From Mesostigma viride (taxonomy: Eukaryota; Streptophyta; Mesostigmatophyceae; Mesostigmatales; Mesostigmataceae), in NCBI GenBank assembly GCA_009746045.1, contig RPFO01001063.1, forward strand, positions 124,001 through 188,000: a stretch of DNA of 64,000 nt, in the 5' to 3' direction. The notes beneath the pieces are model-generated. The model did no database searches and was not told where the DNA came from. It saw nothing but the letters and a program-made list of their open reading frames with translations. Positions 1 to 64,000 of this stretch are shown one piece after another; position 1 is the stretch's first letter; every line of letters begins with the position of its first letter. Position numbers and translations under genes: made by a program.

Positions 1-480
1 CTCTATGTGGACAGTTCTATGGATAATAGGAAGGTCACAGAGGTCAGGGGCAGGGCAGCAGCATTAGTTACCCTGGAGCAAGATCACACCTCACTTGTTA
101 CCTGGTACAGTCGGTTGCAGAACAGGGTTACACCCAGCAGTGATATTGCTGAGTGCAGGGCAATCTGTGAAGGGCTGCATACTGCTCTTTACTTGAGGGA
201 GCTCTTCTACCAGCTATGTCAAGTGGCTTCCTGTAGGTTGCAGCTGCACACACTGGTGAGGACTGATAGCATGGGCATGGTGCAATTTGTGCACAGGCAG
301 CTGGCCAGGAGCAGGGACCTTGACTACTTGTTGCTCAAGGAGATGTCCTACCTAGCTCACATTGAACATGTGCCTGGTGTGGACAACCCTGCAGATGCCC
401 TCACCAAGCTGGAGGAGAAGGCGGAGAGGCAGTACCCCCTGCTCCGTGGGCTCATGGACCCCTTACACGGGCGGCCATAG
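1..480 (+). CDS. Ty1/copia-type polyprotein, C-terminal RNase H fragment (cut by window edge)
   Basis: The frame is open from the window edge to a TAG at 478-480. It resembles the last 150 residues of a copia Pol protein. A 'VDSS' start of the RNase H fold comes first. A 'WYSRLQ..VTPSS' stretch then parallels the usual 'W.S..Q..V..SS.EAEY' block, with 'IAECRAICEGLHTALYLREL' following. Near the end 'IEHVPGVDNPADALTKL' matches the conserved 'H.....ADILTK' tail. In such elements this domain degrades the RNA strand during reverse transcription. The N-terminal part (gag, integrase, reverse transcriptase) would lie before base 1. Copia assignment is by motif order read by eye. No frameshift is seen in the part present. 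Confidence 0.72.
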   Translation, partial: LYVDSSMDNRKVTEVRGRAAALVTLEQDHTSLVTWYSRLQNRVTPSSDIAECRAICEGLHTALYLRELFYQLCQVASCRLQLHTLVRTDSMGMVQFVHRQLARSRDLDYLLLKEMSYLAHIEHVPGVDNPADALTKLEEKAERQYPLLRGLMDPLHGRP

Positions 481-1443
481 AGACCAGGCCTTGCTTCAGC
501 TTGGGTGTCCCCAGTGGGCTGCTTGACCAAAGTACCAAGTGGTGACTGGTGCTTACTGGTTGACAGCCGGTCCTTCAGGGTTAGGTACACCCTCCTGGAC
601 AGGAGTTGGTGTGGAATGTCACTCCTACCAGCTGAGAATCATGCCTGGCCCTCCCCATGGGGTTCAGAAGAGTCGCCAGGACTTAAGTCGACGCCTTTGG
701 CCTCAAACAGTTAGGCCATGCAAGGGCAACCCGAATGCTGGTTCTTACAGGTTGCTGTACATATGTTTTCTAGTGCTTGTTTCCAACCTGTTGCTAATAA
801 AGAACCTGGTTGTGTGACCATGTGGAACATGGTTGCCAGGGGCCACATTCTGGGTTATATATGCTTGAATAAAACATAATCATGTCATGTCATTCTCATG
901 TTGTTCTCATGGTTGTAATGTTTCTCTTGTGTAAAGTTCCAGGTCACCTATAAACCTGGAGGTTGGGGTGGGGTTCAATTCCCCAGCAGAGCCACAGCCT
1001 GGCATGAGTGATTCCTGGGCTTAACACCCAGTGAAGACATGGGCTCCCCAATAAGGCAGTATTTGTATAGGTGCTACCTGAGTCTCTTTGAGCATAAAAG
1101 GGAAAGGCTGGCCAAGGCGGGCGCCATAAGAACGGGCGCCTGTGATAACTGTGAAAGATCAGGAACTCACAATAGTACGTTCTTGGCATCCTTTAATCCC
1201 AGCCATTGTGTCAGGATTTTAGATAATCCTGGTTGTGCCCGTTTGCTAGCCCATTTAATGTTGTGGCCAACTTTCTGTAAACGGGGGAATAATTAGGAAT
1301 GCGTCCTTAATAATCGCTTCCGCCCACCGCATTTCTGGCCAAGATTGTGAGGGCTAGGTAGTGCTTGCCGTGTCCTTTACGGCGCTGGTTTTCTTATTGA
1401 AAACAGCTGAGTGAGTATACAAGTTAGCCCTGTACCTCGGCAC
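481..1443. other. Non-coding stretch after copia fragment, candidate 3' UTR/LTR
   Basis: No coding sequence is recognisable. AATAAA polyadenylation-like hexamers lie at 796-801 and 868-873 and would suit the 3' end of the copia transcript. A 3' LTR is expected here, but its partner would be outside the window, so its edges cannot be set. Confidence 0.35.
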
Positions 1444-1588
1444 TATATATTAAAAATATAATTACTTACAACAGAGTGAAATCACTCAAACCAAAGCAAA
1501 CGCCCAGCTATAAACCTCTATACAGAGCCATGTCAAATCTCTATACTACGATAAGACCAATGGAAACTCCTAACGGGAGGAACCTAAC
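1444..1588 (+). repeat. Dispersed repeat, copy 1 of an inverted pair
   Basis: This about 145-bp segment recurs in reverse complement at 6325-6471 with only scattered differences. Both copies hold the block 'ACAGAGTGAAATCACTCAAA' or its complement and end in 'AACGGGAGGAACCTAA'. No coding potential is seen. It is probably a short piece of a dispersed element; the class is not recognised. Confidence 0.7.
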
Positions 1589-3400
1589 GGCACTATATAC
1601 GCATATCATTTATGGACATGCTAGTGGTTGCATGAATTTCTATAGTGAACTATTGTACATTTCTGGCGCTGCCTAGGAGGCGCTGTGGCCTAGTCCCCGC
1701 ATGCCATAACGTCGTGCCAACTAATGTTGGTCACCGTCACCTGTGGTGAAAAGTTTGCTCAATTTCGTACCGTAAGATTTGTAATGGATCAACGGTAGCA
1801 AACAGTGTAGCCGCCACTGAAGGACTTTGTCCCTTCCACATAAGTGACTCATGGTACACGAGAAATTCACCTTTTTGGTCCCCATGTGTATGGGTAAGCC
1901 CTAGTTGGGTATGGCTGCCTTGTTGGTAGCCTAAAGCCATGCTCTTGTTGAGTATGCAACAGTCTCTTGTTGAGATTGTGTAGTGGCATTGTTTGCCCAA
2001 GCCCATCCTTGTTGGATGGGATTGACCTCTAGTTGAGGCCTACCTCCTTGTTGGAGACCAACCCCAAAGTAATATATTTAATCAACCAAGCAATATTTTG
2101 TGGCTGTCATCACATTGGGTAACAAGGGGTCAAAAGATCTTTCCTCCTCCACCTTCAATACTTCAACACATTGGACTAGGTAATGTGCCTTGACTTTAAT
2201 CTGACACCAAGTTCCCAAGGAAAGGTTGGGAGCTGACCAAGGGGTCAGGGGATAACCTGGGGTGACCTCTGATTCACTGGCCAGTACACCTAGCCTGGTC
2301 CAAGGGCAGATAAGTTGTTACCCAAAGGAGGCAGGAACCTGGGCCCTCAAAGGTCTGATCAACCTCAAGGGACCAAGCGGTCTGTGGCTGAGTGGGCACA
2401 AGCAAGGTTAGGCTGGTTTCAAGCTGGTCCAGCTCCAAAAGAAGAAAGGGTTGGAGTTAGCATTTTGGGCAACCAATATGCTAAGTGGATGCAGTTTGGA
2501 AAGACCTTTCCAACGCCGTGCTGACCGCCTGAAACAGACAAGGGACGAGAAAGATATCAAGTCCCGAAGTCCTAGCCGTCCGTGGCCGACTAGGGTGCAG
2601 TCCTCTGGTATAGTGGACAGGACACGTGGCAGGCCGTGCCTGCACAGGCTTAGCCTGACTATCACGTGACTGTGGTCCACGTAGACCAGAGGAGCAGCAG
2701 CCTGTGACTGGTGGAATACTGGAACTGGCACAGGGCTGCAAGGATACTAGGCCTTGCAGGCTTGTGACAGGTCCTGTACTTCCTAGGTTGCAGAGTCTAG
2801 GCAAATCCAGTTCGTCCTGGCTCTGCACTGATGCCAGTGGACGTTGAGGATTTGCCTGTCCGCCTGCACGTGCCTCGTCACGCCGATGGGAACGAGGAAC
2901 AACGCAAAGGATATAGCTTGGTCATGGGGAATGACCAGCTATCTCGGAAAGCACGAACCATGGGTGCCACCTTGGTCGTGGAAGTGCCCTGATTGTGGTC
3001 GTGGCCTGGTGAACAGATTTAAGGTTGCTGCCTTGCAACATTGGCTAAGACGCGCTGTGAAAGACCAAGAGCTCACATACGTTGGGAGCTCTTTCTAACT
3101 GATGCTCGATCCGACAGGCCCTGAACGTGGGGTTAAATTCCACACATAGGTCATTAGAGTCTTTGTATCAGAATATGCCTCGCATTTCGGACGAGATTAG
3201 CAGCGCAGGATAGCATTCGTAGGACATGACTTGCTCGCACCAGTCAGGTAGTAGACACCGACCTCGGTTTGGCCGGCCCCCAGCGGCTTGGCCCGAACCA
3301 GGGGTGCATAATATCCTGACCTGGCCTGGCCCCAAGGACATTCCTAGAAAGATGGGTAAACCTGCATGCCATGACCTCAGTATACACAGCAGTTGGTGGC
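1589..3400. other. Intergenic, no supported gene
   Basis: Short open frames on both strands are not supported by any recognisable motif. A simple imperfect repetition of 'CTTGTTG' phrases lies around 1918-2055. Nothing else is recognised. Confidence 0.4.
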
Positions 3401-3710
3401 CGACCTAGTGGTCCCAGCTACATTTGAACACCGCATTCACCGATCCCTCTCTCTTGCTTGGACTGCTATTATGCAGAACAAGAAGAGGTGGAGGACGATT
3501 GTCCAGGCTCACACGCCGGCCCCTGTGGGCAAGCCCTCCCCCCAGAAGGAAGGGGCGCTTTGCTCAGTAGAGTAGTTAGGGTTTTCTAGATTAATTAGCT
3601 TAGGGTTAGCTTAGTTCGGTTTCGCGGCTTCGCCCACCTCCATCCATCCAGCAAGTACGTCAGTACTACATGATCTCCCAACAGAGTCATGTTATAATTT
3701 AATTTAATTT
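3401..3710 (+). repeat. Inverted-repeat arm with conserved coding remnant (left)
   Basis: This arm matches the reverse complement of about 4840-5150 at roughly three-quarters identity. Both arms can be read as the C-terminus of one unknown protein. Here the frame (ending near 3575) reads 'LVVPATFEHRIHRSL', then 'WTAIMQNKKRW' and 'AHTPAPVGKP'; the other arm reads the same pattern. The similarity is kept at amino-acid level, so the two arms are copies of an old gene or transposon ORF, not random sequence. The arms end in AT-rich 'TTTAATTTAATTT' or 'TTCAATTCAATTC'. The family is not recognised. Confidence 0.6.
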
Positions 3711-3893
3711 CAACCCCACACCAGTCATCATGGCCGAGCGTACGGTCGTCTTGGATAGTCCGGATGACGCGGAGTTGCTATCTGCAATTCCAGATCTGGC
3801 TGGCGAGTGAGTCGTGCCACTTGCCTTCGCGAGTGAAGTATCCGCATATAAAAGTATCTATACACTTATGAGCTTGCATTCATGGAGAATCTC

Positions 3894-4110
3894 ATTGCCT
3901 CAAATGATCAAGGAGACAACCAGCGCAGGCCAGAAATCGGGAGAATCCGGACCATGGTAGCTCGAGCCTGCCGTTATCTTTTCCGCGTTTTCGAGTCGTT
4001 CAGGATGATGAAGATGAATGGTGATGGAAATGTGTATCCTTGTGCATTGAAATTATGGCTGGCTTACGTGTAGAGCGACTAGATGACCTAGACGGCGGGG
4101 CCGGAAACAG
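3894..4110 (+). repeat. Dispersed repeat also found at 43.05-43.26 kb
   Basis: This about 215-bp stretch is roughly 94% identical by eye to 43052-43260, and part of it recurs inverted at about 44120-44230. All share 'CCAGCGCAGGCCAGAAATCG' and 'TTGAAATTATGGCTGGCT'. At 43 kb it lies directly downstream of tRNA-like SINE units, so it may be a SINE body. It has no convincing ORF. Confidence 0.65.
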
Positions 4111-4839
4111 CATGCTTGATCATTGCCTCAAATGATGATGTTCTCATCAGGCGTTAATTTTATCCACACATTTTGTGTAATTATTTTTCTAATGAGATTA
4201 GCATAGTAGTACTCCGTGGCGTGCCTTTGCGCATGACACGCAAGTACTTACTTATACTTACTTATCCACACATGTCGATACATCGATGATGTCATTGCTT
4301 TCGACAACCCTGATTTCACAACCCATTTGTATATCACAGCTGGACTGCCTGGCATCCACCCGCAAGCGTCCCTCACATTAAAGCTCACGTCGGAGGATAC
4401 TAGTTGCCATTGACCTCGATCTTAACATTACCCATAACAAGAAGGGCTGGCGTACGGTTGTCTATGATAAGCGCAAGTATCCTAAATATCAGCAAATTCC
4501 TTTCATTCGCTACCCCGATATTCACAGTGTCCTTTCCCACACCGCAAAATATGGTGGTTCTTAGTCAGTTGCATCGTTTTTCCCGTCTTTGTTCTTAGAT
4601 CGTGTCGATTTCATCACGACTCTTGTTGAACTCTTGCATCGTTTGTTGGTCAAAGACTATTTTTAAAAAAATTAAATTATAACATGCCTCCGTTGGGAGA
4701 TCCATGGGGATGCAAGTGCCCTGGTGCACCTAGAGCAAGGGTCCTTTACATCCCCACCCTTGCAGGAAGTAGCTTAGGATGTATGATAGGCCATATCCCC
4801 CCTCTCAAGGGCTATGTGCTACATATACTCCCAACGGAG

Positions 4840-5150
4840 TTATGTTACAATTCAATTCAATTCAATTCAATTCCGTTGGGAGATCATGTAGCACATATTC
4901 CTTGAGGGGTGGTGGAAAGGAGAGAGCCGCGTAATCGAACTATCCTAACGCTAATCTACCTAGTCTAGAAAAATCCTAACTGCCCTACTCGTCAAAACGC
5001 CTCCTCCTCTTGGGGGGAGGGGGCTTGCCCACAGGGTCGGGCGTGTGAGCCTTGACAATCTTCTGCCACCGCGTCTTGTTCTGCATGGCAGTCCAAAGAA
5101 GGGAGAGAGAGTGGATGCGGTATTCAAACTGGGCTGGGACCAGTAGGTCA
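4840..5150 (-). repeat. Inverted-repeat arm with conserved coding remnant (right)
   Basis: This is the partner of 3401-3710. On the minus strand it reads 'DLLVPAQFEYRIHSLS', 'WTAMQNKTRWQKIV' and 'AHTPDPVGKPPPPKRRRR', then a stop near 4993. The basic 'KRRRR' end could be a nuclear-localisation or nucleic-acid-binding tail. The two arms enclose about 1.1 kb of sequence that contains the 3894-4110 repeat. Confidence 0.6.
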
Positions 5151-5736
5151 TCCAGCAACATCAAAGACTATATGACCGAGACATTATGCTCCGTCCTCAT
5201 AGTTATTTTGACGTTGCCATCCCCAAAGTAGCAGTTGGCACTCGATTTCGAGCTCTTCGTCCGCGTAATCGATCGCCATTATCACGCCGCATACACGCTT
5301 GCTCGGTCGCACGTGAAAATTTGTGGTCCGGAGTACGTCGGTACCAGCGCGATTTTTTTGGCGCGAAAAACTTCCGATGTGTCCCATATCCCCTTAATGG
5401 GCCCGGGAACGGCCTGCAGCTTGCAGCCATGGAGGGTGACACGTCGCGCCTAATTCTCTTGAAACTGGGGGTGGGTTGTTGACAGAATGACAGTCCCCCA
5501 AGTTACCTGCAGTGCCAAGCCGCCGCCTTGTCTTGCAACTTTTCCATATGACAGAGAGGCCGACGACGCCTTTCATGTAAGGTTTTAGCTGGTGCCTGAA
5601 AATGTGGAGGCCGGCCATTGCAACGCTGGACCTTTTCGAGGCTTCCCCACATGGGGAGGTGGTGGCTCGGTTGGCTACTAGGCCATAGCCCTGTGCTGGG
5701 GCCCCGACGGATGTGTCTTAGCCTGACTGGTGCGTG

Positions 5737-5988
5737 CTATAAGTGCCCTGCGAGTACATAGGTATGCCCAAAAAACCTAAAAGCCACGCAGCACCGCAAA
5801 ACCGGCCGGCCCGCGTGCGGAGGAGCAGTGATGTCGGCTATAGCCCGGGTAAGCGCCAACAACAGGCCTGCGCTGGTGTCAGTATGTAGTCCCGAGGCAT
5901 GTGCCGACCATGGGGCCCGACCGGTCGGTGCATGGACTTCCTCTTGATCCAGGACATAGGGCATGCACGACACGACGGTGCCCAACAT
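5737..5988 (-). pseudogene. Fragment of an unknown repeated ORF, copy 1
   Basis: The minus strand can be read as 'GRAPWSAHASGLHTDTSAGL' followed by 'LALTRAIADI'. A plus-strand fragment at 6122-6328 carries a matching 'GQRAPWSARTWTSYW' and 'VALTRAMADI'. The matching order of motifs shows that they are homologous fragments in opposite orientation. The family is not recognised; both are short and probably broken pieces of a mobile-element protein. Confidence 0.4.
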
Positions 5989-6049
5989 CGCCTTAGGCTA
6001 GGAGCTTGCGGGCCCGCTCAGCCCATCCGCCGTGTAACCCTGGCGCTGG

Positions 6050-6092
6050 TTAATTAATTAATTAATTAATTAATAGACACGTGACGTCACGT
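6050..6092 (-). repeat. (TTAA)n tail with CACGTG palindrome, candidate LINE 3' end
   Basis: A 24-bp TTAATTAA run abuts 'GACACGTGACGTCACGTGAG'. The same combination, a CACGTGACG..GTCACGTG palindrome followed by a TTAATTAA run, ends the LINE fragment at 14094 and recurs at 59297-59336. Here it is on the minus strand. It is read as the 3' terminus of a non-LTR element family with a tetranucleotide tail. Confidence 0.5.
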
Positions 6093-6121
6093 GAGCATAT
6101 ATACTGGAGGAGTTTGGGGCC

Positions 6122-6328
6122 ATGGGGCCCCTGACCTCCGCCTTCTTCAAGGAGTGTTGCCGGCTCTGGGAGGACCGGCTGGACCTGGAGGGCCAGCGGG
6201 CCCCATGGTCGGCGCGGACCTGGACGTCATATTGGCGTCAGCGCTTGTCGGTGGCGCTGACTCGGGCCATGGCTGACATCATGCTCCGCCGTACGCGGGC
6301 TGATTTTGCGGTGCAGCAGGGCTATTAG
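6122..6328 (+). pseudogene. Fragment of an unknown repeated ORF, copy 2
   Basis: This is a 68-residue open frame that matches the minus-strand fragment at 5737-5988 ('APWSA', 'ALTRA.ADI', then an arginine-rich turn and 'FAV'). It stops at TAG 6326-6328, exactly where the dispersed repeat at 6325-6471 begins, so it may be truncated by that insertion. No family is recognised. Confidence 0.4.
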
Positions 6329-6471
6329 GTTCCTCCCGTTAGGCGTTTCCATTGGTCTTATCGTAGTATAGAGCTTTGACATGGCTCTGTACATAGGTTT
6401 ATAGCTGGGCGTTTGCTTTGGTTTGAGTGATTTCACTCTGCTGTAAGTAATTATATTTTTAAATATATATA
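6325..6471 (-). repeat. Dispersed repeat, copy 2 of an inverted pair
   Basis: This is the reverse complement of 1444-1588. It is followed by 'AAATATATATACTGCGAGCG' and another TTAATTAATTAATT run at 6485-6498. Confidence 0.7.
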
Positions 6472-8392
6472 CTGCGAGCGCTGGTTAATTAATTAATTCA
6501 TTAGGAACATAACTCCGTTGGGAGTATATATGTAGCACATAGCCCAGAGAAGGGGCATATGAGCCTATAATACATTCTAAGCTACTTCCTGCAAGGGTGG
6601 GAATGTAAACAACACTTGCTCTAGGAGCGCTGGTTGGGGAGCTATATATACTGCGAGCGAGATGTACAGCTCGGTTCGCTATCAGTTTACCAAATCAAGC
6701 CACATGCGTTCTCAATCCTACAAATTTGGGGGTGGTGGAGCTCATAAACTTCAATGCCATCGCTCTTTATTTGCGGATCATGCATGCCCACATGCATGAG
6801 ATGAATGATTAGTCTCGTGTCCCCATTGTGCGAGCGCTGAACACTGAAATCCCAAATATTGAGAATCTTGGATCTCTCCCCAAGACGTCAATATGTATAC
6901 TACTATCGGTTTATCGGTTTGCGGCGGAATGTATATATCGTTTATCGTTTTATGGCAAGCCGCAAATAGTGAAAACCATTTGCGCTCTTGAGTGCCGGTA
7001 CGCGAAAACGCGATCTGCAAGTAAATCCAGCGCGGAATCGAACTGGGGACCTCTTGTCGCGTCCGTGATCTATCACGTCCGCAATTCAGATTTTAGCGTA
7101 ATTCTGACGTCCGCAGCCTTGTGCGGGTTGCTATACCGCGGCCCGGCCCGGTACTGACGCCGCGGATCTCAATTGTACTCACGCGCCAAGTCTGCTGAAT
7201 TTGCTGACGGAACTTTTGGGCGGACCTGAATTTCACTGACATTCGTCACAAGGGCAGTTTGCCGAATGCTGGTACGCAGCAAGCCGGCGAGGCACTGAGC
7301 AGATGTGCAATTTCAGGATTTCAACGTGGGACACCAGACACAAATGCAAGGAAGCCCCAGGCGGTGCCTGGCATAGCCGACAGATTTGCCCTTGTATATT
7401 TGTGTTCGCTTGACAGATAAAGCTTGAAGTTTAGCTTGTCGGAAATTAGACAATGTTATGATTGGCTGATGTCTAAAGTGGCGCTAGTGGCGCCAGCCGC
7501 CAGGTTTGAGCTTTGAGCAGTATAGAAGGATGAGCAACGAACCATGGTGGTCGTTGTTCGTCCGTTTCTCTCCCTCACAACTGGTTTGTTGTCTTCATGG
7601 GGTGAAATAGTTCGAGCAGCCCGGAGCAGCCCCCGTGAGTGGTTGCATGCAGTCAGTTGCCATGAGGATGGACTGACGGATATGACAATGTATTGGTTTT
7701 GTTAAGAATGTGTGTAAGACTGAGAACGAGACAAGGGACAGGGCCTTCGGGCACCCTGGTCGTCGTTGGCAAGAATGCCAGTAGGAACTAGGTCGGGAAC
7801 ACACGCGCACTGCCGCCACAAGGGGCCTGCAGTGGCGTCAACCAAGGGACCTCACAGCTGCTCTTATAACTACAACATTACAACTCGACACTCTTTGTAA
7901 TTCGTCATGTATCTCATTGGAATTGAAATGTCTTTTGGTTGCTTTAATGATAAAGCATGGTCTCAAGAATCGGCTGGTTGGGCCGGATTGCCTGTCATGA
8001 AGGTGGCGGTGCCATAAAGGACCGCACCTTTCATTCTCATTTTAAACGGACGAACAACCCATGATGGGTTCAGTCCGGCCAGCCTGGATGTTCCTCCTGC
8101 TTCACCCAGGGAAGCACAAGGAAGAGGTTATTGCTTAGCCTTCAAAAGCATCTGAAGAGGTTAGGCTTTTCCCGGTAAAAAGCCAATGAAGGGGTTATTG
8201 CTAAGCCTTTAAAAGCATACATGTTAAGGTTGTTGCTGATCCTGGAAAAGCCTCTTTGAGCAGCTGGATTTTTTTTTTTTCCTTTTTGCTGCTGCCTGGA
8301 ATGACGCCCTCTTTGGGCTTCCTTCTTTAGTGTGAGATGCCTTTCTTTCACTTTTTGCTCTCACGTTGTTGTGAGCTAAATAGTGGGGGGGG
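6472..8392. other. Intergenic, repeat fragments, no supported gene
   Basis: A truncated copy of the tRNA-like repeat seen at 8.5-9.5 kb lies at about 7030-7110. An inverted pair, 'GTTCGTCCGTTT' near 7556-7567 and 'AAACGGACGAAC' near 8043-8054, frames a 0.5-kb segment that may be a foldback element. No gene is recognised. Confidence 0.4.
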
Positions 8393-9062
8393 AGGTGGCA
8401 TATCTCACACATGATTACTGCTGATAGTGGATGCATTCCAAGAAGCGGTAATGACCAGTCTAGGATGATATGGCACGCAAACGCGACAGCTGTCGCGTCC
8501 GTGATCTATCACGTCCGCAATTCAGATTTTAGCGTAATTCTGATCAGACACTCCGCAAAGGTGAAAACCTTTGCGTTCAGTGCCGGGCCGCGGAAAACGC
8601 GGAAAACGCGATCTACAAATGAATCCGACCTGAATCGAACTGGGGACCTCTCGCACCAAATTTTGCTGACAATAGGACGGACGTCTCCGGTTACCATGGC
8701 ATCGCCAACTTACACCTACAGTCATCCGCAAAATTTCTCCTGTCCGGGGAGTGATGCAAGCCTTTCGGATTTGGTACTAGATAAATCACTCGAGATCTGT
8801 GTGTAGGAGTACTACACACGTGTCTGCACGCGAGACTTGTTCAGTCTCGCACCGTGAGACGGGCTGAACACGGCTGAAACCTTCTCTCGAAGGGGGCGTA
8901 GCCGGTACTATCGAAATCAGCCAAGCGTATATTCTGATCATTTTAAACGGACGAACAACCCATGATAGGTGGCATATCTCACACATGATTACTGCTGATA
9001 GTGGATGCATTCCAAGAAGCGGTAATGACCAGTCTAGGATGATATGGCACGCAAACGCGACA
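8393..9062. repeat. Direct repeat pair of about 95 bp bounding a SINE-like copy
   Basis: 8393-8486 and 8967-9062 are essentially identical, from 'GGTGGCATATCTCACACATG' through 'GGCACGCAAACGCGACA'. The sequence between them is a SINE-like unit. The arrangement suggests a local tandem duplication. Confidence 0.65.
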
Positions 9063-9700
9063 CTCTCGCATGCTTCTGCTGACTATAGGACGTCTCCTGA
9101 TCCTAAGGCATCACCAACTATAGTCCAACCGCAAAAGACTCCTATCCGGGGGGTGATGCAAGCCAGTCTGAATTGGTGCTAGATATATTACTCGAGATCG
9201 ATGTGTGTAGGAGTACTACACACGTGTCCACTCGAGACTTTTTCAGTCTCGAAATGTGAAACGGGCTGAACACGGCTGAAACCTTCATAGAAGGGGGCGT
9301 AGCCGGTATACTATCGAGATCAGCCAAGCGTATATCGTTTTATGGCAAGCCGCCATATATGTATATATTCTGATTTGGCACGCCGCAAAGGTGAAAACCA
9401 TTTGCGTTCAGTGCCGGTCCACGGAAAACGCGGAAAACGCGATCTGCAAATGAATCCGACCAGAATCGAACTGGGGACCTCTCGCACCAACTTTTGCTGA
9501 CTATAGGACGGACGTCTCCGGATCCTAGGGCATCGCCAACTTACACCTACAGTCATCCGCAAAAGTTCTCCTTTCCGGGGAGTGATGCAAGCCTTTCGGT
9601 TTTGGTACTAGATAAATCATTCGAGATCTGTGTGTGTAGGAGTACTACACACGGGTCTGCACTCGAGACTTGTTCTCTGCACTCGAGACGTGTATATATA
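8484..9700 (-). repeat. Cluster of three tRNA-derived SINE-like copies
   Basis: Three related units start near 8500, 9063 and 9330. On the minus strand the first and third carry 'GGTCCCCAGTTCGATTC' (8632-8648 and about 9473-9489), which has the form of a tRNA T-arm and pol III B box. About 20-25 bases upstream lies 'CAGCAAAAGTTGG' in the third copy, which resembles an A box. The anticodon region is short, so this is not a functional tRNA gene. The unit extends past the tRNA-like head into a shared non-tRNA body ending in 'GTACTACACACG' type sequence. It is read as a SINE family; calling the head tRNA-derived is inference. Confidence 0.5.
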
Positions 9701-9710
9701 TGTCCTCGAC

Positions 9711-12700
9711 TGTCGCGTCTGCGTGCCACAATCTCCGGCGCCACCATGGCGGCTGGCCACTCAGCTTAATTTGGTAAAACCCAAATGAGCTGAGCTGACG
9801 TGCCTGCCTTAAGGGGACTCGCACGTCCAAAAGCCTGAAAAACAGACTTTAGTGAGTATCAGTTCCAATGCACATGGGAACCATCTAGTGATGATTGGGT
9901 ACCATAAATATGATGTTTGGACATTCATACCACCACTTGTTGGGGGTACTACCCCCAACCACGCACCGGTGGCGAGCTAAAAATAGAAAAAGACGCTATT
10001 TATGAGATATTTTGCCCAAGACAAACCACTTGTCTAAATGACCTGCCCATACATACCTGCAAAGTTCCCCCACTTTTTCAAAAGCTGGGCTATTTACATG
10101 GCCAAAATGGTCACATTTGTTTGAGTTATTAATTTTCCCGCAAAATGGGTACTTTTTTGAGCAAAAAAAAAATAAATCAAATCATTAACACATCAGATTG
10201 GGTCATCCATACATGCGATATTCCACTGAGTGGGGGGAAACACAACCCCAAAGTTTGAGCTCATTCTGACAAGCGTAGCTCAAGTTATTGATTTTCCTGT
10301 GATGCCACCTGGGTAGACGCTAAAAGAGAATTGAGCTAGTGCTGAGCCAAAATGACATCTGTTTTGCTACCCTAGACACCCAAAAACATGCCCACTTTGA
10401 TCACGGAGTGTGAGGAGGATGTCCGGAGCGTCATACGCCCCACCCCTCCATCGGCACAGCCAGCCTTGTGAGTCTACCCTTAACAACAAGGCTGGTAGGA
10501 CGACACGCCTGAGCAGCATATGTCATGCCTATCTCAGGCTAATAATGTGTGATTTTGTGCCAACAACCAAGTTGTTCCACCCAACAACACATTAAAAACC
10601 CTGTTCCAAAATGCCCAACAAGCCGGACATGTGGAGGACCACACACGCAGTATATAAAGAGAAAAAAAGCTGACTTTTTATCCAGCCAACCTGTGGCTAG
10701 CTGCTCTGGTTAGCATGACAAAGGCTATCATTTACTCAGTGGGAAAGGTGAAAAGACCATTGGAACAACCTACCTGACGCATGTGCCACCAAAGCATTGT
10801 GTCCCGCAAAATGCACACTGCCTCCTTTCTAACAAGCACGAGCCACTTTCTTTAGGAGACAGGTGCCAGCTCGTCAGTGTCTGGGTAATATGATGCTTAG
10901 GAAGACCGCTTGAATTTCCTCGAACACAACTGTCTATAAAGCAAAAGAAATTTCAGAGAAGCATGGAAATAAAAGCATTACACCTTCCCGACAGGTTGTG
11001 GGCCACGCGCTGCAGCAAGCCAGCCACGTCACAGACGAACTTGCTAAAAAACATCCAGGAATCCAGCGATGCAGCGCCAGGACCCCGCAACTTTCATGGC
11101 TGCATCTGGCCGGAAAGAAGGCAAAAAGCTTACGCTCAAGGAGCTAAGAAAGCAGGAAAGCGCTATCTTAGGACGTTTAATACAAGAACGTACCATAACG
11201 GGCATTTATTCGTGCCCAGGCGCACAAGAAAGGCCACCCTTTCATGGAGAGGTCGGGCGCGCATCGCGCAGGCCTATAATGTTATCTTACCGCAAAATGA
11301 CGGGAAAGGTAAAGATAGCAGCGGGAATTTTTACGGCTTTAGAAACATCATTAAACTAGCTTCCATTAGGACCATCAAAACTGGCAACAATCGACAATCA
11401 CACCTGCAGGCATCCATTATACTTTATTCATCCCGACAGAAATTCAGGCCGGACCCCCCCTGCCGATGGTAAAGAAAAAGAGCCCGCGACATTATAGATC
11501 GCAACTATCCCACCATAAATTAGAATCAGTAACTAATTTTCTCCAAGAATCGAGCATTTTTTCTGCTTTCCGCGAGCCAGATTCGTCACGTTTCGTCTAA
11601 AAGCAGTCACCATGGCCACTTCCGCAAGGGGTGCGCGCACCGTGCACCCACTTTTCACGGTACGGAGGGTACCGCGGAATTTTTTTGGCGCGGAAAATAT
11701 TCGCCGCGCCGAGTCCCCTTAACTGCATGCCCTGTGGGGTGGGCGAGGACCTGTCCCATGATTGATGACACAACACACACTTTGCACAGTCTGATGATGA
11801 AGCCGCACATGCGGAATTTATTGAGAAAGTTAATACAATTACAACACGTTGATAGTCTCAATATCGATGCACTCCATGCTCACGAGCCCGCAGTTAGGCA
11901 GCGCTCCATGACATGCTACCGGCCTTGCTCCCAAGGAAAGGGAGAAACACGAAGGCCACTAACGAGAAACTCGAAGAGACTACACGCTGCGTGAGAGTCC
12001 TCTTCGACTATGAACCAAACCATTCGTCATGCCACACGCATGACACACGCCGCACTTGTCAGTCCAGCCAGGAATGCCAAAACTATCTTGCTGCCTGAAC
12101 CATGCAAATAGAAACCGCATTCCAGTTGCCGTCCTGGCTTTCTACCACACATGCCAACAAAAGCAGGAAGGCATCCCGACAAATCTAAATTGCTACCCTG
12201 TTGCCGATCTCATCTCCTAGAGGCTCCGGCATTTCTGTCCCTGGGAATGTCCGGCATTGAGTCACGTCCACCAAGGTCGAAGCATAATATCCTTCAGACA
12301 ATCTGTACGCTCACACCTTGCGTGTGAGTGGCCCAGCAAACATTGCGTCTAATCGTTCCTTTCTAGAAGAAATCCCTTTGTAGGGCTGCCAGCGATTTCG
12401 CATTCATTCCAGCGATCTGGCTCCGCACCGCAAATTGTCCTTTTCCATTTTCTGTCCAGTCCTCATAACGTTGACCCGCTATTCTACACCACAAAGACAC
12501 CTGGTCTGTCAATAGCCTCGGCGCTGTTGAAGTCCAGCAGTCCAGCTCCAGCTCCAGCTGTCCACTAACACGCGTATGATCCTCTCGACGCTGCGCACTT
12601 GTGCTGCCGTCCGCTCAAGTCAGTGCTGCGCGCCCAGCTGTGCCTGGCCCGGCGCGCGTGCACGTACACTTTCGTCCGCTCTTATGCTGCAAGTGCTAGT

Positions 12701-12814
12701 GTCCCCCCCCCGGTCACTAGCCTTTGTCGAAAAGGCGTAGAAAACAAATTCCTTGCGCACGTCACGGTCTTGTGCATAGTGGGCGCCCGGATGACATAGC
12801 TCGCGTCCGTGACA
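9711..12814. repeat. Large tandem repeat unit 1 (uninterrupted copy)
   Basis: This unit has blocks C (9711-9957), X (diverged), A (11606-11763) and B (11769-12814). The same order recurs from 12821 to 25846, where it is interrupted twice. C and its copy at 12821-13066 both begin TGTCGCGTCTGCG and end GGGGGTACTACCCCCA; the first 110 bases are almost identical. A is about 93% identical to 16112-16270. B is over 99% identical to 24803-25846, with about five substitutions and one homopolymer length change by eye. X is far more diverged. The small ORFs inside (for example 10963-11472) are not recognised. It may be a non-autonomous derivative of the retroelement next door. Confidence 0.7.
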
Positions 12815-13078
12815 GCTGCATGTCGCGTCTGCGTGCCACAATCTCCGGCGCCACCATGGCGGCTGGCCACTCAGCTTAATTTGGTAAGACCCAAATGAGC
12901 TGAGCTGACGTGCCTGCCTTAAGGGGATGTGGCACCTCAAAACCCTTAAAATTGACATATGCTAATATCACTTGAAATTCATTTGCACAATGCTAAGTTA
13001 TGATTGGGGGCACTAAATAACATCTCTAGTGAGTTGTCCATGCACTTTTTGGGGGTACTACCCCCATATATACGCCAA

Positions 13079-14107
13079 TAATGCGCTATAATAAGATCAC
13101 CGAGCGAACGGCCACCATCGCCGCCCAACCTGCTGGTAGGGCTAGTGATGACCCCTCGACTCGCGCCTCCTGGGCGGACCTGCTCAAGAGCCAGGCATCC
13201 TCTACCACGACCGCCATCACCACCAAGCTCCAGGAGCTGGAAGACACGCGCCGCGAGGCCGCTGACCGCGACCGTCGCCGCTGCCGGGTCATCCTCAGGC
13301 GCTTCGACATGCTGCCGGAGGAGACCCCAGACTCTCTTCTCGACGAGCTGAAGAAACAGCTCTTGGCGCGCATGCAGCTGCCAGGTGCGATACTGCAGGG
13401 CGCCTACCGCCTGCCCCATCCACGGGCCAAGGCTGGGCCCCCTCCAGTGGTCCTCACCTTCAGCGACATCACAGCCCGAGTTCGGTTCCTCTCTCGCCGC
13501 AAGAAGCTGGTGGACACCTCCTGGTCGCTTGACGACGACCTGACGCCAGCCCAGCAGCAGCAACGCCGCGATCAGTGGCCCGACTACATCCGCCACAAGA
13601 CCAACCCCGAGAAGCCCCAAGTGTACTGGCGGGGCGGGGACCTCTACGTCAACAAGAAACTGTGGAAGCCCCCCCGGGCTTCCCCGGGATAGAGCACTCC
13701 AGCTAGTTGTCTAGATGGGGGCAATCGATGATGGGATAGCTTAGGCATTACAGCACTTGAAACGATATTAGCGCACAGCGTTATAGTACCTTCAATTAGC
13801 TCTGGCACCTTGTGGCCATCAGCTTGCGCCTTAATTAGCCGACGTCTTGAGCCCACCTCACATTTGTAGCATAAGCTATGCGTCAGCCTACCTATGGTAT
13901 TGCACTGGTTGTATTGCACCCACAGTGTTGCGCCCCGGCACCATGCCGTGGAGAGAGCGCTCTGTGGCCTGCCCACCTGCGGCAGTGAGAGAAGCTAGGG
14001 CGCCCTCCCTCCTTCTCACTGTGTATATAGGGTTGAAGGTTCCTTTACTCTGTATTGGCACCCACGTGACGCAGTCACGTGCTTATTAATTAATTAATGC
14101 GCTATAA
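13079..14107 (+). mobile_element. LINE-type insertion with 13-bp target-site duplication
   Basis: The 13-mer 'TAATGCGCTATAA' occurs at 13079-13091 and again at 14095-14107, a perfect direct repeat. Between them lie an ORF1-like coding fragment and a non-coding part. The insert ends in 'CACGTGACGCAGTCACGTG' and a 'TTATTAATTAAT' tail. A target duplication of this length together with a simple-repeat 3' tail is typical of target-primed reverse transcription. The insert is 1003 bp, so it is truncated or internally deleted; no endonuclease or reverse transcriptase is present. Confidence 0.75.
13092..13692 (+). CDS. ORF1-like nucleic-acid-binding protein of a LINE, 5'-truncated
   Basis: The open frame runs through the target duplication (its apparent ATG at 13081 lies inside it), so the original start is lost. 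About 200 residues remain. A charged, probably coiled-coil stretch ('LQELEDTRREAADRDRRR') is followed by an RRM-like segment ('RVILRRFD', 'AYRLPHPRAKAGPPPVVLTF', 'RVRFLSRRKKL') and a tail with 'DDLTPAQQQQRRDQ' and 'YWRGGDLYVN'. This order matches L1-type ORF1/Transposase_22-like proteins, which bind element RNA and act as chaperones. The stop is TAG at 13690-13692. ORF2 is absent. Confidence 0.6.
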
Positions 14108-16270
14108 ATAGCAAAAGACGCTAACTAGGGCTGGTTATGCCCCAGCCAATCCACAAAACAGGTTGACCCAAAAAGCACAAGCCGCGTAGTTGCTTCCAGG
14201 CACATCGCAAACAGCAACTTACATGGGGCATACGGACACCGCCGTTCAAAAAATAGCCCGTGGCGCCAAAAACGCGATTTTTTTCACACAATATTTTTTT
14301 TCACAAAATAAAACAATTCATAAACTTGTCAGATCAAGCCAAAAAGCACTATTAAATTTCGGCACGGGTGGTCCCAGCCACGGTCCAAGTTTGAGGTCAA
14401 TCGGACAACCCTAGCTCAAGTTATTGCGTTTGGCAGATGCCACTCTCACGACCGCTAAAGAAGGTTTTTCTTTGTACAAGGCCACTTAGGCATGATGTTT
14501 TCCATCCAAAGAGCCTGAAAGCATGCCCTACTCGATCACAAAACATAAGCAAACGCCTAGGCACCTCATCTGCCCTCACCTGCCCTCGGCATGGCCAACC
14601 TTGCCAGCGCAAGCATAGCAACACGATCGCTAGGCATACATGCCAAGAGAGCATACACTATACTCAACCCAAGGTTACCTTGTAAACTTCATGCCAAGAA
14701 CTCACCAAATCTATGACCAAAAGCACCTCTAACTCTTGCTCACTGATGACGACACATGCTCAAGGTCGGGGGTCACAGTGGCACGCACTGATTGGTTTCC
14801 TAGACGACCACCTGACAAGGCCCTAAGGACCACTCAGTAACCAAGGAAACACAATTACACTTTGCATGCCATCCAACATGCATCAAATACATGCTGAATA
14901 TGTTATGAAATACAAATAGGTGGCCACACGCCTCATACCCCTTCACCGTCCCTCGAGCATGGCCAGACTTATAAGCATGTGAATAGCAATAATGATGATG
15001 GCACTAAAATGCCTAATCAGCATTTTCTATGTTTCTCCCAGGGTAGAGTGTTAAGGTTTATGCCAACCAAGCTAATCAACACTGCAGCGACTCCTTAACT
15101 GCCCTACCTGAGATGGGCAACAAACTGGAACGATGGAGGGCAAGGAACCATGGAGATCATGGCATACAAAGCTTGCATGCAGTCAACCATGTCAACCATG
15201 GTTGGCTCAGCACATTGCAGTCTTTTCACATCATCATATCAAGGGAAAGCTCAAATAAACCAATGGTGGCAGCTATCTACATGCAGTCACACAAATGCAA
15301 TATCTCCAACATGATCGTCAGTAAAACACTTCCTCCCCTGCATGATAAAATGGAAAGAAACCATTGGCGGGCCTCCAGCGCATGAGCGCTGTGATGCCGC
15401 TGCGAAGAGAGGGTGCGTCACTCTCACACAACTAGAAGCTTCCATAAGCACAACATCCTTGCCAGAACACGTATCATGAAATACCTGAAACCTTCCCGAG
15501 AAGCAATAGGCTTCGACTGAAGCGGCCTTGACCACGACATCAACGAAAACAATCTAAAGCTGCCAGGTATTCGACAACACCACGGCAAGCAACGGCGAGC
15601 TAGCTGGCGGAAACTGCCCAAAAAGAACGGAAAAAACTTCGAACGATGAGCTAATAGAAGAAAGAACTGATAGCACAGAACATTCGCGACAAAACTATAC
15701 CTTGACTTCGCAGATCCCTCGCCCAGGCGCGCAACAACGGCCGTTCTTTCATGGAAGGTTCCGACATGCATTTGCGGAGGCCTGAAGAATTACTTACCGA
15801 GAATGGCCGAAAATGTAGCAAAAAGCACCAGTTCGGTTTGGAATTCAATGCTACCGATACGAATTCATCCTTCGCGGTCAAAAAGCCCCCGAAAACTGCG
15901 AATTTACAGCTGCTATCACGAATTCTATTTTATTCCGCGCGACGAAAAAATGCAGTTTACCCCCCATGCCGATGGCAGTAAAAGAAAGCAGCGATATTGT
16001 AAATCAGCTACTTGCCGCCACAAACCAACATCATTAAATCATCGTCTTCAACATTCGAGCATTTTTTTGGCATTTCTCTAGCCTTACATTGCTAGTTTCG
16101 CCTAAACGCAGTCGCCATGGCCACTTCCGCAAGGGGTGCGCGCACCGTGCACCCACTTTTCACGGTACGGCTGGTACCGCGAATTTTTTGGCGCGGAAAA
16201 AATTCGGCGCGCCGCGTCCCCTTAACTGCATGCCCTGTGGGGTGCATGGGCGAGGACCTGTCCCATGATT

Positions 16271-19200
16271 CCCCCCCTCGCTGGCGACCGGCCCCATCAC
16301 GAAGACAGCGATCGTACCAAGACAAGGGCAGCAGTGACCGCAGTCAAGCTGCGGGAGGTAAACTGCGCAGCGGTGCACACTGGACAAAACCAATCCCCCT
16401 CCGGAATGCTGGTGACCACTGGCTGCAAGCACTGCATGTGCTAACCACAATTACACTGATCACACAATAACATGGACTCCGCCTGATCGACCCGGTGACA
16501 AACCTGACACTGGGCGTCCTTGACTCGGCGAGACGTGTGCGGTTGGAGGTCGTGGACCAAATTGGGCAGCGAGCAGGGACTGAGATTGCTGAGGTTGTCA
16601 GTCGCACGGCTCCCGTCGGCGCCCTCCAAAATTGCCACTCCCGATGGTTTGATAGCCACAATGCGCAAAATGGTGGGCCCCGCCTCCACATCCAAAGTGT
16701 GCTTCAGCTGAGTGCGCAGGAAAACATACTGCCCTGGCCTAAACCGCAGCTGGCGAGCCATGTATGCGCCCCCCCGGCGCTGAGCGTAGCGCAGGGAGTC
16801 CCTGTGCTGAGCAATGAACAAGTTGTTCATCGCGATGGGCATGACCTTCTTAAAAGTCTCTGCCCTGGCCAGCACCTCAACCAAAAATTGCTGAGCGTTG
16901 TCGAAGGCCATGGGTTCGGGGTGCGCAACCTGTGCCTCCGTAGGCAAAAGAGGATTACGCCCGAACAGAAGGAAATACGGGGAGAAGGTAGCGAGAGACT
17001 CCTGGGGAGACATGCGATAACCCATGGCAATCCATGCCAACTCGCGATCCCACCTGGCCGACTCCGGCACCTGCAGGCTCCACTTGCGCAGCGCCTGCTT
17101 GACGGTCTGCACCAATCTCTCAGCCAAACCATTGGCCTGAGGATGCTCCCGAGAAGTGCGACGGTGATCAATAAGACATCCATCCAGCAACTCCTGGAAC
17201 TCACCCCTGAACTCACCACCCTGGTCCGTGACTACCTCCGCGGGAGCCCCAAACCTGGTGATGATGTCCGCAAAATGCTTCGCTGTGGTAGCGGCATGCT
17301 TGTCAGCAATGGGGATCAACTCAACCCATTTGCTAAAGCTCTCCACGCATACCATGACATAGAGGTTGCCGTCAGGGCTCTCCTGAAACGGCCCGCACAG
17401 ATCGACGTGCCAGCGATAAAACAAGCCCTTGATGGGAAGCGACATCAGCTCCTTGGCACCATGATCTGCGCTAAAGTTAGCCTTGGTTCGAGCACACGGG
17501 ACACAGCTGGCCACTACCTGGGCCACCGTGTGTCGCATGTTATTCCACCAATAGCTGGTCCGTACGAGGCTGAGCGTGCGATTGCCACCCAAGTGACCAT
17601 ACCGCTCGTGGTACGCCTGCACTATAGCAACGCGCTTGTCAGGCGGTGGGACGACCACCCTACGCTTGCCCAACAGCTTGTACAAAACCCCATCTTCCCA
17701 ACCATAGGTTGCAGCCCTGTGCTGCACCCTGTTCAACTCCGTCGCCTTCTGAGCAGGAGTCCAATCGACTGGAGTAGGAGTCAAGACAGCACCCTGCACT
17801 TGCTCCAAAACTCGACCATCTAGCCAGATATCAGCGGTGTAGCAATCAGCAAGAGAGCTACGCGCTAAGAGAGCCTGCACAGCGATCAGCTGCTGCAGAG
17901 AAGGATCAATGTCAAAGGACAGAGACCTACCCTCTTCCATAGCGCACACAGCTTTGGATGGCGTGAATGGCGACGGCCGCACCGGGTCGTCGCTGATGCC
18001 GAAGTCCGCCACAGAGTACTCGACACTGCGCCACCACGCCTCCTCCTCATCGTCGGCCGCATACCCAGCAGCGTTCACAAAGACCACAGAACCCGACGAG
18101 CCCTCGGCACCCATGGCCCGGGCTCCAGTGTGGTCAACAGTGGTAGGCATGGCGTATCGGGATAGCACATCGGCGTTGACATGGTCCTTGCCGGCCCGAT
18201 GCACAATGGTCATGTGGTACTCCTGGATAATCATGGCCCATCGGGCGAGCTTACCCGTCAGGTTGGTGTTGGTCATTAGCCACTGAAGCGGCTGGTGGTC
18301 TGTCACCAGAGTAAACACGCGCCCAAATAAATACGGGCGAAAGTGCTTGATGGCCCACACCACAGCCAGTGCCTCCCCCTCATAGGAAGAATACCGGCTC
18401 TCCGCTGGGTTGTTGCTGCGACTAGCATAAGCAATAACGTGCTCGCGCCCATCACCATCCTTTTGCGCCAAGACCGCACCCAGTCCTACCTTGGACCAGT
18501 CGGTATATAACACAAATGGCAAAGCATAGTCAGGGGCGCGCAGAATCGGTGCCGACGTGAGCTCCTGCTTGATTGTCTCGATGGCGCGTTGCTGTGCGGG
18601 ACCCCACGCCCACACGCACCCCTTCTTGAGTAACTCGGTCAAGGGCTTCACCTTGCTGCTGAAGTTCTCAATGTAACCTCGGTAATAGCCAGCCAAACCC
18701 AAATACGCCCGCACCCCTGAGACATCCGTGGGTACGGCGGCCTGCGCAATGGATTCGACCTTGGCGGCATCAGGCGTCCGGCCACCCGGCACAATCTGAT
18801 GACCAAGGAATGAGAGGGTCCGCTGGGCGAACTTGCACTTCTCAGGGTGCAGCCGCATATTATGCTCCTCGAGAGCCAAGCGAACCTGCTCCAAGTGCGC
18901 CAGGTGCTCCTCAAATGTCGCGCTAAAGACGATTACATCATCAATGTAACAAGCGGCGAAAGGAAGACCTGCAAGCACTTTGTCCATAGCTCGTTGGAAA
19001 ACAGCACTAGCGTTGCGGTGCCCAAAGGGCATGCGCACCCACTCATACAAATTGCCGCCCCCCCAGAATGCAAGCTTCCGCTGATCCTCCGGCGCAACTG
19101 CGATCTGATGAAAGCCGCTACGCAGGTCCAGCGAGGACACAAACTTCACATGAGGAGATATCTTATCCAGGACATCATCCACACGTGGCATGGGGTAACG

Positions 19201-22200
19201 GTCCACGGGTGTGTGTGCATTCAGCAACCGCAGATCGGTGGCCATGCGCATACCCGTCCATGCCCCGGTGATAGCGTCCTTCTTGGGCGCAACGACAACG
19301 GCAGCAGCATAGCTGGAGGAAGATTGCCTGATGATACCGGCATCCTCTAACTCCTTGCATTGCTCGGCTACAAAATCCAACTCGGCCTGACTCAGGCGAT
19401 GCTGGCGTCGGAACAAAGGAGTGTCAGTGTCCAATGGAACACGCATGGTCCCACCATTGAAACACCCCAGTTCATCACTTGTGAAAGCGAAGGCCCCCCT
19501 TGCAGTGCCTAGCCACTTTAGCATGGCTGAGCGCTGCGCATCAGAAAGGTGTTCGCCAATAGCCCAGGGGTGCGTATCCGCGGGATCACCCACAGCTACC
19601 GCATGTGCCTCAAGATGCGGCGCCCTAGCCGCATCGTCGTGGAACAAGGAAAAGGCTGCCACACCTGGTGTGACACCCACCGCCGGAGCCTCGCGTGCCG
19701 CACGGTGTATTACCCGATGCAGCGTGGGCTCGCCGGCCAGCACGGTGCTGGTCAGCAGGGCGGTCATGAGAATGATAGTCCACACCTGTCGCAGACGCCA
19801 CCCCCATGCTGATGAAGTCCCCGTCGCTGCAGGGCGCTTCAGTTTGGCTGCGCGCGCCTCAACCTGCTGAGGCGGATTGGCTGGGGACGCCCCCCCAGAC
19901 TGGCGCACGGCAACCGATGCAAGCAGCACATACCCGACCTGCAACACCGACATAGCCTGGCCTATCAAAGACCAGCGCTCACTCTCGAGCACGCCCGGCA
20001 GCGCCGAGGCCCCGACATGAAAACCCATGCTGGCCTCACGAAATTCTGCGGGTGGCTGCACCAACAGACCGGTGGTAGTGTCCCAAACGAGACCCTTACC
20101 CCGATCACGGTATGCTGTCGACCCTTGGTAACTGACCAGGGTCGGCAGTGCACACATGGGGCTCCCGACCCGGTTGACGCGTGCATACGGTGGGCGATCC
20201 TCGCTATCCACCTTCTGCGTGACTAGGTGGGAAGGCAATGCTACCTCCGCAGACACACTCGGATGCTGCCTTGCTACGGCCCCCAAGACCGCCTGCACAC
20301 CGGTCGCACACGCCACGTTGGTCCAATAGGCACGCAAACGATGCGTGAGCCCACCCAGCCCTGCGTTGTCACACACGATGGGCTCCCCCAGGAGTGCCAC
20401 GATTGTAGCCCAGTCCTCCCGCACCGCCTGATGTGGGCTGTCACCCGCCACAACGTTCTCAAACAGATACGCAGGCGGATGGGGCTGACGCGACTGCAAC
20501 AGTCCCACCACACGCAACAGTTCCCAGAACAGCGCGCTACGCGGATCGGCTAGCCCCCGCCCTTGCCCTGCCTGGCTCAGGCCCTGGCACTCCCAACCCG
20601 CAATTACCAAGTCGATGGCATGATGCCTGCGCAACAACTGCTGCACCTGCACCTCACCGATGGCTCGGATATCTTGAGGACATTCCCCAAACGGGTCACG
20701 CCATGCTGATGGCGGAAACTGCGCGGGATACTCTCGCGACAACACGCCACAGTGACTGAAGTACACCTGACGCGCCTTGTGCGATGGCTCTACCGCGATG
20801 AGTTTACGGCACACGCCGCCTGCGGCCAAAAAGCCTGCAATGCCCCCTCCGATCCCCGCAAACAGTTCCAACACTACCGCACCCTTGGCAAAATCAGGGG
20901 CCTGCGGTAAGATTGCAGCAGAAAAATTACCTTGGGCCTCCGAGACACCCGGTTGCACCAAAGTGAGGCCATGGCTGGCCATCTGAGGAATGGTGATGAC
21001 GGCTTCAGTCACCCGCTTGCGCATAGCCAGCTGCCGCGTGGACGTCACAGCATCCAGCGACCACTGCGTGCGCATCTTGGCAATGCTCGCCGTTGGCTGA
21101 GGCAGCACCGTCCGATGCTTGTCCCACGCCGATGAGCCCGCCGCCCGTACCTCCACCATGCTGACCTCCACCACGCCCGCAGCCGCGGAAGGGTTGAGGC
21201 GTGCAGCCCCGGCTGAAGAACTGAAGCATGAGACCGGCACACTGGCCCGCTTCAGGCCAGCCCCATCCCAATCAGGGATGTAAGATGCCTCCTCCGCCCT
21301 ATAGTCCACCTGAACCATGGCGCGAGCAAGGACATCCACCCCGAGTAGTGCGGAATATCCACACTTGTTGACCACCAGCGCATACGCGGACACGGTGGTC
21401 ATGCTAGAGGCGCGCAACGGATTGAAAATCACGTTGACTTTAACCGCCGTCATAGCGTACGGCTTACTAGCCGGACCCTGCCAACCTGACACAGACACGG
21501 GGCTTTCCACTAAGCCACCGTTCTCGTAGGTCAGGTTCAGCATGGTGGCCAAGTCTGTGCTGATGACTAGCGGCTGAGCACCGCTATCAAGCTTGACTGC
21601 GCCAACCAACGGACATGTCACCATGTCGCTCCATACATCTCCACAGGCTCCAACTGCTTGGAACGCTATGGACGGCTCACCATTGGGGTATGGAACCACC
21701 GTGGGAACCTGGGGAACTGCACTAGTGCGCTGCTGGCTACTTGTGCTGACCACTCCCGCTTGCACCACGGGCACTGCGGCTTCTACCGGCTGACGCCCGT
21801 AGGTGACGGACTCAGAATTGCGCAAGGTGCGCACATCATGCCCATCTGCGAACAACTGGATCTCGGACACAACCGACCCCAGCCACTCAACCCCCTTCTG
21901 CCCGAAGGTGTCGACCACCTGCCGTGCTGAAAACATGGGTACGTCCACAATGAACGGCATTGGGTACACAGGCGCCAATCGCCTACGCTGCTCCAGCCCA
22001 GCAGGGTTCGCATGCTCAAAAGCAGATTGCACCCCAGCCAGCGGCATGGAAAAGGACGCGGGCAACTGCCCGGCAGGCAACATGGGTGCCTGCTGAAAAG
22101 AAAGCGGGCTGCGTGCCTGCTTGCCTTTGGTAGCCTCCGCAGCGTTGATCTCGACGTCACCCGGCATGGGCGCCCAGAATGGGTCCTCCCGGTACACCGT

Positions 22201-24802
22201 CGCGAATTGGTTGGGGGGCGCCGTCGCCTCCTCACCATGCTTGATGGCAGCCACCTGGGCTTCCATCGAGTCGGTCTTGCCCGCCATCTCGGCGAAGTGG
22301 ACCGTCTTGATGCCCGCGGCTGGACACTTGTTCATCAGGTGCCACTTCGTGTCTGCCCCATGCGGCTTCGTGCAGCGGCTTGGACACTCGCGACTAAGGT
22401 GCCCATCCTTGTCGCAAAGGTAACATTTACCGCGTGACGGGGTGGGTGCGCCCAGCGCGCCTTGCACGCCCTGCGCCTCCTGAGTCCCATCCGATGTCGG
22501 CGGACGACCGCCTCCGCCTCGACCACCACCGCGACCCCGACCACCGTAGCCACTGCCGCCGCCACCACGACTGACACCGCCGCTGCCACCCTGACCGCCA
22601 CCGCCGCTGCCCCCGTGACCGGCGTTGCCACCACCCTGAGTGCCGACATATTCACCGCGCCCCGCACCAGGCAGCCGCTGGCCACCCTTGACCGCGATGG
22701 CCTTCTCCATCTCAGCCATCTTCTTGCGCATCTCAGCCAGCTCAGACGAGATACCCTTCTCGCCTTCCGCACGCTTCCTGAGCAGCCGCTTGAATGCTGC
22801 ACAGAGAGTCACCAAAGTCCACTCCCCACCGGGCGGCTCCGGAAGATCGATGGCCAGCAGGGGCACTGCACTCCGCCATAACCGGCAAGCCTTGGTCTGC
22901 GTATAATCAGGCACTTTGCCCGCAAACGCGAGAAGCCGGTCAAGGGAGAAAGCCGGATCCTCACCCTCGGCGACGGTGAACGCTCCATTCCATTCCGCGA
23001 TGGCCTTGACGTGCTCAACTGGGTACTCCAGCCGCAGTTGCTGCCACAGCTGCTCTGCCGGGTCGACATCGAAGATGATCGAGTCGAGATCCGGTGTGCC
23101 CATGTCCGTGAGCGCAAACCATATGTCCGTGCGATGACATCGGTCCACGAGCGCTCGGTAATGCTGGACCAAAACCTGGACCTTCTTCTTGGTCAGGTCA
23201 TGGAAAAAAAGGTGAATAAAATCCATCACCATCTCATGGCGAAGAGGATACCCCGAGGCATAACGATAAGTGTTACAATGAGCTCGGAAGAGCTCATAGG
23301 CTTCCTCTAAAGTCGCACCCGTGCCTGCTGAGGTGAACTTCTCGCGAAGCTCCACCTTGGGCAGCGATGGCACACGAGTGGATTCGCCATGCACGCCGTA
23401 CGGCATGCGGTGGGGTCGCTGGACGTCGTCGCCCTCACCCCATGGTATGCTGGCTACCTCCCGATCGACTTGGCCCCAGCCGAAGTCTGACCGAGTGCCG
23501 CCAAGCCTGGGCCGCCCTGCGGTGCCACCCAACGGCGTTGCTGCCGCCGTCATGGGTGGCCGACCTGTGCTAAACAAGCCACCTGATGCTCCCCCCCTGG
23601 GGGCTGCACCATACCCGCCGCGCCACGATAACGTGCCTTGGTTGGGTGCCCGTAGGTTCCCCCCCAGCGTATAAGATGCGTCGGCAGTCGACCGGGTGCC
23701 TACCCGACCGACGTTCGGCTGCAGCTCGTCATCCTGCGCCATTTCCCCGTCGCCCCGCCGTTGACCGCTTGGTCCGACGCGTGGCTGACTGGGCTCAACG
23801 TTGCGTAGTGGACCTGTCCCACTGCGCTCTTCGTCGAAGTGTCCGCGTTGGTCGCGCAGCGCCTCATGTCGCCGCGCTTCCTCGGCAGCGGCCTCCTCGT
23901 CGGCAGCCTGCCTGGCCTCGGCGTCGCGTTGGGCCGCAGCTTGGCAGGCGCGTGCAGCTTCCGTGGTTGCCTCCGCCTGCCGCCGTTGCTCAGCGCGCTC
24001 CGTAGCACGCCTCGCTTCAGCCGTAGATTCCGCGCGCTCCAAAGCAAGTCGCACAGTTTCTTCAACAAGCGTCGCCTGTTGCGATAACTGCGTCGCTTGC
24101 TGAGCTCGGAGTGCCGCCAGCTCTGCCGCTTGCTCTTGCAGCAGGCGCAGCACTTGGGTAAGAGCACCACCGTCCCCTGCCGAAGAAAGGGAAGGCGCTC
24201 CATTACCTAACAAAGCGGTGTCCGCACTAGTGCCGAGACGACCGCTGGGCGGGTCAGTTGCTTGACCGCCCGTAGCTGCCGGCGCTGACCCACCACTGCC
24301 TGATGCTGTGGGGTCAGTTCCTGACATGTTGATGGTGGTATCGACCCTGGAGAGCTCCTGCCCGTCGGTGTCGACGCCCGTGTTGGCACAGCCTGCGTGG
24401 CTTGCCAAAAACGCTGTGACCGACCTAGTGTGATATGACATAAACTGCCACAACCACTACCAAGTAGCAACGGTCTAATCTGAAAGACTTAATGGTTGAT
24501 CAGGCCACTATGTGTGCTAGTCTTCCCCAGAAAACTGCACACCGTCTCTCTTTGCTGAAATGAAAATGTTCCTTTGCAGATGGAGCTAGTCTCTTCGAGT
24601 AATGAAAAGAGGGCTCTCAGCCGAGGACAAGGAACTGTCCCTCGTGCCTGATGACCACCTTCTTGATCCCCTTGTGTACCGTCGCGTGCCGCGTTTGAAT
24701 ATCCTTGCTGGGGCGTTAGCTAGACGCTCCAACTACTCTAATTGCGACAATATGATGGTGCAAGAGGGTGCTTTTGCCTCCCCTGCTATAGAACAATGCT
24801 TT
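16271..24802 (-). mobile_element. Ty3/gypsy-like retroelement segment carrying a DNA methyltransferase
   Basis: This 8532-bp segment is present in repeat unit 2 and absent from unit 1. It holds one polyprotein ORF, a 349-bp leader (24454-24802) and only 26 bases after the extended stop. No direct repeats of its own flank it, and no primer-binding site was recognised next to 24802. Either the A and B blocks belong to very long LTRs, or the segment moved without LTRs. On the coding strand the segment ends in GGGGGGG next to block A, which fits a polypurine tract before a 3' LTR. Confidence 0.75.
16297..24327 (-). CDS. Gag-Pol polyprotein with cytosine-C5 DNA methyltransferase and interrupted PHD finger
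   Basis: The frame is open from 24453; the ATG at 24327 ('MSGTDPTASG') is a likelier start. Residue numbers here count from 24453. Order: coiled-coil Gag; CCHC knuckle 'CYLCDKDGHLSREC' (about 674-690); protease 'LDSGA' (about 954); methyltransferase (about 1190-1510) with 'LELFAGIGG', 'WECQGLS', 'ENV', 'THRLRAYW', 'REASMGF' and 'IGQAM'; reverse transcriptase with 'YIDD' (about 1836); RNase H 'YTDWSKVGLGAVL'; integrase HHCC zinc site and D-D-E core ('WHVDLCG', 'VTDQGGEF', 'NGLAERL'). The first stop is TAG 16441-16443. The frame past it completes a PHD finger and ends at TGA 16297-16299. Gag and Pol share one frame. The element would copy itself by reverse transcription and could methylate DNA, an inference from the intact motifs. 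Confidence 0.9.
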
Positions 24803-25846
24803 CACAACACACACTTTGCACAGTCTGATGATGAAGCCGCACATGCGGAATTTATTGAGAAAGTTAATACAATTACAACACGTTGATAGTCTCAATATCG
24901 ATGCACTCCATGCTCACGAGCCCGCAGTTAGGCAGCGCTCCATGACATGCTACCGGCCTTGCTCCCAAGGAAAGGGAGAAACACGAAGGCCACTAACGAG
25001 AGACTCGAAGAGACTACACGCTGCGTGAGAGTCCTCTTCGACTATGAACCAAACCATTCGTCATGCCACACGCATGACACACGCCACACTTGTCAGTCCA
25101 GCCAGGAATGCCAAAACTATCTTGCTGCCTGAACCATGCAAATAGAAACCGCATTCCAGTTGCCGTCCTGGCTTTCTACCACACATGCCAACAAAAGCAG
25201 GAAGGCATCCCGACAAATCTAAATTGCTACCCTGTTGCCGATCTCATCTCCTAGAGGCTCCGGCATTTCTGTCCCTGGGAATGTCCGGCATTGAGTCACG
25301 TCCACCAAGGTCGAAGCATAATATCCTTCAGACAATCTGCACGCTCACACCTTGCGTGTGAGTGGCCCAGCAAACATTGCGTCTAATCGTTCCTTTCTAG
25401 AAGAAATCCCTTTGTAGGGCTGCCAGCGATTTCGCATTCATTCCAGCGATCTGGCTCCGCACCGCAAATTGTCCTTTTCCATTTTCTGTCCAGTCCTCAT
25501 AACGTTGACCCGCTATTCTACACCACAAAGACACCTGGCCTGTCAATAGCCTCGGCGCTGTTGAAGTCCAGCAGTCCAGCTCCAGCTCCAGCTGTCCACT
25601 AACACGCGTATGATCCTCTCGACGCTGCGCACTTGTGCTGCCGTCCGCTCAAGTCAGTGCTGCGCGCCCAGCTGTGCCTGGCCCGGCGCGCGTGCACGTA
25701 CACTTTCGTCCGCTCTTATGCTGCAAGTGCTAGTGTCCCCCCCGGTCACTAGCCTTTGTCGAAAAGGCGTAGAAAACAAATTCCTTGCGCACGTCACGGT
25801 CTTGTGCATAGTGGGCGCCCGGATGACATAGCTTGCGTCCGTGACA

Positions 25847-26436
25847 CGATCCATCTAGAATGTCAGTGGGCCTTACTTGTATGATCTCAAGTAAGTTAAT
25901 GAATTAATGATTCATGTGCCTCCGTTGGGAGGCCACAGAGCACTCATTTAAGTGCTTTCAAGCCCGATATTCTTGAAGGATGGGAGACGGGCCATCAGCC
26001 ATCCTGCCGTGCCACTAACCACCTCCCAGGAGGGAGGGGGGAAATTCTTTTTGCTACTATTATTTTATGTTATCCTAGTTATTATGGGCAGCAATGTGTG
26101 CGTCAGAAGCATTGCTCGCTTGGTCAGGCGCACAGGCTCAACATGATTGTGGTTGTAGACACCCTGGCAGCAATCTGGACCGGCAACACGCACCTTCTTG
26201 CGGCGTGAACCTACTCAATGAAGGAACTTCCATTTATCTACATGCAGGTCTGTTATTGCCTGCCTGCTATATATCTATTGGATTGCCCCGATGCTATTGC
26301 CCACTCGGCATCAACGACAGTATGCAGCCCATGGCAATGTGCTGGGGCTCATATATCGCAGGGTTGGGTCAGGTCGCCTGCTCCTAAGTAAAAGTGGCAG
26401 GTTGCCAAAAACACAGCTGCGCAAAAAGACAAAAGG
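25847..26436. other. Spacer between repeat unit 2 and NRPS 3' end
   Basis: No coding sequence is supported. It contains a 'TCCGTTGGGAGG' phrase like those at 4691, 4871 and 6508, so it holds part of a dispersed repeat. It should include the NRPS 3' UTR. Confidence 0.4.
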
Positions 26437-29400
26437 TTAAAAAAGTGCCCACTTCAGCAGATGCAGCACAAGGGACAAACCGACAACAGCCTTACCGATG
26501 CCCAGTCCACTCCGCTGCATCGCGGCAAACACGAGGCACAGACCTAATGTGGAGATGAGTGGCAGGAGAACCTCCAACATGACTGTCAGCGGCATGTTGG
26601 AGGACACCTGGCGCAGCAGCCAGAACGAGAACGGTTCCATCAGCCTCAGTACGTGGGGGTGGAAAAGATAGATGGGGAGGGAGGCCCCTCCCAGCCTGGT
26701 GACCGTGCCATCCAGCGCTGGCATAATGGCCAGCATCGCAAACGCCATCACCATAGCCTCGGCTAGCGCGCCCACGTGGCCCAGCACCCTCAGCGGCCAC
26801 TCCCGCCACCACGCCCCAATCTCCCACGTGGCCATCAGGTCGGCGACGGTGGCAAAGCGTGCTGCCTCGCTGGAGCGCAGGTCCAGCCCCGAGAGGATGC
26901 CGGGGAAGAACGTTGACCGCACCGTGAGCTGCACAAAGATGGCGGCCAGTGCCACGCGAAGCCACACATGCGACCGCGCCAAGTGCACCAGGCGGGTGAT
27001 CTGACTGTTGTATGCATACCCGATGGCAAATGGCATCGCGGAGGTGAGCACACGCGGCCCCAGCGGCTCCCAGCCCAGCTGGTGCATGCCCCAGGGACCG
27101 AACCACATCCCACGAACACCCACTGCAGAGGCCGGGGGCCATAGCAGCGCAAACAGAATCGGAAGCAGGAACTGCACCGTGGCGGCGGCTAGTAGCAGGA
27201 GCACAACACCACCATTCCGGGTCCTGGAAGGAACACGGTGGGTATTGCTGTGCCATGTGCCCACGCATAGCCACAGCAGCAGCTGGTTGAAGGCCAGCGC
27301 CCACAGCCCCCACAGGTGGGCCGTGGTGGAGAAGTGCTCCTGGGGCGATGACCGCACGAGGTCGTCAAACGTGCGGGATACGCCAAACTCCATGACCAGC
27401 GCCAGCATGACCGCCAGCAGGGGAGTGCGCAGGGATGGTCGCGCGCTGCCCGCCGCGGCTCCCATCCCTGACAAGATGGACAGGCCCAGGACGCCCCCCT
27501 GCATGGAACGCCCTGGGCACAAAGTTGGCGAGCGAGGTGTTGTCGTGCGGGGCCCACAGCCCGGCCAGGGGCGTGTTCTGGAAGCAGCGCAGGTTCTGGC
27601 CCCCGCAGTGGCCAAAGTGGAGCATGACGACGGAGAAGCTCCACAGGAAGCGCAGGTTGGACGTGACAACCTCCAGTGCACCGGACATTGCGTGCTCATC
27701 ACCTGACGTGGCTGGCTCTGCATTGCTGGATGACAGGGATGTGGCAGCATTAGCACCCCTAGAAGCGCGGTCATGCTCGCTGGCATTCATGCCTGCCGTC
27801 CTGCCCAGTGTGGCAGCAGCCTCAGCGGCCATGCTGCTGATGGTGCGGTGGCTGAACACCGACAGTTGCTGGTCGCCCGATGCAAGAGGTGCGAGTGCAG
27901 GGTCCCTGGCCAGCTCCCTGGCCAGCTCCCTCTGGAGCTGCACCGCCACCAGTGAGTTTCCCCCGATGTTGAAGAAGTCGTCGAACACGGACACGCTGGG
28001 CAGGCGCAGCACCTTCCCCCACAACGCGGCCAGCTTGGCTTCCAACGGGTCCATCCTGACTGCCGCATGCGCCACGGGCGCCTCACGGCCACCCCCACCT
28101 GTTCCCACGCGTCGCATCTCCGCCATCTCCGCTGTCGCCATGGCCAGCAGCTTGCGGCGGTCGAGCTTGCCGCTGATGAGGCGTGGCAGCTCGTCCACGC
28201 ACAGGATGCGCGCGGGAGGGCGTACAGCGGCAGTTGCTGCCGAAGGGCCGCCAGCAGCGCCTCCGGGACATGCCCCCGGGGGCTCACCACCGCCACCAGC
28301 GTGTCATGGCCCGCCGCGTCCGCGAGGCCCTGCTGCGTGGCGGGCACCAGCACGGCCCCGGCAGCAGCCACGCCTGGCAGCCGGGCCATGGCCTGCTCCA
28401 CAAAGCCAAGCTCCAGGCGTACGCCCCTCACTTTGACCTGGTGGTCCAAGCGGCCCATCAGCGCCAGGTCGCCACATGGCAGCAGCCGCGCGAGGTCCCC
28501 CGTGCGGTACAGGAGAAGCGAGGAGCGGCTGGTTTTTCCATCAGCAGCGTCTGTGGAGCTTGGGGTCAACCTGCCTATTGGGGGATGCTGAGGTAAGCCG
28601 GATGGTGGCAACCCTGCAGCCCCGTTCCCAGCAGGTCGGCGACGGGTATGTGTGTGAAGCGTGACGTGGTCAGCTCCGGCTGGTGGAGGTACCCACGCGC
28701 GACCACGCCGCCGCCCACACATAGCTCCCCGGGAACGCCCAGCGGTGCCAGCTGGCCATGGTCGTCCAGGACCAGCGTGACGGCACGCAACAGGGGGCGG
28801 CCGACCGTGACATGCCCAGCGGCCACCATGGCCCGCGTCACGGGCGCCCACGTGGCGTCGCCGCACGTCTCCGTGGACCCGTACAGGTTGACCAGCTGGC
28901 AGCGGTCGCCCGCGGCTGCCAGGAATGCCTGCGCCAGGGACAAGGGGAGCGCCTCGCCGCTGCTGATGACAAGCGAGAGGGGCCCCTTGCGCCAGGTGGC
29001 ACGCGCACCCTCTTCCTCCTGCGTGTCTGCCAGCATTGCCTGCAGCAGCGACGGAACGACCACCAGCCGCGTGACATGGGCGGACACTGCCACATGCAGC
29101 AGAGACAACGGGTCGCGCGCCTCGTGCGCGGTCGCCAGCACTACGGGCACGCCGCGCAGGAGCGACCCGAGGATCTCCAGCGTGTGGTCCACAAACGACA
29201 CCGTGGTGCGCGCCAGGCAGGCTTCATCGGGCGCAAAGGGGCACGCCGCCCAGTAGCCCTCCAGCTTGGCCACGAGCGCGCGGTGGGTCAACTCCACCCC
29301 CTTTGGCACGCCGGAGCTGCCAGAGCTGAACAGGCAGACTGCCGCGTTGTCAGCATGGATGGCCGGACCTGTTGGCGTTTGCTGGTTTGGACCCCATTTT

Positions 29401-29969
29401 CCCCTTGTGCTTGAGGGACTCCTGGCATCCGCAACGAGGTTGTCCACGATAAAGCACGCGGTTTGCTCCAGCCCGACCATGCCCTGCAACCGCCCGGCGA
29501 CAGCGTGGTCCCACAGCAGCGCCTTGACCGACGCGACAGCCAACAGGCTGGCCAGGTAGGCAGGCGGGTTGGCGGGGTCAAGGGACACGTAGCATGCGCC
29601 GGCCTTGAGCACACCCAGCATGGCGGCCAGCATAAGCAGCGACCGCTCCATGACGATGGCCACGCGCGCCTCTGCACCCACGCCGCTGGCAGCTAGCACG
29701 GCAGACACCATCACTGCGGCGTCTTCCAGCTCGGCAAACGAGAGGGCTGCTTCTTGGCAGCGCGCCGCTGTGTCGGCAGGCCGGGTGGCCACCTGGCAGT
29801 CCCACAGGTCACACAGCGTGAGCGGGGAGGGAGGCGTCTGCAACCAACGAGTCAGCTGTGATGATTCCACCAACTGCGCGCGCTCCGCCTCGGTCATCAT
29901 CGGCAGGCGGCCCACCGGCGTCTCGGGGGATGCCACGGCGCTGCTGGCCAGGCACACCAGCTGCTGGCC
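26437..29969 (-). CDS. NRPS terminal module: adenylation, carrier, membrane acyltransferase
   Basis: The adenylation domain has 'LFSSGSSGVPKGVELTHRAL', 'SFVDHTLEILG', 'LYGSTE', 'GELCVGGGVVARGY', 'YRTGDL' and 'GRLDHQVKVRG'. The carrier domain reads 'FFNIGGNSLVAVQLQRE', with its phosphopantetheine serine at 27953-27955. After a low-complexity linker comes 'LRFLWSFSVVMLHFGH', with the Arg...His pattern of acyltransferase family 3, then about ten hydrophobic segments and 'LPIYLFHPHVLRL'; the stop is TAA 26437-26439. The usual thioesterase or reductase is absent, so product may be handed to a membrane acyltransferase (inference). The frame breaks at 28580-28584 (a G run one short), near 28214 (one base missing) and at 27494-27499 (a C run one too long). 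Repairing these by eye restores continuous homology. Confidence 0.8.
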
Positions 29970-32900
29970 CAGCCGCTGCATGCTGGCCTCACACCACAGG
30001 TCCGTCCGGTACTCAAGCAGCAGAGTCAGGTTGCCGGTCTGTGCTTCATCAAACAGGACAAGGGTCACATCCACCTTAGAGGAGCCGTGGCGGTAGACAC
30101 GCCGACCGGCAAGACCCTGGCATCCGACCCCAGTGCCATCTCACTCATGCCAGCCACCTCGTTGGGCATGATCATGGCTTGAAAAATGGGATTGCCACTC
30201 ACACTCCCTGTCGCCCCCACAGCCTCCACCACCTTGTGGAAGGGTGCATCTGAATGTTCCATGGCGGACAGGACCACATCGCGCACGTGCTGCACCATGC
30301 GTGAGAAGGGCAGCGCCCCGTCCACATCCACACAGAGGGCCAGCGGGTTGATGAAGTACCCGACCAGGTGCTGCACCTCGGCTTTGTTGCGCCCATTCCA
30401 GGGTGTGCCCACCACCACCTTGTCCTGCCGGCTGCAACGCCCCAGCAGAGCCGCCCATAGTGTCAGCATGACCATGAACAAGGTCGCACCACATTCCTGT
30501 GCAAGCTTCTTCAGCGCCTGAACCACGGCCTTTTCCAGGGAAAATTCCGAGTAATCCCCTTTGAGGGACTGCAATCTAGGCCTTGGCTTGTCGGTCGGCA
30601 GTTCCAGGAGCGATGGTGCTTCTGACAGATGACCCTTCCAGTACGCCAGCTGGGCAGCCATCTCCCCTGAATCCTCCAACCAACGCCGCTGCCACACCGC
30701 ATAGTCGCTGTACTGCACTGGGAGTGGGGGCAAGCGCGCCTCGACACCCTTCACGATTGATGAGTAGATGTGGCAGAGCTCACGCATGAGCAGCACCCCT
30801 GAGAGGCCGTCACTCACCGAGTGGTGCATGTTCACCATGAGGGCACTGGAGTGGTCACCCCTCTGTGCCAGCAGGCAGCGCACCAGGGGCCCTGTGTACG
30901 GGTCAAAAGGTGTCGAGGCCTCCCTATGGAGTGCGGCCCGCATAACTTGGTCGTCATCCCCTGCATCCACCACCTCAAACGGGAGGACAAAGTCATCGGG
31001 AGGCACAACCACCTGGACAGCCACTGGCACACCCTGGGAAGCCGCCTGCAGTGCTGGCATAGCATAATGGGTCCGAAGCGCTTCGTGACGTCCAACCACC
31101 TCCTGCATGCTGCGTCGCAAGATGACGACATCCACGCGGCCAACCACACTCCACCAGAGTCCCATGTTGTAGGCAGGGCTGGTCGGGTCCAGTTCATGTA
31201 ATGCCAGCATCTGCTCCTGGCCATACGAGACGGGAGGCAGCATGCCCGTGGCCATGTCTCCACGGAGGGATTGCATCCGCAGCTCCACCGCATGCTCCCA
31301 TGTCACCTGCCTCCCACACGCCATCACCGCCGCCAGCTCCGCAACGCTTGGGTTTGCCAACACCGTCGTCACCCGCAGGCCTTCCCCCGCGCCAGGGAAC
31401 TCGGCCAGTCGCTCCCGCATCTGGTGCACCAGTGCCATGGCCATGAGCGAGTTGATGCCAAACTCGTGGAAGCTCGCCAGCACGCTCAGCGAAGCCACAC
31501 CCAGCACGTCTTGGCACACGGCCTGCACGCGTGCCTCGTACACGTTTCGAGGCGCCACATACTGGCGACCGCCGCTGCTGCTCAGATCCACCGGGGGAAG
31601 TGCCCTCGCGTCCACCTTGCCCGAGACGGTCACCGGGAACCTCTCCAGGGCCACCACCGCCGAGGGAACCATGTAGCTGGGGAGCTTGCGCCGAGCCGCG
31701 TCCATCAACGCATCCACCTGGACACTGGCAGGGACTACATAGGCCACCAGAAGCTTGCTAGTGGTGACATGTGCATCAGTATGCCCAGCCATGTCCTGCA
31801 AAATGGCCACTGCCTTGGCCACACCTGGGCAGGCCTCCAGGATGCTCTCCACCTCGCCCAACTCGATGCGAAACCCGTGCAGCTTCACCTGCCGGTCCAA
31901 GCGCCCCAAGCACTCCAGGCGGCCATCAGGCAGCCACCGGGCCAGGTCCCCGGTACGATAGAGCCTGCCCGCCCCCAGTGGGTTGTCAAGGAACCTCTCC
32001 CTGGTCAGCTCTGGTTGCTTGATGTACCCCCTGGCCACGCCCATGCCGCCGATGCAGAGCTCGCCAGGGACCCCCACCGGCACGGGCTGCAAGCAGCGGT
32101 CGAGTACGTAGATCCTCACGTTGGGCAGTGGGCGGCCAATGGCAATAATGTCATCCGAGGCGTCCATGGGCTCCATGGTGGCAGACCCTGTGCACTCGGT
32201 TGGGCCGTAGCTGTTGTACAGCCGTCGACCGGCCGCCCAGCGCCGCATAAGGTCCAACGGGAGCGGCTCGCCCCCCGACACGAGTGCGGCCAGGCGGGGG
32301 AAGTTCGTCGGGTCCAGTGTGGCCAGCAGCGAGGGTGTGAAGCGCGCAAACGAGGCAAGGTGCAGCCGCTCATGCAGGTTGTCATGTGGCCGGCATGTGA
32401 CCAGCGCCCCACCGCAGCACAGCGTCCCAAATATCTCCGAGACGGACATGTCAAAGCTGGGGCTGGTCAGCTGCAACACGCGGCTGCTGCCGTCCAGCTG
32501 CCACCTGTCAATCACGCATGCCACCAGGTTGCACGCGCTGCGGTGCTCCACCATGACGCCCTTGGGGCGGCCTGTCGTGCCTGACGTAAAGATGACATAG
32601 GCAAGGTCTGCAGGGGACACTCTAAAGGAAGCAGCGGGCCTTGTTACCGGGAGGCCAGGAGAGCTGACACAGCAGGAGGTCGCCGGCACCTCCAGCAGCG
32701 TCACATTGGCGTGCATGTCAGCACCCCATGGGGGTTGCTGGCACGGGCTCGTCAGGAGAAGGCTGATGTCAGCATCCGCCACCATACCCTGCACACGCTC
32801 GGCTGGGTACTCAGGGTCCAACGGCACGTACGCACACCCAGCCTTGAGGATGGCCAGCATACCCACCACCATCTCCGCACAGCCCTTCATGCACAGGCCA

Positions 32901-33203
32901 ACCCGGCCACCCACCACCGTGCCGGCATCCTGCAAACTGCGAGCCAAGGTGTCCGCGTTGCTGCAACTCCCGGTAGGTCACGTGCTCCGTCTCCATCTCA
33001 ACCGCCACATTGTCTGGCGTGCGAGACACCTGCTCATCAAACAGCTCGTGCAAGCACTTGCCAGCACAAGCAAAGGCCGTGTCTGTAGCGTTCCAGTCCT
33101 CCACCACCTGCCTGCGCTCCGCCTCGGTCATCATCGGCAGGCGGCCCACCGGCGTGTCGGGGGATGCCACGGCGCTGCTGGCCAGGCACACCAGCTGCTG
33201 GCC
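29970..33203 (-). CDS. NRPS module 3 (adenylation-carrier-condensation)
   Basis: In order: the linker 'GRLPMMTEAERRQV'; an adenylation domain with 'KAGCAYVPLDPEYPAERV', 'YVIFTSGTTGRPKGVMVEHR', 'SFDMSVSEIFG', 'YNSYGPTECTG', 'YRTGDLARWLPDGRLECLGR' and 'FRIELGEVES'; a carrier with 'FGINSLMAM' (serine 31448-31450); and an LCL-like condensation domain with active-site 'MHHSVSDG' near 30806-30829. The adenylation domain should activate an amino acid, the carrier holds it as a thioester, and the condensation domain joins it to the residue on module 4. Two bases are missing near 32951-32960 compared with modules 1 and 2. A frame change near 30090-30100 separates it from module 4. Confidence 0.85.
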
Positions 33204-36200
33204 CAGCCGCTGCATGCTGGCCTCACACCACAGGTCCGTCCGGTACTCAAGCAGCAGAGCCAGGTTGCCGGTCTGTGCTTCATCAAACAGGACAAGGCTC
33301 ACGTCCACCTTAGAGGAGCTGTGGCGGTAAACGCTTTGATTCCGCATGATGCGGGCACTTGGTCCCAGTGCCAACTCACTCATGCCAGCCACCTCGTAGG
33401 GCACCACCATGGACTGGAAGACGGGGTTGTGGCCAACCGACCCGCTCACCCCCACAGCCTCCACCACCTTGTGGAAGGGTGCATCTGAATGTTCCATGGC
33501 GGACAGGACCACATCGCGCACGTGCTGCACCATGCGTGAGAAGGGCAGCGCCCGTCCACATCCACACAGAGGGCCAGCGGGTTGATGAAGTACCCGACCA
33601 GGTGCTGCACCTCGGCTTTGTTGCGCCCATTCCACGGCGTGCCCACCACCACCTTATCCTGCCGGCTGCAACGCCCCAGCAGAGCCGCCCATAGTGTCAG
33701 CATGACCATGAACAAGGTCGCACCACATTCCTGTGCAAGCTTCTTCAGCGCCTTAACCACCCCCCTTTCCAGGGTGAATGCCAGGCAGTCACCTTTGAGG
33801 GACTGCACCCTTGGCCTCGGCTTGTCGGTCGGCAGTTCCAGGAGCAACGGCGCGTCTGACAAAAGACCCTTCCAGTATGCCAACTGGGCAGCCATCTCCC
33901 CTGAATCCTCCAACCAACGCCGCTGCCACACCGCATAGTCACTGTACTGCACTGGGAGTGGGGGCAAGCACGCCTCGACACCTTTCACGATTGATGAGTA
34001 GATGTGGCAGAGCTCACGCATGAGCAGCACTGTTGAGAGACCATCACTCACCGAGTGGTGCATGTTCACCATGAGGGCACTAGAGTGGTCACCCCTCTGT
34101 ACCAGCAGGCAGCGCACCAGGGGCCCTGTGTACGGGTCAAAAGGTGTCAAGGCCTCCCTATGGAGTGCGGCCCGCATAACTTGGTCGTCATCCCCTGCAT
34201 CCACCATCTCAAACGGGAGGACAAAGTCATCGGGAGGCACAACCACCTGGACAGCCACTGGCACACCTGAGAAGCCGCCTGCAGTGCTGGCATAGCATAA
34301 TGGGTCCGAAGCGCTTCGTGACGTCCAACCACCTCCTGCATGCTCTGTCGCAAGATGTCGACATCCACATGGCCTACCACATGCCACCAGAGTCCCATGT
34401 TGTAGGCAGGGCTGGTCGGGTCCAGTTCGTGTAATGCCAGCATCTGCTCCTGGCCATACGAGACGGGAGGCAGCATGCCCGTGGCCATGTCTCCACAGAA
34501 GGATTGCATACGCAGCTCCACCGCATGCTCCCATGTCACCTGCCTCCCACACGCCATCACCGCCGCCAGCTCCGCAACGCTTGGGTTTGCCAACACCGTC
34601 GTCACTCGCAGGCCTTCCCCCGCGCCAGGGAACTCAGCCAGTCGCTCTCGCATCTGGTGCACCAATGCTATGGCCATGAGCGAGTTGATGCCAAACTCGT
34701 GGAAGCTCGCTAGCACGCTCAGCGAAGCCACACCCAGCACGTCTTGGCACACAGCCTGCACGCGTGCCTCGTACACGTTTCGAGGCGCTACATACTGGCG
34801 ACTGCCACTGCTGCTCAGATCCACCGGGGGAAGTGCCCTCGCGTCCACCTTGCCCGAGACGGTCACCGGGAACCTCTCCAGGGCCACCACCGCCGAGGGA
34901 ACCATGTAGCTGGGGAGCTTGCGCCGAGCCGCGTCCATCAACGCATCCACCTGGACACTGGCAGGGACTACATAGGCCACCAGGAGCTTCTCAGGCAAGC
35001 CAGGTTTATATGGGCTTCTGCCCACATCCTGCAAAACGGCAACCGCCTTGACCACACCTGGGCAGGACTCCAGCACGCTCTCCACCTCACCGAGCTCCAT
35101 GCGTATGCCGCTCACTTTCACCTGCCGGTCCAAACGCCCCAAGCACTCCAGCCGGCCATCAGGCAGCCACCGGGCCAGGTCCCCGTTCGGTACAGCCTGC
35201 TTGCCCCAAACGGGTTGTCCAGGAACCTCTCCCTGGTCAGGTCGTCCCGGTTGGCATAGCCCCTGGCCACGCCTGCACCGCCAATGTACAGCTCCCCTGA
35301 CACCCCAATGGGTGTGGGTTGGAGGTAGGCATCCAGCACGTAGACCTGCACGTTTGGAAGTGGGCCACCTATGGAGACTGACTCGTCCTCCGCTGTCATC
35401 TGCCCCATGGTGGAAGCGACGCAGCATTCAGTGGGGCCGTAGCCATTGAGGCACCGCCTGCCCGCTGCCCAGCTGGTCGCCATGTGCAGGGGAACCATCT
35501 CTCCAGCGATGCAGAGGGTGGACAGGCCCGGGAAGTGCGCAGGGTTCAGCATGGCGAGGACGGAAGGAACCACAACGGCACAGGTGGCGCGGCCAAGCGA
35601 GTCCTGCAGGTCGGACCCAGGCGGATGCATGACCAGGGTCCCTCCAGCAGCAAGCGTCCCAAACACCTCAGCCACAGATGCATCAAAGCTGGGATTGGCA
35701 AGTTGCAGGACGCGGCTGCTGCCATCCAGCTGCCACCTGTCAACCACGCATGCCACCAGGTTGCACACGCTGCGGTGCTCCACCATGACGCCCTTGGGGC
35801 GGCCCGTTGTGCCTGATGTGAAGAGCACATAGGCAAGGTCGGTGGGGTTACCCTTACAGGGAATGGTCGGTTTCTGCTTGGGAAGGTCAGGGACGTATCC
35901 ATGGGTTGATGGCACATCCAACTGCTTTACAAGTGCGAACATTTCAGCACCCCATGGGGGTTGCTGATGCGAACTTGTCAGGAGAAGGCTGATGTCAGCA
36001 TCCGCCACCATACCCTGCACACGCTCGGCTGGGTACTCAGGGTCCAACGGCACGTACGCACACCCAGCCTTGAGGATGGCCAGCATACCCACCACCATCT
36101 CCGCACAGCCCTTCATGCACAGGCCAACCCGGCCACCCACCACCGTGCCGGCATCCTGCAAACTGCGAGCCAAGGCGTCCGCCCGTTGCTGCAACTCCCG

Positions 36201-36431
36201 GTAGGTCACGTGCTCCGTCTCCATCTCAACCGCCACATTGTCCGGCGTGCGAGACACCTGCTCATCAAACAGCTCGTGCAAGCACTTGCCAGCACAAGCA
36301 AAGGCCGTGTCTGTAGCGTTCCAGTCCTCCACCACCCGCATGCGCTCCGCCTCGGTCATCATCGGCAGCCGGCCCACCGGCGTCTCGGGGGATGCCACGG
36401 CGCTGCTGGCCAGGCACACCAGCTGCTGGCC
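33204..36431 (-). CDS. NRPS module 2 (adenylation-carrier-condensation), swapped adenylation core
   Basis: It is almost identical to modules 1 and 3 in the adenylation N-terminal lobe, carrier (serine 34681-34683) and condensation domain ('HHSVSDG' near 34040-34063). About 34.99-35.94 kb differs: 'SFDASVAEVFG', 'CIAGEMVPLHMATSWAAGR', 'NGYGPTECCVAST' and 'GELYIGGAGVARGY'. By alignment to GrsA, the pocket residues at 235, 236, 239, 278, 299, 301, 322, 330 and 331 read D, A, A, V, C, A, G, V and A. No substrate is assigned. Frame breaks occur near 35181-35190 (one G missing), 34263-34270 (one base missing) and 33551-33553 (CCC where sister modules have CCCC). Confidence 0.85.
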
Positions 36432-39400
36432 CAGCCGCTGCATGCTGGCCTCACACCACAGGTCCGTCCGGTACTCAAGCAGCAGAGCCAGGTTGCCGGT
36501 GTGCGCTTCATCAAACAGGACAAGGGTCACATCCACCTTAGAGGAGCTGTGGCGGTAAACGCTTTGATTCGGCATGATGCGGGCACCTGGTCCCAGTGCC
36601 AACTCACTCATGCCAGCCACCTCGTAGGGCACCACCATGGACTGGAAGACGGGGTTGTGACCAACCCCCGGTCGCCCCCACAGCCTCCACCACCTTGTGG
36701 AAGGGTGCATCTGCATGTTCCATGGCGGACAGGACCACATCGCGCACGTGCTGCACCATGCGTGAGAAGGGCAGCGCCCCGTCCACATCCACACAGAGGG
36801 CCAGCGGGTTGATGAAGTACCCGACCAGGTGCTGCACCTCGGCTTTGTTGCGCCCATTCCACGGCGTGCCCACCACCACCTTATCCTGCCGGCTGCAACG
36901 CCCCAGCAGAGCCGCCCATAGTGTCAGCATGACCATGAACAAGGTCGCACCACATTCCTGTGCAAGCTTCTTCAGCGCCTGAACCACCCCCCTTTCCAGG
37001 GTGAATGCCAGGCAGTCACCTTTGAGGGACTGCACCCTTGGCCTCGGTTTGTCGGTCGGCAGTTCCAGGAGCAACGGCGCGTCTGACAAAAGGCCCTTCC
37101 AGTATGCCAACTGGGCAGCCATCTCCCCTGAATCCTCCAACCAACGCCGCTGCCACACCGCATAGTCACTGTACTGCACTGGGAGTGGGGGCAAGCACGC
37201 CTCGACACCTTTCACGATTGATGAGTAGATGTGGCAGAGCTCACGCATGAGCAGCACCCCTGAGAGGCCGTCACTCACCGAGTGGTGCATGTTCACCATG
37301 AGGGCACCAGAGTGGTCACCCCTCTGTACCAGCAGGCAGCGCACCAGGGGCCCTGTGTACGGGTCAAAAGGTGTCGAGGCCTCCCTATGGAGTGCGGCCC
37401 GCACAACTTGGTCGTCATCCCCTGCATCCACCATTTCAAACGGGAGGACAAAGTCATCGGGAGGCACAACCACCTGGACAGCCACTGGCACACCCTGGGA
37501 AGCCGCCTGCAGTGCTGGCATAGCATAATGGGTCCGAAGCGCTTCGTGACGTCCAACCACCTCCTGCATGCTCTGTCGCAAGATGTCGACATCCACATGG
37601 CCTACCACATGCCACCAGAGTCCCAAGTTGTAGGCAGGGCTGGTCGGGTCCAGTTCGTGTAATGCCAGCATCTGCTCCTGGCCATACGAGACGGGAGGCA
37701 GCATGCCCGTGGCCATGTCTCCACAGAGGGATTGCATCCGCAGCTCCACCGCATGCTCCCATGTCACCTGCCTCCCACACGCCATCACCGCCGCCAGCTC
37801 CGCAACGCTTGGGTTTGCCAACACCGTCGTCACTCGCAGGCCTTCCCCCGCGCCAGGGAACTCGGCCAGTCGCTCTCGCATCTGGTGCACCAGTGCCATG
37901 GCCATGAGCGAGTTGATGCCAAGCTCGTGGAAGCTTGCCAGCACGCTCAACGAGGCCACACCCAGCACGTCTTGGCACACAGCCTGCACGCGTGCCTCGT
38001 ACACGTTTCGAGGCGCTACATACTGGCGACTGCCACTGCTGCTCAGATCCACCGGGGGAAGTGCCCTCGCGTCCACCTTGCCCGAGACGGTCACCGGGAA
38101 CCTGTCCAGGGCCACCACCGCCGAGGGAACCATGTAGCTGGGGAGCTTGCGCCGAGCCGCGTCCATCAACGCATCCACCTGGACACTGGCAGGGACTACA
38201 TAGGCCACCAGAAGCTTGCTAGTGGTGACATGTCCATCAGTATGCCCAGCCATGTCCTGCAAAATGGCCACCGCCTTGGCCACACCTGGGCAGGACTCCA
38301 GCACGCTCTCCACCTCACCCAACTCGATGCGAAACCCGTGCAGCTTCACCTGCCGGTCCAAACGCCCCAAACACTGCAGCCGGCCATCAGGCAGCCACCG
38401 GGCCAGGTCCCCAGTACGAAAAAGCCTACCAGTTGCAAACGGGTTGTCCAGAAACCTCTCCCTGGTCAGCTCTGGTTGCTTGATGTACCCCCTGGCCACG
38501 CCCATGCCGCCGATGCAGAGCTCGCCAGGGACCCCCACCGGCACCGGCTGCAAGCAGCGGTCGAGTACGTAGATCCTCACGTTGGGCAGCGGGCGGCCAA
38601 TGGCGATAATGTCATCCGAGGCGTCCATGGGCTGCATGGTGGAAGACCCAGTGCACTCGGTCGGGCCGTAGCTGTTGTACAGCCGTCGACCGGCTGCCCA
38701 GCGCCGCATAAGGTCCAACGGGAGCGGCTCGCCCCCCGACGTTAGCGCGGCCAGGCGGGGGAAGTTCGTCGGGTCCAGTGTGGCCAGCAGCGAGGGCGTG
38801 AAGCGCGCAAACGAGGCAAGGCGCAACCGCTCATGCAGGTTGTCATGTGGCCGGCATGTGACCAGCGCCCCACCGCAGCACAGCGTCCCAAATATCTCCG
38901 CAACCGACATGACAAAGCTGGGGCTGGTCTGCTGCAGCACGCGGCTGCTGTCGTCCAGCTGCCACCTGTCAATCACGCATGCCACCAGGTTGCACACGCT
39001 GCGGTGCTCCACCATGACGCCCTTGGGGCGGCCTGTCGTGCCTGACGTAAAGATGACATAGGCAAGGTTTGCAGGGGACACTCTAAAGGAAGCAGTGGGC
39101 CTTGTTACCGGGAGGCCAGGAGAGCTGACACAGCAGGAGGTCGCCGGAACCTCCAGCTGCGTCACACAGGTGAACATGTCAGCACCCCATGGGGGTTGCT
39201 GGCACGGGCTCGTCAGGAGAAGGCTGATGTCAGCATCCGCCACCATACCCTGCACACGCTCGGCTGGGTACTCAGGGTCCAGCGGCACATACGCACACCC
39301 AGCCTTGAGGATGGCCAGCATACCCACCACCATCTCTGCACAGCCCTTCATGCACAGGCCAACCCGGCCACCCACCACCGTGCCGGCATCCTGCAAACTG

Positions 39401-39666
39401 CGAGCCAAGGCGTCCGCCCGTTGCTGCAACTCCCGGTAGGTCACGTGCTCCGTCTCCGTCTCAACCGCCACATTGTCTGGCGTGCGAGACACCTGCTCAT
39501 CAAACAGCTCGTGCAAGCACTTGCCAGCGCAAGCAAAGGCCATGTCCGTCGCATTCCATTCCTCCACCACCTGCCTGCGCTCCGCCTCGGTCATCATCGG
39601 CAGCCTGCCCACCGGCGTGTCGGGGGATGCCACGGCGCTGCTGGCCAGGCACACCAGCTGCTGGCC
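36432..39666 (-). CDS. NRPS module 1 (adenylation-carrier-condensation)
   Basis: The exon probably starts at 39666, after acceptor 'GGCAG' (39667-39671). Homology to the sister modules begins exactly there ('GQQLVCLASSAV'), and the open frame upstream to 39879 has no homology. The domains are as in module 3: 'YVIFTSGTTGRPKGVMVEHR', 'NSYGPTECTG', 'FRIELGEVES', carrier 'LGINSLMAM' (serine 37909-37911) and condensation 'MHHSVSDG' (near 37267-37290). The core motif reads 'SFVMSVAEIFG', so the aspartate equivalent to GrsA Asp235 is valine (GTC). The frame breaks near 36665-36672 in a C run. No condensation domain precedes it, so it could start the chain or follow a damaged module. Confidence 0.85.
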
Positions 39667-40592
39667 CTGCCGACTCTTGCAATGGAGGCACGCGAATGAA
39701 GAGCACAGTTCCAAGCAAGAGCACATGAGGTGGTGCAGCGAGATTGGGCCTCCCATGGAGAATGCTGGGGTGAGGGATGTGAGGGGTGGCAGGGGTGGTA
39801 AGATGGGCAGGACCGGCGTATCAGTGCCTTGGAAGCTGCCGTGTGGACGGTGAAGACCAAAAGGGCTGGGCAGAATCATCCTCTAGACGCGTGTATGCGC
39901 CGGCTCCCTGGTTGCCTCCATGGTCAGATAATGGGCATTTGACATGCCACAAATCCCACTCCAGTTTTGAACTGATGCAGCAGGCTAGCTTAGCACCCCC
40001 TTCCCATGTGTCACACGGGGTTATCATGGTACTGATGCAGTGCTCGTCGTTCCTCCTTGATCAACCACGCACAATGCACTTATCGCAGATCTTCACCGGC
40101 TCCCTTCAATTCATGGCTTACTACCAAAACTGCGTGACAGCTCGCCTAGAGAGGGCACAAGCAGGACGTTTCCTTCCATGGGTCATTATCCCAAAGATGG
40201 TCATGACAGCGCTACAGTGACCTCACCTTGAGCTACTGTGACCTGCTCCATCTCGCCCAGCTCGCTTAAGTGTCCCCTTGCTTTGATCATGGTCACACGT
40301 CCATGAGCGGCACCCCGCCATGGCACCTCCAATGTGCACGCCCGGCCCCGGCTAGCGTTTTGCTTGTCACCCATGAAAGGGTGCTCTAATGCTGGCCGCC
40401 ACAAGTGACATGCGTGCTATGCATGTATCATCCCGCACATCGACTCTGAACAGCCCAACATGCACGCACTCCCATGCTCACGTCACTCCCAGCCTGCACA
40501 ATGAACAGGCAAGCACTTGTTGCAAACCCGAGCAATGACAACACACGACTGAGAATGGTGCGGGGCCACGCAGTGCCATGCAGAGCACCCAC
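39667..40592 (-). other. Gap between NRPS 5' exons and module 1, no complete domain found
   Basis: About 0.9 kb separates the exon with the adenylation A5 motif (40593-40647) from module 1. The rest of that adenylation domain, a carrier and a condensation domain would need about 2 kb. On the minus strand near 40250-40300, 'KARGHLSELGEMEQ' weakly resembles the A8 motif and may be a remnant exon. Nothing else is recognised. Confidence 0.35.
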
Positions 40593-40647
40593 CGTGGGCC
40601 CGTAGAAGTTGTGCAGCTGCACGTGGGGGGCGCTGGGCTCCGCCAAC
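40593..40647 (-). CDS. NRPS 5' part, short exon with adenylation A5 motif
   Basis: The 55-bp exon is bounded by 'CGCAG' before 40647 and donor GTGGGT after 40593. It adds one base to the codon split at 45160 and then reads 'LAEPSAPHVQLHNFYGPT'. Joined to the exon ending at 45160 it gives 'ALVDR-LAEPSAPHVQLHNF', which is colinear with the region around A5 ('YGPT') of NRPS adenylation domains. Agreement of phase, splice sites and homology supports the call. Confidence 0.75.
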
Positions 40648-40760
40648 CTGCGACCACAAGAGCAGGGCCAGAGGGCAGGAGAACAGGGTCACAATGGGGG
40701 GCAGGATCCAAGGGAGGGCGCAGGGCAGATACGGCCGCACCACATGTTTAGACAAGATCG

Positions 40761-40875
40761 CGAGACTGTTTGGACACGGTTGCGAGAGTGTTTGGACACG
40801 GTGGCGAGAGTGTTTGGACACGGTGGCGAGAGTGTTTGGACACGGTGGCGAGAGTGTTTGGACACGGTGGCGAGG
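40761..40875. repeat. 22-bp minisatellite in NRPS intron
   Basis: About five units of 'GTGTTTGGACACGGTGGCGA' plus two bases lie head to tail, with the first units slightly different. The array is in the intron between exons 45160 and 40647. Confidence 0.85.
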
Positions 40876-41260
40876 GGTGAACCATGCCCGTGTAGACCTC
40901 CACACGTGCAGCCCGCCTCTATGAGAGAACCAGCCATGACACGCAAGCGGCATTGGCCAGGCATGCCGCCACACTTCAGGCATCACTAGGAAGTCAGGAT
41001 TGAGAAAACTGAGAAACCCTGAGAAAAATTGAGAAAAACCTGAGAAGAGCCGAGAAAAACTGAGAAGTAACTGAGAAGAGCTGAGAAGTAACTGAGAAGA
41101 GCTGAGAAAAACTGAGAATCACCTGAGAAAAGGGGGTGAGAAAAATTGAGAAGAGCTGAGAAGAAATTGAGAATTTGAAAATCTGAGAAAAGTGAGACTT
41201 CACTCGGACTGAGAAAAGTGAGAAAGCACAAGAACTGAGAAAAATGAAAAACCACGAGAG

Positions 41261-42216
41261 AGTGAAAAACAGATTATAATAGCAGCAAGCACTGCCAACA
41301 TAATTTCAGCAAGGCAATCAAGGCAACAGGTTTTTTTTATTAAAAAATAATTTATTTACGTATGAAAGCCGTCCTTTTGTGCATGTATTTCTTGACATGG
41401 CCCTGCCATAAACTCGTCTAATTCTCTAGCTTGCTGGAAATTTTTCAAAGAAGATGGCTACAACTATGTTGCCATGGCTGTCTTTCACAAGGCCGCTTGC
41501 ATAGCTTGATGCCCCAAATTGAAGATGTCGGTGCCGTTTGTATGCGCCACAAACTGAAAAGAATGCAAAACAAAAGCAGAACACAGGAATGGAAAATCAG
41601 CACCATACATAAGAAAGCATTTTATGTGCAGTCACAGAAGCCACAACTTGAAAAAATACCGGCACGACATCCACCTAGGTCTGACTACATGGTGGCGTTA
41701 AACGGCCAGACCAGCACTGTGGTGCACATCACAAGATGAACATGCATTTAAAATCCACATCTCAAAACATACCTTAATGAGTCGCTTGACGCATTGCCGG
41801 TGTCCTGTACTTCTGCAAAAAAAAGAATCCGTTGTGCAACCAGAACATGCATGAAATAGCATAAGGCTAGGTGACTGTACTAGATTTATAAAGCCGTCAA
41901 TAACCCATTGATTCATACTGACCATTCAGCGGCGGTTCTGAAATTGTAACCATTGATCATTTAATGAATACTATACAACACTGTTATGGCTTTATGACAC
42001 ATCTGTCATTGCCTTTCATCAAATACGATGACAGCTGGTTAACAAAGCTGGTCGCTTGCTAGGGCATCATGCTGGCCGCTCCCATTTCATTCTATTGGTG
42101 CTTGCAAGAATCCAAGCAACCCGCGACACAATATGCAAGAGAAAAAAAAGATATCAGATCCTTGACATAGACCTCACCATTCTACAAGGAAGAGCTCACC
42201 AGCACCTAACCGTCCA
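41261..42216. other. Interior of TIR element, no supported gene
   Basis: AT-rich sequence with short unsupported frames. Nothing is recognised. Confidence 0.4.
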
Positions 42217-42954
42217 TGCAGCAAATGTGTAGAACACGATTTATGACCCAATACTCACTTTTATGGCAAAGCAGCCCATACACATGAATCACACCATGCA
42301 CCAGATGTCACACGAGCAAGCCACAACATGGTCGTCGGATCATAAAGCAACAAACGTGAAAACGATAGCGGCCCGAATCTGAGATTCCGCGGAACACAGA
42401 AAATAAGAAGGCTCAGAAGCTACCAGCAAGGGATCGAACATAGGACCTTAGGCATGATTTCATGCAGCAAATGTGTAGAACACGATTTATGACCCAACAC
42501 TCACTCTTATGGCAAAGCAGCCCATACACATGAATCACACCATGCACCAGATGTCACACGAGCAAGCCACGACATTGTCGTCGGATCAGAAAGCAATAAA
42601 CGTGAAAACGATAGCGGCCCAAATCTGAGATTCCGCGGAACACAGAAAATAAGAAAGCTCAGAAGCTACCAGCAAGGGATCGAACATAGGACCTTAGGCA
42701 TGATTTCATGCAGCGAATGTGTAGAACACGATTCATGACCCAACACTCACTCTTATGGCAGAGCAACCCATACACATGAACAACACCATGCACCAGATGT
42801 CACACGAGCAAGCCACGACATTGTCGTCGGATCAGAAAGCAATAAACGTGAAAACGATAGCGGCCCAAATCTGAGATTCCGCGGAACACAGAAAATAAGA
42901 AAGCTCAGAAGCTACCAGCAAGGGATCGAACATAGGACCTTTGGCATGATTTCG
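42217..42954 (-). repeat. Three tandem 246-bp units with B-box-like motif
   Basis: The unit repeats start at 42217, 42463 and 42709. Copies 2 and 3 are nearly identical and copy 1 is a little diverged. On the minus strand each holds 'GGTCCTATGTTCGATCCCTT', which matches a pol III B box/T-arm. A partial inverted copy lies at about 43785-43905. They are probably tandem SINE-derived units. Confidence 0.75.
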
Positions 42955-43051
42955 CGGCTGTGTGAGTCTCCAGATCCGAAGGCATCTCACTTAATTAACG
43001 TTTCGAAACAGCCAAACTGCGAAAAACCTCTTACCGGAGGGAGTCGCCAAT

Positions 43052-43260
43052 ATCAAGGAGACAACCAGCGCAGGCCAGAAATCGGGAGAATCCGGACCAT
43101 GGTAGCTCGAGCCTGCCGTTATCTTGTCCGCGTTTTCGAGTCGTGCAGGATTATGAATATGAATGGAGATGGAAATGTGTAGCCTTGTGCATTGAAATTA
43201 TGGCTGGCTGACGTGTAGAGCGACGAGATGACCTAGACGGTGGGGCCGGAAACAGCTTGC
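43052..43260 (+). repeat. Dispersed repeat, second copy of the 3894-4110 family
   Basis: This copy has about 94% identity to 3894-4110 by eye. A partial inverted copy is at about 44120-44230. It lies inside the TIR element, downstream of the 246-bp units. Confidence 0.65.
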
Positions 43261-45159
43261 TTGATTGTGTTTCTCGTGGGGAACGAGTCCAACGACTACT
43301 TTCTCTGGGCGGCAAACTGCGGCAAATTGAACGCAAGCCTCATCTTGAAATCTTGACCGTCGAAATGTAACGATCCGACGACTTCTGCAGTATGCCGCGT
43401 AATTTTCTGTTGCGGAAGAGCCGTTGGGCCGGTTCCCGACGCGGGCGACCAGTGGTTTGCATTAAGTTAACTTACCTGAAGTTCTCCAACAGAAATGACC
43501 CAAGCCGCATGATGGCACTCATCGACGGCCTCAGTTCGGCCCGATTTTGGCGGCACCCAATTTGACCCCAACGGCACCTACCGACAAATACATACGTTTC
43601 ATGCGCACCACGACCCCTTTGAGCTCTGCTATGGCGGTGGTGCTGTGGGGCCCGCATCAGACTGGGGGCCCTTATCTGCTATGGCGGTGCTGCCGTTGAG
43701 CCCGCATCAGACTGCAGGCCCTTTATGCAGGCGGGCCCTTAATGCATGTTACTTATTTATTCTTGTGCATACAAATATGAAGCAATGAAGTCCTATGTTC
43801 GATTCCTTGCTGGTAGCTTCTAGGCTTTCTTACTTTCTGTGCTCCGCGGAATCTCAGATTTGGGCAGCTAGCGTTTTCACGTTTGTTGCTTTCTGACGAC
43901 AATGAAGCAATGAAGTCGTGTCCTCCGGATTTTTGCATTTGGACCGTGTGCAGTTCTTGGAAACATGCATGGCATATGGCTAATGTAATGACTGACTAGC
44001 TAGACCGTTTCAGTGGTTTTTCATTTGCGGGTATTTCCTCGTAAATGGTGGGAAAGCGATCGCAGAAATCGTTCTCACCACTAGACACTCCCGGCCAGTG
44101 AAGCTCGAAAAACACGCCCTGATCAAGCAAGCTGTTTCCGGCCCCACTGTACAGGTCATCTTACAGTCGCTCTTTGCGTAAGCCAGCCATAATTTCAAGG
44201 AACAAGGCTACACATTTGCATACGCTTTTCTTGGTTATCGGTGTGCCTCTGTTTGAATGCAGGGGGGATCGCTGTGCCGACACAACGCGTTCAACGTGCT
44301 GGGCATCAAATGAGGGATCTGGGCGACCACCAGTGCGCGACTAGTGTCGCCACTTCTTTCCGGACCTGAGGGCGAGGCTGCAGCCGGAGCTGCAGACGTA
44401 CTTTCAGGGCTTAGCGCAGCTGCCAGGCTGCGTTGCGTCGAGGAGCGTTTGCTCGTCATATATTGCGCAATAGCTTCGGAAAAGTATATCAGCGTGTGCG
44501 TCTTAGAAAGACGAAGTGATTGTGATATTCACAGCCGAATTGGGTGCCCAAACGTGAAAGTTATGAGCTCCGTTGTCAGCCATGGCTACCTCGTGGCTCG
44601 TGGCTTGGATGGTACATTGGCTATATTGTATGATCACCCTATATTTTTCACATTCCATCTCTACCATGCTCACCGCTTGCAATGTGATGCGTTTGTATCA
44701 AGTGTGTGAATCTCCTCGTTCTCAGTCCTTGTGGTTTTCTCTGCTTTCTCAGTTCTTGCGGTTTTCTCAGTTGTGGCCTTGGACTTGTTTGAGAAAATTG
44801 AGAATGATTCTCAATTCTTCTCAGCACTTCTCAGGCCATTTCTCAGGTTTCGTGAAAATTTTCTCAAAAACTGAGACCAATCTGAGAATTTTCTCAGTTC
44901 TTCTCAATCGTCCTGAGAAAAACTGAGATTTTTCTCAGTTCTTCTCAATTTGCTGAGAAAATTCTCAGAAAAACGCCCAAATTGAGAAAAACTGAGAAAA
45001 AAGTGAGAAATTTCTCAACCCCCTCTTCCTAGTGATGCACATGAGATGCCATGCTGAGCGATGCCACCACAGCCAAGTTCAGTCCAGCCCCATGCAGAGC
45101 GCACCCATCCCAAACTATGATTTAAAGTTCCAGCAATAGGTGTATGACGGTGGCCGCAC

Positions 45160-45419
45160 CGGTCAACGAGTGCGGCAGTTAGAGGCTCTTCGCCCACCAC
45201 CACGTGGCGCAGTGAGGGCGGCAACTGGCCCTCCGTGTTGAGCAACAGCGCGAGCAGCGAGGGCTCTGACACCAAGAAGGTGACGCCCAGCGATCCGATC
45301 TTGCGCGCTAGCAGCTGCGGGTCCGACAACAACTTGGGGCCCGCCAAGTAGACGCCACCGCCGCAGAAGAGGGGAAACAGCATCCCCAGCAGCGAGGCGT
45401 CGCACGTGTGCGTGAGCGC
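45160..45419 (-). CDS. NRPS 5' part, exon with adenylation A4 region
   Basis: Acceptor 'CTGGCAG' precedes 45419 and donor GTGCGG follows 45160. The exon reads 'ALTHTCDASLLGMLFPLFCG' (A4; an aspartate is present at the position of GrsA Asp235), then 'KIGSLGVTFLVSEPSLLALL' and 'LPPSLRHVVVGEEPLTAALV'. It joins in phase 0 to the exon ending at 46192 and with a split codon to 40647. The small ORFs in the intron at 45420-46191 are not supported. Confidence 0.8.
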
Positions 45420-46191
45420 CTGCCAGGGTATGGGCACAAGGGGGGGCCAGGCGCCAGGGGGCCGCATGACCACAGGCGGCCGCATCCATTCGTCATGCAT
45501 GCAGGGGTCAACGGGTGTGAGGGTGTGCACACAGGATGCAGGGCGCGCAGCACAGGGCGCGCATGTGAGCGTGTGCACTGGGGGCCAGTCACAGCCTCCC
45601 CACTCGCGCCATCCATCAGGCAACCGCACGCGCATCATCATGGACGGCCGCCTCCATAAGCCCCATCTATCACAAAGCCAGTACCATCCTGTGTTTGCCT
45701 AGGGGGTGCCCACAACCCTGCACGCAAAGTCCAGCCTGCACCAGGAGCGGGCCAGGTGCATGCCACCACGTGCGGGCCAGGTGCATCGCGACGCGGGCCA
45801 CGACAAGAGGAGGCGAGAGAGCCGCCAGCACAATCAGTGCGGGGCCCAGCGGACGCCGATGCGGTTGCCCACCGGCCACAGCTAATCGCGGGTGATCCGT
45901 GTCGCAACACGCAACGCAGGCGCGGGCCAGACGGCAGTGCATGGCCGCCGCCTGGACATTTTCCTACCACTCTCTTACGTCACGAGGGCACACACACGGT
46001 CTTGCTGCCATGCCTGCCATGCACAAGGGACAGCCCCCACCCTGGCCCGACATGGAGGTGCCTATCCTGCATGTGCGCGGGGTCTCCAACCACCCATTGT
46101 TCCAGAAGATTACATGGTCGTCTACACAGCTCCTGCATGCGCACCCGGCCCCACCTACCCGCAGTACCAAACCACATGTGCCAGCACCCAC

Positions 46192-49183
46192 CTGCAGGCC
46201 CACATCAGCCGCCGTGATGCGCAGCCGCAGCGCCACGTCCAAAAAGTGGGGCACCAGCCCCCGGTGGGTAACCTGCACTCCTTCAGGCTGCCCCGTGGAA
46301 CCGGATGTGTACAGGATGTACGCAAGGTCATCGGGCCGCGGGCGCAGGGGAGGGGGCGACGCCTTATCTGGCAGCGCCATGGCTCTGGCAGATGTCGGTG
46401 GTGGAAAGAATAAGGGCAGGGAATCGGCCGATGATGTGACTGGGGGTTGCTTGTCCGCCTCATCGGGGGCAGTGGCGGTGCCAGCAGTAGCGCCCTGAAG
46501 GGATACGGCACCATTGAGACCCACACACACGTCCCAAAGGGGCCGGATGTCGTCGATGAAGATCACCAGGGGTCCCTGGCCAGGTAGGGCCGCATGGTCG
46601 GCATTCGCAGGGGGCGGCAGCGAGCCTTCAATGCTGCCGTTGCTGGCCACCTGCGCGCCCCCCCCCTCACGTGCCCCCCCCGGCCCATCCCACGTGAGCC
46701 CTATTGTGCGCAGCAACGCCTCGTGACATCGCAAGGACAACACAAGCGGCGCGCCGCACCGGGCCACGATGTCGCGCACGCGCTCGACCGGGTCACTCGG
46801 GTCCAGCGCCACGAATGCGGCGCCAGTAGCCAGCACCGCGAGCATGGACACCACGAAGTCGGTGCAGCAGTGCATGGCCAGCACGACGGGGACATTGGGG
46901 CCTAGACTGAAAGAGGGGGAGGAAAGAGACACGCCCTCGCCGCCGCCGCTTCCCCATTGTCGCAGCACCAGCGCCAAGGCGTGCGTCCTCGCCCTCAGCT
47001 CGCCATGTGTCAGCCAGACACCCTCGTTGTCCAGTACTGCGAGCGCGCATGGCGTGCGGGTGCCCCACGCAGTGATCACCTCATGCATGAGCTGCGGGGG
47101 GGGGCGAGCACTGAAGCCTCCGGCACCAGAGCAAGGCGACAGCGTCGCTGGCGCTGCCGCCGCCGCGAGGGCTGCCACGTCATCCCTCGACTCTACTGGA
47201 GACGCGCTGGGCGACAGGTTGTCCCCTGAGTGCTTGCTGCTGTCACTGAGGCCGGTACCCCCCCCACGCGCAAGCTGCTGTCACCGACGCCCGCGCCCCT
47301 GCCCCAGTTCTGGCAGCTGTCGCTTGTGCTGGCAGCCGGCTCACGAGGTATCGATGGCTGCAGTTCCAGCGTGTGCTTGCTGCCCACCAGCAGCGCGCGC
47401 GGCTGCTTCAGGTCGCCGTGCGCCCAGTGGCTGAGCACGACGGCGCTCTCCCTCGCCCAGCAGTGAGAGCAGCCAGGGCGATTTGCGGCCGCGACTCGCC
47501 AGCACATCCGCCATCAGGGCTTGGAAGACATCCACCAGCCGCACCATGTCCTCGATGACCATGCGGTGGCCCGACATGGTCAGGTACGCACTCTCCACAC
47601 GTGTCCAGGGGGGGCTTTCCCCTCCGCCCCCCTCCTCCACCACGCGCAGCACAAGCACAAGGGATGCGTTGAGCATGTCCCGGTCCGTCACCTGCCCGAC
47701 GTCACCCTCGCGGGCCTTGCTCGGTGAGGCCTCCCCGCTAATGGACCACGCTGCACCTCCTTGGCCCTGCCGCTCGTCGCCGCCACCCCCGCCACCCCCG
47801 CCACTGCTGCCGCTGTCTCTGGAAACCACCTCCACGCCCACCGACAGGTGCGCAAACGGCTCCAGGCACGGATACCGCACCAACAGGTCAGGGGGAAGCT
47901 TCCGCTGTGCTTGCGGATGGCTGCCAGCTCATCGCGCAAGGCGTCCATGACCGCCGTGAAGGGGCGTCCAGGTCTACGCTGCCGCCACCACCGCTACTGC
48001 CGTGCTTGCTGCCGCCACGGGTGCTCGTGCCAGTGTCATTACTGCTGGCATCCGGCAGGCATGGCAGTGCGACATCCAGAGGTGCGCTGCTGCTGAACAG
48101 CCCGCCCCACGTGGGCACGCGGCGATCCATCAGGCGGAGCGTGAAGCGCGGCAGGCAGTTGTACCCCCCCGTACGGCACACCATGGTGGCAAACGCAGCC
48201 ACCAGCGCCTCCAGGCTGCTGGCGGGACGCCCGTCAACAACATGATGCCGGCACCTGGCACGCTGACAGGGCAGCAGAAGACCACGTGCGGGTGGTGCCC
48301 TGTGTGGCTGCCCTCGTCAAAGGCCACGGCTGGCCCTGCCTGGTCAACCGGTTGTGCTGCGGCGGCATCACTGGCGGCCAGCACCGCGCGGGACAACCCG
48401 ACCAAGCCGCCCCCATGTCGCAGATTGCGCGCACTCGCCCCCTCCATACCTGCGCCCATCTTCCCTGAACATGTCTCCGGCTCCCCTTGCAGCACGGGAG
48501 CGGACTCGGGCGTGTCCGCGCCCTCTGCGGCCTCCACCCTGTCAGCGGCGCGGTACACTGCTGCAGCAGCCGCATCACGGTGGTGTGCCGCCGGGCCAAC
48601 CGTGGTGGGAAGCTGCCCCTGCTGTGGGTTTCCCTTGGGACGCTGTACCCTGAGAACCCCCCTGGTGGGATGGCGGCGAGTGCGGCGTGCCCTCCTCCAC
48701 CGGTCGCCCGGTGTACCAGCAGATCGCCTCGGTGGCAGACGCCAGCTTCTTGACCCACCAGGCCTCTTCCTTGGCCGCGTGCAGCAATGCGTCCACGTAT
48801 CCCTCGCAGGCAAATGACTGCAGCACGTCCCCTTCCCTCAGCCCGCACTCCTCCACCGCGGTGGCTGCTGGCACCTCGACCGCGTAACAGCTGAGCGCCC
48901 GCACACGCTGCATCCGCAGCGCCATGCCATCGCCCGCCATCACCTCCACGCCGCCCTCCGCGTGCACGCGCAGGATGGTGCCAGGAACCGCGGAGGAGGG
49001 CGACGCCACCGTTGCAGCCACGGGGGTTTGCGTGATGCAGCCGCGCTCCACGTGGTAGGAAGCAAGGGGTGCGGCACCGGTGGCGTCCCCTTGCACGCGG
49101 CCCGATGCGTTGGATGGCACTGTCCTGACATCAGCGATGGATGCGGAGATTAGCGCGTAGAGGGCATGCGGGGCCAGCGCCAC
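46192..49183 (-). CDS. NRPS 5' part, exon with formyltransferase tail, condensation-like domain and adenylation start
   Basis: It starts after 'CCCTGCAG' at 49184. The first part ('VALAPHALYALIS', 'LREGDVLQSFA', 'AAKEEAWWVKKLA') is the C-terminal part of a formyltransferase-like domain with its linker. A condensation-like domain follows ('SLEALVAAFATMV', 'FTAVMDALRDELAAIRKH', 'EGERAVVLSHWAHGDLK'); no HHxxxDG motif was seen, so it may be inactive. The adenylation domain then begins: 'LTHGELRARTHALA', 'GAAFVALDPSDPVERVRDIV' and 'LAYILYTSGSTGQPEGV'. It ends at CAG|GTGGGT (46192). At least four frame changes are needed, near 48650, 48240, 47960-47885 and 47445, mostly near C or G runs. The intron after it is 772 bp. 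Confidence 0.65.
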
Positions 49184-49612
49184 CTGCAGGGTGGGCAGGA
49201 CAGCCAGAAGCAACATGGGGGGCCAAACGGGTTGTCCATGAGCGATTCCACAGGAAAGGACAAGTCCCTCTCAATGATTCCCAGACACAAGGGTGTCACA
49301 AGCAATCTGCGACGGTCAGATTTTACAAGAGAAAAGAATATTCCGGATGACAGAAGCGGGCATGGCCCCGCAGGAGACACGACATGCACGCGGCACCTTT
49401 GCAGGCAAGCAGAACAAGACAGGGGCAGGCAATGCGGCAGAGATGGGAAGGCAAGGTGTCATCAAAGGCAGGCCGCCATGGGCAAAGCGTACACGTACAA
49501 GCACATCATTGCAGGCACTGGTCGCTGCAACTACCGCCATTCCGCCGCCACTATTCTATGGCCACCACCACCGCCCCCAGACATGCTAAGGACTGGCACC
49601 CTCACCGCGTAC

Positions 49613-50007
49613 CCTGGCCACCCCCATCCGGTTGATGGTGCGCCCATAGTCCAGCGAGCGCACGAGCGCGCATATCCTGTGGGCCGGGTCAGCCCAGTCA
49701 ACCACCGCGCCGCGTGGCAGCCGCTGCCAGTACTCGTGATAGGTGCGCTTGGTCAGGTCTTGCTCCACCCCCGCCAGCAGTGCATGGCCACCCGTGCCCT
49801 TGCACTCGGCCCCCTCCTTGCCCCCCTTGTCATCCCCCCCTTGCCCTTGCACCCCATGCCCTCCTCCCCCCCTTCTCCAGCAGCTTGCCCAGGAGCTCCG
49901 CAAACATGGCCAGCCCCGCATCGTGCGCTTTGAGCTCGCAAGTCAGCGCCGTGTCGCTGTCGTCCAGCGCAAAGGTGCGCTGTGCGACAATGCAGCCGGC
50001 ATCATAC
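49613..50007 (-). CDS. NRPS 5' part, exon with formyltransferase catalytic Asp region
   Basis: It starts after 'CACGCAG' (50008-50014) and ends at AGG|GTACGC (49613), in phase with the next exon. It reads 'YDAGCIVAQRTFALDDSDTA' (D of the formyltransferase Asn-His-Asp triad), 'CELKAHDAGLAMFAELLGK', a low-complexity insert, then 'YWQRLPRGAVVDWADPAHRI' and 'LVRSLDYGRTINRMG'. The last two match the C-terminal part of formyltransferase domains fused to NRPSs. The low-complexity insert of about 40 residues is unusual. Confidence 0.75.
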
Positions 50008-50014
50008 CTGCGTG

Positions 50015-51628
50015 TAGCGGGGGCATGGCCAAAGGGGTGGCCGGGGGTGGGTTAGGAACGTACGAGGGTGATGGCAGTCGATCGTGGGATGAAGACCGCC
50101 AGGGTGGGCCATGGACAAGTGGGTACATATGAGAGGTCACAAGCAAAAAGAGAGCTCGTGAAGAGGGCCAGGATTGATGCAAAAGGAAACAAGCAGAGGA
50201 AGCCAAGGCAGAGGGAGGGCACAGGTACTAGTTAGGTGACCAGGATGTCACCTAGTGTTTATTCTGCCTAAATAACCTGCCAGGAAAGGTGGCTGGCTGT
50301 GAATCTCCCGTAGTCCATTGATATGGAATGTGGACGGTGGATTATATCTCCATACGATTCTGACTTGATGTCTTCTGCACTTGAAGAATGATTTGGTTCC
50401 TGGGAGACAGAATCCTCGAACTGGTTTAAGTGGCTACGTGGCCAAGGAGCCATCAGCCATGTAGCCTAAACATATCTGATTGTGTACACTAATGGACAGT
50501 ATCAGTATCACGTCCTGAGAACCAGTGATCGGACTACGCTCATTTGTGACTCTTCATAGTGGCCATGAGTAGTTGTCACCGAAAGGTTCAGGACCGTTTG
50601 GGCCGGTATTGATCTCTGAATCGTCCTGAGCTCTGAACTATACATGCAACGTGAGTACCGCCTCATCTGTTGGATATTATTTAAACGTAACGTTTGGACT
50701 TATGGCAGCAAGGTCCTATGGTCTGGACATGCACTGTTCGGAAATATATGCTCTGTACGGATGTGCCGTGTGTTCGGTTACGGTACCTCCACTAGATAGA
50801 CTGGTGTAGGATTTGGCAGGACTCCAGCCAGGAGGGGTGGCCTGCGTGTAATCCATAGTACCTACATAATAGGTAGCAGCTTGCAGCGAGCGTGCATTCA
50901 CATTCGGGCTCAAAATCCTCAACAGGCGGCGTGTGAAAACATTCTTATTAACTGCTCAAGGAAGATAGATAATAAAGGGACGGGAAGAATGGCCAGCGAG
51001 TGTAGACAGCGTATGTGGAAACACCATACAAGAAGCAACCAACGGGACATGCTTTCCCCTCCCCAGCCATGATCTCCCCCATCTCCTTGGATCCGCACAT
51101 CGCCTCAGCTCCACCTGCCGCTATCAGGGCTGTGGCCAACCCAGGTGGCTCCAACGCTGAGCCTGTTGCTGTGCTCCCAAACTGGATACCTGCGCCGATC
51201 GAATGGCCATGCCAGTGGCGAGTGACAGCACTAGCTGCCCGTGCCACCGACGGTGCCATGGTCCATCTGCCAGCACCTGCCCTTGCGCACATCCCTCACC
51301 TGGCTGCCGGCACAGTCGTGTTCTGCTACGCGCAACCAGCGCAGGCCCTGCATCCCATTCTTCTTCTCTTTCTACCCTTCTGTTAACATCATCATATCTA
51401 CGCTGCTTGCATCTCAAATGATTCAGGAATGTGGACCATGCTTTCCCCCCCCCACACACACTTCTTCATCCCTCTTGTCCCGTCACGCCTATCCCTCCTG
51501 AGATCGCCTGGACCTACATTCAACCCCCCCCCCCATTCGTTCCCCCCATCTTATACCCCCATTCGGCCCCCCCTCCCCTCCCCGTCTTCAAACCCCACTG
51601 CATCACCCCCCCACCCACTTCTCAGTCA
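50015..51628. other. Presumed NRPS intron, no gene seen
   Basis: Lies between the two formyltransferase exons. It has C-rich runs at 51440-51610 and no recognised repeat or gene. The open frames on both strands lack motifs. Confidence 0.4.
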
Positions 51629-52015
51629 TTCGTGGAAGGTGCACCCGTGCGAGCTCTCCTCGTGAAAGATGGCCCACGTGGCAGCGTGCGCGCCCGCGTA
51701 GGCTGGCAGTGGGGCGTTGTGGCAGTTGTACGCGCCCACCCTGGCCAACGCCAGCATCTCCCTGGGCACGTAGTAAGGGTTGTACACGCTCCACAGCACG
51801 TCAAAGGGTTCCGGGCGTGCAGCCATGAACGCCTTCACGTTCGGGTACAGTGGCGTGCCCGGCAGTGACGACCGGCACTCGGCTGCTATTTTTGGGTGGG
51901 ACGAGATGGCGGCGGCTACCTCCAGCTGGGCGGGCACGTGTGGCAGCATCAGCTTGAGGCACTGCAGTGTGAGCTCTTGCTCGCCCACAATCACCACGCG
52001 GTAGGGACCGCGTGC
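51629..52015 (-). CDS. NRPS 5' part, exon with formyltransferase N-terminal region
   Basis: Acceptor 'CGTTGCAG' precedes 52015. The exon reads 'GPYRVVIVGEQELTLQCLKL', 'EPFDVLWSVYNPYYVPREML', 'YNCHNAPLPAYAGAHAATWA' and 'SSHGCTFHE'. The 'NxHxxPLPxYxG' block carries the Asn and His of the formyltransferase triad. Known N-terminal formylation domains of NRPSs use formyl-tetrahydrofolate to cap the first residue. The exon joins well to 50007 in protein sequence ('HGCTFHE'-'YDAGCIV'), but no GT donor sits exactly at 51629-51631; a base error or non-canonical donor is possible. The start codon exon was not found. Confidence 0.75.
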
Positions 52016-52550
52016 CTGCAACGCAGCAACGGTGGTGATATGAATTAGCACGCGAGGGTGGGGACGCATGGAGGCACACGGGGGAGGAGAGGCAGTCAGC
52101 GGCCAAGCAGCTTTAATGGGCGGCAACCAGCCCAGTACACACTGCCTCCTACTGCACGACATCACACGTACCACCCGAAAGCTATCCACCTCTGAGAGCT
52201 ATACATGTGCTATGTCCGTGCTATATATGTGCTATATATAACAATACATGGTGGCACCGCAACTGATGCGTTGGTGGCACCGCACATGGTGCGTTGGTGG
52301 CATTTCATTAGCATGTTCATTAGCAATTTCATTAGCAGTTTCATCAGCAAGAAACTGAAGGGCAGGCATGGGCATGGGGATGCTAGCGTTTCGAGCCACA
52401 GATACAGGTTTCTCGTGTCTACCCATGAATATACTGTTTTTATACGCGCCTTTCTCGCGCCTACCCATGCATATACTACTTCTATTCATGCCTATCTCGT
52501 TTTTCCCCTTGCATCTACTATTTTAATTCATTACTATCTCGTGTCAACCC
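52016..52550. other. Upstream of NRPS, no supported gene
   Basis: Should hold the NRPS promoter or first intron. Tandem-like phrases 'GGTGGCACCGCA' (52252-52290) and 'TTCATTAGCA' (52304-52345) are visible. No start codon can be assigned. Confidence 0.35.
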
Positions 52551-54352
52551 GTGCATGTGTCATTTCTTGTGGTGCCCATCTTTGACCTGCTTGTCTCCTA
52601 GCATGCGTACGTCACGTCCACCCGTGCAGCATGCCCTTCACCGTTCTGCTCGGTGCTCAGTAAGCCACGCGTCGCACTCATGCCGTCTCCCTGCCTTACT
52701 CTCCCCCCTGCTGGCATCTCCCCCATTCCCCCCCCTGTGCAGCACGCCTACCACCGCCCCATAGAGCTGCTGCGAGCGCGCATGAGGCCAGGCCCTGGTG
52801 GGGCAACGGGTGCAGCTGGTAGCAGTGACAGGGCGAGGGGGTTGGACCCCAGCGACGCCAAGGCAAGTGACGCTGAGGCAAGCGGTTTGGATAGTGGCAG
52901 ACGGCGCCATATGTGCGTAATAGTAGAGAAGTGCCGTGCATGTACTACATAAGCTACCCGCACCACCTCAACGCCCCAGGTCTGCCCCCGGCCCCCACGC
53001 AACATTAAAGGAGGCCAACTCCTCTTTGTCGCACGTACCAAGCCGTCTCCCAACTGTGCCTTCACGCCCGCCCTGCCCTGCTCCTCCACCTCCTCCAGCA
53101 GCATGGGCCCCAGCCGGCGCGCGTGCACGGGCGCCTCCGGTGGCGAGCTGGTAGGGTTGCGGAAGCGTCGCGGATGTGAGGTCATCGGCGCGGGGGAAGA
53201 GACGGAGGCCTCCTCCGGCCGTAGGGCGCAAAGCAACCGTTCGTTTTCACTATGCCTTGCCAAATAAAACGACGTAATATAGGCCGGCGGTGCGAGCACC
53301 CGCTATGTGGAGCGAGAAAACATTTATCACGTTATTGAAGGCATTATTAAGGTATCTTTTCGCCGAATTACATCCGATATAACTATTGACGATAGATCGA
53401 GTTACTATTTCACGATTTACAAACGTAGAGTACGGGCGCTGCGCGCGGCCGGTGCATGTGTCATTTCTTGTGGTGCCCATCTTTGACCTGCTTGTCTCCT
53501 AGCATGCGTACGTCACGTCCACCCGTGCAGCATGCCCTTCACCGTTCTGCTCGGTGCTCAGTAAGCCACGCGTCGCACTCATGCCGTCTCCCTGCCTTAC
53601 TCTCCCCCCTGCTGGCATCTCCCCCATTCCCCCCCCTGTGCAGCACGCCTACCACCGCCCCATAGAGCTGCTGCGAGCGCGCATGAGGCCAGGCCCTGGT
53701 GGGGCAACGGGTGCAGCTGGTAGCAGTGACAGGGCGAGGGGGTTGGACCCCAGCGACGCCAAGGCAAGTGACGCTGAGGCAAGCGGTTTGGATAGTGGCA
53801 GACGGCGCCATATGTGCGTAATAGTAGAGAAGTGCCGTGCATGTACTACATAAGCTACCCGCACCACCTCAACGCCCCAGGTCTGCCCCCGGCCCCCACG
53901 CAACATTAAAGGAGGCCAACTCCTCTTTGTCGCACGTACCAAGCCGTCTCCCAACTGTGCCTTCACGCCCGCCCTGCCCTGCTCCTCCACCTCCTCCAGC
54001 AGCATGGGCCCCAGCCGGCGCGCGTGCACGGGCGCCTCCGGTGGCGAGCTGGTAGGGTTGCGGAAGCGTCGCGGATGTGAGGTCATCGGCGCGGGGGAAG
54101 AGACGGAGGCCTCCTCCGGCCGTAGGGCGCAAAGCAACCGTTCGTTTTCACTATGCCTTGCCAAATAAAACGACGTAATATAGGCCGGCGGTGCGAGCAC
54201 CCGCTATGTGGAGCGAGAAAACATTTATCACGTTATTGAAGGCATTATTAAGGTATCTTTTCGCCGAATTACATCCGATATAACTATTGACGATAGATCG
54301 AGTTACTATTTCACGATTTACAAACGTAGAGTACGGGCGCTGCGCGCGGCCG
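52551..54352. repeat. 901-bp tandem duplication, copies apparently identical
   Basis: 52551-53451 and 53452-54352 show no difference by eye. The longest open frame (183 codons, minus strand, in both) has no recognisable domain. The unit may hold a 5' exon or promoter of the NRPS, but no motif shows it. Either a very recent duplication or an assembly artefact. Confidence 0.85.
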
Positions 54353-54889
54353 GGGTTCCTTAATTTCCTATTAATTTTTAGGGGGAACAAAGAGGCCTTT
54401 AGTGCCCAGGCGAGGAGCAATGCCGTACAGCTTGAACGGCTGGGAATGCATTTCCCACTCGCTAAAAGTTCATTGTCCATTTTAAATATCCGTTCATGAC
54501 AAACAGCTGCGCATGCAAGGCGCATGCTTCAATAGACGCTATAATTAAAAGTCACCCGCGTCGATAGACTCCGTGAACGCTGTGTACCGTAGTGGCTTTA
54601 TTAATCAAATTGCGAATAAATAATTATTTTTTCGAGGGTTTTTTTTGTATGGATTTGACACTTTACGGGGAAAGTTCAGCCGGGTTAGGTAAATTCAGCC
54701 CGGGAGCTTGTTTATAACCAGTTGGCATACTGGCAGTAGTCAGGGCGCCTAGTTCAGTGTCTGACTTGGATTCTAACCTATCAAGTACATCAATTACCCA
54801 TTGCTGCCCATGTGCGGCGTGGGACACAACAACAACAACAACAACAACAACAACATCAATTACCCACCAACTACCAAGCGCAGTTCCTA
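54353..54889. other. Intergenic with (AAC)n microsatellite
   Basis: A CAA/AAC run of about 29 bases lies at 54826-54854. A stretch near 54603-54655 ('GCGAATAAATAATTATT', 'TCGAGGGTTTT') resembles the left part of the neighbouring MITE. No gene is seen. Confidence 0.5.
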
Positions 54890-55336
54890 CCGTAGTGGGC
54901 AGAATCTATTTACGAATAATTATATTTCCGAGGGTTTTTGGTCCCGGATTTCCTGTTTCCGAGGGTTTTCCATCCCGGTTTTGCACATTTCCGTGGCCTG
55001 GGCCCCGTTTGTGCCAAACGCTAGTACTAGGCCATTGGCAAAAATGCGCGAGGCAAAACTGCTTTGGCCACTTGGGAGTCTGCCTTTTCAATCAGGCTAT
55101 TCACAGTTGGCGCCGAATCCTCGAGACCGGATTGGTCCACCACGAAAAAGTAGGCTCGAGGCCATGTGATGCGCGGCAAAACGCTGCGCGGCGCGGCGCG
55201 ACGCTGGAAACGCCAGCGCGGCGCCCAAAGCGTACCCCGGGTTTCATGATTTCCGGGCCAAAATGAACCCGGATTTCAAGCATTTTCGGGGGGGTATTCG
55301 TAAACTTTATTCGTAAATAGATTCTAGCCACTACGG
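54890..55336. mobile_element. MITE with about 29-bp TIRs and TA target duplication
   Basis: The left end reads 'CCGTAGTGGGCAGAATCTAT' and continues to 54918. The right end is its complement ending 'CCACTACGG' at 55336, with one mismatch in the first 20 bases. TA dinucleotides flank it at 54888-54889 and 55337-55338. Ends of this type with a TA duplication fit Tc1/mariner-like MITEs. It is 447 bp and has no transposase. Confidence 0.75.
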
Positions 55337-55338
55337 TA

Positions 55339-56900
55339 TATGACAATCACCAGTAAAGACTGAGCATGACATCGCGTCGCCGCAGCCTGACGCGACGCGA
55401 CACCCGAGCACAGGGGGAGAACAAGAACGTACGGAAGTACTTTTGTATGACGAGTTTGGCAACATGCCCGAGTTGCCAATGGTCAAATGCACCGTTAGAC
55501 TTTTGTTTTCTTTTGTTGAGTCGTAGGTTTCGTATTTTACCGTATCTTGCTACTCTATGTGGAAGGGGGCAGTTTTAGAATATTCGTTGGGACTTCCGAA
55601 TGAGATGAGATGGATCATGAAAAACTCGCGCGCACTGTAATAGGTAAAACGCGCGCCGGCCCCGGAATTATTAGTCATGATGCCTTGACAGTCGACAGCT
55701 TGCAGGCATGGTCGATCTCTTGCTGCCCCCCTAAGGGGAATGATGATCGCGTCTAGCACTAGCGAAGTAATCTCTGGTGCCACGGCCCACGAGCTTGCTG
55801 GAATATGCCGAATTTTTTTAAAAAATGCTTTTGTAGCATTTAATTTGCTTGGAAATTGGCTGTCGTGTTTGCTCAGAGCAATTAGTACCTCCTGCCGCAA
55901 ACGAGGCATCTAATTCGATTCCCCAAAAGGTAATTTTCGGTGTCGATCAGGTCGATGATAGTTTGGACCCAGAAAATGTTTCAGGGCACTTGCAATGAAG
56001 ATATTCCTTGGGAACGGGTGACCTATGGTTGTCATGTTGATGCCGCTTTTTTTGTTTCCCAGCGCACACTCCCCGCTGCTTCGCATGGCGTCAATAGCAA
56101 TTGAATCGATTGCAATTGCCATGAACCGATTTCGCCCACGTCAAGCACCTCATGCTGCGCATTGCGTTAGGCAGCATTGACGCATTGCAGTTTACAGACC
56201 CCTTAACAGTACGGACACCGATAGCTGCTCTTCCTTGCTACGGTTCTTCCTGTTTCGCGCTACACAAATCTTGCCGCTCACATGTCTGTCATTCCTCGTT
56301 CCCAATAAACACGTACTACTATACCGACAGAGGATTTGAGCGGGAATTACATGGAAAATAATTAATTATTGATACTTTTACCTATCGAAAATCATTCTAA
56401 AACTACTCATGCGTCCAGGCCTGGACGTTTTTTGTCTAATGATAGTAATATTTCATTTAGCTTCAATTAATAAATGTACTGAAGACCACTCTCCCCCTTT
56501 ATAATGGTCATGCTCTCCAGTCTCAACCATTCGCTCTCGGTATTGCCATCACCTTCCACCTTCCCTTTGCAGGTACTTGAGAGCACAAGGCTACCTCAAG
56601 CGGAGGCCAGCGCCAGCGTTATAACTATCCACGTCACCGCCCAGCTGTCATGGGCATGGGCAGGCCATCCCCGACCTCTCCCCAAGGCTGCTAGCGTCAG
56701 CCTGTCATCGTGTAGCTTCCCCGCGAGATTATCATTTGCGCCAACTGTCAGCCTATTGCTTGGCGAGGCAACCGCCCAGGTGGTCGGCTTCCAGTCTTAT
56801 CATCATCGGCCTGCCGTCCACAACCGCTGTCGTTGCTGACCCACTCTTGGTACCTGTGAGAGGCTTCCCATCAACCTCCCAAGGTACAAGGAAGGGCATC
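55339..56900. other. Intergenic, no supported gene
   Basis: Mixed AT-rich sequence with short unsupported frames. It probably includes the promoter and 5' UTR region of the aprataxin-like gene; no clear TATA element was chosen. Confidence 0.4.
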
Positions 56901-57077
56901 CTACGTTCCACGAGGGTGACCCCATCACTATATAATAGTAGTCTTGCACTATATTATCGTAGGTTTCGCCCAATACTACGTTCCACGAGGGTGACCCCAT
57001 CACTATATAATAGTAGTCTTGCACTATATTATCGTAGGTTTCGCCCAATACTACGTTCCACGAGGGTGACCCCATTC
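56901..57077. repeat. 75-bp tandem repeat upstream of the aprataxin-like gene
   Basis: Two complete units start at 56901 and 56976 and a partial third at 57051. The unit starts 'CTACGTTCCACGAGGGTGAC' and ends 'GGTTTCGCCCAATA'. Its length is a multiple of three, so an open frame runs through it, but it is probably 5' UTR or promoter. Confidence 0.85.
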
Positions 57078-57239
57078 TTTGGGGGGGGGTCAGCTTGTTT
57101 GGGTGTAGTCGCCGTGGCAAGCGTGCTGACGCACCGTCATCGCAGCCGGCCAAAGCGCGACGTCCACCGGCGAGGGTCCATTCCTTTGGCTATTTGTAGA
57201 CCGGCGACCCTCACTCCCATTCCCCGGGCCGTCTTCCCC

Positions 57240-58652
57240 ATGAAGCGTTCCTTACGCAGCGCTTCGGCGCCCAAGGCGGACGACCCTTTGGGTGGTGACG
57301 GAGACAGGAATCTTTGCGGCAACAAGCGTGCGGCAGAGGGGTCCCCCGAGCGGCCGCCTAGCCCCAGCGACCTCAACAAGAGCTCATCCAGCAACGCGAA
57401 AAACGCTTCTTCCCCACAACCCGTGAAGCGAATTTCGACGAAGGCCTCGCAGTCCCCCGCAGGCGCGGCACCACACACAAAAGATGGCCCAGCGGCACCA
57501 AACATGACGAATGCCCCGGGGGGCGAGGGCGAGGAACCTCTACCAGGCGAGCGGGAAGGACAGGACAAAGGGGGTCTATCGGAGGAGCAGCAGGAGCAGC
57601 ACGGAACGCGCTCACAAGGCGCAGAGCCAAACCCAACTGGGGTTTCCAACACGTCATCGTCAGCAGGTCCTTCAAACTTGCCGCCACCACCGTCAGATGC
57701 CTCGGAAGCCTCACCACAGGCACCCAAGGAGGTGCCCTCCTCGAGTGTCTCTTTGGCTCCGGCGCCAGGTGTCACGTTCCCGGCCGAGTTCCCCGTCCTG
57801 CGGTTCCCGGATCGGCAGACGCGCCCGGTGGCCGCGGGCTACCACTGGAGCGATGGCTTGCTGTCGCATCTCGAGAAGCCCGATCTATTTAAGGAATGGA
57901 TCTTCTGGTGCAACGACGAGTTCATGGTCATCTTCGACGCGTACCCGAAAGCCCGGGTCCACCTGCTCGTGATGCCGCGGCCGAACGCCCCCGCTACCAT
58001 TAGCAATCACCCACGAGCTGGCGACAGCTCGGCGGCCACCTGGCAGGGCACTCAGCAGTCTACTAGTGCGACCGCACCACAACACAGTAACCACTTCGGA
58101 GTCGAACACAGTAACCGCTTCGGAGTCGAACACAGTAACCGCTTCGGAGCCCCGCGGGAGTCTTCCACTGGAGCCCAAGGAACCGGTTGGGTCCAAGCTC
58201 CTGCTAGCGGCAGGGAGGGCCTGATCCAGGAGATCTACTCGCTGACCAGGGACCACCTGGGCCTCCTGGACCGGCTCAAGTCCGTGGGCGATTGGCTCGT
58301 CCAAGGGCTGAGTCAGGTCCACGAGGGCCGCGCGGGGGTTTTCGTCGGCTTCCATGGGAGCCCCAGCATGCGCCCGCTCCACATGCACGTGATCTCGCGG
58401 GACATGGACTCGGAGTGCCTCAAGAAGAAGCGGCACTGGAACTCGTTCACGAGCGGGAACCTGGTCAGCGTGGGCCGGGTGCGGGCTGAGATCGAGAGGC
58501 ACGGGTCATTCCGGCCCGAGTTGCGGCGCGGGTTTGACGCAATGCTGGATCGGGACTTGGCGTGTAATCGGTGCGGGGTGCACTTGGCCACCATCCCGGC
58601 GCTCAAGGCACATCTGCCGCAGTGCACGCGGCCGTATCCGGAGCTCGACTGA
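57240..58652 (+). CDS. Aprataxin-like HIT-domain protein with C-terminal zinc finger
   Basis: Start ATG 57240 ('MKRSLRSASAPK') gives 470 residues; the frame stays open upstream through the 75-bp repeats, but without homology. Residues 1-180 are disordered and Ser/Pro-rich. The HIT domain follows: 'EWIFWCNDEFMVIFDAYPKA', 'HLLVMPR', 'LTRDHLGLLDRLKSVG', the histidine triad 'RPLHMHVISRD', then 'KKRHWNSFTSG'. The end holds a C2HC-type finger, 'CNRCGVHLATIPALKAHLPQ' plus Cys. Aprataxins remove AMP from abortive DNA-ligation ends in the nucleus; the finger binds DNA. An insert of about 60 residues splits the HIT fold and contains three 24-bp repeats (58082-58152, 'HSN.FGVE'). The stop is TGA. There is no visible intron. 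Confidence 0.85.
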   Translation: MKRSLRSASAPKADDPLGGDGDRNLCGNKRAAEGSPERPPSPSDLNKSSSSNAKNASSPQPVKRISTKASQSPAGAAPHTKDGPAAPNMTNAPGGEGEEPLPGEREGQDKGGLSEEQQEQHGTRSQGAEPNPTGVSNTSSSAGPSNLPPPPSDASEASPQAPKEVPSSSVSLAPAPGVTFPAEFPVLRFPDRQTRPVAAGYHWSDGLLSHLEKPDLFKEWIFWCNDEFMVIFDAYPKARVHLLVMPRPNAPATISNHPRAGDSSAATWQGTQQSTSATAPQHSNHFGVEHSNRFGVEHSNRFGAPRESSTGAQGTGWVQAPASGREGLIQEIYSLTRDHLGLLDRLKSVGDWLVQGLSQVHEGRAGVFVGFHGSPSMRPLHMHVISRDMDSECLKKKRHWNSFTSGNLVSVGRVRAEIERHGSFRPELRRGFDAMLDRDLACNRCGVHLATIPALKAHLPQCTRPYPELD

Positions 58653-59280
58653 GGTGTTACTTAATCAACCCGGGGGGGCATCTTATGAGAAATATTTAGG
58701 ATGTAATTGGCTGGGCTATATGCTTGCCCGAGTGCCGCATCCGCAGCTCTAGTGAGGTGTATAGCGCCGAGGCAAGCAGCCAATAGTAAACTTAATGCTA
58801 TACCGAGTGACAGTACGTGAAGCTTGAGTGAGGTGTCTAGTTTGTCAACCGGGGAGGGCTTGTATGTTATGTGCTGACTTCACCCTACAGCGCAGGACGT
58901 TGCCATGAGCAATTGTGTTGTATCCAGGTTGATCCTGAATTTCTTTCATCCATCTATTGCATACATGCATGCTTCAAGCCCACACATATGTGAAGTGAGA
59001 CAATTACTATATGTGCGGATGCCAGACATGTATGCAGATGATGATTTGGAAAACCACTCTTTGATGCATCCAACACTTTCTTTTTTTTGGTGGGGGGGGC
59101 GGGCGTCGGGGAATGAACCGTCAGATTCAAGTAGTGATGAAGGAGACCACCCCCAAGTCTGTGGGGGCTCCGCGTGTGACAGCGTATGGCATTCATAGCG
59201 ATTCGGGCCGTGGTGCCCACACCCCTGTAACTAGGACCTAGACAGCTTACATCATCCATTCCATCCCATGTTCTCCTCCC
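58653..59280. other. 3' flank of aprataxin-like gene, no supported gene
   Basis: Two similar phrases, 'TGAGGTGTTACTTAATCAACCCGG' type at 58650-58674 and 'TGAGGTGTCTAGTTTGTCAACC' type at 58829-58850, suggest a small local duplication. No ORF is supported. Confidence 0.4.
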
Positions 59281-59337
59281 ACTGAGGACTTATGCTCACG
59301 TGACGCAGTCACGTGTCTATTTATTAATTAATTAATT
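59281..59337 (+). repeat. LINE-family 3' tail copy
   Basis: 'CACGTGACGCAGTCACGTG' (59296-59314) followed by a TTATTAATTAATTAATT tail repeats the end of the LINE fragment at 14094. The upstream sequence is probably a diverged copy of its 3' part. Confidence 0.55.
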
Positions 59338-59666
59338 TTAATGCCTACGTTGCAGACAATCTTTGTTCAGCTGTTGTGTATTTCATTATGTGTGATGAGA
59401 TTAGCATAGTTCTCCGTGGCAAGCCTCTAGCTGGACGCACTATGTAAGTATTTGTTTACTTATATGCCAATTCTGACCACACACCCCGGCCCCCCTTATT
59501 GAATGACGAACGACAAACGTAATTCTGATTCGAACATGGATTGCAAAGTCAAATTGTCTGGTTGTACGTAAAAATCGCGCGCACATAGTGAGCGCCCAGT
59601 TGACTGCCCATTTCTGTTGCTGCTGGCCGTTGCCTTATTGCCATACTGTGATCAGAGCTCGATCTC

Positions 59667-60782
59667 TTATTCTCCAGCTCTCTCACCTGAGGCCCTATCT
59701 AGCAAGAAGTTGAACGATGGGTGCTCACTCAATGTCATCGGCAGGGGGAAGTCATCGAGCACAAGGTCGGGCATGCATTTGGAGAACTCGTCCATCGAGA
59801 AGGGGATGAACGTGTCGTCGTCCAACAGGAACGCGTTGGCTCTATCGTTTGCCTTGTTCAGTGCGTATTTCATGGCCGCGAGGACCTCCTTCGAGACCGT
59901 CTTGGTGCCGTACTTGTCGTCCCAGTACATGGTCGAGATGCGGTACAGCTGCTGGACAGAGAGCACAGGGCACAGCTCGTTCGTAATCTCGTGGAGCGTC
60001 TTCACGGCCTTTTGGTGGATCACAAGGAAGGTGATCGCCTGGCGGATGTACTTAAGCTCCTCCCAGGAGTCACCCATCCACTGCACGGAGGCGCTTTTAA
60101 TCCAGGACTCGAGCTCGCCCAGCCCGGTCTTCATGTACTCCCCGTTGGAGAAGGAGCAGCACTCGCGGTGCAGGAGCAGCCCGTTGAAGAGCTGCACGTT
60201 GATGAACGAAAAAAGCTGCATGAACAGCTTCTGGACGAGGAAGCCCGGGACGTGGTTGGCCCGCAGCAATCCTAGCAGCCGCGTGAGCACGTGGATGATC
60301 TGGTGCCAGTGCGTGAGCGCGTTGTTGGCATTAGAGACGGAGCCGTCCAGCCCCAAGGTGCTCCCAACGGCGACGGCGCCCCCTCGGGCACCAGTCTCCT
60401 CGCGGTCCCGGTGCGGCTTTGGCATCTTGATACAAAGCGAGAGCAGCGGGATGAGCTCCTTTTTGATGCTGTCGCGGATGAGTTCGTAGATCTTTTCCAC
60501 GATGCTCGTGAGCTGCTTCTTGAACAGGAGCGCGGGGTACTTTGCATCAAGCTGCTGAATGCCCACCAGATCTTGCTGGGGGGAGCCTGGGGCATCTGCA
60601 CCGGCTCTTGTGTGCAGCAACCGCTGCATCGTGCGGCCGAGGAAGGTGAGGTTGTTGCGTTGGAGAAGGGGGCGCGGCTTTGAAGAGGCGGCGCTCGTGC
60701 GCACCATGCGCTGCAGCAGGTGGAGCAGCGTGGACGTGTTGGAGAGCCAGTAGGCCAGCACCTCGTTGTTGTCCAGGTTTGG
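59667..60782 (-). CDS. Class XI myosin, last recognised exon (dilute/DIL cargo domain)
   Basis: Acceptor 'CTCACGCAG' precedes 60782 and joins in phase 0 to the exon ending at 61830. It reads 'LDNNEVLAYWLSNTSTLLHL', 'LTFLGRTMQRLL', 'YPALLFKKQLTSIVEKIYEL', 'KKELIPLLSLCI', 'LLLHRECCSFSNGEYMKTGL', 'ELESWI', 'AITFLVIHQKAVKTLHEI' and 'LCPVLSVQQLYRISTMYWDD'. This is the C-terminal dilute domain of plant/algal myosin XI, which binds cargo adaptors for actin-based transport. The frame stops at TAA 59667-59669, but 'CAG|GTGAGA' near 59683 is a good donor, so a further small exon may exist. Confidence 0.9.
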   Translation of the reverse strand, partial: PNLDNNEVLAYWLSNTSTLLHLLQRMVRTSAASSKPRPLLQRNNLTFLGRTMQRLLHTRAGADAPGSPQQDLVGIQQLDAKYPALLFKKQLTSIVEKIYELIRDSIKKELIPLLSLCIKMPKPHRDREETGARGGAVAVGSTLGLDGSVSNANNALTHWHQIIHVLTRLLGLLRANHVPGFLVQKLFMQLFSFINVQLFNGLLLHRECCSFSNGEYMKTGLGELESWIKSASVQWMGDSWEELKYIRQAITFLVIHQKAVKTLHEITNELCPVLSVQQLYRISTMYWDDKYGTKTVSKEVLAAMKYALNKANDRANAFLLDDDTFIPFSMDEFSKCMPDLVLDDFPLPMTLSEHPSFNFLLDRASGERAGE

Positions 60783-60826
60783 CTGCGTGAGGAAGTGCAG
60801 GCGTTGGTCATAGAGACAAGTATGCA

Positions 60827-61099
60827 AGGAAGGAGGGAGGGAGGGAGGGAGGGAGGGAGGGAGGGAGGGAGGGAGGGAGGGAGGGAGGGAGGAGGGAGGG
60901 AGGGAGGGAGGGAGGGAGGGAGGGAGGGAGGAGGAGGGAGGGAGGGAGGAGGGAGGGAGGGAGGAGGGAGGAGGAGGGAGGGAGGGAGGGAGGGAGGAGG
61001 AGGGGGAGGGAGGGAGGGAGGGAGGGAGGGAGGAGGGAGGGGGAGGAGGAGGGAGGGAGGGAGGGAGGGAGGGAGGGAGGGAGGGAGGGAGGGAGGGGG
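60827..61099. repeat. (GGGA)n satellite in a myosin intron
   Basis: About 270 bp of GGGA repeats with GGA interruptions, purine-only on the plus strand. The proline-rich frame on the minus strand is an artefact. Confidence 0.95.
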
Positions 61100-61829
61100 T
61101 ATCAGCACAGATGCGTATTTTCTCCATGTGGTTGGCATTTAAAGGGATGTTGCTGGCGGTACGCTAAGAAGCATATGGACAAGCCACCTGGGGTTGTAGC
61201 AGGCGCTTGACCAGGGACAAAACTTGCTGACGTGTGAATTACTATGCACATGACGATGATTGAGATATTGCATATTGATGGCACGCAACGATACGATGAT
61301 ATCATGTGATAACATGATATATTGGTACATATGGTGTGATCCGCACGCATGGTCGACACGTAAGCACGACAAGCAGAGGTGTATGTGTAACATGAGTCAA
61401 GCACCGTTAAAATGCACGCTTGGCCATTTTTTAAGTCACGGGGCATGAACCCCAGGTGGAAGAAGCCTGCATGATGGGATTAGGAGGTCTCAGGGGATAC
61501 AGTGATATAAAATTGTCGTAATTAGAATCCATCCATATGTATCCGTGTATGCAATGACTAAGCTAATGAGAAGGGACGGGCAACCTAATTGGAGACGTTC
61601 AGTTGTGAGCTTGCCCACAGTCTGCACCTTGAAGAGGCTGAAAATGTTGCGGCACAGGCCTTAGAGTGGTATGCCAGGCAACCACGGTTCTGTACGTATG
61701 TATGCCAACAGACCATGGCTTCAAAATTCGTCATTCTAGAGGCAACAACAATTGAGGCGAAACAGCCCAGCAGAATTAGCTGACAAGTATCCAGCGCGTG
61801 CTCCAGCACGACTGGGATGCGATGATCAC
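61100..61829. other. Rest of the myosin intron (60783-61829), no gene seen
   Basis: The stretch runs from the end of the GGGA array to the donor after 61830. A palindromic AT stretch 'ATGATATCATGTGATAACAT' lies near 61295. No coding sequence is supported. Confidence 0.45.
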
Positions 61830-61994
61830 CTCGATAGCAGAGCTCATGGCGATGACGATATTGTCGAATATGTTGGTGCGCTCCTGCCTGAACGAGTCCC
61901 AGTGCAGCATGGTGCGGAATAGCAAGCACGCTGCGACGGGGCGCTCGTTGTGAAATCCCAGGGTGCCTGTCACGCACTCCTGGATCAGCAGCTC
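61830..61994 (-). CDS. Class XI myosin, exon at start of the dilute domain
   Basis: The exon lies between acceptor 'ATGCACCAG' (before 61994) and donor GAG|GTGATC (after 61830). It reads 'ELLIQECVTGTLGFHNERPV', 'AACLLFRTMLHW', 'FRQERTNIFDNIVIAMSSAI' and E. In plant myosin XI the same block ('GF....P.AACLIYK.LLHW..FE.ERT..FD') stands directly before 'DNN.VLAYWLSN', which opens the next exon here. Both joints are phase 0. Confidence 0.85.
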
Positions 61995-62438
61995 CTGGTG
62001 CATGAACAAGATGGTGGGGTGCAAAGGGGAACAATGGTGCACCGTATAACATTGGGGAAAGGGGGTAATAAGGGCATGCTACGCGTATGGTGAGGTGTGT
62101 ATATAGTATCATCATGCAGTGGCATAGTTACGAATTTCAGTAGGTCGGTGTGGCACCCATGCCAGGGGGAATTCTCAAATGTGAAAATTGTCCATTACAG
62201 ATTATGTTTGGCTTGGTGCACGAAGAGAACGATGCGTGGGTGTGCATGGGGAGTGCAACGGTGTACGAGGGCTTTATCAGCCAAGATCATAACAGGCATA
62301 CGGTCATTAATCCTTGCCACGGACCCACCATCCACTTGGCAAGCCCACTTGGAGGCGTTCAGCCCTTGCCTGCCCTCGCCTGCCCTTGCCTGCCTGCACC
62401 TGGCCCGGTGGCCTGCCCACTCAACTCGTTACGTGTTA

Positions 62439-62707
62439 GCTGGCTGTTTGCGACAATCCCGGAGCGAGTGTGCACTGGGGGGGGGGCTCAGACCCGGGAC
62501 CCCCCCCACCCCCCCCACCCCCCCTGCTGAGGGGGAGGGGGGGGGGGTTGAGGGTCCCATCCCCCTAACCCCCTGGTACAGGTTGAGTAGGGGCGGGTTG
62601 AGAGCCCTCCCCCCGCTTCCGGTAGGGGGGGGGGGGGGCGGGTTCTATTGTCAGGGGGGGGAGGGGGATATTGGACACTCGCTCCGGCATTGTCGTAAAC
62701 AGCCAGT
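62439..62707. mobile_element. MITE with about 33-bp TIRs and TA target duplication
   Basis: The left end 'GCTGGCTGTTTGCGACAATC' is matched by a complementary right end ('GACAATGCCGGAGCGAGTGT' type) with few mismatches. TA flanks both ends (62437-62438 and 62708-62709). The interior is long C and G runs. It lies in the intron between myosin exons 63005 and 61994. Its ends are not like those of the 54.9-kb MITE. Confidence 0.7.
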
Positions 62708-63004
62708 TAGCGTCACGCAACTTCATGCAGCCCCACTGTTTGTAGTGCCTGCCAGCTCGCGCATCTCTGCATACAGTGGTCATTGCTTGTATCTACATAT
62801 TGCTAGCGCGCTTGCCATGTGCATGCTGCGCAGCACACGTGTCATTCACAAGCTAGCCTCCCTCTAGCTGGGACACACCAACAGGCTTACACCGGGCGTC
62901 AGCCCTGCATGGAGATCTCGTTCTGCAACATGACCCCCAAGCTCACACACCCGTGCATGCGCTGACCACTGCATGTGGCGGTCTAGAGCTCGCATCCGCG
63001 TTAC

Positions 63005-63142
63005 CTGGTCCTTGTCCATCATCTCTTCCTGCAACTTTTTCGATTGCAGTTCGATCAGATGGGCATCATCGCTCAGCTCCCCCAGGCGGGTAATGGGCTT
63101 TGTTTGCCCCCCCCCCCCTGGATGCTGCGTGCCATCCTTCAC
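63005..63142 (-). CDS. Probable myosin XI exon (coiled-coil/linker region)
   Basis: Acceptor 'GCGATTCAG' precedes 63142 and donor CAG|GTAACG follows 63005, giving 46 codons in phase 0. The sequence 'ITRLGELSDDAHLIELQSKK' and 'LQEEMMDKDQ' is charged and heptad-like, which suits the tail upstream of the dilute domain. There is no family-specific motif, so the call rests on splice sites, strand and position. The remaining 5' exons (motor, IQ repeats) must lie beyond 64000 or were not recognised. Confidence 0.5.
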
Positions 63143-64000
63143 CTGAATCGCAATGTATGAACACCAGTGCATACATGCCAGTGTATGGGTGTCAGTGCCT
63201 TGGTGTCAGTTTTAATTATGGCCATCAGTGTATGGATGGCAGTCAGTGCTTGGAAATAAGAGACGATATAGGGGAAATACGGTACATCAGCCATAGCCCC
63301 GGCACCATCCAGAAAATGCTCATAGGGCAAATTCTTACCACATTGTAAACGAAGTCACATCACACATGATAGCCATCATTCGGCGATTGCCAATGCAATA
63401 AGAGAATCCGGAGAGCAAAACAAAGGAGGTAAGGGATCCAACCAGCCAACTGAAAGGGTGGCTGGTTGCCTTGCAAAGTGAGAGCCAACTACTTATACCA
63501 TCACATCCATACTTACTACTTCACAAAAAACCACGTGTAACTAACTCCTCCAGCTCAACATGAGTACCGAGTGTTCACGGATAAACATGTTGGACTAGCT
63601 TAACAATCAGTTTGCGATTGCCTACTTTACAAAGTTTGTGATTGCCTACTTTATAAAGTTTGTGATTGCCTACTTTATAAAGTTTGTGATTGCCTACTTT
63701 ATAAAAGGCAGTAATCAACGATAATTAACCATCAGATCTAAAATTTTCTTCTTCACAACCAACAGCTATTTCAAGACTACCTAACTATCACAGCATGATC
63801 ATAGTCTTAGTATGCACCACGATACTAGCAAAAAGATGCACCTGCCATGCCATCCCATGCGCAGCAGCACATGGTTGGTAAATCAGTTGACAGATGACAG
63901 AAACACATGGACTGTATAATAGGGACAAGGGAAAGCTGCAATTAGGCAAAACATGCCGCAGTGGAGACACCAGCCGTATAGCAGGCGCCAAACACGTAAC
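63143..64000. other. Window end: intron or intergenic, with a 25-bp tandem repeat
   Basis: Four units of 'AGTTTGTGATTGCCTACTTT' plus ATAAA lie at about 63610-63705. Short 'CAGTGTATGGATGGCAGTCAGTG' type phrases occur near 63170-63250. No exon is supported. Confidence 0.6.

Follow-up and report, generated by a model that had tools for sequence, protein, structure and literature searches.

The locus raises two questions: whether a cytosine-C5 DNA methyltransferase has become part of the polyprotein of a Ty3/Gypsy retrotransposon in Mesostigma viride and, if so, what such an element might do with it. The original prediction placed the ordered motifs of this enzyme in a single frame between the protease motif LDSGA and the reverse transcriptase motif YIDD. 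Within the window (the whole stretch of 64,000 nucleotides analyzed here) this arrangement was borne out, but on the minus strand; translation of 19925-20885 on the plus strand meets many stops. The stop-to-stop frame covers 16441-24456 (minus strand), encodes 2671 aa and has its first ATG at about 24327. Its features, with the evidence for each, are the following.

16441..24456, minus strand: polyprotein frame, 2671 aa (open reading frame and motif positions)
22378..22431, minus strand: CCHC zinc knuckle, residues 676-693 (PF00098, 20.8 bits, at the cut-off)
21577..21591, minus strand: aspartic protease motif LDSGA (motif alone)
19921..20889, minus strand: DNMT3-like C5-cytosine methyltransferase, residues 1190-1512 (Pfam, profile and predicted fold)
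20845-20862, minus strand: methyltransferase motif FAGIGG
20575-20592, minus strand: methyltransferase motif ECQGLS
20587..20589, minus strand: codon of the catalytic Cys in Glu-Cys-Gln
20449-20460, minus strand: methyltransferase motif ENVV
20323-20343, minus strand: methyltransferase motif HRLRAYW
20020-20040, minus strand: methyltransferase motif REASMGF
18793..19287, minus strand: reverse transcriptase, residues 1724-1888 (PF00078, 2.7e-27)
18937-18948, minus strand: reverse transcriptase motif YIDD
18217..18531, minus strand: RNase H, residues 1976-2080 (PF17917, 1.8e-38)
17140..17649, minus strand: integrase, H2C2 zinc-binding region and rve core, residues 2270-2439 (PF17921, 9.7e-17; PF00665, 2.2e-10)
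16441..16509, minus strand: PHD finger, first half only (in tblastn, P0006 and P0008 continue beyond the in-frame stop)

Pfam reports in this frame a CCHC knuckle, a C5 methylase, a reverse transcriptase, two RNase H models, two integrase zinc models and an rve core. The order of reverse transcriptase, RNase H and then an rve integrase within a single Pol is a trait of Ty3/Gypsy elements (Metaviridae); on the gag and protease side, the signs are a PF00098 match at its cut-off and the LDSGA motif alone, with no protease family detected by Pfam in the 2671-aa frame at E up to 0.01. In the window copy the frame breaks off within a PHD finger, truncated by an in-frame stop (16441-16443) that all ten other copies inspected lack at this place. 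The remaining half finger lies below Pfam detection and its PDB matches to PHD fingers are weak (best 0.0047); it was identified because two related polyproteins with a C-terminal PHD finger (PF00628), the JGI metagenome protein P0006 and the Chlamydomonas reinhardtii protein P0008 (CHLRE_09g398141v5), align on beyond the window stop. Homology to the window frame starts at one and the same nucleotide (2037 of the frame) in four of the ten copies (C335b, C887, C667 and C1b), which therefore seem to form a subfamily with a different gag half.

Searched against methyltransferase families, as the original prediction had proposed, the domain exceeds the PF00145 cut-off of 22 with 41.4 bits (E 1.5e-10) in a match that spans motifs I-VI only, and it matches TIGR00675 with an E of 5.5e-12, but at 46 bits, below the model cut-off of 100.65. 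A single-sequence PDB search gave weak matches, the best being to a plant DRM (4.4e-5), and a profile built from seven sequences matched DNMT3A at 1.6e-23. The predicted structure has the fold of a methyltransferase (mean pLDDT 80.6, pTM 0.85; weak at 211-214, 244-246 and 255-269), and its residues 5-330 align to DNMT3A, so that the part bearing motifs IX and X is also present. In blastp with the domain alone, all seven phage enzymes compared outscore DNMT3A and DNMT3B; the best profile and fold matches instead favour DNMT3A/DNMT3B. Together with the recurrence of the domain across the genome, the Pfam match and the predicted fold support the original reading of a C5 methyltransferase built into a Ty3/Gypsy polyprotein. 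The two outcomes named there as refuting, absence of a methyltransferase fold and a stretch confined to this copy, did not occur.

This recurrence was assessed in a 439.9-Mb assembly of 2243 contigs that includes the window and may contain near-duplicate contigs, with searches that rank the best candidates first and are thus biased towards open copies. The 961-nt methyltransferase query returned 314 candidates; among the best 40, which were scored, 15 (the window's included) reached full score and 25 fell 5 bits short of it. Fifteen of the 20 loci fetched show no nucleotide difference and five show one, and the methyltransferase stretch is open in 20/20, a figure biased by these being the best matches. 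A DNMT3-like phage enzyme (P0010) used as query gave 329 candidates, the best 143 of which were scored. All of these align in the same way, over query residues 60-160 at 39% identity, and their aligned stretches are free of stops; the match at the window's own place belongs to the 2671-aa frame. The Mesostigma sequence P0001 yielded 496 candidates, of which the best 139 were scored and six of these contain internal stops. The search for further copies, another step put forward with the original prediction, hence found the domain in at least 143 places of the genome. As a separate observation, a EukProt entry labelled Prorocentrum lima (P0012) is identical to the polyprotein in 142 of 144 residues over 19714-20186 of the window, which reflects either contamination or a very recent transfer. 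A dinoflagellate host, which this entry might suggest, was rejected: a myosin tail encoded in the window is far closer to plant Myosin-17 (303 bits) than to myosin Vb (47 bits), and the Mesostigma gene model P0001 is 100% identical to genome DNA, so that the host is M. viride.

Comparison of the window family with L098, a locus of the P0001 family, gave a pS of 0.737 and a pN of 0.228 for the methyltransferase (323 codons, 66% identity). The resulting ratio of 0.31 falls between that of the reverse transcriptase (0.19) and those of the linker after the domain (0.53), the protease (0.58) and the linker before it (0.82), although only the rank of these ratios is to be trusted, since synonymous changes are near or at saturation. 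For the methyltransferase, the reverse transcriptase and the second linker, two further loci (L100 and L101) gave the same ratios; their first linker gave 0.75, and the protease lay beyond their frames. At the level of codon comparison, these data show purifying selection on the methyltransferase between the two families, and show that selection has retained a DNMT3-like domain in a Ty3 element that amplified recently.

The most distinctive trait of the domain is the Glu that takes the place of the usual Pro in motif IV, the catalytic Cys being kept. This substitution, already pointed out in the original prediction, is no error of a single copy: Glu precedes Cys in all 20 loci retrieved for the window family, the window copy included, in all six retrieved for the P0001 family, and in P0002 (also from Mesostigma), P0003, P0005 and P0006, the Mesostigma sequences P0001 and P0004 as available not showing the motif. 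Because the trait is kept between domains that are 34-42% identical, a defect of one copy is unlikely. Every other C5 methyltransferase compared lacks Glu-Cys in motif IV, which reads PCQ in the seven phage enzymes and in the metagenome protein P0007, and PCN in DNMT3A/B; P0008 has lost both the Cys and the ENV motif. A 51-aa query against IMG/VR retrieved seven loci (L049-L055), six of which (L049-L052, L054 and L055) have PCQ while L053 ends short of the motif; whole-domain and P0003/P0006 queries found no relatives there, and the pattern AGWECQ occurred in 41 IMG/VR stretches, none of them a methyltransferase. Two scans of prokaryote genomes found no relative, a plasmid search gave five weak records only, and a phage search gave 303 records at E up to 0.01, from which the seven used for comparison were taken. 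A viral or bacterial donor with Glu-Cys was consequently rejected, as none appears in the IMG/VR, prokaryote-genome, plasmid and phage collections searched. Phage C5 methyltransferases (e.g. that of Pelagibacter phage HTVC134P) are the best non-eukaryotic single-sequence matches, with 38% identity over about 105 residues, but they are stand-alone genes with PCQ. Glu-Cys represents an unusual catalytic variant that is open to a simple assay.

The ends of the element depart from a canonical pair of long terminal repeats. The end regions on both sides were fetched for ten other copies, and the features of the window copy are best read against them.

9711..25846, minus strand: whole element A1-coding-B1-A2-B2, 16.1 kb with two inserts (repeats; layout and ends from other copies)
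24803..25846, minus strand: A1, the 5' repeat, beginning TGTCACGG (99.3% identical to A2)
11769..12814, minus strand: A2 (99.3% identical to A1)
12821..16274, minus strand: B1, about 145 bp of repeat interrupted at TTAA by a 3299-bp insert (12923-16221)
9711..11763, minus strand: B2, ending GCGACA, split by a 1906-bp insert (9813-11718) at the same TTAA
16269..16279, minus strand: purine run just before B1, a possible plus-strand primer

In eight of the ten copies the frame end is followed by B (about 145 bp); six of these eight continue through a two-base joint into A, and five of the six then reach a second B. The full layout is A-coding-B-A-B, with the 3' side of this DIRS-type arrangement of split direct repeats complete in 5/10 copies; copies C1a and C335b stop at the first B and thus have the short form A-coding-B. 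Neither form corresponds to two complete identical LTRs flanking the coding part. A reading of B1 and B2 as long diverged repeats was rejected, because B measures about 145 bp in the other copies and is interrupted by inserts at both its occurrences in the window. These inserts (1906 and 3299 bp) differ from each other, have similar terminal inverted repeats (GGGGAC.CGGC) and lie at the same TTAA; they resemble non-autonomous DNA transposons of the piggyBac type. Target-site duplications of 4 bp were found in all four of the ten copies in which both ends are visible (GGTT and CATA in long forms, ATTC and GCAT in short ones), and the flanks of the window copy (ATCG/GTCG) agree in three of four bases. 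In place of the DIRS hallmarks sought, a tyrosine recombinase and the absence of target-site duplication, the element thus has an rve integrase and 4-bp duplications, and on these grounds it is set apart from DIRS. A tRNA primer site was sought by eye next to the 5' repeat, where the bases following A1 show no TGG start. The two integrated forms would be compatible with a circular intermediate that contains a B-A joint.

The relatives of the domain provide a view of its history. P0006 and P0008 have a Ty3-type Pol and a PHD finger like the window family, but they differ in the place of the domain, which lies between RNase H and integrase in both; in the window it lies before the reverse transcriptase, and in P0002 and P0003 it follows the protease sequence. 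PF00145 is not reported in P0006 or P0008 at E 0.01, and their kinship to the window domain is indicated by blast (5.8e-45 and 6.8e-10, respectively) and by the tree. Identity to P0006 is 37.9% in the methyltransferase, 41.3% in the reverse transcriptase-RNase H region and 43.8% in the integrase; to P0008 it is 25.3%, 44.4% and 46.0%. A maximum-likelihood tree of 19 sequences, arbitrarily rooted and with P0007 and P0008 on long branches, places the window, P0001, P0003, P0005, P0006 and P0008 in one clade (100/98), within which P0005, P0006 and P0008 group together (98/95). P0007, DNMT3A/B and ten phage and IMG/VR enzymes (the seven phage sequences, L049, L054 and L055) fall outside this clade. 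The tree envisaged in the original prediction is in this way realized in part: the retrotransposon domains form a clade apart from DNMT3A/B, while DNMT1, DRM and DNMT5, like plant and algal host DNMT3, are not among its sequences. By domain content P0007, a JGI metagenome protein of 1770 aa with a PCQG methyltransferase at the frame start, a reverse transcriptase and an RVT_3-type RNase H, is another retroelement with a related enzyme and without the Ty3 layout.

Blast and tree together show, at the level of sequence, common ancestry of the window domain with those of other retrotransposons. Because these domains share Glu-Cys and a single clade, we favour one capture followed by a move within Pol. 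The two placements would also be expected had different Ty3 lineages captured kindred methyltransferases on two or more occasions, with no move within Pol. We hold this to be unlikely, albeit deserving of real weight, given that Glu-Cys is common to both placements and that the clade stands apart from the phage enzymes, DNMT3A/B and P0007, in a tree that lacks plant and algal host DNMT3 and has P0008 on a long branch.

As to function, we consider it probable, from sequence and structural modelling, that this is a Ty3/Gypsy retrotransposon with a working DNMT3-like C5-cytosine methyltransferase in its polyprotein, the predicted activity being de novo methylation of cytosines on its own cDNA or new insertions. 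The domain would act most likely in CG, a site that retrotransposon DNMTs can methylate de novo (PMC5890265) and that accounts for more methylation in M. viride than any other (PMC6947507). Made within Pol, the enzyme would find its target in the element's cDNA or newly inserted DNA, and the methyl mark might silence new copies, lessen harm to the host and hence selection against the element, and so allow its spread to continue. By analogy with the general roles of PHD fingers, the one behind the integrase may read histone H3 and steer integration. This suggests an element that marks DNA itself rather than relying on the host, and the mark could serve self-marking or the blunting of host silencing, both anticipated in the original prediction. 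The catalytic Cys and the ENV motif are kept, and in comparison with P0006 the methyltransferase is conserved nearly as well as the reverse transcriptase-RNase H region and the integrase; the Glu in motif IV and the higher blastp scores of phage enzymes count against a working enzyme. CpG ratios were uninformative.

The same altered motif IV might indicate a domain that no longer methylates and persists as a folded spacer, or as a module that binds DNA or AdoMet and is required by Pol during its assembly or processing. The Chlamydomonas relative, which retains the place of the domain with the Cys and ENV motifs lost, lends some substance to this idea, as it implies that the enzymatic function of the domain can be dispensable. 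Nonetheless, the domain of P0008 has fallen to 25.3% identity against 44-46% in the rest of Pol, which is the look of catalytic loss, and the window differs from it, with Cys, ENV and the other motifs kept there as well as in P0003 and P0006. A non-catalytic role hence strikes us as improbable.

We likewise regard as quite improbable an active enzyme whose main role is other than self-marking in cis, such as the methylation of host sequences in trans or, jointly with the PHD finger, a part in choosing silent chromatin as a target or keeping it silent. The presence of a PHD finger after the integrase in P0006, P0008 and the window family would suit it. So would the host setting: Mesostigma is reported to lack DRM (PMC10991848), and the DNMT3-like query met only matches of retrotransposon shape, with no host DNMT3 ranking above the retrotransposon copies among the best 143 of 329 candidates scored, a result compatible with a host gene because introns break genes and 143 of the 329 were scored. 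Against it, CMT/DMT orthologues are reported in this host (PMC6947507). The notion that the elements supply DNMT3-type activity to their host is thus suggestive only. As for a chance insertion or misassembly in the window copy, the idea is practically negligible and was rejected, with nothing found in its favour and with at least 143 matching genome places, a second family (L098) whose frame is open across protease, methyltransferase and reverse transcriptase, and an independent JGI Mesostigma viride gene model (P0001) identical to genome DNA (100%).

With self-marking as the preferred reading, the system offers a natural test of why an element would mark DNA: its copies are numerous and nearly identical, it comprises two diverged families in which the domain is under selection, and its host has CG methylation but lacks DRM. 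A bolder scenario, which we hold to be doubtful, would have a DNMT3-like Glu-Cys enzyme captured once by a PHD-finger Ty3 lineage before the chlorophyte/streptophyte split (or transferred later between the two), then moved within Pol and catalytically lost in Chlamydomonas; in Mesostigma, these elements would be the sole source of DNMT3-type de novo methylation and would help set the CG methylome of the host.

The precedent named in the original prediction proved right: DNMTs are reported from LINE and DIRS elements of dinoflagellates and from a Gypsy element of Klebsormidium nitens, a charophyte (PMC5890265). The latter, KnitGypsy-Dnmt3 (de Mendoza et al. 2018), is the closest in kind, being described as a charophyte Gypsy element with a DNMT3-related domain in the Pol frame, a DIRS-like repeat layout (Fig. 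4 legend) and a methyltransferase under purifying selection (PMC5890265). Protein searches gave no match labelled Klebsormidium, several matches having no organism label. SymbioDIRS-Dnmt3 and SymbioLINE-Dnmt of Symbiodinium are also retrotransposons with a C5 methyltransferase (PMC5890265), but the former is a DIRS with a tyrosine recombinase and the latter a LINE, in contrast to the rve integrase and 4-bp duplications seen here. DNMT3A and DNMT3B differ in having PCN for ECQ and in standing apart in the tree, and the ADD and PWWP domains were not found by Pfam in the 2671-aa frame. DNMT3 inside retrotransposons of streptophytes and dinoflagellates is mentioned in PMC12344493, and methylase-bearing Gypsy and DIRS elements of green algae and charophytes are referred to in general terms in PMC6338049. 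The accessible text of open-licence papers on Mesostigma and on charophyte, DIRS and Gypsy elements contains no description of the Mesostigma element, and open-licence literature gave nothing on a Chlamydomonas Gypsy with a PHD finger. Klebsormidium is thus already known to harbour Gypsy elements that combine such repeats with a DNMT3-related domain (PMC5890265); added here are motif IV with Glu-Cys, the PHD finger, the occurrence of the domain at two places in Pol and its decayed relative in Chlamydomonas, KnitGypsy-Dnmt3 having been compared by description for the first three. More generally, these data carry retrotransposon-borne DNA methylation beyond Klebsormidium to the streptophyte base and, in the form of a decayed relic, into Chlamydomonas, and the capture may therefore be much older than one genus.

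Several other features came to light in the genome and the window. The assembly contains stand-alone C5 methyltransferases in high copy number (L102, L103-L109 and more) that look bacterial or viral: a 364-aa frame with one and the same score occurs at ten places and a 313-aa frame at 16. A second conserved frame (MLVNTDDLPE...) adjoins L102 and L103, and they are possibly another mobile or viral family. On its minus strand the window itself carries, at 28578-39882 and 45967-47280, tandemly repeated units of about 3.23 kb with modules like those of non-ribosomal peptide synthetases (AMP-binding, carrier and condensation). At 59670-60602 (minus strand) it encodes a myosin XI-type tail with a DIL domain (PDB: plant Myosin-17, 303 bits, against 47 for myosin Vb), and at 56625-58649 (plus strand) a DcpS_C/zf-C2HE protein, which we take to resemble aprataxin.
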